The position numbers and the translations under genes are program-made. Below are positions 1 to 64,000 of a stretch of DNA of 64,000 nt, one piece after another. This DNA is from Candidatus Methylacidiphilum fumarolicum (GTDB lineage Bacteria; Verrucomicrobiota; Verrucomicrobiia; Methylacidiphilales; Methylacidiphilaceae). Location: assembly GCF_949774925.1 (NCBI RefSeq), contig NZ_OX458932.1, positions 1,550,001-1,614,000 of the forward strand, written 5' to 3'. Position 1 is the stretch's first letter. Every line of letters starts with the position of its first letter. The notes beneath the pieces are model-generated. The model was not told the origin of the DNA, did not search any database, and was given only the letters and a program-made list of their open reading frames with translations.

Positions 1-1
1 C

Positions 2-1006
2 TGTTTTCAAGGATGTACAATTAAAGCAAAATGGAATGTTCTCTATGAGGCTATTCCCAAAGCAGAGCAAACAGGTAATTTAGATTTGAGGCCACAATGC
101 CAAGCAATTCGTATTGAAACAGATTCTAGGAAAAAAGCAAGCAGCGTCATTTATGCAGACAGCCAAGGAAAGCTTCATCAACTTAAAGCAAAAGTGATCT
201 GTGTTGCCTGCAACAGTATTGAAACAGCCAGGCTATTATTAAATTCAGAATCTTCTAAATTTCCTCATGGATTAGCTAACGGCAGTGGAATGGTTGGGAA
301 AAATTATATGCGCCACTTAACTGCTTCTTCATATGCTCTATTTCCCAAACCCGTACACGCCTATAAGGGGATAACCATGATGGGACTTATAGACAATTTT
401 GCCCAAAATGAGCCAAAGAGAGGCTTTGTGGGTGGATTTCATCTAGAAACAATTATGCTCGGACCAGCCTTTTTATCGATTTTTCTTAGGCCTGGTCCAA
501 ATACTTCTACTCCTCAAGCAAGAGCCTTATGGGGTGAATCACTTAAGAACTTGATGGAGAACTACACCCATATTGCTGGCATGTGGATTGTTGGAGAAGA
601 TCTTCCTCAACTGACCAACGGAGTTAGTTTACACAAAGAAAAAAAAGATCGATTCGGAATGCCTATTCCTGTCATTACATTTAATGATCATCCTAATGAT
701 AAACGGATGCGCGAATATGCCTGGAAAAGGGCAAGAGAAATTTATGAGGCTGCAGGTGCAATAGAAGTCTATGATACTCCCCCTTATCCAGCGACTCATA
801 ACTTAGGAACTTGCCGTATGGGAAATAATCCTGAAACCTCCGTGACAAATTCTTATGGTCAATGCCATGAAGTAAAAAATCTTTTCATATCTGACGGAAG
901 CCTATTTCCTACAGGAGCTTGTGAAAACCCCACGTTGACTATATCCGCTTTGGCAATTCGACAAGCCGAATACATTATAAGGGAAATGAAAGCATTAAGA
1001 CTTTGA
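2..1006 (+). CDS. GMC-family oxidoreductase, C-terminal part (5' end outside window)
   Basis: A flavin-dependent GMC oxidoreductase that would oxidise an alcohol, sugar or polyol. The frame is open to the left edge, and residues before the first possible internal start (TTG at 86) still read as GMC sequence, so the gene begins outside the window. The C-terminal half carries the family's hallmark region, with HNLGTCRMG near 800-826 (active-site His side) and the FAD-contacting ending ENPTLTISALAIRQAEYI. It lies 31 bp upstream of glcD on the same strand, so it is probably cotranscribed with glcD and glcF. The true substrate cannot be read from the sequence. Confidence 0.85.
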   Translation, partial: CFQGCTIKAKWNVLYEAIPKAEQTGNLDLRPQCQAIRIETDSRKKASSVIYADSQGKLHQLKAKVICVACNSIETARLLLNSESSKFPHGLANGSGMVGKNYMRHLTASSYALFPKPVHAYKGITMMGLIDNFAQNEPKRGFVGGFHLETIMLGPAFLSIFLRPGPNTSTPQARALWGESLKNLMENYTHIAGMWIVGEDLPQLTNGVSLHKEKKDRFGMPIPVITFNDHPNDKRMREYAWKRAREIYEAAGAIEVYDTPPYPATHNLGTCRMGNNPETSVTNSYGQCHEVKNLFISDGSLFPTGACENPTLTISALAIRQAEYIIREMKALRL

Positions 1007-1037
1007 GAATTGCTCGATGAGCTTTTTATTGTGATTT

Positions 1038-2429
1038 ATGGCTAGTCTAAACTTTTCCAACGAAGCTCTAAAGAGTTTGATCGATCATTTTCCTGAAAGC
1101 TCCCTTTTAATTTCCAAAGAAGATCTTATCCCTTATAGCTTCGATGCTACAGCTACTTTTTATCATGCTCCGCTGGCTGTCTTATTCCCTTCTTCTATTG
1201 AAGATATTCTCTGGGTCCTGCAATGGGCCAAATCAAACCACGCTTGCATTCTTCCTCGAGGATCTGGAACAAGCTTAAGTGGTGCCGCTGTGCCTCAAAA
1301 GAACTCCATAGTTCTTTCTATGACCAAATGGAATAAAATTTTAGAAGCAGATCCTTATAACTTGACCCTCTTGGTCGAACCTGGCATTACCACCCAAGCT
1401 GTACAAGAGGAAGCCGCTAAGTTTTCTCTTTTTTATCCGCCCGATCCTGGCTCCTATAAAATTTCGACCATAGGTGGCAATGTGGGACATAATTCTGGAG
1501 GGATTCGAGGATTAAAATATGGCGTAACAAGAAATTACGTCTTAGGAATGGAGGTCGTATTGCCAAATGGCCAGGTGATATGGTTAGGGAACAAATGCGT
1601 AAAAGACTCCGCAGGCTATTCACTAAAGGATCTTTTTATAGGCTCGGAAGGTACGCTTGGTATTGTTACTAAAGTATTGCTTCGACTTATTCCAAAACCA
1701 CAAGAAAGGCAGGTTATACTAGCTTCTTTCCCCACCCTTGAAGTAGCATCAGAAGCTACATCAGCAATCATAAAAGCAGCCTTAATCCCTAGTGCTCTAG
1801 AGTTTCTTGATCAAAAGACAATTGAGTGTATCGAATCCTATTCACCAGCAGGTTTTCCCAAAGAAAGCCAAGCCGTATTGCTCATTGAATCGGATGGCCA
1901 CCCTCAAGCGGTCCGGGATGAAATCACTCGGATCAGTCAAGTCCTTAAACAATATGGTCCATTGGAAATTAGAATCGCTGAAAATCCTAAGCAACAAGAA
2001 CAATTGTGGAGTGCAAGAAAAGTTGCTTTCTCAGCTCTTGCAAGAAAAGCACCTACGGTGCTTTTAGAAGATGTTACTGTTCCAAGAAGTTCACTTGCTC
2101 AAATGATCCGTAAAATTCAACAAATCTCAAAAGCATATGCAGTCGAAATTGCGGTCTATGCACATATGGGAGATGGAAATCTGCACCCAGTTTTTTTAGG
2201 AGATGAAAAAAATAAGGATTTAATGGAGAGAGTCTTTAGGGCAATGAAAGAAATTTTCCTTTATGCCATAAAACTTGGAGGAACAATTACAGGAGAACAT
2301 GGGGTTGGCCTAGCTAAAAAAGAATTTCTAGCTTATCAGTATAAAAGCGAAGAATTTCAATTGCTTAAAAACATAAAAAAAATCCTCGATCCAGAGAATC
2401 TTTTGAACCCTGGGAAAATCTTTGACTGA
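1038..2429 (+). CDS. glcD: FAD-linked 2-hydroxyacid dehydrogenase, glycolate oxidase subunit GlcD-like
   Basis: Catalytic flavoprotein that oxidises glycolate, D-lactate or a related 2-hydroxyacid. At 463 residues it has the usual family length. The N-terminal FAD-binding (PCMH) domain shows PRGSGTSLSGAA at residues 73-84 and a GGNVGHNSGG nucleotide-contact loop. The C-terminal FAD-oxidase domain has HMGDGNLHP near residue 375 and GEHGVGLAK near residue 419, typical metal/substrate positions of this family. It ends with the conserved DPENLLNPGKIF. The glcF stop-to-start gap is only 12 bp. No separate glcE is present, so GlcD-GlcF may act as a two-subunit enzyme or as a D-lactate dehydrogenase. 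Confidence 0.88.
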   Translation: MASLNFSNEALKSLIDHFPESSLLISKEDLIPYSFDATATFYHAPLAVLFPSSIEDILWVLQWAKSNHACILPRGSGTSLSGAAVPQKNSIVLSMTKWNKILEADPYNLTLLVEPGITTQAVQEEAAKFSLFYPPDPGSYKISTIGGNVGHNSGGIRGLKYGVTRNYVLGMEVVLPNGQVIWLGNKCVKDSAGYSLKDLFIGSEGTLGIVTKVLLRLIPKPQERQVILASFPTLEVASEATSAIIKAALIPSALEFLDQKTIECIESYSPAGFPKESQAVLLIESDGHPQAVRDEITRISQVLKQYGPLEIRIAENPKQQEQLWSARKVAFSALARKAPTVLLEDVTVPRSSLAQMIRKIQQISKAYAVEIAVYAHMGDGNLHPVFLGDEKNKDLMERVFRAMKEIFLYAIKLGGTITGEHGVGLAKKEFLAYQYKSEEFQLLKNIKKILDPENLLNPGKIFD

Positions 2430-2441
2430 TTCAATAAAATA

Positions 2442-3809
2442 ATGAACCTGTTCAATTCCAAAAACTCGCTTCAATTAATGGATCCTGCGGTTATTCAAAA
2501 ATGCATTCATTGTGGGATGTGTCTTCCTAGTTGTCCTACCTACCAAGAAACTAAAATAGAACGCAACAGTCCTAGGGGTAGAATTTCCCTCATGAGAGCC
2601 ATTGCCGAAAAAAGAATGGATCTAACAGCTTCCTTTGCCCATGAGCTGTATTTTTGTCTCGGCTGTCTAGCTTGCCAAACAGCCTGTCCAGTCGGCGTTG
2701 ATTACAAGACTTTATTTGAAGCTTCCAGACAAGACATTGAAAAGTCGAAAATCTTAAATAACCCCTTACGGCTACTCGCAAGGACTTTCCTTATTAAATA
2801 TCTCTTTCTTTCACCCCGCAGATTGAGAACCTTTGGCAGACTGCTGCGAATTTATCAAAGAATGGGATTGGATAGATTCTTTAAAAGCCTTCCTTTTCTT
2901 CCAGCTAAGCTAAAAGATCTGCTTGCTCAGATTCCTTCTATTGCTCCTCACTTTTCCTTTGAAATCATCCCTCCTAGAGAACTCCCAATCAATAGTCCTA
3001 CTCGATGGAAAGTAGGGCTTTTGACTGGTTGCGTACAAGACCTTGTATTTTCTAAAATTAACAGAGATACCGCTGATGTCCTTCTGTATAATGGATGTGA
3101 AGTTATATGTCCTCCTGAGCAAGGTTGTTGTGGTTCTCTCCATGCACACAACGGAGAGATGGAAACAGCAGAACGGCTTGCTAAAAAACTCCTAGCCGTT
3201 TTTCCTATAGAAGAATTGGATGCAATTATAACGAATTCTGCTGGTTGTGGATCTCATCTCAAACATTTCTCAGATCTCTTTCCGCCTGGAACTTTCTGGA
3301 GACAAAAGGCTGAAGTATGGGATAAAAAAGTCTATGATATCCATGAATGGCTAATAAAGATAGGATTTTCTCCTCCTCATGCATTTGCCTCTACCAATCA
3401 ATCTCATACAGTAATTACTTATCATGATGCCTGCCATCTATGTCATGGGCAAAAGATTAAAAATGAGCCTAGAGCCATACTCCATTCTCTGCCGTGTGTT
3501 CAATTTATAGAACTTGAGGAGTCCGATCATTGTTGCGGTAGTGCGGGGATCTATAACATCTTACAACCAGAAATGGCTCATAAGCTTTTGAATAAAAAAA
3601 TTGAAAAAATAAAGAAAACAAACGCCTCAATAGTTTGCACAGCCAATCCTGGCTGCCTGCTCTTTATAGAAAAGGGATTGAAAAAACATCATTTAAACAT
3701 CCAAACCATCCATCCTATCTCCCTTCTGGCTCAATACTATAAGATGAAAGATAGAGATAGAGGATCCGTTGAAAAGAAAGAAGCCAATTTGGCCAGACTC
3801 ATTCATTAA
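2442..3809 (+). CDS. glcF: Glycolate oxidase iron-sulfur subunit GlcF-like
   Basis: Electron-transfer partner of the upstream flavoprotein, passing electrons to the membrane quinone pool. Two 4Fe-4S ferredoxin motifs are visible: CIHCGMCLPSCP (residues about 21-32) and CLGCLACQTACP (about 74-85). Two cysteine-rich CCG domains follow, with GCCGSLHAHNG and YHDACHLCHGQ, then HCCGSAGIYN near the C terminus. At 455 residues it is slightly longer than most GlcF proteins. It is the last gene of the GMC-glcD-glcF run and converges with the sigma-54 regulator on the other strand. An LldE/heterodisulfide-reductase-like role is the alternative reading. Confidence 0.88.
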   Translation: MNLFNSKNSLQLMDPAVIQKCIHCGMCLPSCPTYQETKIERNSPRGRISLMRAIAEKRMDLTASFAHELYFCLGCLACQTACPVGVDYKTLFEASRQDIEKSKILNNPLRLLARTFLIKYLFLSPRRLRTFGRLLRIYQRMGLDRFFKSLPFLPAKLKDLLAQIPSIAPHFSFEIIPPRELPINSPTRWKVGLLTGCVQDLVFSKINRDTADVLLYNGCEVICPPEQGCCGSLHAHNGEMETAERLAKKLLAVFPIEELDAIITNSAGCGSHLKHFSDLFPPGTFWRQKAEVWDKKVYDIHEWLIKIGFSPPHAFASTNQSHTVITYHDACHLCHGQKIKNEPRAILHSLPCVQFIELEESDHCCGSAGIYNILQPEMAHKLLNKKIEKIKKTNASIVCTANPGCLLFIEKGLKKHHLNIQTIHPISLLAQYYKMKDRDRGSVEKKEANLARLIH

Positions 3810-4136
3810 ATAAAGTAGAGCTTGATTATAACAAGCACAGGAGCTTTCACGAATTTTTTCGATCCTCTTCGAGTACGTCTTGATCCTCTTTTTCCTATCC
3901 GATTAGATTGGACTTCTACTTTCTTCTTTCAATGCCCACCTAGCCAAGGAATGAGAGATTGATCCTTAAAGGAGATGATAGCTTTTCGCTACAGCCAAAT
4001 CGAGCCTATTTGCAGTTTCAGATAGAGAATACCAAAGAAAGATTTTTGGATGTAGAGATTCCAAAAGGCTTAATTTAAAACAGTTAGGGCAAAGGAAAAG
4101 AGATAGACAGCCGATTTTCCAATGCCTTATTGGTTC
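3810..4136. other. Intergenic region between convergent genes
   Basis: A 327-bp stretch between the 3' ends of glcF and the sigma-54 regulator. I see no open frame with family character, no tRNA and no convincing stem with a T-run. It may hold transcription ends that I cannot identify by eye. Confidence 0.4.
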
Positions 4137-6113
4137 TTATGAATGAAACTTTTTAAGGTTTCTATAGAGAGTACTCCGATGTACACCTAATAGCTTTGCA
4201 GCTTTACTTGCATTTCCTCCCGTTTTTTCCAATGCAGAAAAAAATAGCTCTTTTTTATATTTTTTGAAATAAAGAGGCGTTGTCTCAACAGTGGAGTTCA
4301 TCTCGTTGAGGGTCTGTTTGTCTAGCAATTGTCCTTCTTCATTTTCCTTTCTTGTATTGTGCAAAATGGAAAGAAGGTCTACTGGCTTAATCATTTTGCT
4401 TTGAAGGTTTTTAGCAATTAGCCTAAAAGCAACATTTTTCAACTCCCTTACATTTCCAGGCCAGGAATAATTGTAAAGGATCGGTAAAATTTCATCCCAA
4501 TCAATAGAGGGATAAAATTTCAATTTCGCAGAGATCTGTTCAATGAAATAAATGAAGAGCAATTCTATATCCTTGCCTCTTTCACGTAACGGAGGAAGAT
4601 GAATTGGAAAAATGTTTAGCCTATAAAAAAGATCTTGTCTAAATGCACCCTGCAAGCTTAACAGATTAAGATCCTTATTGGTTGCTGCAATAACCCTAAC
4701 ATCAACAGGAATTGGACTTTTTGCACCTATAGGAAAAATTTCAAACTCTTCAAGGACTCTAAGCAGAGTCCCTTGAATTTCGAGTGGAAGTTCCCCAATT
4801 TCATCTAAGAAAATAGTACCATTATTAGCTAGAAGAAATTTCCCCTTTCTCCCTTCTTTCGAGGAACCAGTAAAAGTTCCACCTTCAAATCCAAAGAGTT
4901 CACTGACCACCAGTTCCTTTGGAATAGCAGCACAATTGATTGCTAAAAAGGTTTCTTTTGCTCTTCGACTATTTTGGTGGATAAACTTGGCAAATATTTC
5001 TTTTCCGGTACCCGTTTCGCCTAACAGGAGAACAGGCAAATCATTTTGAGCGGCAATTTTTGCTTCTTCCATTGCAGATACAAAAGCAGGGGATTTGCCA
5101 ATAATCAAATCAGGCGAATGCGAAACAGACGTTTCAGAGGAAGATTTTTGAGACTTAAACAAAAAACAAGAAAAATTCAAGGAGTCTGAACCTACGGGAG
5201 CTGAAACATAACTATTGGAAAGTTCTATTATATAACCAATAATTCTGTTTTCACGGACAATAGGCTCAATCAGAGCGGGAACAACCATCTTTCCAAGAAC
5301 AATATCTGATTCAAAAATCTGAGGCTGATCATAAGAAATTCTAGGCCTATTCCTTATGGACACAAAATCCAATTTTGTGACCTGGAACTCTGCCAGGATT
5401 TCTTTTGGACAATGTAATATTGTTCCTAGAGAATCAATCAATAAAAAGGGAAACGTACTGTATAAGCCCTTTTTTTCTACAAATTTGTTATAAAGATAAA
5501 CTCTATCTGTATAAAGAATCGCTGTCAGTTTGGTTTCTATAAGAAAGCTGTTAGTTATGGCTATACTAATTGGGATGGGCTTGTGAGCAAGATCTCCAAT
5601 CATAGTTAAAGCCATGAATAGATCCTTGGATTCAGGTTTGTGAATGATTGCAGAGGTGCACCAGATGTCATGAAGGGAAGCGCAATAATGTTCTGGACCT
5701 ATGACTGAAATAGGCTTTTTTTCTTCAATTGCTGCCCCAATGGCAGAACATCCGCAGTATTTTTCACTCCAATTAGCTCCAATAACTAACTTGTAAAAAT
5801 TCGCTTTTTCTAATAATCTTTCCGGTCCATCGACAAAGGTAACCACTCCTTCAGAATTGACAATGGCTATGAGACAATCAAAATCAAGCGCTTGCATTCG
5901 CAGCAGGGGAAATAAGGGTTGGAGAAAAGAAAAAGAATCTAACTCTAAGTTAAGTTTCTCTTCTTTTGAAGAAAGGAGAACTGGGGCATGTTTTTCTCTA
6001 TCAATGCCGTATTTTTTGCATCTTTCCCAGCTTTTTAAAATTTCATCTCTCACCCTAGGTTGTGTTGCATTTCCCAAGGTAAATCTCTCCCATTCCTGAA
6101 TGATGTCCGTCAT
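4137..6113 (-). CDS. Sigma-54-dependent AcoR-type transcriptional activator
   Basis: Bacterial enhancer-binding protein that activates sigma-54 promoters in response to a small ligand. The N terminus has the AcoR/DhaR/MimR-like signature (EILKSWERCKKYGID), followed by a GAF-type sensory region. The AAA+ domain has Walker A GETGTGKE and Walker B GTIFLDEIGELP. The C-terminal Fis-type helix-turn-helix is KTGGNASKAAKLLGVHRSTL. The sigma-54 contact loop reads GTFTGS instead of GAFTGA, which is unusual. At 658 residues the length is normal. It converges on the glcDF cluster and is a plausible regulator of it by proximity only; no -24/-12 promoter was recognised here. Confidence 0.88.
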   Translation of the reverse strand: MTDIIQEWERFTLGNATQPRVRDEILKSWERCKKYGIDREKHAPVLLSSKEEKLNLELDSFSFLQPLFPLLRMQALDFDCLIAIVNSEGVVTFVDGPERLLEKANFYKLVIGANWSEKYCGCSAIGAAIEEKKPISVIGPEHYCASLHDIWCTSAIIHKPESKDLFMALTMIGDLAHKPIPISIAITNSFLIETKLTAILYTDRVYLYNKFVEKKGLYSTFPFLLIDSLGTILHCPKEILAEFQVTKLDFVSIRNRPRISYDQPQIFESDIVLGKMVVPALIEPIVRENRIIGYIIELSNSYVSAPVGSDSLNFSCFLFKSQKSSSETSVSHSPDLIIGKSPAFVSAMEEAKIAAQNDLPVLLLGETGTGKEIFAKFIHQNSRRAKETFLAINCAAIPKELVVSELFGFEGGTFTGSSKEGRKGKFLLANNGTIFLDEIGELPLEIQGTLLRVLEEFEIFPIGAKSPIPVDVRVIAATNKDLNLLSLQGAFRQDLFYRLNIFPIHLPPLRERGKDIELLFIYFIEQISAKLKFYPSIDWDEILPILYNYSWPGNVRELKNVAFRLIAKNLQSKMIKPVDLLSILHNTRKENEEGQLLDKQTLNEMNSTVETTPLYFKKYKKELFFSALEKTGGNASKAAKLLGVHRSTLYRNLKKFHS

Positions 6114-6669
6114 ATGTCGTTACAAAAAACAATATTTTTCTTTTATGGATCTAATAAATAATTTAATAATAGTCAAATTTTATTTCTTCCAGTAAACAAA
6201 TATTTCCAATTGATTTTTAATAAAAACTCTTTTACTTTTAAATTCTTCTATTCTTGACTGTATCAATGCTCTTCCATTTATTTCACAAAACTTGACATTG
6301 ACTATCCTCTGCGCTCTCTCTCAACGTTCTTCAAGATCTCTATAGCAAAATAACACAATCATTCCTGTGATTCTTGATGTATTCCTCACGCTTCTTTTAT
6401 GCCAGTAGTGCCTAAATCTGTTAAAAAATAAAAACTAACAGCCATATTAGCCCAATTAACAAAAATAAGCTAAAAATGGAGAAATAAAGACCTATCCAGA
6501 CTCTTATCAACAAGAGCTTTTTTACCTTATGGATCTTCTTATAATTTTAAAGACTAAAAGAAACTACAATAACCCCAAATTGGAAAGCACGATCTCTTTT
6601 AGTAGACGCAGTCTCTAAGCTGCTTTATTGAGCTTTTTTAGTTACCTTCACCAAGACCTAAGGTCAGTA
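6114..6669. other. A+T-rich intergenic region
   Basis: This 556-bp gap lies upstream of the sigma-54 regulator and downstream of tRNA-Ala. It is strongly A+T-rich and has no credible coding frame. It should contain the promoter of the regulator, but I could not identify hexamers with confidence. Confidence 0.4.
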
Positions 6670-6745
6670 TGGTGGAGCCTAGGGGATTCGAACCCCTGAC
6701 CTCCTCAATGCCATTGAGGCGCTCTACCAACTGAGCTAAGACCCC
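6670..6745 (-). tRNA. tRNA-Ala (anticodon GGC)
   Basis: On the minus strand a full cloverleaf reads from 6745 to 6670. It has a 7-bp acceptor stem, a D arm with GAGC closing, a CCTCA/TGAGG anticodon stem around a loop with GGC at positions 34-36, and an AGGGG/CCCCT T-stem with TTCGAAT. The terminal CCA is encoded. GGC reads alanine GCC/GCU codons. Confidence 0.95.
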
Positions 6746-6833
6746 ACGTACTCAAGCAAAATAGTTTCTTTTGTAATAAAAAGAGAAAAAACAAAGAGAG
6801 TCAAGGCTATGTGCCCAAATCAACTATTTTTCT

Positions 6834-7898
6834 TTATTGGAGAGCCAATTTATTTTCTTCGAGCATTCTACTTCCTTCCCAAAGAAGGGTTTCGGTCATT
6901 TCCCATCCAATACAGGGATCTGTAATGGAAACTCCATATTTTAACTGGGATAGGTCGGCTGGAATCTTTTGATTTCCCTCATAAAGATAACTCTCTAGCA
7001 TCGCACCAATAATGTTCAGATTCCCCTTAATCCTCTGCCCCAGTATGCTATACCACACTGTCTTTTGTATATTATGTTGTTTTCCGCAGTTGGCATGACT
7101 GCAATCAATCATAAGTCTAGGAGGAAGACCAGCTTCTTTTAGCCGACGAACCGCATCTTCGATACTCTCAGGATCATAATTCGTCCGTGTTCTCCCTCCC
7201 CGAAGAATCACATGACCCCATCTATTCCCAGTTGTCCGGATTATACTAGTCATTCCCTGTTCATCAATTCCAAGAAAACTATGTGGATACATGGCAGCAC
7301 CTAGGGCATCCAAGGCAATCTGCAAAGAACCATCCGTCCCGTTCTTAAAGCCTACCGGCATCGAAAGGCCGCTTGCCATTTCTCTATGATATTGCGACTC
7401 AATGGTTCTAGCTCCAATAGCTGCCCAACAGACCAAATCAGAGATATACTGTGGTGTGGTTGAATCTAAAAATTCAGTTGCCGTGGGAATACCCATTCCA
7501 ACAATTTCTAGCAATATAGTGCGCGCAATTTTCAAGCCTTTTTCGATGTCGCAGGAACCATCCAATTCAGGATCATTAATTAATCCTTTCCATCCTACTG
7601 TGGTCCGGGGTTTTTCAAAATAAGTCCGCATAACAATAAAGAGTTCTTTTTCTACTTCTTTTCTTATTTCTTTTAGCCTTTTTGCATATTCGATTGCCCC
7701 TTTAGGATCATGGATGGAACAAGGGCCAACGACAACTAAAAAACGGTTATCTTCACCAGCTAAAATAGCTTGAATAATTTCCCGGGCTTCGATTACCGTT
7801 CGATAGGTTTTATCCGTGATTGGTAGAAGCCTTTGGAGTTCAGCAGGCGAAATCAGTCTTTCTACCTGTTTGACATGAACATTAATAATCGGAATCAT
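6834..7898 (-). CDS. aroG: 3-deoxy-7-phosphoheptulonate (DAHP) synthase, AroFGH type
   Basis: First enzyme of the shikimate pathway, condensing phosphoenolpyruvate with erythrose 4-phosphate. The 354-residue length and sequence fit the class I AroF/G/H group. Visible motifs are VVGPCSIHDP, MRTYFEKPRTTVGWKG, the GARTIESQ and PVGFKNGTDG substrate loops, and the metal-binding IDCSHANCGKQ. It begins with an N-terminal segment like that of the feedback-regulated enzymes, so inhibition by an aromatic amino acid is plausible, but which one cannot be told. It stands alone between tRNA-Ala and mutY. Confidence 0.93.
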   Translation of the reverse strand: MIPIINVHVKQVERLISPAELQRLLPITDKTYRTVIEAREIIQAILAGEDNRFLVVVGPCSIHDPKGAIEYAKRLKEIRKEVEKELFIVMRTYFEKPRTTVGWKGLINDPELDGSCDIEKGLKIARTILLEIVGMGIPTATEFLDSTTPQYISDLVCWAAIGARTIESQYHREMASGLSMPVGFKNGTDGSLQIALDALGAAMYPHSFLGIDEQGMTSIIRTTGNRWGHVILRGGRTRTNYDPESIEDAVRRLKEAGLPPRLMIDCSHANCGKQHNIQKTVWYSILGQRIKGNLNIIGAMLESYLYEGNQKIPADLSQLKYGVSITDPCIGWEMTETLLWEGSRMLEENKLALQ

Positions 7899-7948
7899 AA
7901 TAGAATTTTATATCCTATTCGGAAGCAGATCAAAAATCAACTAAAGTT

Positions 7949-9022
7949 CTAGTCAGGATGCGGAGAAAATGCTTGTTCTACCATCAATTTCATCCATATT
8001 TTCCGATGGGGAGCTGGTAGCGGTAAAAAGGAGATTTTCTCTTTTTTAATCCACTCTCCCTGCGAAAGATTAGGTTGGACGAGCTTTTCTTGCTTCCAGT
8101 CTGCTTCGCACACCTCAAGGAAAATCTTATATCTAGAGAGATAGGCAGGCAGAGAAAAAAGAATGGTTTTTTGTTCCATAGCAAAAGGATCGAAATTTGG
8201 AAATAACCACATGCCTTGGTACCTCCCTGTCTTGGAGTTTGCTTGATGTAACCAGATAGAATCTTCTTTTCTAAGAATCGCAATCTTTTCTTTTCTCACT
8301 TCGATTCTTTTTTTCGGCTTGAAAGGCAGCAGCTCGGGCTGTTCAGCTTGACAAATTTCTTTTAAAGGACAAATCATACATTTTGGAGCAAGAGGTTTGC
8401 ATACTGCTCGACCAAAATCCATTAGTGCCGAATTGAAAAGAGAAAAATCATTATCCTCTGAAAGGAGATTCATAGCTATCCTGGAAAGCTCCTTCAACGC
8501 CCCTGCTTTGTTAATCGGCTGATGAATCGATAAAAGCCTAACCAATACACGGATGCCATTAGCGTCAAGCGCCACCGTTTTTTTCCCGAAGGCAAGGCTT
8601 GCAATCGCATTGGCCGTATAGAGCCCTATACCAGGCAATTTTAAAAGCTCTGTAGGTTCCGATGGCAATATTCCCTTTTTTTCAAAGAAAACAATTGCTG
8701 CTATCTTATGGAGATTTCTTGCCCTTGCATAATATCCCAACCCTTCCCATGCCTTTAGAACCTCTCCTTCAGAAGCATTGGCAAGCTTTTCCCAATCTCC
8801 AAATCTTTCCATCCATTTTAAATAGTAAGCAATAACAGTCTTTGCTTGAGTTTGTTGCAACATAAATTCGGAAACGACGATAGCATAAGGATCTTTGGCT
8901 TGCCGCCATGGATAAGAATAAGCATTCGCTTCATACCATTCAAAAAGTCTCCTTGGAAAACTTTCTCTGAATTTTGCATCGATTCTTTCTAGCCAAAAAG
9001 CTATATTATTACCATTTTCCAT
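7949..9022 (-). CDS. mutY: A/G-specific adenine DNA glycosylase MutY (intact copy)
   Basis: Removes adenine mispaired with 8-oxoguanine. The N-terminal HhH-GPD domain has SEFMLQQTQ with the catalytic Glu, and the LPGIGLYTANAIASLAFG hairpin followed by VALDANG with the catalytic Asp. The 4Fe-4S loop is C-x6-C-x2-C-x5-C (CKPLAPKCMICPLKEIC). The C-terminal third is the NUDIX-like 8-oxoG recognition domain. I chose the ATG at 9022 because a GAAGAAGGAG Shine-Dalgarno lies just upstream; a GTG at 9046 would add 8 residues. The ATG overlaps the rnhC ATG on the other strand in one CATG. The N-terminal two thirds are duplicated at 17.4-18.1 kb. Confidence 0.92.
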   Translation of the reverse strand: MENGNNIAFWLERIDAKFRESFPRRLFEWYEANAYSYPWRQAKDPYAIVVSEFMLQQTQAKTVIAYYLKWMERFGDWEKLANASEGEVLKAWEGLGYYARARNLHKIAAIVFFEKKGILPSEPTELLKLPGIGLYTANAIASLAFGKKTVALDANGIRVLVRLLSIHQPINKAGALKELSRIAMNLLSEDNDFSLFNSALMDFGRAVCKPLAPKCMICPLKEICQAEQPELLPFKPKKRIEVRKEKIAILRKEDSIWLHQANSKTGRYQGMWLFPNFDPFAMEQKTILFSLPAYLSRYKIFLEVCEADWKQEKLVQPNLSQGEWIKKEKISFLPLPAPHRKIWMKLMVEQAFSPHPD

Positions 9023-9685
9023 GACTCCTTCTTCTTTTACATTCACTCTGAGCGATAAACAAATTGAAAAACTTAAAGCATTCTTAGATCAAAAAGGCTT
9101 TGAGTTCTCCACTATTGATCATGGGCTATTTAGAGCCAAATCAAAAGGGGTAGTGGTACAGGTCTATAAATCGGGTAAGGTGCTCGTACAGGGTAAAGAA
9201 GCCCTGGAATTTTCCCGCAACGTGATAGAACCTGAAATTCTCCAACAAGCTGCTATTGGCTATGAGTTCCTGACCCATCCCGAATATTTCGAAGCGCATG
9301 TCGGAATTGATGAATGCGGCAAAGGAGATCTGTTTGGACCTCTGGTAATTGCCGCTGTTTTTGTTGACCCACAATCCGCAAAGGACTTCACCGAAATGGG
9401 GATCAAAGACAGCAAACGGATCTCAAGCATAAGACGGTTAAACCAACTTGCCTCAGCAATAAAGAAAAAAACCAAGTACGCCCTCTTATCGCTTCCCCCT
9501 TTACGATATAATGAACTGTACGAAAAAAAATTCAAAAATCTCAATTTGCTTTTGGCTTGGGCACATGCTTGGGTTTATAAAAAACCCTCCTTGGAACTCA
9601 ACGATGCCCCAAGGGTACTCTGTGATAGGTTTGCTCAACCGTGGGTCCTTCAACAATCTTTTAAAAGGATCGGAGCGGATCAATT
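8332..9685. repeat. 1,354-bp direct repeat, left copy (mutY 5' part / rnhC 5' part)
   Basis: This segment recurs at 17379-18732 in the same orientation. The offset is constant at 9,047 bp, and I saw only two substitutions (8664 versus 17711 and 9586 versus 18633). It begins inside the mutY coding region and ends inside rnhC. Outside these limits the two loci share nothing. The pair brackets a 7.7-kb island. Confidence 0.95.
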
Positions 9686-9722
9686 TAATCCTTGGCAATT
9701 CCCAGCATCATTGGTTGGCTAG
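9021..9722 (+). pseudogene. rnhC: Ribonuclease HIII, 3'-truncated copy
   Basis: Identical to the intact rnhC at 18.07 kb up to position 9685. There the sequence switches to transposon-derived DNA, giving an aberrant tail that stops at 9722 (233 instead of 305 residues). The N-terminal TBP-like domain and the first catalytic acidic residues (GIDECGKGDLFG, GIKDSKRIS) remain. The C-terminal segment with ESDPAVAAASILAR, which supplies the last catalytic Asp, is missing. The product should be inactive. The junction coincides exactly with the end of the 1,354-bp repeat. Confidence 0.88.
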
Positions 9723-10438
9723 AAACGAAACGGCAATCACACTGTGCTACCGTGATGGGACCTTCTTTATGCATGGCGTCATCAAAACCAAAAGTCAGAC
9801 ACCGACAGGTCATAACCGATTAGTATTGATCTCGGCTTGAACAATATCTCTACCACCCCAATGGTCTGTGCTACTCTGGCCGCAAGGCCCGACATATTTG
9901 ATGTGGCTACTGGAAATGGAGGAGTCCATCCAGACCAAAGACACGAAAGGTATTCGGCGCACCCTAAAACGGCTCGAGTGGCCGTGAATACCGCTGGATG
10001 AGGGACATCAACCACCCCATCCGTCAGCGCGTCGTCGATAGTCTCAAGTCAAGCAGCTCCTCGTCTTCGAGGCTTGAGGCACATTCGCAATTGTCTCAAG
10101 ACCAACAAAAGCAGGCGCTGCGAGCAGCACTCCTGGAGTTCGGTCATCTGTTTTTGTTCTGCCGCTTCAAGGCGGCAGAACGAGCCGTCTCCGTCGTCCA
10201 GACGGACCAGCGCAATACCAGGCGCAAGTGTCTCTGGTGCAGATGTGTCGAGAAGGACAATCGAAATGGGCACCTGTTCTGCTTTGTCTTTTGTGGCTAC
10301 TGTCAGAACACCGACAGCAATGCCGTTTTCAATTTCTCGATGGCTACTCGAACTGTCGCAATAGGCTGTTCGTTATGTAGCCTCAAAGCCTTGCACCCGA
10401 CCCTGCCGTGGCGCCAAGGACAAGCTCGCGGCTTCTAG
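9690..10438 (+). pseudogene. tnpB: Decayed TnpB (IS200/IS605-type OrfB) remnant
   Basis: Pieces of a TnpB nuclease can be read in several frames in the right order. First comes a strand segment ETAITLCYRDGTFFMHG, then the RuvC-I motif IDLGLNNI near 9818. REYRWMRDINHPI lies near 9990. The C-terminal zinc ribbon (KCLWCRC, then FCGYCQNTDSNA) with the last RuvC Asp lies near 10230-10330. The N-terminal third is missing because the element is cut off at the repeat junction, and stop codons and frameshifts interrupt the rest. It marks the left edge of the inserted island. Confidence 0.75.
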
Positions 10439-10686
10439 CCGCAAGTTTATGACAAAAAACCTTCCCCTTCATCACCTCCTCAACTGAAAAAAGCGCTTGA
10501 AGCCTTTTATAGCATCGTAGGGACATACCGAGAATAAAAGAATAGTGTTATAGTTCGAATTCGATTAAGTGGATAGCTGTATTATTAGAAATTATTGAAC
10601 AAAAGAAAAGAGAATGGCCCCCCAATGCATGCAACTTATTAATGGAAAAGCATAAATTTTTAATAATCAAACAAAGAAGCAGCATC

Positions 10687-11442
10687 CTATAGTTCATCTA
10701 ACTTTTTTAAAAGCTTCTCTTTTGATAAAACAATAATCCTTTTAGTTTCGTTCCGGATTAATTGTTCGTTGGTTAGTTTAGCAAGAATTCTTGAAAGGGT
10801 TTCAGATGTAATGCCTAACTCTGCAGCTATGATTTTCTTGGGGAGCAAAAGGGGAACAATAGCCGATGAAAGATGATCGTCATGAAAATGCTTATGGATC
10901 CATTGAATAAAACGGGTTTCAGCATCTTTCACTGAAAGACTATCTAGTTTATCAACAAGTTTGCGCAAATGATTGCTCATGGAACCAATGATGCGTAAGG
11001 CGATCTCTGGCCGGTTCCGAATCAGGTTAAGAAAATCCGTTTTAGTAATCAATAAAACTTGACTCGATATGACAGCTTTTGCATTAGCAGGATAACCATC
11101 TGAAACAAGGCAGGCTTCTGCAAAGGATTCCGGAGGATAGAAGATGTGAATTGGTTGTTCTTTCCCTTCTGATGTTAACCTATAGACCATTATTGAACCG
11201 CAGATCATAATATAAAATCCAAGAACTGGCTGTTTTTCTCTGAAAAGTATTTGGTCTTTTTCCAAGAAAACCAATTGAGTACATGGGACAAGTTTCTGAA
11301 TTTCCTCTAGAGAAAGGCTTGAAAAAATTCGACTGCGCCTCAATACCCCCTCAATAACAACAGATCTAGCTTTGGAACAGAACTGTTTCTTTTCCATCTT
11401 CATAAAAAAATAGGGAAGAGCCTCTAACACAGATTGAATCAA
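10687..11442 (-). CDS. Crp/Fnr-family transcription regulator, Dnr-like
   Basis: A 251-residue regulator with an N-terminal cyclic-nucleotide-binding fold (FYIMICGSIMVYRLTSEGKE) and a C-terminal winged helix (KKIIAAELGITSETLSRIL). The ETLSR recognition helix carries the E-x3-R pattern that reads TTGAT-type half sites. The N terminus lacks the cysteine cluster of oxygen-sensing FNR, and the sequence around HIFYPPESFAEACLV resembles Dnr/NnrR proteins, which respond to NO or low oxygen. It is divergent from the ba3-type oxidase operon, with an FNR/Dnr box between them, and is therefore its likely regulator. Confidence 0.85.
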   Translation of the reverse strand: MIQSVLEALPYFFMKMEKKQFCSKARSVVIEGVLRRSRIFSSLSLEEIQKLVPCTQLVFLEKDQILFREKQPVLGFYIMICGSIMVYRLTSEGKEQPIHIFYPPESFAEACLVSDGYPANAKAVISSQVLLITKTDFLNLIRNRPEIALRIIGSMSNHLRKLVDKLDSLSVKDAETRFIQWIHKHFHDDHLSSAIVPLLLPKKIIAAELGITSETLSRILAKLTNEQLIRNETKRIIVLSKEKLLKKLDEL

Positions 11443-11546
11443 ACGTTACGACCATAAAAAAGTTTTAATCCTAAATGTGCTTCCAGTTATCTGCTAGAAA
11501 CGTAACGAAAAAAAGTGGATATCAAAATATAAAAAATGAAGATTCT

Positions 11547-11560
11547 TTGATCTAGATCAA
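11547..11560 (+). promoter_or_regulatory. FNR/Dnr-type operator TTGAT-N4-ATCAA
   Basis: The site reads TTGATCTAGATCAA, a perfect palindrome that matches the FNR/Dnr consensus at all ten defined positions. It lies between the Crp/Fnr regulator (start at 11442) and the oxidase operon (first ATG at 11602). Its centre (11553.5) is 41.5 bp upstream of the start point predicted from the -10 hexamer at 11583, the classical class II activator position. The match is seen in the sequence; regulation is inferred. Confidence 0.85.
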
Positions 11561-11582
11561 AGAAAAATGGAAAGCTATCGAC

Positions 11583-11588
11583 TAAACT
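11583..11588 (+). promoter_or_regulatory. Probable -10 element of the ba3-type oxidase operon
   Basis: TAAACT lies where a sigma-70 -10 hexamer should be if the FNR/Dnr box is a class II activator site. It implies a start point near 11595, only 7 nt before the first ATG at 11602, so the message would be almost leaderless. No separate -35 is expected at such promoters. Confidence 0.5.
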
Positions 11589-11601
11589 ACAAGAATAGAA
11601 A

Positions 11602-11748
11602 ATGCAGCAGTTAAGAAAAACAAATGACAAAGAAGATTTCCCCCCGCCAAAAGGAACTTTTTTATTCTTGTTAGGGTATTTAGCGGCAGGAATGCTCCTT
11701 TGGTTTCTTTTTTACTGGATGCTTATTGGAGGAATGAATAATGGATAG
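11602..11748 (+). CDS. Small ba3-type cytochrome oxidase subunit IIa-like protein
   Basis: A 48-residue protein with one membrane helix. A polar start leads into PPPKGTFLFLLGYLAAG, then a hydrophobic stretch through FYWML. The PxGT-F entry to a single helix is typical of the CoxIIa subunit of ba3-type oxidases. Its last 8 bases overlap the start of the CuA subunit gene, which indicates translational coupling. There is no clear Shine-Dalgarno before the ATG, in line with the predicted near-leaderless transcript. Confidence 0.7.
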   Translation: MQQLRKTNDKEDFPPPKGTFLFLLGYLAAGMLLWFLFYWMLIGGMNNG

Positions 11749-12223
11749 ACTTGAAAGAATTTATCTTTGGATTGCGACAGTCATGTTAGGAATTTTTATG
11801 CTGGCTATCATTTACTCGACCTTGGTTTTATCAATTCAAATTCCATCAGATAAAGGACAAATTATCGTCAAACCGAGAGAATCATTAGTCCAATCCGTTT
11901 TTAAAACACCCCCTTTTGATCATCCTGGCTTATACAAAATAGGAGAAAAAGAATACGAGCTTGTCATCGTTGCTCAAGCTTGGGCATTTAATCCGACGAA
12001 TATAGAGATTCCAATAAATTCCCTTGTCAGAATAAAGGCTACCTCTTTGGACTTGCAGCATGGCTTTTATATCGCTGCTACCCCTGTCAATATCATGCTG
12101 ATTCCAGGAGAAATCTCTGTAACCAGCTACAAATTTAAAAAAGCTGGAAGCTATCGAATCATTTGTAATGAATACTGCGGAATGCTTCACCATGCGATGA
12201 CAGGAATCATTTTGGTAAAATAA
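11741..12223 (+). CDS. cbaB: ba3-type cytochrome c oxidase subunit II (CuA)
   Basis: Electron-entry subunit of a heme-copper oxidase. At 160 residues it is short, as in ba3-type enzymes: one N-terminal membrane helix (residues about 10-32) and a periplasmic cupredoxin domain. The binuclear CuA ligands are visible as a distal His in DLQHGFYI and the cluster CNEYCGMLHHAM (Cys, Glu carbonyl, Cys, His, Met). It overlaps the small subunit gene upstream and is followed after 1 bp by subunit I. Confidence 0.93.
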   Translation: MDRLERIYLWIATVMLGIFMLAIIYSTLVLSIQIPSDKGQIIVKPRESLVQSVFKTPPFDHPGLYKIGEKEYELVIVAQAWAFNPTNIEIPINSLVRIKATSLDLQHGFYIAATPVNIMLIPGEISVTSYKFKKAGSYRIICNEYCGMLHHAMTGIILVK

Positions 12224-12224
12224 A

Positions 12225-13910
12225 ATGAAAACAACGTTAATAATTAATTCTTCAGTTGTTCAAAATCCATTGTCTTTTGAGTTTTGTGAAACCGATCGAA
12301 AATTGATTCTAGGAATGATTCTTGTTGGATTTGGATCTTTAGCTCTAGGTGTATTTTTGGGGCTTCTTCAGGCTTTTAATTATGCAGGTGTGGGACTCTA
12401 TCAATTCCTTCCTGGATTAAAAAGTTATTATCATGGGCTCACCTTACATGGAGTACTCAATGGTTTTGTTTTTCCATTCGCAGCTTCAAACGGTTTTCTA
12501 TCTTTAACAACAATTCGCAGCTTAGGTTTAAGGATGCCATCCTCTCTCCTCCTTTTCAGTCTTTTGAGCCTATTTTTGGGAACTGCACTTTCAATTTACG
12601 GCATATTATTTGGAAATTCTGCAGTCCTCTACACTTTTTATGTTCCGATGAGAGCCCACTGGAGTTTTTATTTAGGGATTGCCTTTTTGGTTGTTAGTAC
12701 ATGGGCCATTTCTCTGGCACAGCTAATAACTTTAAGAAAGTGGAAAAAGAATCATCCAACGGACCGTATTCCGCTGCTTGCCTATGCTTCCATTCTTACC
12801 TATATCATGTGGGATATTTCTTCTATTGGAGCAACTGTTGAAGACCTCTTTTTTTTGCTCCCTTGGTCTTTAAACCTTCTTCCAGGATCGGATGCTACAC
12901 TCACAAGGACTTTATTTTGGTTCACTGGACATCCTATTGTCTATTTTTGGCTTTTGCCTGTGTATGTTTCCTGGTATTTCTGCCTTCCAGCACAGGTGGG
13001 AGGAAAAGTATTTAGCGACCAGATGGTTCGCAGTGTGTTTGTAGCATTTTTAATCCTTGTGCCTGTTGGTTTTCATCATCAATATTCAGATCCTGGTATT
13101 GGGTTGTTTTATAAATGGGCAGCTGCAGTTTTGACTTTTGGGATTGCTTTTCCAAGCTTAGTCACAGCTTTTTCTGTTGTTTACAGCCTAGAAATTGGTG
13201 GCTTATCTCGAGGAGGAAAAGGAATTTTTGGATGGGTAAAACGGTTACCATGGAAAGATCCTTCGGTTTGTGCTCAAATTTTGGCGGGGATAGCTTTTCT
13301 TCCGGGCGGTATGACTGGGATCATGCATGCAAGCGTCAATATGGATCTCTTGTTGCATAATACTTCTTTTCTTCCGGGCCATTTCCACCTAACAGTAGGC
13401 GCGGCTGTGGCTCTCTCATTAGTTGGTATTGCTTATTGGCTTGTGCCTTATTTATTAAGAAAAAAACTTTGGGGTTCTTCCATTGCGCGATGGCAGCCAT
13501 GGATCTACTTTGTTGGAGTTCTTGTTTTTTCATCGGGACAAATGAGCGGGGGAGTCCTTGGGATGCCCAGACGCACAGCTCTTGCACTCATCCCATATGA
13601 GCCACTTCCAGGATGGAAAATTGCAGGGATCTTAACAGCTGTAGGTGGAAGTCTTATGTTTTTGAGTTTTCTAATTTTTTTCCTTGTTATGGTTATGACT
13701 ATTTTTTTTGGTCAAAAAGAAAGAGAACCAGTAGATATTCCTCTGGGACAAGTGATACATGGGCCATCCCTAAATGGTCCTCAACTAATTTTTGATAAGA
13801 TCAGTTATTGGGTGCTGCTCTGTTTTGCTCTTATTGCTTTTCTTTATGGTCCATTTTTGATTACTCATCTCCCTCCTAAATTCATTTGTCTACCGTTCCA
13901 GGGATTTTAA
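12225..13910 (+). CDS. cbaA: ba3-type heme-copper cytochrome c oxidase subunit I
   Basis: Catalytic subunit that reduces O2 to water. It has 561 residues with about 12-13 membrane helices. The heme and copper ligands can be placed: HGLTLHGVLNGF near residues 70-80, the CuB His and cross-linked Tyr in TGHPIVYFW, the two further CuB His in GFHHQYSDPG, and the heme ligands in LPGHFHLTVG. The order and loops follow the B-type (ba3) oxidases, which have high O2 affinity, rather than aa3 or cbb3. No assembly factors or cytochrome c genes are adjacent. Confidence 0.93.
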   Translation: MKTTLIINSSVVQNPLSFEFCETDRKLILGMILVGFGSLALGVFLGLLQAFNYAGVGLYQFLPGLKSYYHGLTLHGVLNGFVFPFAASNGFLSLTTIRSLGLRMPSSLLLFSLLSLFLGTALSIYGILFGNSAVLYTFYVPMRAHWSFYLGIAFLVVSTWAISLAQLITLRKWKKNHPTDRIPLLAYASILTYIMWDISSIGATVEDLFFLLPWSLNLLPGSDATLTRTLFWFTGHPIVYFWLLPVYVSWYFCLPAQVGGKVFSDQMVRSVFVAFLILVPVGFHHQYSDPGIGLFYKWAAAVLTFGIAFPSLVTAFSVVYSLEIGGLSRGGKGIFGWVKRLPWKDPSVCAQILAGIAFLPGGMTGIMHASVNMDLLLHNTSFLPGHFHLTVGAAVALSLVGIAYWLVPYLLRKKLWGSSIARWQPWIYFVGVLVFSSGQMSGGVLGMPRRTALALIPYEPLPGWKIAGILTAVGGSLMFLSFLIFFLVMVMTIFFGQKEREPVDIPLGQVIHGPSLNGPQLIFDKISYWVLLCFALIAFLYGPFLITHLPPKFICLPFQGF

Positions 13911-14173
13911 AAAAAGCGAAAGAAAAGCCTTTTAAATTTTGTGCCGGTGGGAAGAGTAGAACTCAGACCGGTTGCCAAGACCAGATTTTTAGTCTATGCA
14001 ATACAAGAGAGACACGTCCTTTATAACCCACATACAACTCAAATAAGCTTGAGGGGTGACGCTGCGCGCATCCATCAAGCACTGGTTTGAGTAAGAACGT
14101 TCAACGGACTTCTGAGGGCTAATAATGGAGCAACTGAGAGAGAATCCGTGTCTTCGCGCGTTATTGCGAAGAT
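13911..14173. other. Short decayed stretch after the oxidase operon
   Basis: There is no credible gene here. The sequence changes from A+T-rich to visibly G+C-richer around 13940-14060, at the start of the decayed integrase region. Confidence 0.4.
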
Positions 14174-15240
14174 CGCGTGAAAAAAGTCACTGAGATTTAT
14201 CGAGTCAAGGAGTGCACAAAGAATCCAGGCAGACCGTGGATGGTGACTAAGGTCTACCACGAGGGCAGAAGGGTCAGGAGGTATTTTGCGATCAAGCAGG
14301 ATGCGTAAGCTTTAGCCCGCCTCTAAAAACTTGCCAGTAATCGGCTCGGACGTCTTATCGGGCACATCTTCCCAGGACTTGTAGACGAAACCATCTGATG
14401 CGAGAAGACCTTCGACCCTACAGGAAATCCTTGACCGATGCCGTGTGCTACTATCTTATCTACCTGGATGTCTGGCAAAAAAGCGCTCCGGTGAAGCAGA
14501 TCTTCTCCGAAGTTCTTCGGATAAGTGTTAGGACGACAGAATCGAGCGGTACGTCAAGAAACTCGGCTTCTATCTGCGCCGCTTTGCACGCCAGCTCAGC
14601 CAAAAACCGATCGTCGTGATTGAGAGACCAGTGATCGACGACTGGTTGCGATCGCTGTCCGGCTCGACGATTCATCGGAACAAATTCCAGCGAAACCTAA
14701 GCGTGGGCTTGCAGCTACATCCAGCAGAATCCGGCTACAAGGACAAGCACTGCCAGAATGCGGATCTCGCACCGGAAACTTTTTTCTCGGGGAGGGACGG
14801 CCCGGTTTCTCTGGGTATGCTGGAGATTGGTCCTGGACATCGTTCCCATGCATTTGATCGGTCTTTTGCCGGTCTGCGCGATGCAGAAATGCGGTTGGAT
14901 TGAAGAGAAGTGAAGCTGAGGCGTGGCCCCATCGTGGTGACTACGGAAAAGAGTAAAACCGTGTATCGGAGGCTCGTTCTCATCAAGGACAACCTAAACT
15001 TATTGCTCAAACCCTTTTCGAACGGATGGTTGGCCCTGTAGATGCGCCAAGCGCTAACGATAAGAGGTTGGCAGTGATGAAGGCAGCCTAGCTTCCAGAG
15101 TAATTCCTCAACGGCTAAAGACACCCCTATGCCCTTATCACTTGATCCACTTCCGAGCCGCTGTCAAGACCGCTCTTAATATGAGCTATATCAGACCAAC
15201 GCTTCTCTTCAACACCTACCGAGAGTTGATAACGCCAAAG
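14174..15240 (+). pseudogene. Decayed tyrosine-type site-specific integrase
   Basis: Integrase segments appear in the correct order but in different frames with stops. An arm-type DNA-binding piece (NPGRPWMVTKVYHEGRRVRR) lies at about 14210-14280. A core-binding start (LRPYRKSLTDAVCYYLIYL) is near 14410. A SAM-like segment (IDDWLRSL then HRNKFQRNLS) lies at about 14635-14700. The catalytic fold entry (FAGLRDAEMRLD, then EKSKTVYRRLVLI) is at 14865-14990. The C terminus (15151-15240) has KTALNMSYIRPTLLF and TYRELITPK with the likely nucleophile Tyr. The Arg-His box survives only as RHPYA. The gene is dead, but it suggests that the island once moved by site-specific integration. Confidence 0.72.
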
Positions 15241-15388
15241 GATACTGTCGTGTACAGGGATGTCACGGCATCAAAAGGCGAGGAATTGTGAATCAAGAAG
15301 CTGTACAGTCTCGGGAGATCACATAAATGTGAGCCCATTGCAGGCGCGAGGATTTGCACGAACTACCAGGAAAAGTGAGCGACGCCGT

Positions 15389-15463
15389 GCTCCTCCTGCG
15401 GCAAGCCGATTCCCGCCTGCGAAGGGAAGCGCTGCGAGTCGTGTTACTGGACGGAAGTCTAAC
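15389..15463 (+). pseudogene. Zinc-ribbon fragment of an integrase-associated small protein
   Basis: A short open piece shows CSSCGKPIPACEGKRCESCY, a double C-x2-C zinc ribbon, ending at a stop codon at 15461-15463. It lies about 150 bp after the decayed integrase in the same orientation. The upstream and downstream coding context is broken. I recall similar small zinc-ribbon proteins next to integrases, but that association should be treated as tentative. Confidence 0.4.
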
Positions 15464-16524
15464 GCAAGCATATCCAGCTTGATCTGTCAAATTTCTTGTC
15501 AATCCACATGGGATCGGTCTTTGGGAAATTCGGGGAATAGCAGTCCGCGCAAGCAAGATCTGCTTCGGTGTTTCTGTGGTAGGCATTGCGTCGGGTCAGT
15601 CCGCCCATGCCATAGCTTAACCAGGCAATGGGGTTTAAGCCCAATCCAAAAGCCCGATAGGATGACTCTGAGTGGAGGCGGATCCAAATGCTCCTGAGAT
15701 CCCTAGGTGAGGAAACCTAGGTGGGATGGACCTTAGCAGCTCACATGAGGGGCTCGCCTGGCGGGTGGAGTGGAGAAATGTTCCCTGCGCTCCGTCCGAA
15801 TGGAACTGACGTCGGCTGCCTCACTGTTGTGGACAGCCGTCGCGAAAAGAGAGATGCCGCCCGGACAGTTCTCGCTCAGTCGCTATCCTATCACTGCCCG
15901 AGCCAGAAAGCGGTGATCACGGGATTTGTACCTTACGGAAAAGCATATACAGCCAGGATCCCGAGTCGCGCCGGAACCGGAGAAAGGTGAAAAAAGCCAG
16001 AATGCGGACTTTCTGGTTTCCAAAAGGCTGCAACTGAATCACTTTGGACTCTGGGTGAGCATCCCGAGGAGAAACGGGAAGGCGGTCACCCCCTTCGGAA
16101 TCGTCCCCTGCAACAGCAGGCTCAGCCAAAAAAGTTGGAGCTGCCTCCCTCTCAGGCTTGCGTTTTTGACTAAAGCGTTAACTTGACTTCCAATAAGAAA
16201 CGTGACAACTCACCGGAGAATTGATTATTTTTTCCCAAAGACGTGATGTATGCTTTGTCAGGCACATGCGGAAAATTGGCTAGAGATCCTTTCGCGAAAA
16301 GATACAGCTTCCTAGGACGTTGGGAAGAACAATCCTGAGCCAAGAGCCATTCCACAGAAGATCAAGCTGCTAAAGAAACGCGAAAAAATGACATCTGTGA
16401 TGTCGAGAAGAGCTGCAATGTCGAGTTGGAGGATGATGGCAAGTCGAGCAACCTCGATCGGATTAATTAGGATCAGAGAGATCGAGAGAAGATCTCGGGC
16501 TGATCCTCCACCTGCCTGAGAAGC
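15464..16524. other. Decayed, non-coding part of the island
   Basis: About 1.06 kb in which every frame is interrupted and no recognisable domain appears. It is G+C-richer than the housekeeping flanks, like the pseudogenes on either side. It probably consists of remnants of former genes. I see no tRNA, operator or clear terminator in it. Confidence 0.45.
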
Positions 16525-17080
16525 TCAAAGGATCACCAAATCATGGAGAAAAGCTAAGTAAAGCCAGAGAACTAGAGCCTCACCTACAGCCGCACTCCGC
16601 ACCCTCAAAAAAGGCAACGCAAAAAGCCCAAACCGATTGAAATGCACGCTAAGGCTATGGCGACTCCGACCAGTAAGCTCAGGACGTGCATATCGACCAC
16701 CTCGAAGGTGGCAAAAAGAAGTAGAAGAAGTCCAATCAGTAGGGCTGACCCAAAGGCCAGCGAAAAGGCGAGGAACTTTGCTTGAAAAACGATAGTACAG
16801 GAGATGGGTTGGGCCAAACCCAACTCGAAAAACCATTTTTCGATAGCTAGCGTAACGACTGCTCCAAATGTTCCTATGAGCGGAACCAAGTAGGGGAAGA
16901 GCTCGGCGACTGCAGTGAACACTTTCTGGGTATCTCCAGTTGCCTAAAGCAGACCGATGCTTTCCGCCGCAAAGACCATAGTTGAGCCACAGATCCAGGG
17001 TCAGAGTATGGCATCGTGGAACTCGAGGCCAAAAGATTATTAAGCTTGTCCACGTCGACGATTCTCCAGAATTTGCACAA
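16525..17080 (-). pseudogene. Decayed ABC-2-type permease
   Basis: On the minus strand, hydrophobic segments of an ABC-2 permease can be read across at least two frames. The most telling is GLAQPISCTIVFQAKFLAFS followed by a Leu-rich helix, which corresponds to the LLAQP-x-SR-x4-GK region of NosY-like exporters. It lies immediately downstream of the ATPase relic at 17090-17378, as expected for an ATPase-permease operon. Frameshifts make it non-functional. Confidence 0.55.
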
Positions 17081-17089
17081 TGGCTCTTT

Positions 17090-17378
17090 CTAAGGTTGGA
17101 GCCTTTTCGGTTTCCCTGATTTCTCTAGGATTTCCTTCAAAAACGATGTTTCTCCATTCCAAGAGCAGCAATCGGTCTGCGAGCTTCTCAACATCGGCCA
17201 TCGAATAAGAGGCGCCAGGATGGTCTTGACTTCCTCTTGTTCCGTACGCAGAAGGTCTTTGAGCCAGATAGAAGCGATCGGGTCCACACCAGCGGTCGAT
17301 TCATCCAAAAGGAGAATGGGGCTGGAAAACATAAGAGCGAGGCTGCAAGCAACCTTGGCCCGGGTCTCCTAGGCAGCT
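17090..17378 (-). pseudogene. ABC transporter ATP-binding protein fragment
   Basis: The minus strand reads RAKVACSLALMFSSPILLLD, then ESTAGVDPIASIWLKDLL, which is the post-signature, Walker B and D-loop region of an ABC ATPase (NosF/CcmA-like). Walker A and the signature are missing because the fragment is cut at 17378 by the duplicated mutY segment. The usual LDEPT has become LDEST, and the frame is broken downstream. Together with 16525-17080 it is the relic of an exporter operon. Confidence 0.7.
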
Positions 17379-18069
17379 GCTCGGGCTGTTCAGCTTGACA
17401 AATTTCTTTTAAAGGACAAATCATACATTTTGGAGCAAGAGGTTTGCATACTGCTCGACCAAAATCCATTAGTGCCGAATTGAAAAGAGAAAAATCATTA
17501 TCCTCTGAAAGGAGATTCATAGCTATCCTGGAAAGCTCCTTCAACGCCCCTGCTTTGTTAATCGGCTGATGAATCGATAAAAGCCTAACCAATACACGGA
17601 TGCCATTAGCGTCAAGCGCCACCGTTTTTTTCCCGAAGGCAAGGCTTGCAATCGCATTGGCCGTATAGAGCCCTATACCAGGCAATTTTAAAAGCTCTGT
17701 AGGTTCCGATAGCAATATTCCCTTTTTTTCAAAGAAAACAATTGCTGCTATCTTATGGAGATTTCTTGCCCTTGCATAATATCCCAACCCTTCCCATGCC
17801 TTTAGAACCTCTCCTTCAGAAGCATTGGCAAGCTTTTCCCAATCTCCAAATCTTTCCATCCATTTTAAATAGTAAGCAATAACAGTCTTTGCTTGAGTTT
17901 GTTGCAACATAAATTCGGAAACGACGATAGCATAAGGATCTTTGGCTTGCCGCCATGGATAAGAATAAGCATTCGCTTCATACCATTCAAAAAGTCTCCT
18001 TGGAAAACTTTCTCTGAATTTTGCATCGATTCTTTCTAGCCAAAAAGCTATATTATTACCATTTTCCAT
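17379..18069 (-). pseudogene. mutY: mutY, 3'-truncated copy fused to foreign DNA
   Basis: This copy keeps the HhH-GPD glycosylase domain and the whole 4Fe-4S cysteine loop. It ends just after CQAEQPE, where the sequence enters the ABC ATPase relic out of frame; the frame continues to a stop at 17188. The 8-oxoG recognition domain is absent. One visible change from the intact copy is Leu for Pro before SEPTE. The start region, including the shared CATG with rnhC, is the same as in the left copy, so it may still be expressed as a truncated glycosylase. Confidence 0.85.
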
Positions 18070-18732
18070 GACTCCTTCTTCTTTTACATTCACTCTGAGC
18101 GATAAACAAATTGAAAAACTTAAAGCATTCTTAGATCAAAAAGGCTTTGAGTTCTCCACTATTGATCATGGGCTATTTAGAGCCAAATCAAAAGGGGTAG
18201 TGGTACAGGTCTATAAATCGGGTAAGGTGCTCGTACAGGGTAAAGAAGCCCTGGAATTTTCCCGCAACGTGATAGAACCTGAAATTCTCCAACAAGCTGC
18301 TATTGGCTATGAGTTCCTGACCCATCCCGAATATTTCGAAGCGCATGTCGGAATTGATGAATGCGGCAAAGGAGATCTGTTTGGACCTCTGGTAATTGCC
18401 GCTGTTTTTGTTGACCCACAATCCGCAAAGGACTTCACCGAAATGGGGATCAAAGACAGCAAACGGATCTCAAGCATAAGACGGTTAAACCAACTTGCCT
18501 CAGCAATAAAGAAAAAAACCAAGTACGCCCTCTTATCGCTTCCCCCTTTACGATATAATGAACTGTACGAAAAAAAATTCAAAAATCTCAATTTGCTTTT
18601 GGCTTGGGCACATGCTTGGGTTTATAAAAAACTCTCCTTGGAACTCAACGATGCCCCAAGGGTACTCTGTGATAGGTTTGCTCAACCGTGGGTCCTTCAA
18701 CAATCTTTTAAAAGGATCGGAGCGGATCAATT
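17379..18732. repeat. 1,354-bp direct repeat, right copy
   Basis: Partner of 8332-9685, in the same orientation and with two visible substitutions. Here the left border cuts the mutY coding region and the right border leads into the intact 3' part of rnhC. Recombination between the copies would delete 9,047 bp and leave one intact mutY and one intact rnhC. Confidence 0.95.
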
Positions 18733-18985
18733 GCTCGAACAGAAAACCAAAGCTGAATCGGATCCAGCAGTCGCTGCAGCTTCCATCCTAGCAAGACTGA
18801 CTTTTGTAGAGGAGTTGGCAAAATTAAGCCAAGTTATTGGCTTGCCATTACCCAAAGGAGCCTCATCAAAAGCAGCACAGCTTGCTAAAGACATATTGTT
18901 GCGTTGTGGTAAAGATACCCTTCGGAAAGTCGCTAAAATACATTTCAAAACCATCCAACAAATTTTCGCTGATTGTGCCCTATAA
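18068..18985 (+). CDS. rnhC: Ribonuclease HIII (intact copy)
   Basis: Cleaves RNA in RNA-DNA hybrids. The 305-residue protein has the N-terminal TBP-like domain (residues about 1-80) that separates HIII from HII, then the RNase H fold. Acidic active-site residues lie in GIDECGKGDLFGPL, GIKDSKRIS, LCDRF and ESDPAVAAASILAR. One change from the truncated copy is visible: Leu for Pro in KKLSLE. Its ATG overlaps the mutY-copy ATG on the other strand. recG follows after 48 bp on the same strand. Confidence 0.93.
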   Translation: MTPSSFTFTLSDKQIEKLKAFLDQKGFEFSTIDHGLFRAKSKGVVVQVYKSGKVLVQGKEALEFSRNVIEPEILQQAAIGYEFLTHPEYFEAHVGIDECGKGDLFGPLVIAAVFVDPQSAKDFTEMGIKDSKRISSIRRLNQLASAIKKKTKYALLSLPPLRYNELYEKKFKNLNLLLAWAHAWVYKKLSLELNDAPRVLCDRFAQPWVLQQSFKRIGADQLLEQKTKAESDPAVAAASILARLTFVEELAKLSQVIGLPLPKGASSKAAQLAKDILLRCGKDTLRKVAKIHFKTIQQIFADCAL

Positions 18986-19033
18986 GATACTGAGAAACAT
19001 TTCTTACTGGGTATTAAAACCCAACTAATAGAG

Positions 19034-21106
19034 ATGAACGAACTTGTAAAGGAAGCCCATATTGGAATAAAACGGGCCAGGCTACTCGAAAAACTTGGGA
19101 TAGTATCTAAAAAAACCCTTCTTCTTTATTTGCCTTTTCGGTATGAGAACCGCAGCGAGCAAAAATCTTTATTTGAGGTGGCTGAAAATGAAACTCTACT
19201 GTTTAAAGGAACAATCACGGTTGTTCAAAAAGGACAACTTAAGGCCAGAGCAACTGTTAAGATCAACCTTCTTTCTTTCAGCAATCAGAGGGAACAACTG
19301 GTTTGTATCTGGTTTTGGAAAACCTTACCACACTACCTTTCCGTGGGCCAAAAACTTGCTGTCTATGGAACAGTGCGGCTATACAAAGGAAAATGGACGA
19401 TGTGGCAGCCGGAAGTCGAGCCGTTCGAAGAAGAAAAGGAGCTTTCCTCTTCCCTTAATTTATTCCGAATTGTCCCCATCTATTCAACGACTTCGGGACT
19501 CTCTCAAAAAGTTTTTCGGCAAATCATGCATGCACAACTCCAGAAAATTAATCTTGAGTCTACTGACCCTTATCCATTGCCTGAGAACCTTAAGCTTCCC
19601 ACTCTTGCCTTTGCCATTAAAAAAGTGCATTTCCCAGACTTTTTTTCTCAAATTCAACAGTGCAGGGATCGGATCGCCTATCATGAATTTTTCGTTGAGC
19701 AGCTTCGCATGGCCTACAGAAAATTAACTAGATCAAAAATCAAAATCCAAAGGCCCACTAAACGACTTTCTCTTTGCTCGACTTTTTTTGCTTCTCTTCC
19801 TTTCGTTCCAACTTCAGCTCAGAAAAAAGCAATCGCAGAAATCGATCACGATCTGGAAGCTTCCACCCCCATGAATAGGCTACTTATGGGTGATGTGGGA
19901 TCGGGCAAAACTCTCGTGGCTGTATACGCTGCCATAAAAACAGTTGAAAGAGGCCAAGACGTTTTATTTATGTCACCTACAAGCGCTCTGGCTAGTCAGC
20001 ACTATTTGACCTTAAAAAATTGGCTAACCTCTTTGCACATTCCCATTTTCTATGTAGGCAAAGAATCAAAGCAAAATGGAGAATTAGCATCTACAAACCA
20101 GAGCCCCTATCCTCTTTTCAAAGGAGAGTCTTCTTCGACTGCTCTTCCAGGTAAAGTGTTCGTTGGGACTCATGCACTACTCTTTCGCTCTTTCGATCCA
20201 CAATCCCTGGGTTTAATCATCATCGATGAGCAGCATAAATTTGGAGTTGCACAGCGCAGCAGCCTTGCCAAAAAAGGGGTCTATCCTGACATATTGACGA
20301 TGACAGCAACTCCTATCCCCAGAACACTGGCCTTATCCCTCTATGGTGATTTAGACTTTTCTATTCTCGATGCCCTTCCTTCCAACCGTGGAAAGATTGT
20401 AACCAAAACTCGCTCTTCAGATGCCCTTCCAAAAATATGGGAATTCATCAAGGATCAGCTACGGCAAGGTGCTCAAGCCTATGTAGTCTATCCTACAATC
20501 CATGAATCGAAGGAATACGTAGGACAGTCCTTGGAAAAAGGGTTTGAAGAACTCAAAAAAGTCTTTGCTGACTTTCCCCTTGGAATGGTCCATGGAGAAA
20601 TGGATCCTTCGGAACGCGAGCCAGTTTTTGAGTCATTTAGAAAGAATAAAATTGCACTGCTAGCAGCCACCTCGATCATCGAAGTGGGCATTGATGTTCC
20701 CAATGCACGAATCATGCTAGTCATGGGAGCCGATCGTTTTGGCCTGGCTCAGCTCCATCAAATACGAGGAAGGATTGGTCGAGGTCCAACTGTTTCCTAT
20801 TGTATTCTTATTGCTGACAATCCAACTCCAGAAAGTAGGAAGAGACTCAAAATTTTAGAACACTCCAGAGACGGATTCGAAATTGCCAAAGAAGATATGA
20901 AGATTCGAGGCATGGGGGAGTTTTTTGGATCCCTTCAAAGTGGAAAAAGCAGTTATCTCACTGCCGATCCCATCGTTCAAGAAAACCTGCTTCTGCTTGC
21001 AAGACAACAAGCTATAAAAATACTTTCGGAAGACCCTGATCTTCTAGTCAATGTCAAACTTCGTAAATATATAAACGAAGAAAATCTCCATCTATTGGAA
21101 ACATAA
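19034..21106 (+). CDS. recG: ATP-dependent DNA helicase RecG
   Basis: Remodels stalled replication forks and Holliday junctions. The protein has 690 residues with an N-terminal wedge/OB domain (about 1-240). Superfamily 2 motifs follow: Walker A MGDVGSGKT, the DEQH box in IIDEQHKFGV, TMTATPIPRTLALSLYGD (motif III), and GADRFGLAQLHQIRGRIGRG (motifs V-VI). The C-terminal TRG-like segment is present (EDMKIRGMGEFFG). It lies directly downstream of rnhC, a DNA-maintenance grouping. Confidence 0.96.
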   Translation: MNELVKEAHIGIKRARLLEKLGIVSKKTLLLYLPFRYENRSEQKSLFEVAENETLLFKGTITVVQKGQLKARATVKINLLSFSNQREQLVCIWFWKTLPHYLSVGQKLAVYGTVRLYKGKWTMWQPEVEPFEEEKELSSSLNLFRIVPIYSTTSGLSQKVFRQIMHAQLQKINLESTDPYPLPENLKLPTLAFAIKKVHFPDFFSQIQQCRDRIAYHEFFVEQLRMAYRKLTRSKIKIQRPTKRLSLCSTFFASLPFVPTSAQKKAIAEIDHDLEASTPMNRLLMGDVGSGKTLVAVYAAIKTVERGQDVLFMSPTSALASQHYLTLKNWLTSLHIPIFYVGKESKQNGELASTNQSPYPLFKGESSSTALPGKVFVGTHALLFRSFDPQSLGLIIIDEQHKFGVAQRSSLAKKGVYPDILTMTATPIPRTLALSLYGDLDFSILDALPSNRGKIVTKTRSSDALPKIWEFIKDQLRQGAQAYVVYPTIHESKEYVGQSLEKGFEELKKVFADFPLGMVHGEMDPSEREPVFESFRKNKIALLAATSIIEVGIDVPNARIMLVMGADRFGLAQLHQIRGRIGRGPTVSYCILIADNPTPESRKRLKILEHSRDGFEIAKEDMKIRGMGEFFGSLQSGKSSYLTADPIVQENLLLLARQQAIKILSEDPDLLVNVKLRKYINEENLHLLET

Positions 21107-21205
21107 AATTCGTTTATCAATGCCCTAATATCTGCTATACCATAAAAAAATTCTCAGTATATATTATTTTGAAGTTATTTACTTTCAGAGAAACCAAGCC
21201 TTATT

Positions 21206-22798
21206 ATGACTTTCATGCCAAAGGAAACAAAAAAGGGAGAATTTCTTCTTACCCTTTCTGGTTTTTTGATTGCAGGGCTTGTTGGTCTATTAATAGGTCT
21301 GTCCGCTTTTTTAATTTTTAAACCTGCTTCTTCGAGCTCCCAAAAATCCGCTCCGCCTACCACCGTTGAAGTTCCAGTGGCTAGAGCTTTACCCGTTCAT
21401 CCGAAAGAAATCGGGGTATTCCGCAATAATCTCCTTGAGACCATTAACGAGGAATACGTTAGGATTATAGGACAAGCCTTACCCGCTGTGGTCAATATTT
21501 TTTCTGCACGGCCTGTCGAAGGTTCTGCGGATTTGGAGGATGGGAATCAAAAAGAGACCAAACAAAAACGAAAAACTTGGAAAAAACCTCCCATGGATGA
21601 AGAAACATCTCTTGGCTCAGGCATTATTCTGAGCGATGATGGGAACATTCTAACCAACGCCCATTTAGTGAAAAACGCCAGAGAAATCCGAGTACAACTT
21701 TTCGATGGTCGTCGCTACGAAGCCAAGCTTTTGGGAATCGATTCTCCAACAGATGTAGCGGTGCTAAAAATATCTGCCCAGCATCTTTCGGTACTCAATT
21801 GGGGGGATTCTGATGCCTTACAAGTTGGAGAGCAAGTTTTTGCTGTGGGCAATCCTTTTGGTCTTACAGGCTCTGTAAGCCGTGGTATCGTCAGTGCCAA
21901 AGGAAGGAACCCTACCCTTTCTTCCACTAGCTACGAAGATTTTATTCAGACGGATGCCGCTATTAACCCAGGCAATTCTGGAGGAGCTTTAATTAATGTC
22001 CGGGGAGAGCTCGTTGGAATTAACACCGCGATCTATTCTGGAAACGGGGGTTCTAATGGCATTGGATTTGCCATTCCAAGTAAGCTTGCAAAGTTCGCCT
22101 ATGCAAGTCTCCTGACCAAAGGAAAAGTGATTCGCGGCTTTCTTGGAGTGGAAACTCAGGAAGTAGATGAAGACTTGCAACAGATTTTTGGTCTTCCTAC
22201 AACCGAAGGAGCATTGATTACGAAAGTTGAGCCTCATTCCCCCGCTTCTAAAGCAGGTCTTCAACGAGGAGATATCATCGTCAAGTACAATGAGATGCCT
22301 GTTAAGGATCCTGCCGAGCTGAGAATTTCTGTCTCTCAATCCCCAGCAGGTAGCAAAATTCCTATCGTTTTTTACCGAGAAGGACAAAAACATCAGATCT
22401 ATGTGGAAATTACCGAACAGCCAGAAAATATTGCCAGTGGCGCTAACGATGAATCTGGAGGCAATCCTTCATGGAAAGTGACGGTTACTGGAGATCTTCA
22501 AAATGTTTTTGGCGGCCTTCATATAGTCGATCTAGATCCAACATTAAGATCGCGTTTATCTCTGAGTCCTAAAGCTACTGGCATTTATCTTGTCGATGTA
22601 GAAGGAGGCTATCCGGCCTTTGATCTACTTTATCCAGGAGATGTTATCGAAGAAATTAGAAGGCCTGGAAGTGCCCCAATTAAGATTCGTTCGGTCGCAG
22701 AATTCCTGCAGCTGATCAATCAGATTCCAGCAACAGAAAGTGTGGCCGTTTTCCTCCAGAGAGGAAATAACCAGATGTTTGTGCTGCTGAAGCCTTAG
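21206..22798 (+). CDS. HtrA/DegP-like periplasmic serine protease
   Basis: Envelope quality-control protease. The N terminus has a membrane anchor (residues about 10-37). The trypsin-like domain carries the triad His in ILTNAHLV, Asp in SPTDVAVLKI and Ser in NPGNSGGALIN. Two PDZ domains follow, at about residues 310-400 and 430-530. The 530 residues are a normal length for a two-PDZ DegP-type protein. A charged linker rich in Lys/Glu sits just before the protease domain. The gene stands between recG and a rhomboid-like gene on the same strand. Confidence 0.93.
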   Translation: MTFMPKETKKGEFLLTLSGFLIAGLVGLLIGLSAFLIFKPASSSSQKSAPPTTVEVPVARALPVHPKEIGVFRNNLLETINEEYVRIIGQALPAVVNIFSARPVEGSADLEDGNQKETKQKRKTWKKPPMDEETSLGSGIILSDDGNILTNAHLVKNAREIRVQLFDGRRYEAKLLGIDSPTDVAVLKISAQHLSVLNWGDSDALQVGEQVFAVGNPFGLTGSVSRGIVSAKGRNPTLSSTSYEDFIQTDAAINPGNSGGALINVRGELVGINTAIYSGNGGSNGIGFAIPSKLAKFAYASLLTKGKVIRGFLGVETQEVDEDLQQIFGLPTTEGALITKVEPHSPASKAGLQRGDIIVKYNEMPVKDPAELRISVSQSPAGSKIPIVFYREGQKHQIYVEITEQPENIASGANDESGGNPSWKVTVTGDLQNVFGGLHIVDLDPTLRSRLSLSPKATGIYLVDVEGGYPAFDLLYPGDVIEEIRRPGSAPIKIRSVAEFLQLINQIPATESVAVFLQRGNNQMFVLLKP

Positions 22799-22886
22799 AA
22801 AAAAAATAGATTGAGAAAAGAAATCCCACTTTACAATTTTGTTTAAAGAGAAAAAGATTGTTTATCATCCAATATTGAGCAAAATT

Positions 22887-23741
22887 ATGAACATGCCGTA
22901 CTGGTCCAACGAACAGAGCGGCGAGCCCCTCTTCTGGGTGAAAAACAGACCGGTGTATGTCACCGGTGTTCTGATCCTTGCTCATTGTGTCTGTTTTATT
23001 ATTGGGGTATTCGCTGCCGCTTTAGATTTTTCTTCTTGGTTTGTGGAACTTTCTTTTAATACGCGCGCTGTACTCCTCCATACCAAGCTCTGGCAACTCT
23101 TAACTTACCCTTGGATCCATACCCCTTCTCTAGCATTCGCCCTTGACATGCTGGTTCTCTACTGGTTTGGCCATGATGTTGAACACATTCTAGGAAGGCT
23201 TAAATATCTGCTTCTTTATTTTTCCCTTATTTTCTTGCCTGCTGTCTTTTCTTTAGGTCTTTCAGCTATTGATCCAACAATCCGTGGAATTATGAATGGG
23301 TCAGATCTCATTCATTTTTCTTTATTCATTGCCTACACCTGTTTATTCCCCTCCTCTGAGCTTTTTCTTGGTATCAAGGCAAAATGGGTAGCCCTTATTT
23401 TCCTGGCTCTTTTTTCGTTGATCGACATCGCGTCTAAGTCTTGGATCCATCTTTTTTGGTGTTGGAGTTCAGTGGCGATTGCCACTTATTCGATTCTTGG
23501 AAGAAAAATCTTTCAGTATCTACCCTCTTTCAAAATAGGAATGGCCAAACGGAAGACCCAAAAGCCGAAGGCCACAGAATCTTCTTCTACCTATAATAAG
23601 AAAAAAACGGAGGAAGATGAAACAATTGATGCCATTCTGGATAAAATTGCTAAAAGCGGTATAGGCAGTTTAACGAAATCCGAACGAGCTGCTTTAGAAC
23701 GAGCTCGTATAGCTTTGTTGAAAAAGGACCAAAAAAAGTAA
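22887..23741 (+). CDS. Rhomboid-like membrane protein lacking the catalytic serine motif
   Basis: A polytopic protein of the rhomboid fold with about six helices, followed by a cytoplasmic tail. The tail (AILDKIAKSGIGSLTKSERA) matches the C-terminal domain of many bacterial rhomboid-like proteins. The active-site GxSG loop is replaced by NGSDLIHFS, and the helix-6 motif lacks the usual Gly spacing, so proteolysis is doubtful. I chose the ATG at 22887 (MNMPYW); an earlier in-frame start at 22839 would add 16 residues of unlikely sequence. Confidence 0.75.
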   Translation: MNMPYWSNEQSGEPLFWVKNRPVYVTGVLILAHCVCFIIGVFAAALDFSSWFVELSFNTRAVLLHTKLWQLLTYPWIHTPSLAFALDMLVLYWFGHDVEHILGRLKYLLLYFSLIFLPAVFSLGLSAIDPTIRGIMNGSDLIHFSLFIAYTCLFPSSELFLGIKAKWVALIFLALFSLIDIASKSWIHLFWCWSSVAIATYSILGRKIFQYLPSFKIGMAKRKTQKPKATESSSTYNKKKTEEDETIDAILDKIAKSGIGSLTKSERAALERARIALLKKDQKK

Positions 23742-23795
23742 GCAGTTGCAAAATAGCTTCCGGGACTCTAGTATAGAAATGGCCCCACCGGATTC

Positions 23796-24899
23796 CTAGA
23801 GGACGTCATTAAATTTCGGCGTACTGACAAGCTTTTCTCCCATTTCGCTCCGGAGCCGAATAGTTTTGTAGTTTAGGTTGTGATATGTCTCTATTTTTCT
23901 TATGGTTCTATTCTTGGCCCTCATTAGAAGGGAAGTCGTAATGGCATACTTATCTGTAAACCGAACGCCAGGAATGCCTGGACAATCAGTAATTGCCGTA
24001 GCACAAAAAATAATGTTGCCTCCCCTGGCTAAATCATCAGTATAAAAAATCTGATTGAGACGGTCTTCCCAACCCTGCTCGATTAAAAATTGTCTTTCGG
24101 TTTCATCTTTTGGCCATACCATAATCTGGATTTCTCCTCCCAGGCATTTGATTGCTGCTGCTGCTAGTACCGCTTCGGGCGCTCCTCCAATCCCAATATA
24201 CACATCGATGCCTCCTGCCGGCAACGAAGGCAACATCGCAGCAGTCACATCCCCATCGCTAATAAGCCGAAGGGCACAACCCATAGACCGTATTTCTTTG
24301 ATTAATCGTTCATGCCTAGGCCTATCCAACACACATACAACCAGATCAGTTAATCTTTTTCTCAGCCCTCTAGCAATGATAGGAAGTAGTTCGTCAACAG
24401 GACTTGTGAGTTTCAGACAATCAACTCCTAAGGACCGGATATAATTTTTGACCTGTGGTCCATAAGCCAATTTCATGACATAAAAACAAGGGATATCCAA
24501 GAGAGCACACTCTACTCCTGGTTCAGGGGAAGCAGCAGCGATAACAGACAGAGAGCTTCCGCTACCTTTTGCAACATTGGTGGTTCCATCAATTGGATCA
24601 ACGGCTATATCATATAAAGGAGCATTTTCAGTCCATCGGCCAAGTTTTTCTCCTTTAAATATACCTGGAGCCTTGTCTTTTATACCTTCGCCAATGACAA
24701 CTTCTCCGCGGATATCCATAAGATCAAACATACCTCGAATAGCATCTGAGGCTGCCGCATCCGCTTTTTCTTTTTCTCCTCGGCCTAACCACCGGTAAAC
24801 AGTTAAAGCAGCTCCTTCAGTTGCTCGTACAAAATCGAACTGAATGATTCTTTCTATATCCGGATAATTTTCTACTTGGTAACGTTCCATGGTTTTCAT
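23796..24899 (-). CDS. glpX: Fructose-1,6-bisphosphatase class II (GlpX)
   Basis: Hydrolyses fructose 1,6-bisphosphate, and often also sedoheptulose 1,7-bisphosphate, in gluconeogenesis and the Calvin cycle. The metal-binding motif DPIDGTTNVAKGSG is present, together with VIGEGIKDKAPG and the GIGGAPEAVLAAAAIKCLGG loop. The 367 residues slightly exceed the usual length. In a CO2-fixing methanotroph this would be a Calvin-cycle enzyme, but nothing in this window proves that. It is convergent with the rhomboid-like gene. Confidence 0.94.
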   Translation of the reverse strand: MKTMERYQVENYPDIERIIQFDFVRATEGAALTVYRWLGRGEKEKADAAASDAIRGMFDLMDIRGEVVIGEGIKDKAPGIFKGEKLGRWTENAPLYDIAVDPIDGTTNVAKGSGSSLSVIAAASPEPGVECALLDIPCFYVMKLAYGPQVKNYIRSLGVDCLKLTSPVDELLPIIARGLRKRLTDLVVCVLDRPRHERLIKEIRSMGCALRLISDGDVTAAMLPSLPAGGIDVYIGIGGAPEAVLAAAAIKCLGGEIQIMVWPKDETERQFLIEQGWEDRLNQIFYTDDLARGGNIIFCATAITDCPGIPGVRFTDKYAITTSLLMRAKNRTIRKIETYHNLNYKTIRLRSEMGEKLVSTPKFNDVL

Positions 24900-25023
24900 A
24901 GCCTAAATAAAGGAGGCTTTCGGGTTTTTTTTCAAAAAGATTAAAAACAATAAATGAAATTTATAAACAATAAAATAATAATAAAAAATATTAAATGGAG
25001 AAAGAAATAAAACAAGATAACAA

Positions 25024-25097
<74 letters not shown>

Positions 25098-25181
25098 CTT
25101 TTTATGAATTTTCCAACAAGAACAATGACTAACAAATCCAATTTATAAACGAAATGTCAATTATAATTTAATGACTCTTTT

Positions 25182-25799
25182 ATGATCAGAAATATGTCAA
25201 CACAACGGATAGCGATATTTGGCGGAAGCTTTGATCCTATCCATCATGGTCATTTGATTAGCGCTATGGATTGCCTTGAACAAATGGCTCTGCAGAAGAT
25301 CATCTTCATGCCTTGCGCTCGTTCTCCATTCAAAAAAACCAATCCTATTGCTTCAGCTCAAGACCGACTAGAAATGATCCGACTTGCAATCAAACCATTC
25401 AAAAACTTTGAACTTTCTTCTTTTGAATTGCAAAGCCCTGCTCCCTCTTATTCTATCCATACGGCAAAGGCATGCCAAAAGCTCTTTCAACAGATCGAGC
25501 TATTCTGGATCATTGGTTCAGATCAAGTCCAAGGACTTCCAAGATGGAAAGAGTTTGCTGAGCTTATCAAAATCGTTAAATTTATAGTAGTTCCAAGGGC
25601 TGGTTTTCCATTCGAAAAAAAGAGTTATCTTAGGATCTTGCCAACAAATAGATATATTGATATATCTTCTAGTGAAATTCGTGAAAGAGTGAAAAAAAAT
25701 CTTCCAGTAATTCATCTTTTGCCAAGTGCGGTTTTTCGTTATATTAAAAAACATTCGATCTATCTACCAAATAAAACCGATAATGAACAAAAGGCTTGA
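25182..25799 (+). CDS. nadD: Nicotinate-nucleotide adenylyltransferase NadD
   Basis: Joins nicotinate mononucleotide and ATP in NAD synthesis. The nucleotidyltransferase motif GGSFDPIHHGH is near residue 14 and the C-terminal ISSSEIRERV motif near residue 165. The 205-residue length is normal. An internal ATG at 25194 (MSTQRIAIFGG) is an equally good start. It is followed by rsfS, a common bacterial pairing. Confidence 0.93.
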   Translation: MIRNMSTQRIAIFGGSFDPIHHGHLISAMDCLEQMALQKIIFMPCARSPFKKTNPIASAQDRLEMIRLAIKPFKNFELSSFELQSPAPSYSIHTAKACQKLFQQIELFWIIGSDQVQGLPRWKEFAELIKIVKFIVVPRAGFPFEKKSYLRILPTNRYIDISSSEIRERVKKNLPVIHLLPSAVFRYIKKHSIYLPNKTDNEQKA

Positions 25800-25864
25800 T
25801 AGATTGTATTGTCTCTATTCTCAGCAATTTCATTTTTCTTTTTGTCATAAAAGAGCATTGTCTC

Positions 25865-26302
25865 ATGAGTCAAAGAAAAGCCATTAGGAAACATAAGGCA
25901 GTTCTAGATATTGTTTTAAATAAAATTGACCCCTTTCCGCCTACCTCTTCTCATACCGCTTTAGAAAGGGACAATTTGAAGCTGGCCCAAAGATGTAAAA
26001 CGATTATTCTGGAAAAAAAAGGACTCGATCCTCTCATTTTAGATTTACGACAGATCTCTTCTTTTGTCGACTTCTTTGTCGTCTGCACAGCAACTTCTGA
26101 ACCCCACTTAAAAGCACTGGCTTTCGAACTGGAGAAAAAAATTCGTGAAGAATTTCATCTTGAACCGATCCATATCGAGGGCTCTTCCAAAAGCCACTGG
26201 ATCATCATCGATTACGGTCCACTCCTCATTCATGTCTTTACTGAAAAAGAAAGAGCCTTTTATGAACTCGAAAAGCTCTGGGGAGATGCTCCCGTGTTAT
26301 AA
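25865..26302 (+). CDS. rsfS: Ribosome silencing factor RsfS
   Basis: Binds ribosomal protein L14 and blocks subunit joining in slow growth. The domain reads LILDLRQISSFVDFFVVCTA, then SEPHLKALAFEL, and ends with WIIIDYGPLLIHVFTEKERAFYELEKLW split over the conserved C-terminal strand and helix. The ATG at 25865 (MSQRKAIRK) fits better than an upstream in-frame start at 25796, whose extra residues are hydrophobic and overlap nadD. The N terminus is longer than in many RsfS by about 40 residues. Confidence 0.92.
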   Translation: MSQRKAIRKHKAVLDIVLNKIDPFPPTSSHTALERDNLKLAQRCKTIILEKKGLDPLILDLRQISSFVDFFVVCTATSEPHLKALAFELEKKIREEFHLEPIHIEGSSKSHWIIIDYGPLLIHVFTEKERAFYELEKLWGDAPVL

Positions 26303-26325
26303 TTTGTTCCTATAAAAAAAAATCT

Positions 26326-27348
26326 GTGCCCTACACCGATCCCCAATACCGTTCTTCTAAAAAATTCCAGACTGCTTTTTTCATTCTCATTCTTTTGCTT
26401 TTCCTCGGTACTATTGGCTACAAGTTCATTGAAAAAATATCGCTTCTTGATTCCATTTACATGACTGTTATTACCTTAAGTACGGTGGGATACAAAGAAG
26501 TGGTCCCCCTTTCTCCTGAGGGAAAAATATTCACCATTTTTCTCATTATTTGCGGAGTTAGTTTGGCTGGCTACTCAGCTTCGAGTGCTTTAGCTTATTT
26601 TTCCTCCGGAGAATGGAAAGAAAATGCCGAGAGAAAACGGAGAACAAAGATGATTCAAAAATTAAGGAACCATTTTATCGTATGTGGGTATGGAAGAACC
26701 GGCAGATATGTCGTTGAAGAGCTTAAATCGGAAGGACAAAGCTATGTGATTATCGATACCGACCCAGAAAAAATTGCTCATTTAACCGCTTCTGAAGAGC
26801 TAGCAATCCTTGGAAGCGGCTCAGACGAGGAAATCTTATGCGAAGCAAAAATAAAGGAGGCTGCCGGACTAGCCGCGACTACTTCTATTGATAAGGAAAA
26901 TATTTTGATTGTATTGACAGCTAGATTTCTCAATCCGTCTTTGCAAATTGTTTCAAGAGCCTCTTCGAAGAACTTTGAAGATAAATTGATAAAAGCGGGA
27001 GCAAACCGAGTACTACTTCCTCAAAAAGTCTCCGCTTGGAGAATTGTGTCGATGCTAGTACGTCCTGAAGTCGCTGACTTTTTTTGCGAAGTTGCTAATG
27101 TGGAAGGCACAGAGCTTGTTGTTGAACAAATCTTGGTGGATAAGCGTTCTTCGCTTATCGGTCAAACTCTTGCTCAGTCTCAAATTCGAAACAATTTGAA
27201 TGTCACCATTCTTGCATGCAAACTGCCCGATGGAACCTGGACCCACTCTGTAGGTGGGAAAACCGTGCTTTGTCCAGGAATGACACTTATTGCCTTGGGA
27301 AGTAGAGAAAACCTTCATAAACTTCTAAAAATAGCAAATCCACAATAA
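26326..27348 (+). CDS. Potassium channel with TrkA-type RCK domains
   Basis: A two-helix K+ channel subunit. Helices lie at residues about 12-32 and 62-85, with the pore loop filter TVGYKE between them. The RCK-N (TrkA-N) Rossmann domain starts at FIVCGYGRTGRYVVEEL, and an RCK-C (TrkA-C) domain occupies roughly residues 255-338. The 340-residue length is typical for MthK/Kch-like channels. The start is a GTG. Ligand gating, for example by Ca2+ or nucleotides, is likely, but the ligand is unknown. Confidence 0.92.
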   Translation: MPYTDPQYRSSKKFQTAFFILILLLFLGTIGYKFIEKISLLDSIYMTVITLSTVGYKEVVPLSPEGKIFTIFLIICGVSLAGYSASSALAYFSSGEWKENAERKRRTKMIQKLRNHFIVCGYGRTGRYVVEELKSEGQSYVIIDTDPEKIAHLTASEELAILGSGSDEEILCEAKIKEAAGLAATTSIDKENILIVLTARFLNPSLQIVSRASSKNFEDKLIKAGANRVLLPQKVSAWRIVSMLVRPEVADFFCEVANVEGTELVVEQILVDKRSSLIGQTLAQSQIRNNLNVTILACKLPDGTWTHSVGGKTVLCPGMTLIALGSRENLHKLLKIANPQ

Positions 27349-27414
27349 CTCCTGAACTAGTAACATGAAGCGTTGACAATCCTCCAGTCTGAAGGCCATA
27401 GACATTTAAGGCAC

Positions 27415-27609
27415 TCAGGCTTGGGATTGAGCTGTTTCTGAGTCTTTTCGGCAAGTTCCTACTGCTGACGAACCGACTGCATCGCTCACTTCATAGAAAA
27501 ACAGGCCAATTCCCATGTCAATACCAACCCTATCACCATTGAGAATAGACTGCTCGACCTCGCACTCGGTCTGGATGGAAACCAAGCACTTACTCAAAGA
27601 CTGATTCAT
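27415..27609 (-). pseudogene. Short TnpB (OrfB) fragment
   Basis: The minus strand reads VSIQTECEVEQSILNGDRVG followed by IDMGIGLFF, which is the beta-strand plus RuvC-I region of an IS605/IS1341-type TnpB (GIDMG). The rest of the gene is missing. It sits alone between the K+ channel and the sugar-nucleotide gene and is a solitary relic. Confidence 0.6.
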
Positions 27610-28028
27610 CTTGTTGAATGCTGCCCAGCTGTTCGCTAACGCTATTACCCAAACCTGGATAGAAAGAAGCAGCTACTAGCCTGCTTCATCTGCTTCTTGT
27701 GCCCAATGATCTTATCTCTAGCTTCGACGAACAAGGCCTCAACCTCTGCAATGCAGGATTAGCTTCCAGAAAAACCCACTCTTTTAAGGAATCAATAGAG
27801 CCTTGCCTTGGTATGTACAAGGCTTGCCGCCAATCCACTCAATTACAATACATTGGAAATTCTTTTACAAATTCTTCATTTTCATAATAATAAAAAAAAT
27901 ATACAAAAATAATTTGCTAAATTTTCTTGTGCTTTTTTCTTTTGAACGGTATCCCCTTCAAAGACTTTTTTTAAACAAAAGAAGATAAAAGGGTAACCTT
28001 AAAGAAGAGCTTTTTTACGAACAAGCCT
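27610..28028. other. A+T-rich intergenic region
   Basis: No gene was recognised. The distal 150 bp are extremely A+T-rich and probably contain the promoter of the following sugar-nucleotide gene. The proximal part may be further decayed tnpB sequence. Confidence 0.4.
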
Positions 28029-28967
28029 ATGAAAGTTTCTGTAGTTACAGGGGCTGCAGGGTTTTTAGGAAGCCATTTAGTCGACAAGCTGCTAAGCCTA
28101 GATTATAGAGTTATCGGGATCGATAATCTGATTACTGGGAACCTCGCTAATTTAGAACACTTAAAGCATGAACCTAGATTCGACTTGATCATTCAAGATG
28201 TGACCGAATATATCAATATACCTGGTACAATAGATATCATTTTTCATTTCGCCTCCCCTGCCAGTCCGATCGATTATCTTGAATTGCCAATACAAACTTT
28301 AAAAGCTGGTTCCATAGGAACCTATCGCACCCTTGGAATGGCCAAAGTTAAAAACTGTTCTTTTTGTCTTGCTTCTACCTCTGAATGCTACGGGGATCCT
28401 CTTGTCCATCCTCAATCCGAAGACTATTGGGGAAATGTCAATCCTATTGGACCAAGAGGAGTTTATGATGAAGCCAAAAGGTTTGCTGAGGCCTTGACCA
28501 TGGCCTATCATCGGGTCCATAAAATCCCAACCTATATTGTTAGAATTTTTAACACTTTTGGACCTCGTATGAGATTAAGAGATGGAAGGGTGGTTCCTGC
28601 TTTTATATCTCAAGCTTTGGAAGGAAAACCTTTAACGGTTTTCGGCAACGGATCGCAAACACGCAGTTTCTGTTATGTTTCCGATCTAATTGATGGGGTT
28701 TTGGCTCTTGCCCATTCAGACTATCATGAACCCATAAACTTAGGAAACCCAAAAGAAATGACTATCTTAGAATTTGCAAAGACCATTTGCAGACTAGCCG
28801 GAGTACCCGAAAAGATAGTTTTCGAACCTCTTCCTGTGGATGATCCAAAACAACGCAGACCAGATATTACAAGAGCGATTCGATATTTGGGCTGGAAACC
28901 TATGGTCGATGTCGAAGAAGGGTTAAAATTGACAATTCAATGGTTCAGAGAAAAGTTAAAAAAATAA
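28029..28967 (+). CDS. UDP-glucuronate decarboxylase-like NAD-dependent epimerase/dehydratase
   Basis: Short-chain dehydrogenase/reductase acting on a nucleotide sugar, most like UDP-xylose synthase. The NAD site is [10 protein letters not shown]. Active-site motifs are [15 protein letters not shown] and the YxxxK catalytic pair in [12 protein letters not shown]. The [11 protein letters not shown] substrate loop is present. At 312 residues it has the length of the bacterial UXS group without an N-terminal extension. It probably supplies UDP-xylose for cell-surface polysaccharide. dTDP-glucose dehydratase is a less likely reading. Confidence 0.88.
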
Positions 28968-29023
28968 GCGATCTTTTGGTTCTTTTTCTAGACTTTTCAT
29001 GAATTCAATAGAAAATTTTTTCT

Positions 29024-30085
29024 ATGTTATGGCTTGGCATAGAGTCTTCTTGTGACGAGACTGCGCTTGCGCTGATCAGAATGACTAATGGCAAAATCCA
29101 GATTGTTGATGATCAGTGTATAAGTCAAGCCCTTCTCCACAAACCATTTGGTGGGATAGTACCAGAATTTGCCGTTAGGGAGCATTCCAAAAACCTTCCT
29201 ATGCTTATGCAAGGAATGATCAAGCGTGGTAGTCTCAGTCTACAAGATGTTGAAGCCATCGCTGTAACCGAAGGACCAGGACTAATGGCTTCCTTACTTG
29301 TGGGCAACGCTTTTGCTAGGGGTCTAGCCCATGGTCTTGGCATACCGGTTTATGGGATAAACCATTTAGAAGGTCATCTTTTTTCTCCTTTCATAGGCAG
29401 AGAAGAAAAGCTGAGATTCCCTTTTCTTGGCCTAGTGGTCAGTGGGGGACATACTATTTTGACAAAAGTGGATGGACCAAGAAAATACGAAATGATCGGT
29501 TCAACCATTGATGATGCTGCCGGTGAAGCTTTCGATAAGGTTGGCAGACTTTTAGGGTTGGACTATCCAGGAGGGCCAGAAATAGAAAAATGGGCCAAAC
29601 TAGGGAACGCTAACGCTTATGCGTTCCCTTTAAGTCTCATTGAAAAAAATAATTATAATTTTAGTTTTAGCGGACTGAAAACGGCAGTCCGATATTTTGC
29701 GGAGAAAAGAAAAGAAGAGCTGTTAGAAAAAGGACAATTTTTCTTCGATGTTTGCGCTTCCTTCCAAGAAGCTATTGCTCGGGTGATTCAGGAAAAAACC
29801 ATTAGTGCAGCCAAAGCTTTTGGTCTCTCCTGCATTGCCGCTTCAGGTGGTGTTCTTGCCAATCAGAGGATAAGGACTCTACTTAAGCAAAAAGCGCTGG
29901 AGTCAGACATTGAAATCCTTATTGCTGATAAAAAGTTTTGTACGGATAATGCGGTTATGATTGCCTTTGTCGCTTCCTTATTTTATCTTTTGGGTCTGCC
30001 AATTACAAAAAGTATAGAAGTGAATCCAAACCTATCGTTGATTGATTTCAACAGGGATCTGGATCTAAAAGTAAACAGTGTTTGA
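29024..30085 (+). CDS. tsaD: tRNA N6-adenosine threonylcarbamoyltransferase TsaD
   Basis: Catalytic subunit for t6A at position 37 of ANN-decoding tRNAs. The ASKHA-fold start is LGIESSCDETALAL. The metal-binding HxxxH is in NHLEGHLFS. VSGGHT and the conserved Asp in DDAAGEAFDKVGRLLGL are also present. The 353 residues are the usual length. It precedes the tandem NDK gene on the same strand by 76 bp. Confidence 0.95.
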   Translation: MLWLGIESSCDETALALIRMTNGKIQIVDDQCISQALLHKPFGGIVPEFAVREHSKNLPMLMQGMIKRGSLSLQDVEAIAVTEGPGLMASLLVGNAFARGLAHGLGIPVYGINHLEGHLFSPFIGREEKLRFPFLGLVVSGGHTILTKVDGPRKYEMIGSTIDDAAGEAFDKVGRLLGLDYPGGPEIEKWAKLGNANAYAFPLSLIEKNNYNFSFSGLKTAVRYFAEKRKEELLEKGQFFFDVCASFQEAIARVIQEKTISAAKAFGLSCIAASGGVLANQRIRTLLKQKALESDIEILIADKKFCTDNAVMIAFVASLFYLLGLPITKSIEVNPNLSLIDFNRDLDLKVNSV

Positions 30086-30161
30086 AACGACAAAATAGAA
30101 TTAAAATAGTATTAAAACATAAAACTTTTTAAAGAAAAAACCAAAAGCATTCTATCATCCT

Positions 30162-31331
30162 ATGGCACAAGAACTTAGTTATGTAATTATTAATCCTTAT
30201 ACGCTTTACAAATCAAGAACGGGAGTCATACTTTCGCGGCTACTTTCACAAAGTTCTTTAGAACTTGTTGGAGCAGCTATGTACTCGCCAAGCGCTGAGC
30301 TTGTAAGAGAATATTCTAAAATGATTGTGACGGAAAGTGATCCTCAAGATAGGGAAATACAGGAGCTAATTCGAGATTACATTCTTGAAAACTTCATGCC
30401 TAATCCTCAGACGGGTGCTCGTCAGAGGGTCATGGTTCTCTTATTTAGAGGAGAAAATGCTGTCGCAAAAACAAGGGAAGTTGTTGGCAATATCCGTAAT
30501 CGCAGCAAAGGAGGAGAGACGATCCGGGATACCTTTGGTGATCTTATTTACAACAGAGATGGTACGGTAAAATATTTTGAGCCTGCCGTACTTGCCGCAC
30601 CCTCTGTGGAAGAGGCAAAAGCCAAGCTACTCTTATGGAAGCAATATTATGACCGGGATTCAGGGATTCTTTCGCATCTTATCCCCACTTACAATAAACC
30701 AGGACATCAAAGAGCTGTTGTCATCTTAAAGCCAGATAACTTCCGTTTTCCTAGTGGAAGACCCGGTTATGTAATCGATATGTTTTCTCGAACGGAATTA
30801 GCGATAACAGCCATTAAAGTTCATCATATGAGTGTAGCTGAAGCCGAAGAGTTTTACGCCCCTGTGAGGGAAACCCTAAGAGAAAAGCTCAAAAAACCAG
30901 CAGGACTAAAAGCAAAAGAATTACTTGAATCGGCTCTTGCCATTAGACTGGATCCTTCTAGGGAAGAAGCACTCGCTAATCTTATCGGGCCACTCTATGC
31001 CGAAGAACAATTCCATTCGATCGTTCAATTTATGACAGGCATAAATCCTAAAAATTGTCCAATCGAACAAAGAACAATGCCAGGTAAGGAAAAATGCATC
31101 ATTTTGATCTACGAAGGCATAGATGCAGTTAGAAAAGTCAGAGAAGTTCTTGGACCTACTGATCCAGCCAAGGCACCTCCAGGATCTATTCGAAGGGAAT
31201 TTGGTCAAAGCATTATGGTCAACGCAGCGCATGCCTCCGATTCCCCAGAAAATGCCGAAAGAGAAATTAAGATTTTAAAAATGGAACAAAATTCATTTGT
31301 TTCTCTTATAGAAGAAACCTACGGAAGATAA
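30162..31331 (+). CDS. Two-domain nucleoside diphosphate kinase-like protein
   Basis: A 389-residue protein made of two NDK-like halves. The first (residues about 1-150) has the fold landmarks, such as FRGENAVAKTREVVGN, but lacks the catalytic His region: where NxxHxSDS should be it reads FEPAVLAAPSVEEA. The second (about 180-389) keeps the KPD motif (VVILKPDNF), YEGIDAVRKVREVLGPTDP and the catalytic NAAHASDSPENAEREI. It also carries an insert of roughly 50 residues after EEFYAPV, which contains an AxxxL-rich helix pair. One active and one degenerate domain are therefore likely. A single-domain NDK of normal size is about 140 residues. Confidence 0.85.
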   Translation: MAQELSYVIINPYTLYKSRTGVILSRLLSQSSLELVGAAMYSPSAELVREYSKMIVTESDPQDREIQELIRDYILENFMPNPQTGARQRVMVLLFRGENAVAKTREVVGNIRNRSKGGETIRDTFGDLIYNRDGTVKYFEPAVLAAPSVEEAKAKLLLWKQYYDRDSGILSHLIPTYNKPGHQRAVVILKPDNFRFPSGRPGYVIDMFSRTELAITAIKVHHMSVAEAEEFYAPVRETLREKLKKPAGLKAKELLESALAIRLDPSREEALANLIGPLYAEEQFHSIVQFMTGINPKNCPIEQRTMPGKEKCIILIYEGIDAVRKVREVLGPTDPAKAPPGSIRREFGQSIMVNAAHASDSPENAEREIKILKMEQNSFVSLIEETYGR

Positions 31332-31368
31332 ATCAAAAATTTTAACCTGCAACAAAAAGGAAGCCATT

Positions 31369-32532
31369 ATGGAAGTTTCATCTCGAGTCCAGAAGATTAG
31401 TCCTTCTCTTACTCTGGCTTTGGACAGCAAGGCCAAAGCATTGGCTCAAAAAGGAGAAGATATAGTCAATTTTACTTCAGGAGAACCTGACTTTGACACT
31501 CCTGAGCATATCAAAGCAGCTGCCATGGGTTCTCTAGACGCCAATTTTACCCGCTATACCCCCTCTTCGGGAATCCCTGAATTGAGATTGGCTATCTGCG
31601 AAAAGCTAAAAAAAGATAATGCTTTAGACTACAGTCCGGAGCAAATAAACGTGAGCTGTGGAGCTAAGCATGCTTGCATAAATGTTATTCTTGCCACGGT
31701 TGATCCAGGAGATGAAGTGATCATCCCTGCCCCTTATTGGGTCAGCTACCCTGAAATGGTAAAGATAGCAGGAGCTGAACCGGTCATTGTCCCAACATCT
31801 TTTGAAAACGGTTATAAAATCACTCCTAAACAGTTTGAAGAGGCGATGACCCCAAAAACAAAAATGATCATTATCAATAGCCCTTCGAATCCGACTGGAA
31901 GTATTTATTCCAAAGAAGAATTAGAGGGTATCGCAAATGTTGCCTTGGAAGAAGACATACTGATTCTTTCTGATGAAATCTACGAAAAGCTCGTTTACGA
32001 TGACCTGACGCATTTCAGCATCGCTTCTCTTAGCAAAGAGGTCTATGAGCTGACCTTTACCGTTAATGGCTTTAGCAAAACCTACGCAATGACCGGATGG
32101 AGACTTGGGTATTCTGCTTCTCCCTTATGGGCAGCCAAACAGATTGCCTCCCTTCAAAGTCATATGACCTCCAATCCAACTTCGTTCGCTCAAAAAGGGG
32201 CACTGGCTGCATACAAGGGGCCACAAGATTGTGTGGAAAATATGGTCGAAGAATACAAAAAAAGGCGGGCCTACATTATGAAGATCCTCTCAGACATTGA
32301 GAAAATTTCCTTTGTCCCTCCTCAAGGAACGTTCTATATCTATGTGAATATATCAAAAACAGGGATGAGTTCTTCAGATTTTGCCCAAAAACTACTCGAA
32401 GAAGAAAAGGTAGCCGTGGTGCCTGGGGTAGCTTTTGGAGATGATCAATCCATTAGACTTTCTTACGCAACAAGCATGGAAAGAATCAAAACCGGTCTTG
32501 ACCGCTTTTGTCGGTTTATTGAAAAACTATAA
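31369..32532 (+). CDS. aspC: Pyridoxal-phosphate aminotransferase class I (aspartate aminotransferase-like)
   Basis: Fold-type I transaminase of the AspAT Ib group, exchanging amino groups between aspartate (or another amino acid) and 2-oxoglutarate. The PLP-binding Lys is in VNGFSKTYAMTGWRLGY. The substrate-binding motifs FTSGEPDFDTP, APYWVSYPEM and NSPSNPTG are conserved. The 387 residues are typical. A prephenate aminotransferase activity, known in this subgroup, is an alternative. Confidence 0.9.
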   Translation: MEVSSRVQKISPSLTLALDSKAKALAQKGEDIVNFTSGEPDFDTPEHIKAAAMGSLDANFTRYTPSSGIPELRLAICEKLKKDNALDYSPEQINVSCGAKHACINVILATVDPGDEVIIPAPYWVSYPEMVKIAGAEPVIVPTSFENGYKITPKQFEEAMTPKTKMIIINSPSNPTGSIYSKEELEGIANVALEEDILILSDEIYEKLVYDDLTHFSIASLSKEVYELTFTVNGFSKTYAMTGWRLGYSASPLWAAKQIASLQSHMTSNPTSFAQKGALAAYKGPQDCVENMVEEYKKRRAYIMKILSDIEKISFVPPQGTFYIYVNISKTGMSSSDFAQKLLEEEKVAVVPGVAFGDDQSIRLSYATSMERIKTGLDRFCRFIEKL

Positions 32533-32594
32533 GTGCTTGCTGCCAGAAAGATCGCCTTGATGCAGTCTTGTTGTCGATCGACTGGTGCAATGAA

Positions 32595-33002
32595 ATGAAA
32601 AAAAATTTCGGCGATCATTCAGCTAATGAAAGAACATATCTTGCTTGGATCCGTACCGGAATAGCTATTATGGCATTTGGGTTTCTTATCGAGAAATTTA
32701 CTCTTTTTTTGGACTATATCCGGGTAATGTTTGATAATAAAAACCATCATGCGGATTCCAGGTTTTTTGATCCCGTGGTGCAATGGATGGGTTTTGCTTT
32801 TATGTCTATTGGAGTATTCACCATTTTTGTTGCCTCTATCCGTTTTTATATAAATGCTAAACAGATAGACAGCAACAAACTGTTTGAGGTAGAAAAAGCA
32901 TGGGTCAATACTTTTTTGGGGTTATTAATTGGTCTGGCGGGTTTGGTTCTTGCGTTTTTAATTGGGAAAAACGTCATCCTACAGTCTGAATTTAAATCAT
33001 AG
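32595..33002 (+). CDS. DUF202 (YidH-type) small membrane protein
   Basis: The protein starts with the family hallmark DHSANERTYLAWIRTGIAIM and has three membrane helices, at about residues 20-40, 65-88 and 108-130. The family function is unknown; DUF202 domains occur in YidH/VTC-like membrane proteins. I chose the ATG at 32595 (MKKNFGDH); an ATG-like start at 32568 would add nine residues. The aminotransferase gene ends 62 bp upstream. Confidence 0.82.
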   Translation: MKKNFGDHSANERTYLAWIRTGIAIMAFGFLIEKFTLFLDYIRVMFDNKNHHADSRFFDPVVQWMGFAFMSIGVFTIFVASIRFYINAKQIDSNKLFEVEKAWVNTFLGLLIGLAGLVLAFLIGKNVILQSEFKS

Positions 33003-33013
33003 AGTTTCAACTC

Positions 33014-34186
33014 TTAAAACTTCCCTTGGACACTGAAAAGAAAATACCTTTCTGGAATCTGTAAGGCTTCATACTTCAAGTTTGGATCACCCAGTCGATA
33101 TTTCATATCCAATCTAGCCGAAAAGTCTTTCGAAAGTTGAACTTGTGGCCCAATTGAGAGAAAGAGCCTACTGCCCTGATCTGTATCTAGCAAGCTTTGA
33201 GAGCCAGCTGTATAATTACAATCTTGAAAGTCTGTCCCTAAGTTTAGGGCCGCTTTCGAAGAGACTTTCTGTTTCCATTCTCCAAATATATCCTTGAAAT
33301 TTTCTGAGCCATACCCTTGAGTGTACAGCAACTCAGAAGAAGAGGCTCCTATAGAAAAGAGACTATTTCGATCGACAGACCAATTTAAGCCGCTTTTCAC
33401 ACTGGATATAGACCAACCATAGTAGTAGTTGAGATTCTCAAAACCAGACATAGCAGTGTTTTTATCAATCGAACTTTCGGTCCAAAAGGTCAATGGAGTA
33501 TTTTTTATTGGCTGCTCCATCCTAACTGCTAAAAGCGAGTCCGATTGATTATATAAATAAGACCAATTGGGAATCATCATCCCATACTGATTGAAATTGT
33601 TAGCCACAGAAATAGAAAAAGTGGTAAGCGTCTTTGCATGATACGAAAAATCCATTCCAGTCCCTTCTGTCATAAATTCATAGGTTTGCCAGTTATTAAA
33701 AGTAGAAGTTTGATTGATCCAACCCTTAGCTGAAAATTGATCAAGATTCCAGGACATGGAAGCTGAGTTTGTGGACATAAGATTACCAATCATTGGAGAA
33801 AGAGAACCAAAGGGAAAAATCGCTGCTTGTCCTCCACTCAGAGGCGCAACATTTTGAATTGCAGTCGAGGGACTCAACACTACAGATAAAGATTCTGTTG
33901 GCCTACTTTCGAAAGTTATCCCATAACTGTCTTGATATTCAACGAGCTCAAAATTTTTTCCTCCAGAAGAAACAAAATTCGAATTTCCAGAAGAGAAATT
34001 AGAAAATATCCTTGTTTTGGAATTTTGATAAAGGCTATTATCAGAAAAGAGAATCGGTGACTGAAAGATTGCTCGTAAGTCTCTTTCTTTGATTGGAAAT
34101 TCATCATCATATAAGGATTGCCCTTTTAGTGTCTGCGAAAAAAGCAGGAAACAACAAAGAAAAAAGGAATTTCTCCAAAGAGTCAC
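33014..34186 (-). CDS. Predicted outer-membrane beta-barrel protein of unknown function
   Basis: I do not recognise the family. The N terminus is a clear signal peptide (NSFFLCCFLLFSQTLKG, cleavage near residue 22). The rest is rich in alternating aromatic and polar residues, Ser/Asn and Tyr, as in transmembrane beta-strands. It ends in FLFSVQGKF with a terminal Phe, the BAM recognition signature of outer-membrane barrels. At 390 residues a barrel of 14-18 strands is possible. It is convergent with the DUF202 gene and divergent from mdh. Confidence 0.65.
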   Translation of the reverse strand: MTLWRNSFFLCCFLLFSQTLKGQSLYDDEFPIKERDLRAIFQSPILFSDNSLYQNSKTRIFSNFSSGNSNFVSSGGKNFELVEYQDSYGITFESRPTESLSVVLSPSTAIQNVAPLSGGQAAIFPFGSLSPMIGNLMSTNSASMSWNLDQFSAKGWINQTSTFNNWQTYEFMTEGTGMDFSYHAKTLTTFSISVANNFNQYGMMIPNWSYLYNQSDSLLAVRMEQPIKNTPLTFWTESSIDKNTAMSGFENLNYYYGWSISSVKSGLNWSVDRNSLFSIGASSSELLYTQGYGSENFKDIFGEWKQKVSSKAALNLGTDFQDCNYTAGSQSLLDTDQGSRLFLSIGPQVQLSKDFSARLDMKYRLGDPNLKYEALQIPERYFLFSVQGKF

Positions 34187-34299
34187 ATCAAATATTTTGT
34201 TGCAATATAAAAAATATTCAAATGCATTTTCCCATCGGAAATGAGATTAAACTTAAAAAAAATTTTGTCTTTCTTTGAAAAGCGTTCTTAAATGGTAAA

Positions 34300-35223
34300 A
34301 TGAAAATATCAGTCATCGGTGCCGGTTTTGTTGGGGCTACGACAGCCCAAAGAATCTGGGAAAAAAACTTAGGAGATGTTTTTCTCCATGATATTATCGA
34401 GGGGATGCCACAAGGCAAAGCCTTAGATATGATGGAGTCTGCTCCATTACTAAGAGTTGAGTCAAAGATTGTCGGAACGAACCTGTTTGAAGATTGTGCA
34501 AATTCGGATATTTATGTCATTACCAGTGGATTGGCTCGACAGCCTGGCATGTCCAGAGAAGATTTACTCAACAGAAATGCGGAAATTGCCAGTGGGGTTG
34601 CCGAAAATATTGCACGGTTCTCCAAAAACCCCATAGTGATAGTAGTTTCCAATCCGGTCGACGTGTTGACCTATCTTGTCGCCCTTAAAACGAAGCTTCC
34701 CAAAAACAGAGTGATGGGTATGGCTGGGGTTTTGGATTCTGCTCGATTTCGTTATTTCATCGCCTCAGAACTTGGCATAGCTCCTCAGGAAGTCCAAGCA
34801 ATGGTATTAGGAGGGCATGGAGATGAAATGGTTCCTTTACCACGGTTCTCAACGGTCTCTGGAGTGAGTATAGAACACTTCCTTTCTAATGAGAAAATAG
34901 AACAGCTTATTAAAAGAACGCGGGATGGAGGAGCCGAAATCGTCCAGCTTTTGAAAAAGGGAAGTGCTTATTACGCTCCTTCCGCAGCAATACTAGAAAT
35001 GGTAGAAAGTATTGTCAAAGATCAAAAAAGATTGTTACCCTGCTCTGCCTGGTGTGAAGGTCAATACGGAATTACAGGTCAATATGTGGGCGTTCCAGTG
35101 GTCCTCGGAAAAAATGGAATAGAAAAAATACTAGAGCTTCCTTTAAGAGAGGATGAACTTTTGGCACTGCAACAAAGTGCTCGACATGTCGCCTCTAATA
35201 TCAAAAAATTAAATCTTTCTTAA
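34300..35223 (+). CDS. mdh: Malate dehydrogenase (LDH-like type)
   Basis: Oxidises malate to oxaloacetate with NAD in the TCA cycle. The NAD motif is VIGAGFVGATTA. Substrate-binding arginines are in GLARQPGMSREDLL, and the catalytic His is in VLGGHGDEMVP. The 307-residue length and the Arg-bearing loop point to malate rather than lactate. The family is the short LDH-like MDH. Confidence 0.93.
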   Translation: MKISVIGAGFVGATTAQRIWEKNLGDVFLHDIIEGMPQGKALDMMESAPLLRVESKIVGTNLFEDCANSDIYVITSGLARQPGMSREDLLNRNAEIASGVAENIARFSKNPIVIVVSNPVDVLTYLVALKTKLPKNRVMGMAGVLDSARFRYFIASELGIAPQEVQAMVLGGHGDEMVPLPRFSTVSGVSIEHFLSNEKIEQLIKRTRDGGAEIVQLLKKGSAYYAPSAAILEMVESIVKDQKRLLPCSAWCEGQYGITGQYVGVPVVLGKNGIEKILELPLREDELLALQQSARHVASNIKKLNLS

Positions 35224-35467
35224 TAAGTACAATCTGTTCCTAAAAACATACACGGGACATGCTTACGCCTAACCTAAGTTCGTCCTTTTCTCCTTGGCTT
35301 TGGACCGGGATGTCACGGGATTGTCAAGAACGTTTCATTCTCCAGGGGAGCGGGATAGAATTAGCGTGTTATCTTAACAATCAAAGAGGACGCCTCCCAG
35401 CTGCCCAGAGTTGTCTTACTCGGTACAGTCCCCCTCCTCGGGATTCCCATCGGACGGTAGCTCGCTA

Positions 35468-36889
35468 TTACAGGTAACCTCTACAAAAACATCGCATATA
35501 GCCGAGGCAGCGGCATCTACGAAAGAATCTCCCGATTTCCAATCTTTTCTTGAGGTTGTATGCGCCCACCCTATCCACATAGCTCACATACTTGTAATGT
35601 CGGCATGCCAACTTATCCCCTATGCGGTTCTTGGAATGGACATATACCCGCACCAAGGACAAAGCCCAAGAGCTATAGGCCAGGTTGACCTCCTCTCTGG
35701 CCGAGAACCTCCCCCCAGGCGCTAGAAATCGATTCGATCCTGAAGCGCACTAGTTCGCATCTGGGGGATGCGCCTGGAAAGCTCTTTGCTTGGCAATTTC
35801 CCATAAATGTGTAAATCCTCTAAAGACAATCATAGATGGGCTTCGGAGCTTGAGAAGTTTGCGCAGGCTTGTAGTCACCCTGCTTTCTATCTCTGCTGGC
35901 ACTTTATGGAGTCTCTCTGCTAGCTTTTTCCTTCCTAAATTATTCTTGCCAACGCCCCTTGCTTTTGCTTTGTCTTTTGTCTTCTTACATATGGCATGAA
36001 GTTTCTGTCGTTTCCTTCCTTTCTCTGTATACTGCTTAGATAACTTAGCTAATACCTTACCAACCCCTTTCCCATACTTCTTCCCTTTGTCATCGGTGAA
36101 CGCTTCTGAAAGTCCCATATCGATCCCAACTATTTCCCCATCTAACCGCTTCGGAACTTTTAGGGGTGCTACGTAGGAAATGACCGCCTTCTTTTCCTTT
36201 AAAACAAGACAAATCATTCCCCGAATCTTCAACTTCCCGACTAGGGGAATGACTATCCTTTTCCCATGCTCCAGTCCCATAAGAGAGAGATACTGCCGTC
36301 CCTTCTCTTCGAAAGTCCGACACCTCTCTTCATCCTACAGAATAGCTCTAGTTTTCTTCACTCTGGGCGGCTGTCTAACTACCTCTTGCAAGTCTTTGCG
36401 GATCCTGAAAAGAATGGCTTTTTTGTCTTTGCATTGTTATGGAAAACTTAGATGCGGCAAGCTCTCTTTGCTGCCATACCAAAGCGATCCGTCGCGGAGA
36501 AGTGACTTGCCAATAAGCAAAACGCTTTTCTTCTTCCCTCCATTTTTCCCTCTGATTGATTCTTGGCTTCATCTCTACGGCTAAAGACAGGAGTCATTTT
36601 CCAATGGCCTCATAGGCCTCCTTAAGGGCTTGCCTTCCACATCCTTGCCTGTAAGCCCTTTGGGCTTTTATACTCAGCTTTTAGCAGTAGATTCCGCTCT
36701 TTGCGTTTGCCCAAGACTTTCCGAGAAGCGGTCTAGTTCGGAATAATAGACAACAAACTGCTCCTTCTCGTAGGAATAGCAAAGGCAAAGATCTTCTAGC
36801 ATCTGGCACTTTCTCTTGTTAAGCTCCAAGCTTTCTGCCTGGATTGCTTGCCACATCATCTTCCCCGGCTTCATTGATTTTCATCACGA
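35468..36889 (-). pseudogene. tnpB: Frameshifted TnpB (RNA-guided nuclease family) of IS607-type element
   Basis: TnpB segments are found in the right order on the minus strand. The N-terminal MKPGKMMWQAIQAESLELNK begins near 36874. INQREKWREEEKRFAYWQ lies near 36560, LEHGKRIVIPLVGKLKIRG near 36275, and RuvC-I in EIVGIDMGLSEAFTD near 36140. GKNNLGRKKLAERLHKVPAE and the RuvC-II region MIVFRGFTHL follow. After a frame change the zinc-ribbon tail (CRHYKYVSYVDRVGAYNL, with the RuvC-III Asp) lies at about 35540-35600. At least three frame changes make it inactive. Confidence 0.72.
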
Positions 36890-37262
36890 CCTCTGGTCTT
36901 TTCTTTTCGTATTGGCGCAAACCGTAAAGAGAGCTTAGGAATGCAGGGAGTGACCCAAGAGAAGATCCTTGGTCATATCTTACCGTTTTGCCTCAAGCCA
37001 GACAAAACCTGCAAACGCTTCCCGCTGATTCCTTGAGATCCTCCTTTTGCCCGGCGCTGGCAGACTCTTGCATAAGCGATTGCGCGGTGCTCTCCTTACC
37101 TTTTGTCCGATCACCCTCAGATTGGACTGGTGCGTGTAGTACCGCTGGTTCGTCGGTGTTCGTTTTGCAGCCGTTTCCCTTTCCTGTCGCCTTTCGTTGC
37201 AGCGTGTGTACGCTCCGACCGATCAGCCCGCCAAACTTCTTCGGCGAATAGATGTTCGTCAT
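36890..37262 (-). pseudogene. tnpA: Decayed IS607-type serine recombinase TnpA
   Basis: The minus strand starts with a MerR-like helix-turn-helix (YSPKKFGGLIGRSVHTLQR), followed in shifted frames by DRKGKRLQN and RVCQRRAKGG/SAGQKEDLK, the start of the serine-recombinase fold (normally YCRVSSAGQK). The central catalytic region is deleted. The C-terminal SLYGLRQYEKK segment, typical of the end of IS607 TnpA, survives just before tnpB. The gene is not functional. Confidence 0.65.
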
Positions 37263-37937
37263 GCATACTTTTAACTATTTTGGCATCGCAATATCTAGAA
37301 CTATTCTTTACTCTTTCTCTTCTCTCCTCTTCCACATCAATCAATCGATAACAGAAGCAAGGAACGATAAAGAATAATGCGCCAACGAACGCAATTTTAG
37401 CAGCACTAAAAGTTTGTTGATTACTTGAGCTTGCCCCTTATAAAGGGGAGGCGGCAAAGCGTAGTGAAGCTCTTATAAGTTGGATACTCAAGAGCTTGGA
37501 TTGGATCAAAAGGGTAGAAATCTTTGGATAATAAGATTTTCTTTATGAGAGGATAGAGCGAAAACATAAAAAGCCAATCTCTTTAAACGCTCCAACACTA
37601 TAAAACTAAAAATCGGCTGCGATTTCTTAAGCCTGCAGCAGAATAGCGTCCAGGCTAAGGTGGCAAGTAATATGTGCTGCTGCATACTTTAGATCTGTTA
37701 GTCAAGCCGTAATCTAATGCTTTTCTTTTGTATCGGATTGTTGGAGGGGTAAGAGAAAAGAAAAAATTGTAAGCATGTCTTTCTTATTATATATCATGTA
37801 AGCATCTAGTCCTCAATGGATAGAGAATTGATCCAAATTATTCAATGTTCGCTTGGAAAAGGTTTTGTAGGTTAGATTGAGACGACCATATCATTTCCTC
37901 TTTAGTTTCTGCACAAAGAGCCAGCGGCAGTTACCAA
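37263..37937. other. Intergenic region with one structured segment
   Basis: No gene is seen in 675 bp. One compact segment at 37421-37497 can fold: CCCCTT-ATA-AAGGGG at 37434-37448 is nested inside GAGCTT/AAGCTC (37427-37472), with an alternative outer pairing CTTGAG/CTCAAG (37424-37492). It lies 160 bp upstream of the IS607 tnpA relic. It could be part of that element or an unrelated RNA structure. The remainder is A+T-rich without recognisable signals. Confidence 0.35.
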
Positions 37938-38291
37938 TTAAGGATTGGTGTCGGAAAAAGTTAAATTGGAGCGGAAAAGAAAATCAGCAAGGGTATTTTT
38001 GAGCAAAATTCTCTGCACTAATACCCCATAGTCGGTCTTTTCAAAATATATCCGATATTCCTTGCATCGGAACCTATAGAGGATTCTGTTATCTCTTTCC
38101 GCTTTGCTTAAACAATCGGAATGAGGGTTTGATAAGACTTCTGGTATCATTTCTAGACAATCCAGAATTTGAAACTGTACAGCTTTGGAAAGCTGAGAAA
38201 GATCCTGCTGACTTTGATGACAAAAAACAATCTGAAAGGGCTTCTTTTCCTCTATCCGTTTTTCGAACAATTTTTCAATATCAATATCCAT
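37938..38291 (-). CDS. RelE/ParE-superfamily toxin-like protein, no adjacent antitoxin
   Basis: A 117-residue protein whose C-terminal half (RILYRFRCKEYRIYFEKTDY, then VLVQRILLKNTLADFLFRS) follows the RelE/ParE pattern of a basic strand, YRIYFE and a final KNTL-DF helix. The N-terminal half is a helical LSQLSKAVQFQIL segment, also usual for the fold. No antitoxin-like gene lies on either side: the NamZ-like gene begins its 3' end 40 bp upstream. It may be an orphan toxin or a non-toxic relative. Confidence 0.5.
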   Translation of the reverse strand: MDIDIEKLFEKRIEEKKPFQIVFCHQSQQDLSQLSKAVQFQILDCLEMIPEVLSNPHSDCLSKAERDNRILYRFRCKEYRIYFEKTDYGVLVQRILLKNTLADFLFRSNLTFSDTNP

Positions 38292-38331
38292 AGAAGGTCT
38301 TTTGTTTGTTTAAAATTGCTAAAAATTCTTT

Positions 38332-39654
38332 TTAATCAGATGGATATAATAAATATTTTTTTCTTTTTTCTCTAAAGTTTTCTAAATAAGGGATCCAATT
38401 ATCCACAATAGCTTGAATTCTCTTTCCAGACAGAAGCTCTTTTCTAATTTCATCCGTCCCACAATAGCGATCAAAAAATTCAAGTTGCTCAGCCGTCAAT
38501 GAAGCTAAGGGATCTTGGTTTAGCTCTGTCATCATTTCCTGTAATAGAGAAAGACCTATTTCCACAAGTTTGACTTTAGAAAAGTCTTTAATGTATATCT
38601 GACAACCACCCAAGGTTTTCCCTTGAAATTTTCCAAAAAAAGGCCAATAGAACACCGGTCTGAAATAACAAAAAGGGATTTTTCTTTTATTCATGTTCCT
38701 TGCAAAAGTAAAAGGATCAATTTTTTGAGCTCCTACCAATTTATAAGGCAAAGCGGTTCCAATCCCGTTATTAAGCACAGGACTTAAGCCTAAAAAAGAA
38801 CTGATGGCAAAATAAAAAGGGCTTTCTTCATCAGTCAAGTAGGGAGAGAGTGGAAACCAAGGAAGCCCTGTGTCCTTCCAAAGCATATGCCTTTGCCAAC
38901 CTTTCATGGGGACAAGGGTAAGTTTCGGTTTTTTAAAAATCCAATTTTCTCCATTAATCATTCCAGCAATTTCACAGGGAGTCATGCCATGGATGTAAGG
39001 AATATCCCATTCGTTATAAAAAGAACGAAAAGAGTTGTTAAAAGGCATCCCTTCGACACGTTCTCCCCCAAGGGGATTTGGCCGATCAAGGACATAAAAC
39101 TCTTTACCATTTTCTCCCGCTGCTTCCATAGCCAATCCCATTGTGCTTAAAAATGTAAAACTCCTTGTCCCAATATCCTGTAAATCAAAAACAAGGACAT
39201 CCACGTTGGCAAGCATATCATCTGTTGGTTTTAGTGTTTCTCCCTGGAGTGGATACACAGGAAGGTTTGTATAGGGATCAATATAAGAAGCAGTATTTTG
39301 TTTATCTGAACCCATGCAATAGAGACCGTATTCGGGAGTAAATATGGCAACAAGATTTACTTGTGGACAATGATAAAAAAGTTCTAAAGTAGAAATTCCA
39401 TTTTTGTTGACAGCCGAAAGATTTGTGATTAATCCAATTTTTTTTCCTTCCAAGCCATGAAAATGATTTTCTACAAGTACATCGATCCCCAAATCGATGA
39501 CTGTAGCTTGCAAATAATCCAGATGAATGGAATGTATTATAATGAATAATGTACAAAAAAACAAAATCAGTCGATGCATCAATACGATGAGAACTTTCTT
39601 TTTTAATATTTTTTTAATGAATCTGTTTACAATCCGATAAAGACTTTTCTCCAT
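38332..39654 (-). CDS. DUF1343 family protein, NamZ-like exo-N-acetylmuramidase
   Basis: Member of the family whose characterised protein NamZ removes terminal N-acetylmuramic acid from peptidoglycan fragments. Family landmarks include IGLITNLSAVNKNG, FTPEYGLYC, VLVFDLQDIGTRSFTFLSTM, LDRPNPLGGERVEG and IPYIHGMTPCEIAG. A signal peptide begins at the internal Met at 39579 (MHRLILFFCTLF), which is probably the functional start. The longer start at 39654 has a GAGGGG upstream and overlaps the ATG of the opposite gene in one CATG. It may act in wall recycling. Confidence 0.85.
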   Translation of the reverse strand: MEKSLYRIVNRFIKKILKKKVLIVLMHRLILFFCTLFIIIHSIHLDYLQATVIDLGIDVLVENHFHGLEGKKIGLITNLSAVNKNGISTLELFYHCPQVNLVAIFTPEYGLYCMGSDKQNTASYIDPYTNLPVYPLQGETLKPTDDMLANVDVLVFDLQDIGTRSFTFLSTMGLAMEAAGENGKEFYVLDRPNPLGGERVEGMPFNNSFRSFYNEWDIPYIHGMTPCEIAGMINGENWIFKKPKLTLVPMKGWQRHMLWKDTGLPWFPLSPYLTDEESPFYFAISSFLGLSPVLNNGIGTALPYKLVGAQKIDPFTFARNMNKRKIPFCYFRPVFYWPFFGKFQGKTLGGCQIYIKDFSKVKLVEIGLSLLQEMMTELNQDPLASLTAEQLEFFDRYCGTDEIRKELLSGKRIQAIVDNWIPYLENFREKRKKYLLYPSD

Positions 39655-40294
39655 GAACCCCTCTATCGATAGACTTTATCTTTTTCTTCTTCTTATTCCA
39701 CTTATTACCATCCATGAGTTTGCACACGCAATGGTGGCTACCCTTATGGGTGATAGAACCCCTAGGGATGAGGGCCGCTTAACTTTCAATCCACTAGTTC
39801 ATATGGACTTATTTGGGACTTTAATTATACCAGCTATCAATATTTTCCTACTCCCCGGAGGTTTTGGTTTTTTCGCATGGGGTAGGCCTGTCCCTACTAA
39901 TCCCTCCCTGTTAAAAAACCCTAGACTACAAGGTATTCTTATTGCTCTAGCTGGACCTTTGGCTAATATAATAACTGCTTTTTTTATCCTCCTTATAGCC
40001 AAAGTGGTTATTCCACAGGATCATAAATTAAGCGAGCTTTTTGCCACTTTTGTCCTTGCTTCTATCTTTCTTGCCGTTTTTCATTTGCTACCTGTGATGC
40101 CTTTCGATGGGTGGACAATCATAAAAAATATTTTCAGAATCCCTGACCAGTGGGAACACCAAATGGGCATTTTCTGGTTCATTGCGATTCTTATATTTTT
40201 AAATCTTCCTCCAGTGTATCATTTCTTAGAATTCTCTGCTTACCATTTGTTTATGTTGCTTAACCTGCTCTCCGGTTCTCCATTACACAGATAA
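39653..40294 (+). CDS. Site-2 protease family (M50) membrane metalloprotease
   Basis: Intramembrane zinc protease of the short, PDZ-less group. The zinc motif HEFAHA is at residues about 22-27, and the third ligand lies in LLPVMPFDGW (near residue 144), a variant of NPxPPLDG. NPLVHMDLFGTLIIP and ALAGPLANI are family-typical. The 213 residues are standard for this group. It is divergent from the NamZ-like gene with no intergenic space, and mrp follows after 23 bp. The substrate is unknown. Confidence 0.85.
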   Translation: MNPSIDRLYLFLLLIPLITIHEFAHAMVATLMGDRTPRDEGRLTFNPLVHMDLFGTLIIPAINIFLLPGGFGFFAWGRPVPTNPSLLKNPRLQGILIALAGPLANIITAFFILLIAKVVIPQDHKLSELFATFVLASIFLAVFHLLPVMPFDGWTIIKNIFRIPDQWEHQMGIFWFIAILIFLNLPPVYHFLEFSAYHLFMLLNLLSGSPLHR

Positions 40295-40317
40295 AAAAAA
40301 CTAATGTATAATGTTTT

Positions 40318-41352
40318 ATGCCAGCATTAAAAAAAGAAGAAATTTTAAACCAACTCAGAAAAGTTCGATACCCTGGATTTAGTAGGGACATCGTTTCTTT
40401 TGGTCTAGTAAAAGAGATCGAAATGACAGAAGAAAGCATTTATATAAAACTCGAGCTTTCGAGCCCTAATCCCGATGTTCCTGAACAATTGGAAAGAGAA
40501 ATTAAGGCCACCCTGTCATCCCTGACCGCGATCAGCAACATCCAGGTTGCCATCAAAAGGCCAGAAGCTCCCCTAGCACAGAGAATGGCTCCAAAGGGAT
40601 CTGAAATCAAGCACATTATCGCCGTAGCTAGTGGCAAAGGAGGTGTGGGGAAATCCACCGTTGCAGCAAACCTCGCTTGTGCTTTCCATAAAATCGGATT
40701 TCATGTCGGACTTTGTGATTGTGACATTTATGGACCAAGTATATCCATGATGTTTGGAACGGTTGAATCGCCTCAAATCTCTGTTGATGAGAAGCTCATA
40801 CCTATCGAACGATATGGACTAAAATTAATGAGCATGGGCTTTCTTCTTGAATCCGATCAACCTGCCGTTTTGAGAGGTCCGTTAGTGACTCGCTATACTC
40901 AGGAATTTTTAAAAAACGTCGATTGGGGAAACCTAGATTTCTTAGTGCTCGATCTACCTCCTGGTACGGGTGACATCCAACTGACAATCGTACAAACTGT
41001 TCGTCTTTCAGGGGCAGTAATCGTTACAACCCCTCAGGAAGTGGCTCTTGTTGATGCAAGAAAAGCCGTATCTATGTTCAAAAAAGTCAATGTCCCAATT
41101 TTAGGAATTTTAGAAAACATGAGTTATTTCCTTTGTCCTAGTGACAATAAAAAATACGATCTTTTTGGTTCCGGGGGGGGCAAAAGGGAAGCCGAGAAGC
41201 TAAATGTTCCATTCTTAGGAGAAATTCCCATAGAAGCCGAATTGAGGATTTCTTCCGATCATGGCATGCCTATCGTTTTATCAGACCCGGATAGACAAAC
41301 AAGCACGGTTTTTTTAGAAGCAGCTAAAAAAATTGTTGACTTTTTAAAATAA
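40318..41352 (+). CDS. mrp: Mrp/ApbC-type P-loop ATPase, iron-sulfur cluster carrier
   Basis: Scaffold or carrier protein for 4Fe-4S clusters. An N-terminal DUF59/MIP18 domain (residues about 1-85) precedes the deviant Walker A (VASGKGGVGKST), LCDCDIYGPS, and the DLPPGTGD switch. The conserved CPxC cluster ligands are altered: the sequence reads NMSYFLCPSDNKKYDLFG, leaving one Cys. The remainder (EAEKLNVPFLGEIP) is normal. At 344 residues it is full length. The loss of one Cys may affect how it binds a cluster. Confidence 0.92.
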   Translation: MPALKKEEILNQLRKVRYPGFSRDIVSFGLVKEIEMTEESIYIKLELSSPNPDVPEQLEREIKATLSSLTAISNIQVAIKRPEAPLAQRMAPKGSEIKHIIAVASGKGGVGKSTVAANLACAFHKIGFHVGLCDCDIYGPSISMMFGTVESPQISVDEKLIPIERYGLKLMSMGFLLESDQPAVLRGPLVTRYTQEFLKNVDWGNLDFLVLDLPPGTGDIQLTIVQTVRLSGAVIVTTPQEVALVDARKAVSMFKKVNVPILGILENMSYFLCPSDNKKYDLFGSGGGKREAEKLNVPFLGEIPIEAELRISSDHGMPIVLSDPDRQTSTVFLEAAKKIVDFLK

Positions 41353-41447
41353 AAATCTAATGTGGCTTTTCTAAAAAATACTATAATCTCAATCGCAACT
41401 TTTGAATTATATTAGTTTAAAAATTTGTGGATCTTTGGAGGAGAGGA

Positions 41448-41666
41448 ATGGAGGAAAATAAAGAGATGGAGTGTATATCTGTATTACTGAAAAATTCGAC
41501 TCTTTATCGAGAATTTCTTTTGGAAAGAGAAGAAATTCTAAAACATAAATGGATTGAAAGCGAAAAAAAGGGATATGATATTGGCTTTGAAAAAGCGCTT
41601 CTTGATTGGGTAATTAATCATAGAAGCAAATGGCTGGCAAGTAGAAGAAAAAGCATGGAATCATAA
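41448..41666 (+). CDS. Small hypothetical protein, 72 residues
   Basis: I cannot name this family. The start at 41448 is set by a strong GGAGGAGAGG Shine-Dalgarno. The protein is soluble and highly charged, with a motif W-x2-SE-x2-GYDIGFEKALLDW and NHRSKW near the C terminus, which looks conserved rather than random. It lies alone after mrp. An in-frame GTG at 41427 would add seven residues and cover the ribosome-binding site. Confidence 0.65.
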   Translation: MEENKEMECISVLLKNSTLYREFLLEREEILKHKWIESEKKGYDIGFEKALLDWVINHRSKWLASRRKSMES

Positions 41667-41844
41667 GCCAGCCGCTTTTTATTTTTAAGCCAACTCTTTA
41701 TTCTCGTTCCATTCTAATTTTCTTTTCTTTGATTTCTTTTTGCGTATTTTATAGGGAAACTTTTTCCTTCCCAAAATTTTAACTATATAACAATTAGCAT
41801 TCTGTCTTTGTAGCCCATTCAAAGATTCCTAAGACAGATACAAA

Positions 41845-43269
41845 ATGGCTATGGAAATTTATATTGTTCAATCTGGCAAAAAAGAAGGACCTTTTTCTAT
41901 GGAGGAGATCCTTCAGCTGCTAGAAAAAGGAACAATAAATACCCAAACCCTTGCATGGCACAAGGACCTTAAAGATTGGGAACCACTCGGAAAACTAATT
42001 CAGGAGGCTGAACAGGAAAAGAAGGAGCAAGTGGCTCAGGAAAAAAACGCAGCCGAAACTAAAAACCCAGTGTCTCAAACGAGTGGGCTTGATAAAGAGA
42101 CTCCAACCGATCCTTTTCTTCAACTACTGAAGACTTCGCAACAAATTGCATTCTGGATGGATGAAGAACTTGCTTTGTATGGGACGAAAGCTTCTCATTC
42201 AAGATCTCATCCATTAGAAGCAACCGTTTGGCTCGAATATAGGCTAGAGTTTCCCCATCCAAAATCTAAAGACATCCTTGCTCGTTCCTCTGTTCGCTTT
42301 CAGTTTATTTATACCCCTTTTCGGCAATTTGAACAGGAAGTGGACATCACAATGGCCGTAATGGAACGCAAAAAACATTTCCGAGTGGTTGACCCCAGCC
42401 AAGAGCATGTCAAACAGATAGTCAAGACTATCCTGATGAAATATCCTGATGTGGCTTCTCCTTTTTCTCTTTGTCACTTCCATAAAAAAAGGGCTTTTCC
42501 TTGGCAACTTTGGCTAGAAAAAAATAAGCTAGTCAGGCTCAAATCAATCGACATGATGACTTGGGTCAGACTATTGTGGATTCTTGGGCTAATTCTTACT
42601 CCCTACTATGGAGTTGGTTTACTTTTCCTGCTTTCAGGCTGGTTCCTCTATCAATCTTCCTTTCATAATGGATCGTATGTTCTCCGATCAGCCTGGCCCT
42701 CTTTGCCACCGTTGTCCCCAAAGTCCCTGCTACTTTCCCCTCTGCTTTTGAAAGCTAAGGCTTCTGCTTTATCCCTGCTCAAGGAAAGGCTAGAAACTGA
42801 CTTTTCCCAAAGCCTCCCTCCTTCCATAGAAAAATTACCCGCTGTCTACGAGAGTTTTTTTCAAAATAAGAATCTTCTTTTTTTCAGGCTCTCTGAAACC
42901 TATGGCTTTATAGAATTGAAAGCCGAAAAAGAAGATTTACAAATCCAAATAGGGGCCTATGAAAATCAGGGGATCTGGACCGAAAAAATTTCAGGCTACG
43001 GGAAAGATCTCTTTACTGGATCTCTTTGTATCCTTGTTGAACCGAAAGCAGATACAACCACTGAATTGCAAAAATCCGCCATGGAATGTGAGACCCTAGC
43101 TTCTTTTCTTTATTCTTATGTGATAGAAACAATAGAAAAACATTTCCAAGCTTCCATTCACTCTCTGGGTATTTCCCCGAACCGGGACTTTCAGAAACAT
43201 GATATAGAAAAAGAAACTACCATGAAGGATATCTTCCTAAAAATAACAAAATGGATATTTCCATTTTAG
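41845..43269 (+). CDS. GYF_2 (DUF4339) domain membrane protein of unknown function
   Basis: The N-terminal 50 residues form a GYF_2 domain (IYIVQSGKKEGPFSMEEI, then TLAWHKDLKDW), probably a protein-protein interaction module. A Glu/Lys-rich linker follows (residues about 52-75), then a domain I do not recognise, and two or three membrane helices near residues 235-270. A cytoplasmic or periplasmic tail of about 200 residues follows. The full length is 474 residues. Its partners and role are unknown. Confidence 0.75.
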   Translation: MAMEIYIVQSGKKEGPFSMEEILQLLEKGTINTQTLAWHKDLKDWEPLGKLIQEAEQEKKEQVAQEKNAAETKNPVSQTSGLDKETPTDPFLQLLKTSQQIAFWMDEELALYGTKASHSRSHPLEATVWLEYRLEFPHPKSKDILARSSVRFQFIYTPFRQFEQEVDITMAVMERKKHFRVVDPSQEHVKQIVKTILMKYPDVASPFSLCHFHKKRAFPWQLWLEKNKLVRLKSIDMMTWVRLLWILGLILTPYYGVGLLFLLSGWFLYQSSFHNGSYVLRSAWPSLPPLSPKSLLLSPLLLKAKASALSLLKERLETDFSQSLPPSIEKLPAVYESFFQNKNLLFFRLSETYGFIELKAEKEDLQIQIGAYENQGIWTEKISGYGKDLFTGSLCILVEPKADTTTELQKSAMECETLASFLYSYVIETIEKHFQASIHSLGISPNRDFQKHDIEKETTMKDIFLKITKWIFPF

Positions 43270-43300
43270 TATCCTTTTAGAAGCAGATTGAGCAGGCTAC

Positions 43301-43864
43301 TCATCGCAGAAAGGCTGTTATAAACACAACGAGTCCTCCTGTTGCTAGGGATATTGCTAAATACCATACCACTTTTTTCTTCATTAAGGCAGAAACAGAA
43401 GACAAAGCAATTCCAACTTGAACGAGAATTCCAGACATTCTGAAAATATGATGTTTCCTATAATATCGTTCGCTGGCTTTTACTCTTTCCTCAACTATTT
43501 CGTCTAGCCGTTTGGCCTTTTGCTCTATTTCGATCTTTTCTTTCTGATACCTCTTTAGTTCCTGTTCAAATTCAGGCCGAGGATTTAAAATATTGGCAAT
43601 ACGATATCCCGTTTCTCTCATGGATTTTGCTTGAAAAAAATTCCACATATCCGTCGCTTTGTCTTGATAAAGAACTGCCTCATTACGCAATATAATGGCT
43701 TCTGTCACACTATTTTCAGAATCCGCCGTAACAATCGTTCCCAATACAGCCATCAAAATGATTGAAAAAGAAACATGAAATAGCCATTTTTCCTTTTTTC
43801 GATCTTCTTCTAGCCTTTCATTAATAATTTCATTTGCTTTCTCTTCAATTGATTTTTCTGTCAT
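43301..43864 (-). CDS. DUF4337 family membrane protein
   Basis: A 187-residue protein with an N-terminal helix (LFHVSFSIILMAVLGTIVTA), then a long amphipathic region with DKATDMWNFFQAKSMRETGY, the family hallmark. Two C-terminal helices follow (residues about 135-185). The central region has coiled-coil character with many Glu/Lys. The family function is unknown. It converges on the GYF_2 gene. Confidence 0.72.
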   Translation of the reverse strand: MTEKSIEEKANEIINERLEEDRKKEKWLFHVSFSIILMAVLGTIVTADSENSVTEAIILRNEAVLYQDKATDMWNFFQAKSMRETGYRIANILNPRPEFEQELKRYQKEKIEIEQKAKRLDEIVEERVKASERYYRKHHIFRMSGILVQVGIALSSVSALMKKKVVWYLAISLATGGLVVFITAFLR

Positions 43865-44080
43865 ATATAGAACAATTGATTATTTTAATATACTTAAAAA
43901 AAAGTATTACTTATTCTGTGTAAAAAAGGTTGTAATTCTTTTTAAATTGTAGATAAAAAGAATTTCAAAAATATTTTTCAAGTATTTTCCTTTCGCATAC
44001 ATTTTGAGCAAAAATTATATATTCTTATTTGATTTTAATGTACTTTTATTCATAATATTTACTAATTAATGGAGGGATCT

Positions 44081-44305
44081 ATGAATATAAATGATATTAT
44101 TGCCTTTTTGGTTTCTTCTATTGGTACACTCGTCGGATTTATCGTGCTTTTCCTCCTTTTTGGAGGATGGATTCTGGCTCTTGTTGGTGCTACAGTGTTT
44201 AGTAGTTTTTTGGGTGCTAACCCCTCCGAAAAGAAAATAAAAGAGCAGAAAAAGGAACCTCTACCGCTTAAAGAAGGAATGGGTTCGAGCTTTTCTTTAA
44301 AATAA
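44081..44305 (+). CDS. Small membrane protein, 74 residues
   Basis: Unrecognised. The start at 44081 follows a GGAGGG ribosome-binding site at 5 bp. A hydrophobic stretch (residues about 5-50) makes one or two membrane helices, followed by a Lys/Glu-rich tail (SEKKIKEQKKEP). The upstream 200 bp are A+T-rich and free of genes. The real ribosome-binding site and length suggest expression, but the role is unknown. Confidence 0.55.
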   Translation: MNINDIIAFLVSSIGTLVGFIVLFLLFGGWILALVGATVFSSFLGANPSEKKIKEQKKEPLPLKEGMGSSFSLK

Positions 44306-44360
44306 ACGAAGCCTTTAAGGAAGGCATTAACAGGGCGAAAAGAACGAACAGCGAAAAGGT

Positions 44361-45152
44361 TCATTGAGTTCCAATTTTAACAAGTAGTCCTTTTTCTCTT
44401 GCACTTATAAAAAAGCGCTGAAAAAGAAAAAAAGAAAAGCCTAAATAACAACAATTTAAAAAGGTTGCCCAAAAGAGGTGGCTATAGGAATAGGTTCCTT
44501 GTAGCCCACCTCTCAACCCTTCAAAGACGTGTGTTGCAGGAACAAGAAACGAAAGGGGTTGGATCCATTTAGGGAGAACATAGAGCGGATAAAAGACAGC
44601 CGCAAATGGTTGAAAAAGAATCGGTATAGCCCATGCAAGAGACTCTGCAGCCTGTCCCCATCGCAATAATAAAGAAATGGTTAAAACACCACAAGCAGAA
44701 CCCATTAGAAAAAGATTCCCAATCAGCGGTAACAAATAAAAGCCAATCTGCGTCAAATGGAAATGATAGAATAGAGCCGCTAAAAATCCCAATAATCCAA
44801 GAATTAGAAGAGATTTGAAGATTCCCACTAGAAAAATCGCCGTAAAAAATTCCTGAATAGTTATTGGCGTCACAAGCAGATTGATTAAATTCTTTGACCA
44901 GACGTCTTCTAAAAAAGATACTGTTATCCCTAGCTGAGTCCTGTAGAGCACATCCCAAAGAATCATCGCACCGATTAAAAATTGAAATGGTCTGGAAAAG
45001 CTTTTCTCTGCATTAGAAAGAAAAAGAGTCAGATATCCCCAAACAAGAAGGTCCATTACAGGCCAAAAAACAAACTCCAAAACTCGAATCCAACTACGTC
45101 TATAAACGTAGGTATAGCGTAAAAATAGACCTAATATTCTCTCTAGACTCAT
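44361..45152 (-). CDS. ABC-2-type transporter permease
   Basis: Membrane subunit of an ABC exporter, with 263 residues and six helices. ABC-2 landmarks include RRSWIRVLEFVFWPVMDLLVW at the N terminus (first 20 residues of that run) and FLVPATHVFEGLRGGLQG in the last third. It follows the ATPase gene after 4 bp on the same strand, so the two form one operon. The transported compound is unknown; polysaccharide, drug or lipid exporters share this architecture. Confidence 0.88.
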   Translation of the reverse strand: MSLERILGLFLRYTYVYRRSWIRVLEFVFWPVMDLLVWGYLTLFLSNAEKSFSRPFQFLIGAMILWDVLYRTQLGITVSFLEDVWSKNLINLLVTPITIQEFFTAIFLVGIFKSLLILGLLGFLAALFYHFHLTQIGFYLLPLIGNLFLMGSACGVLTISLLLRWGQAAESLAWAIPILFQPFAAVFYPLYVLPKWIQPLSFLVPATHVFEGLRGGLQGTYSYSHLFWATFLNCCYLGFSFFLFQRFFISAREKGLLVKIGTQ

Positions 45153-45156
45153 TGAT

Positions 45157-45894
45157 TTATTTCCTAGTTAGCTCAATAAACAGTTCTTCCAGATTTCTCT
45201 GTTTAAACTCCTGAACTATTTCCAGAGGAATCCCCTGTGTAATGATCTTTCCAGATTTCATAAAAATTATCCGATCGCATAGTCTTTCCACATCCCGCAT
45301 ATTATGCGAAGTATAAATGATTGTGACTCCAGATTTTTTTCTTAGTTCTAACAAAAGCTCACAGACCTTGTCGGCTATGCTTGGATCCAGTCCGGCTGTT
45401 GGTTCGTCCAAAAACAACAGCTTTGGATCATTCAATAAAGCCTTACAGAGGCAAACTCTAGTCAACTCTCCAGCAGACAAAAAACCAGTTACCTTATGTT
45501 GTAGATGCGTAATTTCCAACAGATCCAAAAGAAAGTCTATTTTTAGCTCTGGTTCTTTCACCCGATAAAGACGGGCAAAAACAAGAAGATTTTCTCGGAC
45601 GGTTAAATTAGAAGGAAGGCTAATATACCCAGATGCAAAATTGGAAAAGGAAAGAATTTCATTCCTCGCCGATATCGGACAGAAGCCAAATATCCGTATA
45701 ATGCCCGAACTGGGTGTCAACAACCCCAAAAGCAGATAGATTAGCGTGGTTTTCCCTGCACCGTTTGCCCCAAGAAATCCTACAATTTCAGACTCCATAA
45801 TCGAAAATGAAATCTGATCGATGGCTACGAGTTTCCCAAAATCTTTTCTCAAGTTTTTAACTTCTATGGCAATTTTGGACATAAAACCAAACAA
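45157..45894 (-). CDS. ABC transporter ATP-binding protein
   Basis: ATPase partner of the ABC-2 permease. Walker A is GANGAGKTT, the signature is LSAGELTRVCLCKALL (LSAGE in place of LSGGQ), Walker B is LLFLDEPTAGLDP, and the switch His is in YTSHNMRDVERLCD. The 245 residues match the CcmA-type export ATPases. Its last helix region ends 4 bp before the permease gene. Confidence 0.93.
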   Translation of the reverse strand: MFGFMSKIAIEVKNLRKDFGKLVAIDQISFSIMESEIVGFLGANGAGKTTLIYLLLGLLTPSSGIIRIFGFCPISARNEILSFSNFASGYISLPSNLTVRENLLVFARLYRVKEPELKIDFLLDLLEITHLQHKVTGFLSAGELTRVCLCKALLNDPKLLFLDEPTAGLDPSIADKVCELLLELRKKSGVTIIYTSHNMRDVERLCDRIIFMKSGKIITQGIPLEIVQEFKQRNLEELFIELTRK

Positions 45895-45938
45895 CCGTTC
45901 CCTTTTTCTAGCCTATTTCTTATGGATAAAGATAAAGT

Positions 45939-46376
45939 TCATGTCCTAATCCAAAAACTGACTGGGCCCTCATTTATTAAGTATACCGTCATGTTTGCTC
46001 CAAAACAGCCTTTTTTGACTAAGCCATGTTTACTTTTCGCTCTTTCCACTAGATAATCGAAAAGTTTTTTACCTTCTTCTGGAGGAGCTGCATGATGAAA
46101 GGTAGGTCTTTTGCCTTTTAAAAATTCTCCCGCAAGTGTAAATTCAGGAACTATTAATAGTTCTCCATTGATATCGAGAAGCGAGCGATTCATTTTTCCA
46201 TTCTCATCTGGAAAAATTCTGCAGCGCAGGATTTTATCTATCATCTGATCGGCTTTTATTTCGTCATCTTCCTTTTCAACAGCTAAAAATAATAAAATGC
46301 CTCTTCCAATAGAAGAAACCAATCGATCTTCTATTCTGACAGCCGCTTCCTTTACTCTCTGAATCAATCCAATCAT
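45939..46376 (-). CDS. dtd: D-aminoacyl-tRNA deacylase
   Basis: Removes D-amino acids from mischarged tRNA. The 145-residue protein has the DTD layout: MIGLIQRVKEAAVRIEDRLV start, KILRCRIFPDENGKMNRSLL, and a C-terminal NEGPVSFWI. The two active-site motifs deviate: the usual SQFTL reads PEFTLAG and the cross-subunit GPVT reads GPVS. Overall similarity is otherwise strong. Confidence 0.9.
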   Translation of the reverse strand: MIGLIQRVKEAAVRIEDRLVSSIGRGILLFLAVEKEDDEIKADQMIDKILRCRIFPDENGKMNRSLLDINGELLIVPEFTLAGEFLKGKRPTFHHAAPPEEGKKLFDYLVERAKSKHGLVKKGCFGANMTVYLINEGPVSFWIRT

Positions 46377-46598
46377 TCTACTAATGCAATACGCTCTTCT
46401 TCAGCCATTAAAAAAATGAAAGCTTAAAAAAATTGATCTTCTAAGTCTTGACATTCCTCCCTTTCGTTATTAAAGAAAAGCAATTGGTAATGGAGTTTAC
46501 CATCCAATCTTTTGGAAAACCCTTCTTCTTTAAGAAGTGATAACTCCTACGACAACAATTTGCTAAAGAAAAAGCATCGACACACGAAGGGTTTTCCA

Positions 46599-47756
46599 AT
46601 GGAGCACACTTGGTTCTTAGCTTCTTTTTGGATGGCTTTGGCAATTTTCTCTGCATTCCTAGCTCTTCAATTTAGGGTCTCTGCAGCACTCATTGAAATA
46701 ATAATTGGCATCTTCGGCCAATATTTAGCTACTTTTCTCTTTGGCAAAACTGGACTAAATCCTAAAGAAGGTTGGATTGCTTTTCTTGCTGGATTAGGTG
46801 CTATTATGCTCACCTTTATGGCTGGCTCTGAGATTGATCCAACTTCTTTTCGAAAACAATGGAAGGAAGCTACCTTTATTGGCCTACTGACTTTTTTTGT
46901 CCCCTTTTTCAGTTGTTCATTTTTTGCCCACGCCATCTTTCAATGGAATTGGAAAGCCTCTTTTCTTACTGGAATTGCTCTTTCTGCTACTTCAGTTGCC
47001 GTTATGTATACGGTACTTCTGGAACTGGGACTGAACAAGACAAACTACGGAAAGGGGCTACTAGTAGCCTGCTTCATCAACGATCTTAGCTCCGTACTCC
47101 TACTGGGATTCCTTTTTGCTCCCTTCGGCTGGAAAACAGTCGTATTAACAGGGTGTGTCCTCATTGGTGCCCTTATTTTACCCAAAATCACTCCTGTTTT
47201 TCTAAAATATTATGCAAACAAGCCCTCAGAGTTAGAAATAAAATACCTCCTATTTTTCCTTTTTGCCTTTGGAGGAGTAGCCGTATGGGCAGGTTCAGAA
47301 GCTGTCTTACCAGCCTATATCATAGGTATGACATTAGCAGGATCGATGGAACAATACCGTGATTTTATTAAACGCCTTCGTACCGTAACGCTAGGAATGC
47401 TGACTCCCTTTTATTTTATTAGAGCTGGATCATTTGTCGATTTAACTGAATTAACAAAAAGCTTTTTGCCTGTTTTCCTTTTATTCATTCTGCAACAGCT
47501 TTCAAAATTTATTAGCATTTTCCCTTTTTTAGTAAAAAGAAAGAAAGTGCAAGAAGCAGCCTATACTACCTTGCTTATGTCGACTGGTTTAACCTTTAAT
47601 GTGATTTGCTGTCTCTATGGGCTTTCTCATGAGATTATTTCTCCAAGACAGTATTCAATTTTAATTCCAGTAATTATTACCACAGCTATTATCCCAACGC
47701 TGGTCGCGAATCGGTTTTTCATTCCCTGGCATCATCTTGAGAAAAAAAGAACTTAA
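46599..47756 (+). CDS. Cation:proton antiporter (CPA2 family)
   Basis: Monovalent cation/H+ exchanger with 385 residues and about 12-13 helices. The N terminus (LALQFRVSAALIEIIIGIFG) and the SATSVAVMYTVLLELGLNKT helix resemble the KefB/NapA group. The two-residue transport site appears as FINDLSS. No TrkA domain is attached. The ATG at 46599 has a GAAGGG ribosome-binding site 7 bp upstream and starts right before the first helix; earlier in-frame starts add a non-conserved stretch. Confidence 0.88.
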   Translation: MEHTWFLASFWMALAIFSAFLALQFRVSAALIEIIIGIFGQYLATFLFGKTGLNPKEGWIAFLAGLGAIMLTFMAGSEIDPTSFRKQWKEATFIGLLTFFVPFFSCSFFAHAIFQWNWKASFLTGIALSATSVAVMYTVLLELGLNKTNYGKGLLVACFINDLSSVLLLGFLFAPFGWKTVVLTGCVLIGALILPKITPVFLKYYANKPSELEIKYLLFFLFAFGGVAVWAGSEAVLPAYIIGMTLAGSMEQYRDFIKRLRTVTLGMLTPFYFIRAGSFVDLTELTKSFLPVFLLFILQQLSKFISIFPFLVKRKKVQEAAYTTLLMSTGLTFNVICCLYGLSHEIISPRQYSILIPVIITTAIIPTLVANRFFIPWHHLEKKRT

Positions 47757-47828
47757 AGAAACTACATTGTTTTTTTTCGACAAGGTTTAAAAAAATATAT
47801 AATGTAATTTTCTCTTGCTAAAACCTTT

Positions 47829-47911
47829 GCCGGTGTGGCGGAATGGCAGACGCGCCAGACTCAAAATCTGGTCCGGGCAACCGGGTGTGGGTTCGACTCC
47901 CTCCACCGGCA
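47829..47911 (+). tRNA. tRNA-Leu (anticodon CAA)
   Basis: Type II tRNA with a long variable arm. The acceptor is GCCGGTG pairing with CACCGGC, the anticodon stem is CCAGA/TCTGG with CAA at 34-36, and the T arm is GTGGG-TTCGACT-CCCTC-like pairing. The discriminator is A and CCA is not encoded. It reads UUG. Confidence 0.95.
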
Positions 47912-48255
47912 CAAAAATCAAAAAGATTTTTTTCTAATTTCCCTTTCCCTACCTTATGAAAACCTTCGGAAGGTTGAACAAATACCTTTTGGGTTGCAAA
48001 TGCGTAATTAAAAAACCCCATAAAGAAAAGCAATACAAGTAAAACAAAACTATACCCAATAAGAGTCTTCGCAAAAATCAATGGAATACTACTTCAGGAT
48101 TGGACCAAGAACCACTTATAGGTTTTCTATCTTTGAAGCTGGATAGCCTTTAGGAAGATAACTGAAATTAGAGGCACGCTCTTTTATTCAGTGGAGGAGG
48201 CGGGGAAAGAACAATTTTACAGCTTATATTTCCCTCTCTTGTATCTCTCCTTTAA
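47912..48255. other. Intergenic region after tRNA-Leu
   Basis: No supported gene in 344 bp. A minus-strand open frame begins at 48081 with a hydrophobic stretch but runs antisense through the tRNA, which argues against it. I see no other signal. Confidence 0.4.
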
Positions 48256-49248
48256 TTACCGATATTCATTTCCTTTTTCCCTATCCAAAATAAGAGAATT
48301 GATATATTGGGCACGTTCAAAGGTCTCAGGATCTGGACATCTCTTTTGGCTCAATAAACCTCTCCATTCTTCTAAGGAAGAATAGCCATGCTCATCCATC
48401 CAATTAACTAGTCCTTTTTCCATGACGTTTAGATATTCAGGCCCATTTTTTAAAAGAGTAGAACAAAGCATGACGACGGTCGCACCCACTAAAATCAACT
48501 GGATAGCATCTTTTGGTTCAATAACACCCCCTGTTGCTGCCAGATCCACTTTTAAGCGATCAAACAAGATTCCAATCCATCTCAAAGAAAGAAAAGTATC
48601 TCGGCTGGTTCCTAGCAGCATTTGGCTTTTAATTTCTATCTTTTCTGTATTTATTCCAGGTTGCATAAATCGATTAAATAAAACAAGTCCGTTAGCCCCT
48701 GCAGCCAGAAACCTCTTTGCCATATTGCCTACATTTGTATAAAAGGGGCTAATTTTTATTGCTAGAGGAATCTGTATCTCTTGTCTAACAAGACGCACGA
48801 TATCTAGTGTAAACATCTCGATGGAATCTGCCGATTGGTCCATATCTGTAGGCATCCAGAAGATATTAAGCTCTAAAGCATCTGCTCCTGCCTCTTCTAT
48901 TTTTTTGGCGAATCGGCACCACCATCCTGGAGATTTGCCATTGAGGCTTGCAATAATTGGAATCTGTACTTTGTTTTTTGCTTCCCTTATCAAATGAAGA
49001 TAAGATTCTGGGCTAAAATACTCTTCAAGAGTAGAAAACTTTGCATACTTACCACTCAAATCTGTATATTGTTTTTCAGCAATTGCTTCCTTGACAATCT
49101 GCTCTTCAAACAATGATGGCAAAACAATGGCTGCAGCTCCAGCTTGTTCTAACTGCTGAATACCTGAAAGAGAAGAGGAAAGAGGAGAAGCCCCAGCCAC
49201 TAAGGGAGACCGCAAAGTAAACCCTAAATACTGTACCTGCAGATTCAT
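48256..49248 (-). CDS. Dihydroorotate dehydrogenase-like flavoprotein
   Basis: A TIM-barrel FMN protein related to class 1 dihydroorotate dehydrogenase. LGFTLRSPLVAGASPLS is the FMN-loop start. ASLNGKSPGWW, ADALELNIFW, LAIKISPFYTN and AATGGVIEPKDAIQLILVGA follow the family. The 330 residues and the absence of a pyr operon suggest the widespread DHOD-like group of uncertain function rather than the pyrimidine enzyme itself. It stands alone. Confidence 0.82.
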   Translation of the reverse strand: MNLQVQYLGFTLRSPLVAGASPLSSSLSGIQQLEQAGAAAIVLPSLFEEQIVKEAIAEKQYTDLSGKYAKFSTLEEYFSPESYLHLIREAKNKVQIPIIASLNGKSPGWWCRFAKKIEEAGADALELNIFWMPTDMDQSADSIEMFTLDIVRLVRQEIQIPLAIKISPFYTNVGNMAKRFLAAGANGLVLFNRFMQPGINTEKIEIKSQMLLGTSRDTFLSLRWIGILFDRLKVDLAATGGVIEPKDAIQLILVGATVVMLCSTLLKNGPEYLNVMEKGLVNWMDEHGYSSLEEWRGLLSQKRCPDPETFERAQYINSLILDREKGNEYR

Positions 49249-49399
49249 TTTTTATTAACGTAAGTGTTTCTTTTGGGTATAGCAACTCAAGATTTTGTCT
49301 GTTTCTGTTCGGACAGATAGTGGCTTTCAATGAATACAGATCAGTGAACCATCCCTTAAAACCTTCCAAATTATGATTTAAAGCATGCACCCTGCTGCT

Positions 49400-50163
49400 T
49401 TATTTCCAATAAATTAGAGAATGAAGGGCTTCTAGCTTTATCCCTTTTTTCCCTTTTAAGGCTATTTCCTTGTTTTTTTTGGCTTCTGTAAAATGTGGTT
49501 TTAGGTTAAGTGCCGTATTAAAATCATTTAAAGCTTCATCAAACCTTCCCAAATCGGTCAAAACAATTCCTCGGTCATTATAGAATTCTGGATTATTCGG
49601 TCCAACTGAATAGCACGGCTCAAATCAGAGAGAGCTTCCTCTCTTTCTCCTTTTCTAAAATGGACCCAACCTCGGTTGTCGAAAGCCAAGGCGTAATCGG
49701 ATTTCAGTCGAAGTGCTTCATTGAAATCCTTGATTGCGGAAAGATAATTTCCTTTTTTATATAAAGCCCAGCCCCTGTTATTATAGACATAGGCATTGGA
49801 TCTATTTCTTCTTATGGATTCAGAATAATCCTTGATAGCCTTTTCATATTGACCTAATTTGGCCTCTACAATGCCTCTTCGATTGAAATAATCTGGCTGA
49901 GGATTGAGTTCTATAGCCCTATTATAATCAGAAATAGCCTTATAATAATGCCCTAGAGCAAACCAAATATCGGCCCTATTATTATAAGCTATGGCTAAAG
50001 TCTCCCTAGAAAGCTCCCCCGAATCTATGGCCTGCGTATAATGCGCTATTGCTTCTTCATAAGATTTATGATATTGCTCATTGAGACCAGCTTGAAATTC
50101 TTGCAATCCAGTCGGAAGGGCTGCAAGAAAAAAGCCAAGGATAAAAGCCAAGCATCCTGTCAT
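49400..50163 (-). pseudogene. TPR-repeat protein with a single-base frameshift
   Basis: A signal-like N terminus (GCLAFILGFFLAALPTG) is followed by at least five 34-residue tetratricopeptide repeats (for example AIAYNNRADIWFALGHYYKA). The frame closes at 49558 after the aberrant tail IIQNSIMTEELF. One base over, the TPR pattern continues without loss: GPNNPEFYNDRGIVLTDLGR, then FDEALNDFNTALNLKP, ending at 49400. A missing C in GGACCGAAT near 49600 explains it. Either the gene is recently broken or the base is a sequencing error. TPR proteins of this kind act as periplasmic scaffolds. Confidence 0.75.
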
Positions 50164-50261
50164 ATCATATACGAAGCAATCATCAAAACACAGATTAGCA
50201 GCCTATTATTCTTCCTACAACAAAGAAATTATACTGAATACTTTTAAGATTCTCTAAGAAT

Positions 50262-50343
50262 AAAAAATCACCTGGCGATTTCTGTAAAACCCAATTGAGA
50301 AAGATGAAGAAGGAGGATTTTTTATATCAAAATCGCCAGGTGA
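50262..50343 (-). terminator. Long-loop intrinsic terminator downstream of TonB receptor 1
   Basis: The minus-strand transcript has a 14-bp perfect stem: TCACCTGGCGATTT at 50343-50330 pairs with AAATCGCCAGGTGA at 50281-50268, followed by a run of six T. The 48-nt loop is unusually long and contains AATCCTCCTTCTTC. It starts about 35 bp after the receptor stop codon. A near-copy lies at 53296-53377. Confidence 0.75.
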
Positions 50344-50377
50344 AATTCGTTCTTTCTTGGTTCTTTTTATCCTAGTT

Positions 50378-53080
50378 TTAGAATTTATAGGCAACTGTTC
50401 CTTCAATCCAGAATGGCCAACCAGCAATAATGCTGCTCATATTGAAAGCACGCGAACCTGCCGATCCAAGACCAAAAGGCAACCAGTACTTTTCATCTGT
50501 AAAGTTATACAGATAAAGCCTTGCCTCCCACTTAGGTTGCGTATAAAAGATCTGAGCATTTAATATAAACTGTGTTGGAATTTTTGTATTATAGAAATAA
50601 TTTAGGTATTGATCACTCATTACTATGGCCCCAAGAGTTACTCCAAGGCCAACGTCAGAGGTATAAGTTACTGTACCGCTAAAATACTGGTCAGGAAATC
50701 CAATAAAAGGATAATTGGAAGAAGGCATCGCACCAGAGATAGGAAAGGGTCCATTGACGAATGGTCCTCCGGCTATAGGCACACCAGTATAATAAGGCAG
50801 TATAGGTGTTAGCTGCCTCATTCCAGGCCCATGGAGTCCTGGAGGAAAACTCGACCATTCCTCAACCGCTCTCATGTAAATGTAGCCCAACCTTGCCCAA
50901 AAATGGCGATCAGGCTGATAAGAAGCATTTATTTCAAAACCTTCTACATTTGTAGGGGTAGCTGGCAAAGGCGCTCCATTAGGCAAAAACCCTAAATTAT
51001 TGAGGATCTGATTTTGAGTAAAAGCAGCAGTGGTGATATACATCTTGTCTTTAAGAATGTTAAACTTCACGCCTCCTTCTATCAGCTGGTTTACTTCGCT
51101 AAAAGAATTTGGTTGGAACGTTGGAGCATATCCTCCAATGACCGCAGCATTAGTAGTCTGAAGCCAGTTAAAATCAAAATAGGCGGTCATCCATGGAAAG
51201 GGTTTATAGACCGGGCTTATGTTTACAAGAGGAGCAAAAGCCGCTGTGCTAAAGTGTGCAAACGGAGCTCCCACTGGTCCAGGAGGCGTGGAAGCATCAA
51301 CAAAGTAAAAATTTGCTCTCGCTCCAAATAGCAGGCTAAACTTGCTTGTCCAATCAATGTTATGCTGATAAAAGGGATTGACCGTCCAATAATTACAATC
51401 CGTAGTTCCACCAGGGCCATTTAAAGGTTCATAAAACCATCCAGGAGGAGCTCCAGGAATCTGCCATTCCCCACCCGCAGGTCCTTTCGGATTATTAACA
51501 GCTTTTGCAAAGGGAGCTAAAAAGACTGCGTTCCAACTATAGGGATTGGTTGTCATCATGCTCCAGACATTTCCTGCATTCCAAAAAGCATCCCCAAAAT
51601 AGTCAAGGTTTCTCTGATAATGCCATTCAATGCCCGCATCAATGTTATGCCGCATTAACATTTCCCCGATTGCCCCCTCCCAAAAGGATTTTTTAACCTC
51701 TTCATCCCCTTCGCTTTTGGAGGTTTCTTTATACTCCTTCATTTCTTTTGACCCCTTCTCAGGAGCAGCAGCTTCTAAGGGAGTGTCAAAATTAACTCTT
51801 ATTTCTGTTCTGTTATCCACTTCATAATCCCCTGAGAGATAAGCAGCCACATACAACGAAGGTTCGATCCAGGAGCTACGCGTATACCAAGCAAAAGTAT
51901 TGTTCACAATCTCAATATTATCTGAAACCTTTACCCGTTGGATAAGCTGAAGCATTCCAGTCATCGCATTGCCCCCGCCTGCAGGATTCACAATATCAGC
52001 CCTTCTGTTTACAGGTACAAAAAATGGACTGGTCAAGGTTCCAGCCAGGGCTCCAGGAGGAAGCATTCCAGCTGTATACAGTCCGTTATCGATGAGGGCA
52101 TTAGTTGGCCTGTTGATTTGATCAGCTAACTGTGGCATAAAGGAATAGGTCCCAAAATCAGCATAAAAATCGACGGTATAATTCTCGTAAGGTTTGGCTC
52201 CAATTGCCGCATAGAAATTCTGCTGATTGTTGTAAATGTTGTTATAATAACTACCCTGTTCTTGCCCCATATAGCTAAAACGCCAGGCCACTTTATCATT
52301 GACTGGACCTCCAACATCAGCCCCCCAAAGATATTGGCTGTACATGCCAGTGGTATCCCATATATATCCTCTAAACTTGTCAAAATAGGGCTGTTTGGTA
52401 ATATAGTTCACACTACCAGGAGTAGGCTGTGTAGCTCCAAAAACCGCATTGGCAGGTCCTTCGGTAATGTCCATTGATTCCACCATATTCCAGCTAAAAG
52501 GAACTCCAGCCATGGAATCGTTTTGAAGAGTCATTTCAATTCCATTTATATAGGGAAGCGCTTGCCTTCCTCGAATGGTGATCGCATTTCCCATCCCCCA
52601 GTTGAGTTCTGTATAAGCTGTCGGAAGAATCTGAGAAACGCTCAGGGGATCAAGATAGCCCTGATAAACCGTTCCGGCAGCTTTTAGCATGGTAGGATTA
52701 ACAGGAGTCACTTGCCTGGGTGTATCCATTACGCTCATGGGGATCCCATAAGTAGAGGACACAGGACCTTGTTCGGTTGGAAGAACCGCTGCATTCGGAG
52801 CACCAAAGGTTTCCACGGCACTTGGGGGAGTCTCTGTTTGTACAGTCACCTCTGGCATCGTTATCCTGCCGCTAGCCGATTCCCTTTGATTATAAACTGG
52901 TATGTAATTTTGTTTGGATTTTTGCTTCCCAGAATGATTTTCTCCGTTGTACTGGGAATCAGATGACGGATTATTAGTAGTAGTAACATCCTCATCATCA
53001 AGACCAAAAAGATTGAGGTTAGTAAACAATAAGACCATCAAGAAAAGTATTATCCAACTTTTTTTCCTCTTTTTAATCAT
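50378..53080 (-). CDS. TonB-dependent outer-membrane receptor, copy 1
   Basis: Energy-coupled uptake receptor of 900 residues. It has a signal peptide (residues 1-26, KKSWIILFLMVLLFTNLNLF), an N-terminal extension rich in Asn/Ser/Gln, a TonB-box-like PEVTVQTE near 76-83, and a plug domain with AITIRGRQALPYINGIEM (about 166-183) and NYITKQPYFDKFRGY. A barrel of about 600 residues ends in the terminal Phe of EGTVAYKF. A strong AGGAGG precedes the ATG at 53080; another in-frame ATG at 53107 would cover it. Tandem Pho-box repeats lie upstream, so phosphate-starvation control is likely. The substrate is unknown. Confidence 0.92.
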   Translation of the reverse strand: MIKKRKKSWIILFLMVLLFTNLNLFGLDDEDVTTTNNPSSDSQYNGENHSGKQKSKQNYIPVYNQRESASGRITMPEVTVQTETPPSAVETFGAPNAAVLPTEQGPVSSTYGIPMSVMDTPRQVTPVNPTMLKAAGTVYQGYLDPLSVSQILPTAYTELNWGMGNAITIRGRQALPYINGIEMTLQNDSMAGVPFSWNMVESMDITEGPANAVFGATQPTPGSVNYITKQPYFDKFRGYIWDTTGMYSQYLWGADVGGPVNDKVAWRFSYMGQEQGSYYNNIYNNQQNFYAAIGAKPYENYTVDFYADFGTYSFMPQLADQINRPTNALIDNGLYTAGMLPPGALAGTLTSPFFVPVNRRADIVNPAGGGNAMTGMLQLIQRVKVSDNIEIVNNTFAWYTRSSWIEPSLYVAAYLSGDYEVDNRTEIRVNFDTPLEAAAPEKGSKEMKEYKETSKSEGDEEVKKSFWEGAIGEMLMRHNIDAGIEWHYQRNLDYFGDAFWNAGNVWSMMTTNPYSWNAVFLAPFAKAVNNPKGPAGGEWQIPGAPPGWFYEPLNGPGGTTDCNYWTVNPFYQHNIDWTSKFSLLFGARANFYFVDASTPPGPVGAPFAHFSTAAFAPLVNISPVYKPFPWMTAYFDFNWLQTTNAAVIGGYAPTFQPNSFSEVNQLIEGGVKFNILKDKMYITTAAFTQNQILNNLGFLPNGAPLPATPTNVEGFEINASYQPDRHFWARLGYIYMRAVEEWSSFPPGLHGPGMRQLTPILPYYTGVPIAGGPFVNGPFPISGAMPSSNYPFIGFPDQYFSGTVTYTSDVGLGVTLGAIVMSDQYLNYFYNTKIPTQFILNAQIFYTQPKWEARLYLYNFTDEKYWLPFGLGSAGSRAFNMSSIIAGWPFWIEGTVAYKF

Positions 53081-53171
53081 TTTTCCTCCTAGATTCCTCC
53101 TAGACATTATAACGAAACGAAAACAGTTAAAACACGCCCTCTTGTTTAGCCTAAAAAAAAGACAAAAGGTA

Positions 53172-53222
53172 GTGACAGTTATGTAAATTATTTATGACAA
53201 CTTTATGACATTTTTATGACAT
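53172..53222 (-). promoter_or_regulatory. Tandem Pho-box repeats upstream of TonB receptor 1
   Basis: Read on the minus strand, five 7-mers recur with exact 11-bp spacing: ATGTCAT, ATGTCAT, TTGTCAT, AATTTAC (degenerate) and CTGTCAC. They are separated by A/T-rich 4-mers such as AAAA. This is the direct-repeat pattern of PhoB boxes (CTGTCAT-N4). The array ends 91 bp before the ATG. A -10-like TTTAGG follows within about 17 bp of the last repeat. Confidence 0.72.
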
Positions 53223-53295
53223 TTTTATTTTTATCATCTCTTTGAAATTCAGATAGATAAGTAATTATATGTGGTTTTTATTTTTTAAATATTGA

Positions 53296-53377
53296 AAAAA
53301 ATCACCTGGCAATTTCTGTAAAACCAAATTGAGGAAGATGAAGAAGGAGGATTTTTTTTATAAAAATCGCCAGGTGA
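53296..53377 (-). terminator. Long-loop intrinsic terminator, second copy (formerly of TonB receptor 2)
   Basis: Near-duplicate of 50262-50343, with the same 14-bp stem, the CCTCC-containing loop and a T7 run. One arm change turns a G-C pair into G-U in the minus-strand RNA, so the fold is kept. It lies directly upstream of the promoter region of receptor 1, where it would end transcription of receptor 2. The IS at 53410-55228 now separates it from that gene. Confidence 0.72.
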
Positions 53378-53409
53378 AATTCGTTCTTTTTTAGTTCTTT
53401 TTATCCTAG

Positions 53410-55228
53410 TCCATCTTCCGCAACGTTACATCATAAGTGATTGCAACAGAACGAAATAGATTTTTCGTTCTGCCTACATTGCCCACTTGGGCGGAGAAGC
53501 GAAGAGGGAAAGTAGATCGATCTTTTGCAGCAAGGCATTCAACTCTGGGGGAATCTGAGAGAAGAGCCCGATCAGCGGTTGTCCTTTTAGAGAGAGGTTG
53601 ACCAAGCGGACCGTCTGAAGACGCCGAAGCACCTTTGGCACCTCTTCGGTAAAGCCCTTGGCCGCCCATTCGGCTCCGAGCCGCGCACTTATCCAGAAGG
53701 CCAGGAAGCAGATCCTTACATGGTTGCGGACCCGGTCCGGTCGCCAGTGATAGACGGGACGGACTTCCAGGTAGCTCTTGAGCTCCGAAAAGGCAGCCTC
53801 GACCTCGAGCCAGCTGCTTATAGTGGGTGAGCACCGCCTGGCCCGAAGCCTTGGTCGCAGGGAGATTGGTCTCCAAGAGATACCAGCCGTCAGTCGCCTC
53901 TTCTTCCTTGACCCGCTCCTGATCCAGTTTCCACCAGAACCGGCCGCCTGCGTCGACGCCGTACTGGAAGTATTTGTGCGCTTGAAGCCTCTGCAGCGCT
54001 CGGCCAACCCGGCTGCCGAGATTCACGGGATTCACCTGCCGGCGTGCCGCCTTCGTGATCTGGCGGAGCACCTCTTCTGCTTGGGCAATGCGGTTTTGTC
54101 GCCGTTCGCGGTCCCGCTGAGCCCGCCATTCTCCTCCCGCAATGACATAGCGCACTCCCTCCTGTTCGATCTCCAGTACCCGCGTCCGGTCCGTTAGCCA
54201 GAGCTGCTGGTCTTCGGGCAGACGACTGAGAATCTCCTGAAGCTTGGCCCGAGTCGACCGGGTCACGTACTCCAGCTCCATGCCAGTCAGGATCTCCAAG
54301 TTCCACCAACTCCTCATCCCCCCGTCGAAGACGAAGGTCGCCTCTTGGATCCCAAACCTCCGTCTGAGCGTGACCAAGAGCCCCGTCAAGGTCGTGCGGT
54401 CCGCCCGATTCCCTCTCAGTACTTCCACATGGAACGGAATCCCCCGACCATCCGTAGCTACCGCCAGAAGAACTTGGCGCCGATCCTGCCGGTGATCCCG
54501 ACTATAGCCATATTGCGCCAGTCCCTCAGGGCCCTCCCCTTCGAAGTAAACGCTCGATAGATCGTAGAGCACCAGGCTCGCCCCCTGCGGCTGACTCCCT
54601 TGGTAAAGCTTCTTCTCAATCCCGCTCCAACAGCCATTCAACTCATCCATCGCCCGGTAGAGCTCGTCCTCATCCAGATCCTTCTCTTCGAGCCCACAAG
54701 CCTTGGCCAGAAGAGTCCCCCGCGCTTCCTCCCGAAGCGCCAGCTTCGAGGAAGGAAAGAGAATCCGGCTAAAAATCATCGCCTTCAAAAGCCTTCGTTT
54801 CCGCTCCGAGCCAACACTGGCAAAGACTTCATCGAGGCCAAAGCGACCCCAGGCTTCTTCGAGAACGGCCAATCCTCCATAATCAAGTGCCTCCTGGGCT
54901 TCGAGCCCCTCTACAGGGACAAGACGCTTCTTTTGCAAGGCCGCCGCCAGCACTTCCCGAGCTTCTTCCGGCAACCGGGTCACGTTGGCGATCCGGCGTG
55001 TCTTCACCTGCTTCCCCACCCGGTAGGACTCTCGGACAATATAGGATCGATAGATCTTCCCTTTGTGGCGTGTGCGGACCTCCTGCAAGTAAATGCCTAC
55101 CAGGCTAACATTTTTCCACTACGATGCCTAAAAAATAATAAAAATATAATAAACTATTGTGTCCTACATGAATTTACATAAGTCATTGATACATCAACAA
55201 AATGGTCAAAAACTTGCGGAAGATGGGA
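53410..55228 (-). mobile_element. IS1634-like insertion sequence (1,819 bp)
   Basis: The ends are near-perfect inverted repeats: the left starts TCCATCTTCCGCAA, and the right, read inward, is TCCCATCTTCCGCAA. Both sides carry TAG (53407-53409 and 55229-55231), a 3-bp target duplication. The empty site is preserved downstream of receptor 1, where the sequence ATCCTAGTTTTAG is uninterrupted (50369-50381). The insertion is 2 bp beyond the stop codon of receptor 2. The element is G+C-rich against its surroundings. Confidence 0.88.
53474..55088 (-). pseudogene. DDE transposase of IS1634-like element, frameshifted
   Basis: DDE_Tnp_1-type transposase. The first Asp lies in LYDLSSVYFEGEGPEGLAQY, the second in ATFVFDGGMRSWWNLEIL. 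The third motif (VEAAFSELKSYLEVRP, with the Glu) is in another frame because of an extra base near 53803; restoring it would give YKQLARVEAAF. Past that point the original frame yields unrelated sequence. The corrected C terminus ends at 53474 (LFASPPKWAM). As written, the enzyme lacks its catalytic Glu. Confidence 0.82.
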
Positions 55229-55233
55229 TAGTT

Positions 55234-57936
55234 TTAGAATTTATAGGCAACTGTTCCTTCAATCCAGAATGGCCAACCAGCAATAATGCTGCTCATATTG
55301 AAAGCACGCGAACCTGCCGATCCAAGACCAAAAGGTAACCAGTACTTTTCATCTGTAAAGTTATACAGATAAAGCCTTGCCTCCCACTTAGGTTGCGTAT
55401 AAAAGATCTGAGCATTTAATATAAACTGCGTTGGAATTTTTGTATTATAGAAATAATTTAAGTATTGATCACTCATTACTATGGCCCCAAGAGTTACTCC
55501 AAGGCCAACGTCAGAGGTATAAGTTACTGTACCGCTAAAATACTGGTCAGGAAATCCAATAAAAGGATAATTGGAAGAAGGCATCTCCCCAGAGATAGGA
55601 AAGGGTCCATTGACGAATGGTCCTCCGGCTATAGGCACACCAGTATAATAAGGCAGTATGGGTGTCAACTGCCTCATTGGAGGCCCATGCAGTCCTGGAG
55701 GAAAACTCGACCATTCCTCAACCGCTCTCATGTAAATGTAGCCCAACCTTGCCCAAAAATGGCGATCAGGCTGATAAGAAGCATTTATTTCAAAACCTTC
55801 TACATTTGTAGGGGTAGCTGGCATAGGCGCCCCATTAGATAAAACCCCTACATTATTGAGGATCTGATTTTGAGTAAAAGCAGCAGTGGTGATATACATC
55901 TTGTCTTTAAGAATGTTAAACTTCACGCCTCCTTCTATCAGCTGGTTTACTTCGCTAAAAGAATTTGGTTGGAACGTTGGAGCATATCCTCCAATGACCG
56001 CAGCATTAGTAGTCTGAAGCCAGTTAAAATCAAAATAGGCGGTCATCCATGGAAAGGGTTTATAGACCGGGCTTATGTTTACAAGAGGAGCAAAAGCCGC
56101 TGTGCTAAAGTGTGCAAACGGAGCTCCCACTGGTCCAGGAGGCGTGGAAGCATCAACAAAGTAAAAATTTGCTCTCGCTCCAAATAGCAGGCTAAACTTG
56201 CTTGTCCAATCAATGTTATGCTGATAAAAGGGATTGACCGTCCAATAATTACAATCCGTAGTTCCACCAGGGCCATTTAAAGGTTCATAAAACCATCCAG
56301 GAGGAGCTCCAGGAATCTGCCATTCCCCACCCGCAGGTCCTTTCGGATTATTAACAGCTTTTGCAAAGGGAGCTAAAAAGACTGCGTTCCAACTATAGGG
56401 ATTGGTTGTCATCATGCTCCAGACATTTCCTGCATTCCAAAAAGCATCCCCAAAATAGTCAAGGTTTCTCTGATAATGCCATTCAATGCCCGCATCAATG
56501 TTATGCCGCATTAACATTTCCCCGATTGCCCCCTCCCAAAAGGATTTTTTAACCTCTTCATCCCCTTCGCTTTTGGAGGTTTCTTTATACTCCTTCATTT
56601 CTTTTGACCCCTTCTCAGGAGCAGCAGCTTCTAAGGGAGTGTCAAAATTAACTCTTATTTCTGTTCTGTTATCCACTTCATAATCCCCTGAGAGATAAGC
56701 AGCCACATACAACGAAGGTTCGATCCAGGAGCTACGCGTATACCAAGCAAAAGTATTGTTCACAATCTCAATATTATCTGAAACCTTTACCCGTTGGATA
56801 AGCTGAAGCATTCCAGTCATCGCATTGCCCCCGCCTGCAGGATTCACAATATCAGCCCTTCTGTTTACAGGTACAAAAAATGGACTGGTCAAGGTTCCAG
56901 CCAGGGCTCCAGGAGGAAGCATTCCAGCTGTATACAGTCCGTTATCGATGAGGGCATTAGTTGGCCTGTTGATTTGGTCAGCAAACTGTGGCATAAAGGA
57001 ATAGGTCCCAAAATCAGCATAAAAATCGACGGTATAATTCTCGTAAGGTTTGGCTCCAATTGCCGCATAGAAATTCTGCTGATTGTTGTAAATGTTGTTA
57101 TAATAACTACCCTGTTCTTGCCCCATATAGCTAAAACGCCAGGCCACTTTATCATTGACTGGACCTCCAACATCAGCCCCCCAAAGATATTGGCTGTACA
57201 TGCCAGTGGTATCCCATATATATCCTCTAAACTTGTCAAAATAGGGCTGTTTGGTAATATAGTTCACACTACCAGGAGTAGGCTGTGTAGCTCCAAAAAC
57301 CGCATTGGCAGGTCCTTCGGTAATGTCCATTGATTCCACCATATTCCAGCTAAAAGGAACTCCAGCTGCGGAATCGTTTTGAAGAGTCATTTCAATTCCA
57401 TTTATATAGGGAAGTGCTTGTCTTCCACGAATAGTGACCGCATATCCAAACCCCAAGTTGAGTTCTGAATAAGCTGTCGGAAGAATCTGAGAAATGCTCA
57501 GGGGATCAAGATAGCCCTGATAAACCGTTCCGGCAGCTTTTAGCATGGTAGGATTAACAGGAGTCACTTGCCTGGGTGTATCCATTACGCTCATGGGGAT
57601 CCCATAAGTAGAGGACACAGGACCTTGTTCGGTTGGAAGAACCGCTGCATTCGGAGCACCAAAGGTTTCCACGGCACTTGGGGGAGTCTCTGTTTGTACA
57701 GTCACCTCTGGCATCGTTATCCTGCCGCTAGCCGATTCCCTTTGATTATAAACTGGTATGTAATTTTGTTTGGATTTTTGCTTCCCAGAATGATTTTCTC
57801 CGTTGTACTGGGAATCAGATGACGGATTATTAGTAGTAGTAACATCCTCATCATCAAGACCAAAAAGATTGAGGTTAGTAAACAATAAGACCATCAAGAA
57901 AAGTATTATCCAAATTATTCCCCTCTTTTTTATCAT
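55234..57936 (-). CDS. TonB-dependent outer-membrane receptor, copy 2
   Basis: A 900-residue paralogue of the receptor at 50378-53080, with the same signal peptide, TonB-box region, plug and barrel. Visible changes cluster in the plug (V148I, T157S, W161L, M163F, N165Y, I167V, M190A, numbering from the ATG), and a few more lie in barrel loops (for example NNLGFLPNGAPL to NNVGVLSNGAPM). A weakened Pho-box array lies upstream. The gene has lost its adjacent terminator to the IS, so its transcripts may run into the transposase gene, which lies on the same strand. Confidence 0.92.
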   Translation of the reverse strand: MIKKRGIIWIILFLMVLLFTNLNLFGLDDEDVTTTNNPSSDSQYNGENHSGKQKSKQNYIPVYNQRESASGRITMPEVTVQTETPPSAVETFGAPNAAVLPTEQGPVSSTYGIPMSVMDTPRQVTPVNPTMLKAAGTVYQGYLDPLSISQILPTAYSELNLGFGYAVTIRGRQALPYINGIEMTLQNDSAAGVPFSWNMVESMDITEGPANAVFGATQPTPGSVNYITKQPYFDKFRGYIWDTTGMYSQYLWGADVGGPVNDKVAWRFSYMGQEQGSYYNNIYNNQQNFYAAIGAKPYENYTVDFYADFGTYSFMPQFADQINRPTNALIDNGLYTAGMLPPGALAGTLTSPFFVPVNRRADIVNPAGGGNAMTGMLQLIQRVKVSDNIEIVNNTFAWYTRSSWIEPSLYVAAYLSGDYEVDNRTEIRVNFDTPLEAAAPEKGSKEMKEYKETSKSEGDEEVKKSFWEGAIGEMLMRHNIDAGIEWHYQRNLDYFGDAFWNAGNVWSMMTTNPYSWNAVFLAPFAKAVNNPKGPAGGEWQIPGAPPGWFYEPLNGPGGTTDCNYWTVNPFYQHNIDWTSKFSLLFGARANFYFVDASTPPGPVGAPFAHFSTAAFAPLVNISPVYKPFPWMTAYFDFNWLQTTNAAVIGGYAPTFQPNSFSEVNQLIEGGVKFNILKDKMYITTAAFTQNQILNNVGVLSNGAPMPATPTNVEGFEINASYQPDRHFWARLGYIYMRAVEEWSSFPPGLHGPPMRQLTPILPYYTGVPIAGGPFVNGPFPISGEMPSSNYPFIGFPDQYFSGTVTYTSDVGLGVTLGAIVMSDQYLNYFYNTKIPTQFILNAQIFYTQPKWEARLYLYNFTDEKYWLPFGLGSAGSRAFNMSSIIAGWPFWIEGTVAYKF

Positions 57937-58010
57937 TTTCCCTCCTTTTACGAAGAGAAAAACAATTAGAATATGCCTTCTTGTTTATCCTAAAAAAAAG
58001 ACAAAAGGTA

Positions 58011-58061
58011 GTGACAGTTATGTAAATTATTTATGGCAACTTTATGACTTTTTTATGATAT
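58011..58061 (-). promoter_or_regulatory. Degenerate Pho-box repeats upstream of TonB receptor 2
   Basis: The same 11-bp-spaced array as at 53172-53222, but with substitutions on the minus strand: ATATCAT, AAGTCAT, TTGCCAT, AATTTAC, CTGTCAC. Three of the five units differ from the copy-1 array, each by one substitution away from TGTCAT. The array ends 74 bp before the ATG. PhoB response is expected to be weaker than for copy 1. Confidence 0.6.
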
Positions 58062-58134
58062 TTTTACTTTTATCTTCTCTTTGAAATTCAGATAGATAAG
58101 TAATTATATGTGGTTTTTATTTTTTAAATATTGA

Positions 58135-58567
58135 TAAATTTTAATGTCTTTAGTTAAGAAAAAAAGAGGTTCTTGGATAACTGAGGAAAGGAAGATGCCT
58201 TTTTTAAAAGCAAATGTGAAGAGGTTCGATTTTAAAGTCAAAAGTGGAAACATAACCACAAAGAAAGCTCCAAGTAGAAGCAATTTTAGATTCAGGATCT
58301 TATCCTTCAGACGAATTTTCCTGCAGACATTTTCCTAAAACTAGAAGCCACACACCCAACCAACTGTATTTGTTGGCCACATGGGCACAAAGATGCTGCT
58401 GATTCAGCCAATTCCAAGATAGCAGCAGAAAAATTTTTTTCTAAAAACTAGCTCTCTTACCAATAAACATTGAGCGGCCACACTACATCAAAACCTTTCT
58501 CTAAATCCAGACAAAACAATTTTATGAGCTTCTTTTATTTTTTACCAAGAGCCTTCCTCTCATATAG
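58135..58567. other. Intergenic region before the second IS
   Basis: About 430 bp without a supported gene. A short plus-strand frame (58144-58338) has no recognisable features. A piece around 58370-58440 faintly resembles the end of a transposase, but I would not call it. Confidence 0.35.
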
Positions 58568-60491
58568 CCCATGTTTGGTGAAAATGGGCTAATTTTGGGG
58601 GTGCTCCAGGGGAGAGGAAGCGATTTTTGCAAAAAACATAGTGCTACATTATGAATAACTTTTTTCAAGCTTTTATCCGATTATTCTTGCATGTGTTGGC
58701 GTTTTGAAATTATGTCTCTTCATGTTTTTGCGGATCGTGCCGATTCGGCGGCCAAGCGGGAAGGTGGACCAGTATGTCCGGCTGGTGGAGAGCTACTACG
58801 ATCGAGGGAAGATTAAGCAGCGGACGATTGCCAATCTGGGGCGGAAGGAACTTTTGGCTCCGCATGTGGACCGGCTTGTGGAGCTTCTGAGAGGAGAGCC
58901 GCCGAAGACGACGGGAAGCTGGGAGGCAAAATCGGCGGCAGTTTGGGGGCCGACCTTGGTGGCGAGGTTGCTTTGGGAGGAGTTAGGGTTTCCGGAGCTT
59001 TTGGAGGCATCTGGTAAGAGGCCGCAAGCTGTTTCTCTTGAGGAGAGAGCGTTTGTTTTGGTGGCTCATCGGCTGATTTGTCCGGGAAGCGAACATGCCT
59101 TAGCCCAGTGGTTAGAGACGGATTATGTAGCCGATCGGAGGGGGGAACGGATTCTGCCGATATGGAAGGAAAATGGTCGGGTGCGGGTGGACCATCGCTT
59201 TCTTTGGCCTTGGTATCGGACGCTGGATGAGCTGATTCAACGGAAGGAAGAGCTGGAAGAGGGGCTTTTTAGCCGGCTGCGAGATCTTTTTTCCCTCCAG
59301 CCTGAGAGGGTCTTCTACGACTTGACTTCCACCTATTTCGAAGGGGAAGGGCCAGAGGAGCTAGCTCAATTTGGGTACAGTCGGGACCGACGGGAAGGCA
59401 ATCGGCAGATTCTTTTGGGGGTGGTGATGGTGAATGGTTGGCCGATTGCTCACCATGTGTTTCGAGGCAATCTCAAGGATGGAGAGACGGTACAGAGGGT
59501 GGTGGAGGATTTAGAGAAGCGTTTTGGGCTTCGGCGGGTGGTTTTTGTGGGGGACCGGGGAATGGTGAGCACGGCCAACTTGGGTTTTCTCTGGAGTCAG
59601 GGCCATGGGTTTTTGGTGGGACTTCGGCGGCGGAGAAGCCCGGAGGTCCTAGAGTATCTTTGCCAGGCGCAAGCGGGCTGCTGGCAGCCTTGTGCTCCGG
59701 GAAGTAACGACCGGGTTTGCGAAGTTCCGGGACGTCTTCCGGGGCAGCGGATCTTTGTGATGGAGAGTGCCGAGCGGCTCGCCTACGAGCAAGCGATGCG
59801 GGAGGCAGCGGTCTCGAAGATTCGGGAAGAGCTGGAGAAGCTGGCGAAGCGGGTGGAAAAAGGTGAGCTTCGAGATCCTGAGAAAATCGGGGCTGCTGCC
59901 GGGCGCATCCTCTCGCTCCATCATGGGCATCGCTACTTCCGCTGGAGTCTTTCTTCCGGTCGCTTCGAGTTTTCTCAAGAGCCCTTGGAAGAGGAGAAGC
60001 TTTTGGAAGGCAAGTACCTCATTTTGACAGAAGAAAAACATCTCTCCGCGGTAGAGGCCGTAGGTGCCTACAAGGAGCTTAGCCAAGTGGAACGGGCCTT
60101 TCGGAAGCTAAAGGATGTCCTAGAGATGCGTCCGATCTATCACCATGATCCGAGAGCCGCTCCAGGCCCATGTCTTTGTTGCCGCCTTGGCCTTCTTGCT
60201 TGACCGACTCCTGGAGAAAAAGCTAAAGCTTGCCAAGCTTCCCTTTTCCACCGAAGAGGCCTGGACTCACCTCCGGACCGTCCACGTCGTCGAGGCAGAG
60301 GTTGGAGGCACCAAACACCGCGGGGTCACGGCAGGAAACCGACAGGCGCGACAGATCCTTTCCGCCCTGAAAATCAGCTCCTTAGAGCCTTGGAAACCCA
60401 AAAGAAGAACCTCTAAAACCCCCACATAGTGACACATTGAAAAAAGGACCATTGATAATCAATAACTTACGAAAATTTCACAAAACATGGG
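58568..60491 (+). mobile_element. IS1634-like insertion sequence, second element
   Basis: The terminal inverted repeats are CCCATGTTTGGTGAAA at the left (from 58568) and CCCATGTTTTGTGAAA read inward at the right (to 60491). ATAG flanks both sides (58564-58567 and 60492-60495), compatible with a TAG target preference shared with the element at 53410. The termini CCCAT and the transposase type show that the two elements are related but not copies of one another. Confidence 0.82.
58722..60429 (+). pseudogene. DDE transposase of the second IS1634-like element, frameshifted near its end
   Basis: The likely start is the ATG at 58722 (MFLRIVPIRRPSG). The DDE motifs are FYDLTSTYFEGEGPEELAQF (Asp), VVFVGDRGMVSTANLGFL (Asp) and YKELSQVERAFRKLKDVLEM (Glu), all in frame. 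Near 60150 the frame changes: the main frame ends at 60203 in non-homologous residues, while the family C terminus (LQAHVFVAALAFLLDRLLEK) continues in the next frame to 60429. The catalytic core is intact and only the C-terminal domain is lost. Confidence 0.82.
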
Positions 60492-60807
60492 ATAGTTCCA
60501 GAGCGTAGAACTCCCATCTAAATTCCTCAGATTGACTACTACATTCAGCTTACTAACGCAAGGCTTACACTCCATAAGCCAGAGAAGGCTACCAATTGAC
60601 TGATCAGCAGCAGATGCCTGAGCTTTCGATCACAGAGGAGAAAAATAGGTCTTGCGGCAGACAAAGCAAGCAAACCGCAACGACGATTCGCCTGCTGGCT
60701 CTTGCCTGCTTCTATTCCTTTTGTTACGAGCCAAAACACTCTTTTCTAATCTTCTATTTGCCTTTGAAATCAATTGTTAAGGATAGATAAGCAGTGAAAA
60801 AAGAAGC
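60492..60807. other. Intergenic region between second IS and RND gene
   Basis: In 316 bp I find no gene that I can support. Several short frames exist on both strands, but none shows a ribosome-binding site or domain. The region includes the 3' flank of the efflux gene. Confidence 0.35.
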
Positions 60808-63800
60808 TCATAAGGAAGCTACTTTTTGGGCTTCGGGCCATTCTTCTAAATCCACCGGTGGTTTGCCACCAATCTTTGCTGCAAGACTATAAATACAAGG
60901 AACCACAAACAAGGAAAAAGAAGTAGAAACAACGATGCCTCCAATAACTACCATCACAAGAGGCACCCTGACTTCTGCCCCAGGGCCAAGCCCAAGAGCG
61001 GCAGGTATCGCTGAAGAAATTGTTGCTAGCGAAGTCATAAGAATTGGCCTTAGCCGAATGAAAGCAGCTTCAAGAATTGCTGCAGAAGTATCTAAACCAT
61101 CTTCGAACCTCTTTTTGTTAATAAATTCGACCAGTAGAATCGAATTTTTCATAGCTAAGCCCATGAGGAGAATAAGCCCTATTCCACTGTAAAGATTCAA
61201 GGAAAGCTTTGAAATATAAAGGGAAAGGATGGCTCCAGAGATCGAAAAGGGAATGGCACAGAGAATGATCAAAGGGAAAAGGAAACTATTAAACTGGATA
61301 CCTAGAACCATATAAGCAAGGATGAGCCCAAAGCCTAACGCATAGGGGAAAGCGCTAAAGGTTTCTTTGGCTGTTTGAGAAGCACCCGCTGGCTGGACAG
61401 AATAGGTAGGAGGCAGGAGTTTTCTGCAAATCTCCATCGCATAGTCGAGGGCTTTAGCCTGGCTATATTCGGGTTTCACATTGGCAAAAAGAGTGATCAC
61501 CCGACGCCTATTTTCCCTTGTCATGTTCATGAGTTTGGGGACGACTCGCAGGCTAGCGACATCCTTAAGATGGATAGGCTCTCCTCCATAATTGCTCCAA
61601 AGCGGTATAGCTTCAATATCTTTTGGCTCTCGCCACTGTTCAGGGATGAATCGGATTCGGATATCATACCTACGAATGTCTTCTTCATTGGTATACATTC
61701 CCTGCCTGGCACCACCAATGGAATAGCGGACAGAATCAACCAGCTGCTGCATCGAAATATTGGCTAGTGCACATTTGTCCCTATCCGGTATGATCTGCAC
61801 TTCTGGCATTCCCTCCCGGTAATCTGTATCCAGATCTGTATACATTCCACTTTTATCGAGCTCGTTTAGAATTTTTTGAGATACCTCTTTCAAAACGGAA
61901 TACTCGGAGCCCAACAGGCTCAACTCGATATTAGTCCCTCTCTTAGAGCTAAAAGCACTCTGGCTAATATCAATGATTTTTATATGTAGATCTTGATAGA
62001 CAGCTTTTTTGAATTCTTTTCTCCAGATTTTAAGGATCTCTTGAAGCCGCAGCTTCCTTTCTTTTCTTGGAGTAAGAGTAATAAATAGAGCCCCAAAGTT
62101 AACTTGTCCTCCACTATACCCGCCTATACTGCTGAAGACATGGGCCACATAAGGTTGTTTTTTAAGATACTCTTCAAGAAAGCGGACTCTTTCACCGGTA
62201 TGTGCCAGAGAAGAACCAACAGGAGTTTCAATCCGGATTAAAGCTATACCCATGTCTTCGGAAGGAGAGAGTTCCTTATGGAGAGCGGGAAAGAGCCGAA
62301 GGGAGAAGAAAAATATCAAAAAAGAAACGCTCACCACTAACCATCTTTTTTGAAGGGCAAGCTTTAAGAGATTTCTATAGATTCGAGCAAATTTCCAAAA
62401 AACCCTGTCAAGCCAAACTTCGAAATAATTCTTTTTTTCTTCTTTCCCTACATTTAAAAATTCAGCCACACGCATTGGCGCAAGCGTCAAGGCCTCTAAA
62501 AGCGAAATGAGAACAGCTACACTTAAAGCCACACCAAACTGAGACAAAAATTTTCCGACCACTCCACCTACAAAAAGAATTGGACAAAAAACCGCAACGA
62601 TCGAGAGAGTAGCAGCAAGAGCAGCAAACGACACCTCATTGGCTCCATCCAGAGCTGCAGTCTGCGGGTCTTTCCCTAAATTTTTATGTCTTGTGATGTT
62701 CTCCAACACCATAATGGAATCATCGACAACAATCCCAACAGCAAGAGACAAAGCCAAAAGCGTAAAAAAATTAAGTGTGTATCCCAGGAATTTGAAAAAA
62801 ATAAAACTACCTAGAATTGAAATAGGAATGGAAAAGAGAACATTTAATGTTGTCCGAAAAGAACCAAGAAAAAGCAAACAGACAGAAGCAGTAAAAAATA
62901 TAGTTAGTAAAAGAGTAAATTCTGTTTCATGAACGGCTTCCTGAGTATACACCGAAGAATCAAAACGCGGTCCGATTGCCATCCCTGCGGGCAGATCTTT
63001 TTTAAGCTCTTTGACAAGTTCTTTAACTTCTTTAGCCACAGCAATTTCATTAAACCCCCTAAGCTTCTGAATACCCAAGCCGATGGCCGGTTGGCCATCA
63101 CTACGAGAAAGCCGGGTAAGATCCATAATCCCATCTTCAACGGAAGCCACCGTTGATAAAGGAATATAAACGGAAGAAGCTCCCCGCGTATTGGAAAGCA
63201 AATTTGATGCTGCACTTGTCATTGCTGGATTGGTTAAAAACTGATTGCTTCCAGCACCTGTAACCCCCATTCCCCCTCCCTGACTGCCACCAATCCCGGT
63301 GATAGGAATGCCACTAGCTCCCGCAGCCCTATGGTTCAATGCTAAAGACTGCATTTCGTATTCTGATCTAGCTTCTCCCATAATCCTCACATTGATTTCA
63401 TTGGTTTTGCTTTCCAAATAACCTGCTCCAAGCTCAATATTTTCTGCCTGAAGCATGTCACGAATGTCGGTGGGAGAAATCTGCAATTGATTAAGTCTTT
63501 TTCTATCCAACCATATTCTCAAATTCCTGTCCGCCCAGCCCCCAAGTTGAATATCGCCTATGCCATGAACAAGCATAAACCGATCCCGGATATACTTATC
63601 AACATATCGAACAAGGTCTTTAAGAGGTCTATCCCATGTGACAGCAAGCCAAAGGATTGGACTATCATCCTGATTGATTTTAAAAATTTGGGGCGGATTA
63701 ACATCGGTGGGAAGACGAACGCTTCGGACCTTAGCATTAACTTCCTGTAAGGCTGCATCGATATTTTTATCGATATAAAATTCTAATTTAATATTGGCTA

Positions 63801-64000
63801 TCCCTGGAAGCATAGTCGATTCGATGTCTTTGATTCCTTGGACAGATACAAGTACATTTTCCAAAGGATCAACAATCTCAGATTCCATGACTTCTGGTGC
63901 TGCCCCAGGCCACTGGGTGACTACGGTAATCACGGGATAAGTGACATCTGGAAATCTACTTATCCCAAGAGAAAAAAGAGAGAGTAGCCCAAAAAAGACC
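60808..64000 (-). CDS. RND-type efflux transporter, inner-membrane pump (5' end outside window)
   Basis: Proton-driven tripartite efflux pump subunit of the AcrB/MexB-like group. The frame stays open to the right edge and the first visible residues (VFFGLLSLFSLGISRFPDV) are the end of TM1, so only about 10 residues are missing. The proton relay is present: VDDSIMVLEN in TM4 and GLAMKNSILLVEF in TM10. The porter domain has a Gly/Ser-rich insert of about 50 residues (codons at 63333-63171) not usual in the family. No outer-membrane or adaptor gene is in view. The substrate is unknown. Confidence 0.93.
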   Translation of the reverse strand, partial: VFFGLLSLFSLGISRFPDVTYPVITVVTQWPGAAPEVMESEIVDPLENVLVSVQGIKDIESTMLPGIANIKLEFYIDKNIDAALQEVNAKVRSVRLPTDVNPPQIFKINQDDSPILWLAVTWDRPLKDLVRYVDKYIRDRFMLVHGIGDIQLGGWADRNLRIWLDRKRLNQLQISPTDIRDMLQAENIELGAGYLESKTNEINVRIMGEARSEYEMQSLALNHRAAGASGIPITGIGGSQGGGMGVTGAGSNQFLTNPAMTSAASNLLSNTRGASSVYIPLSTVASVEDGIMDLTRLSRSDGQPAIGLGIQKLRGFNEIAVAKEVKELVKELKKDLPAGMAIGPRFDSSVYTQEAVHETEFTLLLTIFFTASVCLLFLGSFRTTLNVLFSIPISILGSFIFFKFLGYTLNFFTLLALSLAVGIVVDDSIMVLENITRHKNLGKDPQTAALDGANEVSFAALAATLSIVAVFCPILFVGGVVGKFLSQFGVALSVAVLISLLEALTLAPMRVAEFLNVGKEEKKNYFEVWLDRVFWKFARIYRNLLKLALQKRWLVVSVSFLIFFFSLRLFPALHKELSPSEDMGIALIRIETPVGSSLAHTGERVRFLEEYLKKQPYVAHVFSSIGGYSGGQVNFGALFITLTPRKERKLRLQEILKIWRKEFKKAVYQDLHIKIIDISQSAFSSKRGTNIELSLLGSEYSVLKEVSQKILNELDKSGMYTDLDTDYREGMPEVQIIPDRDKCALANISMQQLVDSVRYSIGGARQGMYTNEEDIRRYDIRIRFIPEQWREPKDIEAIPLWSNYGGEPIHLKDVASLRVVPKLMNMTRENRRRVITLFANVKPEYSQAKALDYAMEICRKLLPPTYSVQPAGASQTAKETFSAFPYALGFGLILAYMVLGIQFNSFLFPLIILCAIPFSISGAILSLYISKLSLNLYSGIGLILLMGLAMKNSILLVEFINKKRFEDGLDTSAAILEAAFIRLRPILMTSLATISSAIPAALGLGPGAEVRVPLVMVVIGGIVVSTSFSLFVVPCIYSLAAKIGGKPPVDLEEWPEAQKVASL

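Follow-up and report, generated by a model that had tools for sequence, protein, structure and literature searches.

Methylacidiphilum fumariolicum SolV is a methane-eating bacterium in which an island bringing an extra oxygen-respiring enzyme (oxidase) lies amid duplicated parts of two repair genes. We analysed a window of 64,000 bp around this island, corresponding to bases 1,550,001-1,614,000 of the SolV genome (a single contig of 2,476,671 bp); positions given below are those of the window unless assigned to a genome. Comparing the window with itself showed that 8324-9685 is repeated directly at 17371-18732, a duplication of 1,362 bp with 99.78% identity and an offset of 9,047 bp. For comparison, we used four congeners, G001, G002, V4 (G003) and Kam1 (G004), with SolV as G000. 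The original prediction had described a repeat of 1,354 bp with two substitutions. Both of these differences, at 8664 and 9586 in left-copy coordinates, are found within 8332-9685, but the repeat starts 8 bp before 8332, as 8324-8331 is mutY sequence in two close congeners, and a third substitution falls at 8331. A near-identical repeat of 1.36 kb is not a product of chance.

The repeated segment is the shared core of two divergent genes, mutY and rnhC. Full-length mutY (7949-9046, minus strand) encodes a 365-residue adenine glycosylase (TIGR01084, E 5e-76, below the curated cut-off; Pfam HhH-GPD and a weak NUDIX_4 match), and its right part lies inside the left copy. Also in the left copy is a truncated gene, rnhC' (9021-9722, plus strand), in which profile searches and an in-silico collapse of the repeats distinguish 222 rnhC codons followed by 11 foreign ones. 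The right copy has the reverse arrangement: full-length rnhC (18068-18985, plus strand) encodes a 305-residue ribonuclease HIII (TIGR00716, E 9.5e-71, above the cut-off), while mutY' (17188-18093, minus strand) continues into foreign, out-of-frame codons, as judged from its translation, Pfam and the same collapse. Each partner gene is cut at a repeat edge, rnhC' on the left and mutY' on the right, and our translations agree with the prediction on this point. Its further claim, that recombination between the repeats would remove 9,047 bp and restore both genes, was borne out in silico, where the collapse yields an intact mutY (365 aa) and an intact rnhC (305 aa). The whole SolV genome contains two copies of mutY, both at the present repeats.

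The start codons of mutY and rnhC overlap in a single CATG (9020-9023 and 18067-18070), as they do in Kam1 and G001, so each gene's promoter must sit inside the other gene. At least 660 bp of original sequence remains upstream of each full-length gene, so expression of both is probably preserved. The predicted truncated products differ in what they lack. Everything after about codon 237 is missing from MutY', the NUDIX-like C-terminal domain with it, whereas its glycosylase domain and iron-sulfur cysteines remain. RnhC' stops before the SDPAVAAAS segment (residues 231-239), which we take to carry a catalytic aspartate, and is for this reason probably inactive.

The two copies differ from each other at 3 of 1,362 sites (0.22%), compared to about 5-7% between them and the two closest congeners. 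At 8331 the left copy has a derived A and the right copy the T of both close congeners; the derived base is in the right copy at 8664 and in the left copy at 9586. All three substitutions alter a codon, and two hit the truncated genes. This distribution, with at least one derived base in each copy, implies that the copies diverged after one event.

Contents of the island

The DNA between the repeats had been described as a respiratory island. This holds for one intact oxidase cassette; the remainder is decayed DNA of several origins, and the island is a patchwork. The cassette (10656-13917) consists of a Crp/Fnr-family regulator (10687-11442, minus strand; cNMP_binding and HTH_Crp_2 domains), coxB (11741-12223, plus strand) for cytochrome oxidase subunit II with a CuA motif (Pfam COX2), and coxA (12225-13910, plus strand) for subunit I (Pfam COX1, E 1.9e-73). 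By eye, we also found the metal-ligand motifs CNEYCGMLHHAM and GFHHQ in the oxidase. As a whole, the cassette is 81% identical in DNA to positions 145350-148628 of G002, with dN/dS of 0.07-0.12.

To the left of the cassette lies a dead relic of an IS200/IS605-type TnpB (9835-10459, plus strand), with a Cas12f1-like TNB domain (E 6.6e-6) and 69% DNA identity to SolV genome positions 152814-153343. When six-frame translations of the decayed stretches were searched against Pfam, the TnpB zinc ribbon was the sole match. To the right, directly after the cassette, is the 3' half of a tRNA-Leu(CAA) gene with its downstream bases (13918-13995, minus strand; 81% identical to 47857-47934). This attR-like scar of 78 bp sits between cox and an integrase, internal to the island, and is its sole att-like sequence. 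The tyrosine integrase (14243-15290, plus strand) is dead, as predicted, and was recognised solely via an intact 356-residue homologue from the same bacterial family, to 344 codons of which it aligns with 55% identity, 7 frameshifts and 6 stops. A close homologue of this integrase in a further genome (G010, locus L072, 1452-3809) lies near a Na+/H+ antiporter resembling the one upstream of tRNA-Leu(CAA) in SolV; no tRNA was found between that homologue and its antiporter.

Beyond the integrase, a relic of a zinc-ribbon protein (15340-15940, plus strand) matches an ORF from a related genus (L057; tblastn E 7e-22), where this protein adjoins TniQ. It is followed by a decayed, truncated ABC ATPase-permease pair (16207-17372, minus strand) that is 83% identical to an intact pair at SolV genome positions 2216689-2217858. 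This relic contains frameshifts and stops, and the cut in its ATPase gene coincides exactly with the onset of mutY sequence. In the ATPase, differences from the intact copy number 14, 14 and 14 by codon position (about 13% overall), the even spread that neutral decay would give; the permease, with 38, 34 and 61, shows some excess at third positions. Nos accessory genes without nosZ have been reported in M. fumariolicum (PMC11102522), and NosFY is on that account a likely name for the pair. We recognised no replication gene in the island's sequence.

Origin of the oxidase cassette

A review describes a second ba3-type oxidase in SolV and strain Phi (PMC8498564), the source from which we take the assignment to the ba3 type (B-family heme-copper oxidase). 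The coxBA genes of the island probably encode this second enzyme. SolV's other copy, at 1.244 Mb, is probably the sulfide-induced ba3 operon MFUM_v2_1257-61 (PMC10205796), judging from the order of locus tags. In the accessible parts of the literature, we found no description of an oxidase between mutY-rnhC repeats or of its lateral history.

CoxA is 90% identical in amino acids to its closest relative, from G002, and 62% identical to SolV's other copy. Between SolV and G002, dS for coxB and coxA is 0.85-0.9, whereas five genes flanking the island range from 1.9 to saturation, indicating that the cassette moved laterally. The dN/dS of 0.07-0.08 for coxB and coxA in the same comparison points to purifying selection on the cassette. 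In G002 the cassette (145350-148628; locus L040, 1258-5419) sits elsewhere and is itself an insert; the genes bordering it there lie near one another in SolV, Kam1 and V4, only about 0.8 kb apart in SolV. Scans of genome collections with coxA and coxB returned no close relative outside the genus.

A third position within the genus carries a relic. The dead 3' end of an older coxA lies directly downstream of tRNA-Leu(CAA) in SolV (47829-48118) and also in G001 and Kam1, and is the remnant of a lost oxidase. The island repeats this arrangement, with cox facing half a tRNA-Leu and an integrase next to it. On the simplest reading, cox would have lain next to tRNA-Leu in the donor, that tRNA gene would have received an integrative element, and the island would be a piece of donor chromosome spanning the resulting scar.

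The empty site in related genomes

The prediction had called for an alignment of related genomes. In all four congeners, mutY and rnhC are contiguous, head-to-head and free of the island at the syntenic place, and the two genes are likewise neighbours in the other genera and families that we checked within the order. The interruption is therefore restricted to SolV among the genomes examined, which indicates that SolV gained an insertion together with a duplication of its target. The gain amounts to 9,047 bp, made up of a second copy of the 1,362-bp core and a laterally acquired island of 7,685 bp, and it appears to be recent.

The 13 lesions of the integrase and the decay of the ABC genes far exceed the 0.22% divergence of the repeats, which implies that the decayed parts had been non-functional for a long time when the duplication arose. 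If the repeats have not been refreshed by gene conversion, everything in the island except the cassette would have been dead well before the repeats came to enclose it.

Mechanism of insertion

How did foreign DNA come to lie within this gene pair? The shared fragment stands as direct repeats at both ends of the insert, the empty site is uninterrupted in four congeners and the collapse restores the target. We lean towards a Campbell-like event, with somewhat better than even confidence, in which the foreign DNA was attached to a piece of mutY-rnhC before its arrival and a single homologous crossover brought it in. The donor would have been another Methylacidiphilaceae lineage, its DNA linked to a fragment of SolV's own mutY-rnhC by illegitimate joints of microhomology size, and a circular or concatemeric form would then have entered the chromosome by one crossover, presumably RecA-dependent, within mutY-rnhC. 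No dedicated recombinase would be involved. The insert may have persisted because neither repair gene is lost to the duplication and because a working ba3-type oxidase comes with it. Consistent with this route, the island is joined non-homologously at both ends, with a CCT common to both parents at the transporter/mutY joint (by eye), and SolV has ComEC for DNA uptake. The island's best matches elsewhere in the SolV genome reach 83%, 69% and 81%; lacking a near-identical source, copying from within the genome is disfavoured. Searches of plasmid and phage records returned no circular molecule, plasmid or phage with island DNA.

Of the Campbell-type integration originally proposed, the insertion with direct duplication stands and the structure fits, but the crossover itself is unproven, as a duplication made by end joining would look identical. 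Sister chromosomes broken at 9685 and 8324 and joined through a captured foreign fragment, by end joining or template switching, would leave their overlap as the repeat with neither circle nor crossover. A circle needs two illegitimate joints before its crossover and is thus no more economical than this single repair event, which gives the same product and for which the 3-bp microhomology CCT also speaks, as does another case in the SolV window in which directly duplicated copies flank an insertion sequence. Ku, the end-joining protein, is present in three of the four congeners (G001, G002 and Kam1) and has no match in SolV or V4. Its absence from SolV lowers the probability of such a repair without removing it, since SolV may have lost Ku only later. 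Two long captured ends would also be required simultaneously, and on balance we regard this origin as a serious candidate that is nonetheless rather unlikely. An older insertion is less probable still. The repeats could owe their young appearance to gene conversion, deletion between direct repeats is scarless, so an empty site does not prove past absence, and the relics are old. The island could then have entered a common ancestor, decayed in place and been precisely deleted elsewhere, while the SolV repeats were homogenised. This history, which we consider improbable, demands several independent losses as well as the homogenisation; moreover, the cox cassette resembles a later lateral gain, and the older cox relic is located at tRNA-Leu, not at mutY-rnhC.

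We give little credence to an error of assembly, whether a false second mutY-rnhC copy or an extrachromosomal island folded into the chromosome. With a median of 1.7 kb and a 95th percentile of 3.3 kb, the corrected PacBio reads were short for a repeat of 1.36 kb, but the assembly was verified by independent SMRT runs and showed no fluctuation in coverage (PMC4210602), three substitutions separate the copies, and each joint truncates a gene. Least probable, to the point of being negligible, is insertion by an element of the island itself, through site-specific recombination or a transposase. The island does carry a tyrosine integrase and a TnpB relic, but both are dead, the tRNA half is internal rather than at an edge, and a 1.36-kb duplication far exceeds known target duplications or att cores, so that nothing on the island could drive insertion. 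Transposon ends were rejected, as the outermost 300 bp at the two sides of the island share no direct or inverted repeat of at least 9 bp, and so was an integrative element with its own recombinase, since the integrase is not intact and the ends are a 1.36-kb gene duplication in place of short att cores.

The suggestion that mutY-rnhC serves as an attachment site finds no support in these comparisons. No independent insertion at mutY-rnhC was found in the four congeners, and the pair is adjacent in the other genera checked; no live integrase or other recombinase is available; and the tRNA-Leu half is internal and derives from an older event. What is seen is a single accidental event of a known kind, not a dedicated integration site. 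Kilobase direct repeats lose the DNA between them at the usual rates of homologous recombination, and the SolV repeats may now permit spontaneous loss of the island. One could speculate that they form a reversible switch, by which SolV populations lose and regain the oxidase island at mutY-rnhC while MutY' and RnhC' alter mutation or repair, so that the type of respiration would be tied to the dosage of repair genes; we think this most improbable.

Comparison with known systems

The favoured Campbell-like reading has counterparts among known systems. As in insertion-duplication integration, direct copies of a shared fragment flank foreign DNA, each copy truncates one gene, and the event can be reversed by homologous recombination. 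In contrast to that procedure, the SolV case is natural, with no vector backbone, no recognised replication gene and no circle seen, and its shared fragment spans the region in which two divergent genes start, which leaves one full copy of each. Transformation of Streptococcus pneumoniae likewise links DNA uptake to direct duplications through unequal crossing over (PMC3784515), although those merodiploids require repeats already present and have duplications of about 100-900 kb, whereas the SolV copies are 1.36 kb long and enclose 7.7 kb of foreign DNA. Homology-facilitated illegitimate recombination in competent bacteria (PMC3240628) also integrates foreign DNA by a homologous anchor and an illegitimate joint; its classic form has a linear donor with one homologous and one illegitimate end, whereas both island ends in SolV are illegitimate joints. 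With tRNA-targeted integrative elements the island shares half a tRNA-Leu beside a tyrosine integrase, but here the integrase is dead, and the pair is internal and unrelated to the repeat edges.

The locus reveals no new mechanism. It offers a clean natural example of foreign DNA placed inside two conserved repair genes, both of which are kept thanks to a duplication that also makes the insert unstable, and it allows the probable second ba3 oxidase of a model methanotroph to be placed and dated relative to its surroundings.

Other features of the window

At 50262-58138, a gene that we judged by eye to be TonB-receptor-like, and that has no Pfam match, occurs twice in direct orientation with 97.6% identity. 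A transposase-like ORF (53406-55088) lies between the copies, and the inserted stretch has at least 11 more copies in SolV at about 95-96%; at the syntenic place, Kam1 and G001 match one receptor copy only. A further segment, 59442-59860, is probably an insertion sequence and matches a region beside tRNA-Ala in G001 (L024, 12235-12670) at 78%.

Follow-up and report, generated by a model that had tools for sequence, protein, structure and literature searches.

The window, i.e. the whole 64,000-nucleotide stretch of DNA analysed from Methylacidiphilum fumariolicum SolV, probably harbours a small mobile cassette in which a second ba3-type oxidase is accompanied by a private Dnr-type activator, with class II transcription triggered by NO. 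A Dnr-like Crp/Fnr regulator gene (10687..11403, minus strand) is divergent from an operon for oxidase subunits IIa, II and I on the plus strand, with a palindrome between them, so that one regulator faces one target. This arrangement had been described in an earlier note, and every coordinate given there was confirmed. Its further proposal that the oxidase operon has a regulator of its own is also supported; regulator, box and oxidase form one shared unit in the sister genome G002.

The operon starts with a subunit IIa-like single-helix protein of 48 aa (11602..11748; G002 ortholog 75% identical), followed by a CuA subunit II of 160 aa (11741..12223) carrying the motif CNEYCGMLHHAM and matching Pfam COX2, PDB 7deg_B and the T. 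thermophilus ba3 subunit II. Subunit I (561 aa, 12225..13910; Pfam COX1) is a B-family haem-copper oxidase, matching T. thermophilus ba3 (1xme) at E 1e-118 versus 4e-11 for the best A-type enzyme and lying far from the A and C families. B-family hallmarks, namely the His-Tyr pair (GHPIVY), K-path analog residues, CuA motif and IIa subunit, are all found, with Ser in place of Thr at one hydroxyl residue. In the tree, this oxidase (ba3-2) groups with Methylacidiphilaceae ba3 genes with a support of 100, the order inside the group being unresolved, and an origin outside the family was thus rejected. Identity with the published sulfide-induced ba3 oxidase of the same strain (SITO, MFUM_v2_1257-61; PMC10205796) was also rejected. 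The latter is likewise a B-family enzyme with a IIa-II-I core, but it is a paralog located elsewhere, with a subunit I 61% identical. Its operon, at 1.244 Mb, comprises five genes, one of them additional at the front and another at the end, and agrees with the published arrangement (TM protein, TM protein, II, I, unknown), which the cassette does not follow. Moreover, it has neither a Dnr-like regulator nor a box, and is present in all congeners.

The regulator contains cNMP_binding and HTH_Crp_2 domains (Pfam) typical of the Crp/Fnr fold. Its reading frame (10687-11442, minus strand) is open to a TTG at 11442; however, the ATG at 11403, giving 238 aa, is the likelier start, since the G002 ortholog is homologous from that point on. 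The Dnr-like type assigned previously is supported: by sequence, DNR is nearer than either FNR or CRP, with 3dkw as the best PDB match (E 5.9e-30, against 6.6e-10 for an FNR), and the recognition helix S-E-T-L-S-R is of the E-x-x-S-R type, here paired with a TTGAT-type box as in DNR-type regulators. Helices of this type read TTGAT. It is the sole PF13545 match in SolV, and hence the only Crp/Fnr HTH regulator found there; the one other PF00027 protein has 153 aa and lies beside a hydrogenase-like operon. No mention of this regulator was found in the Methylacidiphilum literature, as far as its open-access part extends.

The nature of the signal, for which low O2 or NO had been suggested, can be approached through the relatives of the regulator. 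Among 20 class-level (Verrucomicrobiota) regulator loci, with neighbours surveyed within about 6 kb, a Pfam-confirmed NO or N2O gene occurs at 10, counted without a random-gene control: Hmp at two, NnrS at four plus one weak match, Hcp at one, NosZ at two and a globin at one. A box within 250 nt of the regulator is found at eight of these loci against 0.62 expected (p 1.9e-6), and the other 12 have none. Seven weaker phylum-level loci, with flanks of about 1.5 kb, gave neither an NO-gene probe match nor a box near the regulator. A DUF2249 match is present at 13 of the 20 loci, and DUF2249 is taken here to correspond to COG4309. As COG4309 is linked with nor genes in the available portion of PMC1274295, DUF2249 was rejected as a neutral neighbour; the same portion describes DNR-type control of nnrS, hmp and hcp. 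The SolV regulator itself falls within the NO-linked clade of the tree (95/93), although this link to NO and denitrification genes is found in homologs only, its own target being an oxidase.

Alternatively, the regulator might answer low O2 or redox state and the cassette might supply a high-affinity oxidase for micro-oxic conditions, following an FNR/FixK-like logic. Such a reading fits a box type common to FNR, Anr and Dnr regulators (PMC5398030, as accessible), the strong low-O2 responses of SolV (PMC3404531, in part) and the four regulator cysteines (22, 54, 81 and 111 in the 251-aa frame) shared by SolV and G002. Nevertheless, these cysteines are missing in other homologs, and none corresponds to the cluster cysteines of E. 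coli FNR (C20, C23, C29, C122), for which reason FNR-type Fe-S sensing was rejected. With its nearest relatives adjoining NO genes and DNR as the closest solved protein, O2 sensing appears unlikely. So far as sequence can tell, NO is favoured as the signal both by the genes found next to the regulator's relatives and by the lack of the FNR cysteine pattern. It speaks against NO that SolV norCB lacks a box, so that the regulator would answer NO through the oxidase rather than through NO reductase. Available sections of PMC3404531 report that SolV expresses norBC and that nirK is up at low O2.

The core FNR/Dnr box TTGATCTAGATCAA (11547-11560) is nested in the 22-bp perfect palindrome TTCTTTGATCTAGATCAAAGAA (11543..11564, centre 11553.5), the longest perfect palindrome in the window. 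In 60 simulated windows, palindromes with arms of at least 11 were expected at 0.033 per window; TTGATN4ATCAA, found once in the window as the box itself, was expected at 0.25 per Markov-1 window. Genome-wide, SolV has 12 strict boxes versus two for the reversed control pattern. The other 11 are regarded as background because three congeners without the regulator carry 6-10 each. A regulon built on them was thus rejected, seven of the 11 also lying within ORFs. None of the 10 additional TTGAYN4RTCAA sites in SolV is at an oxidase or nor gene, and no second box with up to one mismatch is found upstream of norCB, ba3-1 or two other oxidase stretches. Conservation in G002 is stronger evidence for the box than these chance counts.

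The palindrome is conserved in G002; in windows of 20 bp, identity between the two genomes is 0.75-0.85 across 11510-11589 but 0.33-0.62 across 11410-11509. A -10-like TAAACT (11583..11588, plus strand) begins 29.5 bp from the box centre; this spacing is identical in G002, the indel there falling between TAAACT and ATG. No -35 match exists upstream of TAAACT, where AAGAAA is found. Of the class II geometry claimed earlier, the exact centre-to-hexamer distance stands, while the 41.5 bp from box centre to start holds by construction, since position 11595 (plus strand), the putative start, is itself implied by TAAACT. A start there would give a leader of 7 nt in SolV and 11 nt in G002. TAAACT also recurs at the same spacing in the nnrS promoter of G249, with TAAAAT in the hcp promoter of G150. 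Among ten promoters, an offset of 22 nt past the box shows at least 4/6 of TATAAT in four, more than any other offset from 0 to 59; yet the scores summed over all ten are 23 at offset 22 and 24 at offset 17, and the class II signal thus comes down to two promoter pairs, each with related members.

The box could also serve the regulator only, through autoregulation, or act as a repressor site, the oxidase using another promoter. Bidirectional Fnr/Dnr boxes are on record (PMC5398030, available part), and on the regulator side a conserved, AT-rich stretch that includes an ATCAA half-site (GGATATCAAAA, 11517..11537; about 0.8-0.85 identity to G002) stands inside the diverged spacer, possibly as a second contact or a regulator-side promoter. 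On the other hand, the hexamer spacing is kept in G002 and in target promoters of other homologs, and a consensus scan listed no sigma-70-type promoter on either strand between 11217 and 11806, with six found over 10500-14100 against 8.2 in shuffles. This alternative is accordingly held to be improbable, and activation of the oxidase from the palindrome is preferred.

Mobility, which the earlier note proposed along with a search for the same regulator-box-operon combination in other genomes, is supported for the cassette as a unit. Both the regulator and this oxidase are present in G000 and G002 but absent from G001, G003 and G004; G004 gave one marginal regulator match (E 2.2e-4, in an 803-aa frame), and the only other homolog in the family, in G009, is 39% identical. 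The shared unit of 3.26 kb (10656..13917, 80.6% DNA identity) loses homology to G002 at its two ends. It occupies different sites in the two genomes, each site being empty in the other, and its pS values of 0.507-0.551 (subunits I and II, regulator) are below those of 17 other gene pairs (0.685-0.85); at four-fold sites the cassette values (0.463-0.535) overlap one comparator, rnhC (0.475). The unit has therefore moved laterally within the genus. No recombinase or mobile-element ends were identified at the unit, and carriage on a plasmid was rejected, as tblastn of subunit I and the regulator against plasmids returned nothing above 60% identity.

In SolV, the unit lies within an insert of 7.7 kb that also holds broken ORFs and a degenerate TnpB-like remnant (9998..10438, plus strand; Pfam Cas12f1-like_TNB, E 2.6e-6), other weak Pfam matches (E 0.014-0.017) being taken as chance. 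The insert is flanked by direct repeats of 1362 bp (8324..9685 and 17371..18732; 99.8% identical) comprising 5' parts of mutY/rnhC, a sequence that is single copy in Yel and Kam1. Such surroundings, the absence of the cassette from three congeners and from the H2S-responsive genes tabulated for SolV would suit a relic that is no longer used, a copy left behind among genomic scrap. However, all four genes are intact and under purifying selection (dN/dS between SolV and G002 of 0.066 for subunit I, 0.118 for the regulator and up to 0.17 for IIa), and box and spacing are conserved, which makes a relic highly improbable.

In the preferred reading of an NO-triggered cassette, this methanotroph would produce NO from nitrite or, by way of hydroxylamine, from ammonia, most of all when O2 is low. 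As NO rises, the regulator, which is probably a DNR-like sensor that detects NO through haem, would bind the palindrome at 11543-11564 and contact RNA polymerase from the class II position (-41.5), so that transcription would start near 11595 and IIa-II-I would be made. The extra oxidase could keep O2 respiration going while other oxidases are inhibited, and might reduce some NO. As far as the accessible text of PMC8780969 goes, ba3 oxidases are capable of slow NO reduction, but the known NO-reductase rates of haem-copper oxidases are far below those of NORs. If true, the reading would offer a reason for the presence of a second ba3 oxidase in SolV: one enzyme would serve under sulfide, as published, and the other under NO. 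Nitrosative stress arising from ammonia oxidation would then be coupled directly to which terminal oxidase is used, and it would follow that an oxidase can spread together with its own sensor. The host is a heat- and acid-loving methane-eating bacterium. SolV is a cultured strain, so the idea is testable.

A comparable arrangement occurs in the Rhodothermales MAG 356-308 (JALSSK010000492.1), where a Dnr-like regulator (DNR as best PDB match) and the box TTGACTTTTATCAA precede a ba3 operon. Unlike in SolV, the regulator is co-directional, the first ATG lies farther from the box centre (106.5 bp), and the oxidase, 48% identical, belongs to another clade; the arrangement was apparently assembled independently. 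It is tempting, though only tentatively, to generalise to a laterally moving, self-contained NO-inducible cassette, with a Dnr-type NO sensor and a B-family oxidase as its sole target, which would supply methanotrophs with an oxidase still working under the NO that they derive from ammonia, and which would have been independently assembled in Rhodothermota. Among the open-access papers surveyed at the level of abstracts, none was seen to pair a Dnr-type regulator with a ba3 oxidase.

Among known systems, Anr and FixK control cbb3 oxidases. The Anr, FnrL and FixK systems differ from that of SolV in their Fe-S or relay sensing, C-family oxidase and global regulon, but the FnrL-fixNOQP layout, in which an FNR-type box drives a high-affinity oxidase, resembles it (PMC5398030, in part). 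Vibrio fischeri Aox, an alternative oxidase, is likewise predicted to be under NO-responsive control, by NsrR, although both regulator family and oxidase differ from those of SolV (PMC1274295, available portion). A likeness in layout described in that portion comes from the Dnr, NnrR and HcpR regulons with a single or few targets, in which a single box separates a Crp/Fnr regulator from the divergent target, as in cyanobacteria, where the hcpR gene and hcp or norB point away from each other, with TTGACN4GTCAA as the one site. The targets of these regulons are NO-detoxifying genes, whereas the target in SolV is a terminal oxidase (PMC1274295).

The cassette consists of a Dnr-like regulator gene (10687-11403, minus strand), a box with the core TTGATN4ATCAA (11547-11560), and an operon (11602-13910, plus strand) for subunits IIa, II, and I of an oxidase, here ba3-2. 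On re-reading, the sequence agreed with every coordinate given in the earlier note. Among solved structures, subunit I matched T. thermophilus ba3 best (E 1e-118), and subunit II matched 7deg_B best, followed by T. thermophilus. Also present in the oxidase are GHPIVY, CNEYCGMLHHAM, and the tyrosines and serines of the K-path. The regulator itself comes nearest to P. aeruginosa DNR (E 5.9e-30, with the first FNR at 6.6e-10), and its recognition helix reads S-E-T-L-S-R. By sequence comparison, the FNR cluster cysteines, at the positions given in PMC5398030, have no counterparts in the SolV regulator. In a tree, the regulators of SolV and of its sister genome G002 share a long branch inside the clade of Verrucomicrobiota homologs whose neighbourhoods are described below (support 95/93).

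The box is enclosed by a perfect palindrome of 22 bp (11543-11564). It is the longest in the 64-kb window, which spans 1,550,001-1,614,000 of the SolV genome; the expected number with arms of at least 11 is 0.033 per simulated window. The first base of TAAACT (11583-11588) lies 29.5 bp from the palindrome centre, which is class II spacing. The quoted 41.5 bp to the start point then follows by construction. No -35 match occurs upstream of TAAACT, where AAGAAA occupies that place, and a consensus scan of both strands found no promoter-like site within 11217-11806 (6 sites in the 3.6-kb region against 8.2 in shuffles). Transcription of the operon from this point would thus require an activator. 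A class II start near 11595 is probable. A second conserved stretch, AT-rich and containing an ATCAA half-site, lies between box and regulator (11517-11537) and may mark a further contact or a start of divergent transcription.

A search for the same unit in other genomes, as suggested in the earlier note, was rewarded by a matching regulator-box-oxidase unit in G002, with tblastn identities of 89% for subunits I and II, 75% for IIa, and 80% for the regulator. The G002 box reads TTGATCCAAATCAA on the operon strand; box, next 22 nt, and TAAACTA all align in register, with a four-base insertion between TAAACTA and ATG. The stretch 11510-11589 is 0.75-0.85 identical in 20-bp windows, compared with 0.33-0.62 for 11410-11509. 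Purifying selection acts on each of the four genes, with dN/dS of 0.066 (I), 0.083 (II), 0.17 (IIa), and 0.118 (regulator). A second ba3 oxidase is also recorded for SolV and strain Phi in a review (PMC8498564).

In SolV, the only PF13545 match is this regulator. PF00027 has two matches, the second being a 153-aa protein in a [NiFe]-hydrogenase-like operon (L057:4615-5076, genome ~2387.6 kb), SolV's only other cNMP-domain protein, in which no HTH match was found. Among 13 family genomes, regulator homologs occur in SolV, G002, and the MAG STB_62 (G009; 39%), with a marginal match in Kam1 (803-aa frame). Strict boxes number 12 in SolV (2,476,671 bp) and 10 in G002 (2,254,698 bp), and 9, 6, and 10 in Yel, V4 (2,287,145 bp), and Kam1 (2,202,032 bp), counted as genomes without the regulator. 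Seven of the other 11 SolV boxes lie within long ORFs, and none is beside any recognisable respiratory gene; furthermore, TTGAYN4RTCAA (at most one mismatch) is absent upstream of norCB, the paralog ba3-1, and two other oxidase stretches. The ba3-2 operon is thus the regulator's one evident target in SolV. Separately, at genome position 1218296 (L052), TTGATCGAGATCAA lies between genes resembling gap and pgk, and several Methylacidimicrobium genomes that lack this regulator each contain the 14-mer or its complement once.

Homologs at E<=1e-12 turned up in 58 of the 288 genomes in a phylum-wide search, SolV and G002 included. For 20 of the remaining 56, which take in nearly all the strongest, about 12 kb around the homolog was examined. 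By raw neighbourhood count, Pfam-confirmed NO/N2O genes lie within ~6 kb at 10 of these 20 loci: flavohaemoglobin (L189, L196), NnrS (L198, L199, L202, L203), prismane/Hcp (L204), NosZ propeller (L186, L200), and bacterial globin (L191). DUF2249 probes matched at 13 (six Pfam-checked), and one or the other class was present at 19 of 20 by raw count, the exception being L201. Around 7 weaker homologs (~3.6 kb each), these probes had no match. The STB_62 homolog is divergent from flavohaemoglobin and globin. According to PMC1274295, hcp, hmp, nnrS, and denitrification genes form the core of NO-responsive regulons, DNR among them, and COG4309 is linked to nor genes.

Eight of these 20 loci have a TTGAYN4RTCAA box no more than 250 nt from the regulator domain, eight boxes in all where 0.62 would be expected (binomial p 1.9e-6; 14 boxes elsewhere in 227 kb); the other 12 have none. 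Ten promoters were lined up on the box, and the hexamer 22 nt past it was scored against TATAAT. It is TAAACT in SolV, G002, and G249 (nnrS), TAAAAT in G150 (hcp), ATAAAT in the Rhodothermales locus L095, and TTAAGG in G179; the remaining four score 0. At least 4/6 is reached at offset 22 by 4 of the 10, comprising two related pairs, a count that no other offset from 0 to 59 equals (next highest 2); in summed score, offset 17 stands one point above offset 22. The regulator very probably controls the ba3-2 operon through the box. In STB_62, the helix is R-E-T-L-S-R, in which Arg has a CRP-like role, and the regulator-flavohaemoglobin intergenic region (L056:1089-1104) carries TGTGACATATTTCACA, a perfect CRP-like TGTGAN6TCACA found once in 9 kb, where SolV has TTGATN4ATCAA. 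That helix and site have both changed fits direct reading of the site by the helix.

The unit had also been called mobile, a view strengthened by its different sites in SolV and G002, the empty G002 site in SolV, and lower pS. SolV/G002 homology is confined to 3.26 kb (10656-13917). In G002, the unit lies between genes that, judged by eye, are Mpg-like and L,D-transpeptidase-like; these are adjacent, with no unit between, in SolV, V4, and Kam1. The SolV unit is within a 7.7-kb insert, its other ORFs broken, between 1362-bp direct repeats of mutY/rnhC 5' parts (8324-9685 and 17371-18732; 99.8% identical). This region is single-copy in Yel (95%) and Kam1 (93%), and the repeat-flanked insert occurs only in SolV among five congeners searched. 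It looks like a recent single-crossover integration of a circle, or a duplication plus insertion; a TnpB-like remnant lies ~0.2 kb from the unit. Between SolV and G002, pS is 0.524 (I), 0.507 (II), and 0.551 (regulator), below the 0.685-0.85 of all 17 comparator ortholog pairs, drawn from the stretches examined here; at four-fold sites the cassette gives 0.463-0.535, with one comparator overlapping at 0.475. Thus the unit was evidently shared laterally after the two lineages split. The tree places the ba3-2 oxidase as an old in-family paralog, so the cassette is evidently mobile, yet carries the family's own oxidase type. Elsewhere in the window, tandem TonB-receptor-like genes (50378-53107 and 55234-57936; ~97.6% DNA identity) enclose a transposase-like ORF (53406-55088).

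Among the best 80 of 180 ba3 loci in genome contigs, a Dnr-like regulator was in reach of ba3 genes at one, L095 (4107-7653, Rhodothermales MAG). Here the regulator (4107-4838), TTGACTTTTATCAA at 4852, two small TM genes, II, and I follow in the same direction. Boxes number 6 in 858 kb, with 0.0024 expected in the L095 gap. The L095 regulator is 31% identical to SolV's, its top solved match likewise being DNR, and the oxidase falls in a different clade from ba3-2 in the tree. Thus the regulator-ba3 pairing would have arisen at least twice, or travelled far.

The genes MFUM_v2_1257-61, up ~5-fold with H2S, are ordered TM protein, TM protein, II, I, unknown (PMC10205796). Their identity with ba3-2 was ruled out, as it is L037 (1.244 Mb) that shows this order, with genes for 84 aa, IIa, II, I, and 365 aa; subunit I of L037 and subunit I of ba3-2 share 61% identity. 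The ba3-2 operon is absent from Table 2 in the main text of that paper.

On the sequence evidence, we lean towards NO as the main signal for the regulator, and the ba3-2 locus would then be an NO-switched spare oxidase. NO would be at hand in SolV for the regulator to sense, because norBC is expressed and nirK is raised at low O2 (PMC3404531). NO reduction by ba3 oxidases is possible, if slow (PMC8780969). A precedent for NO control of an oxidase is V. fischeri Aox, with its predicted NsrR control (PMC1274295).
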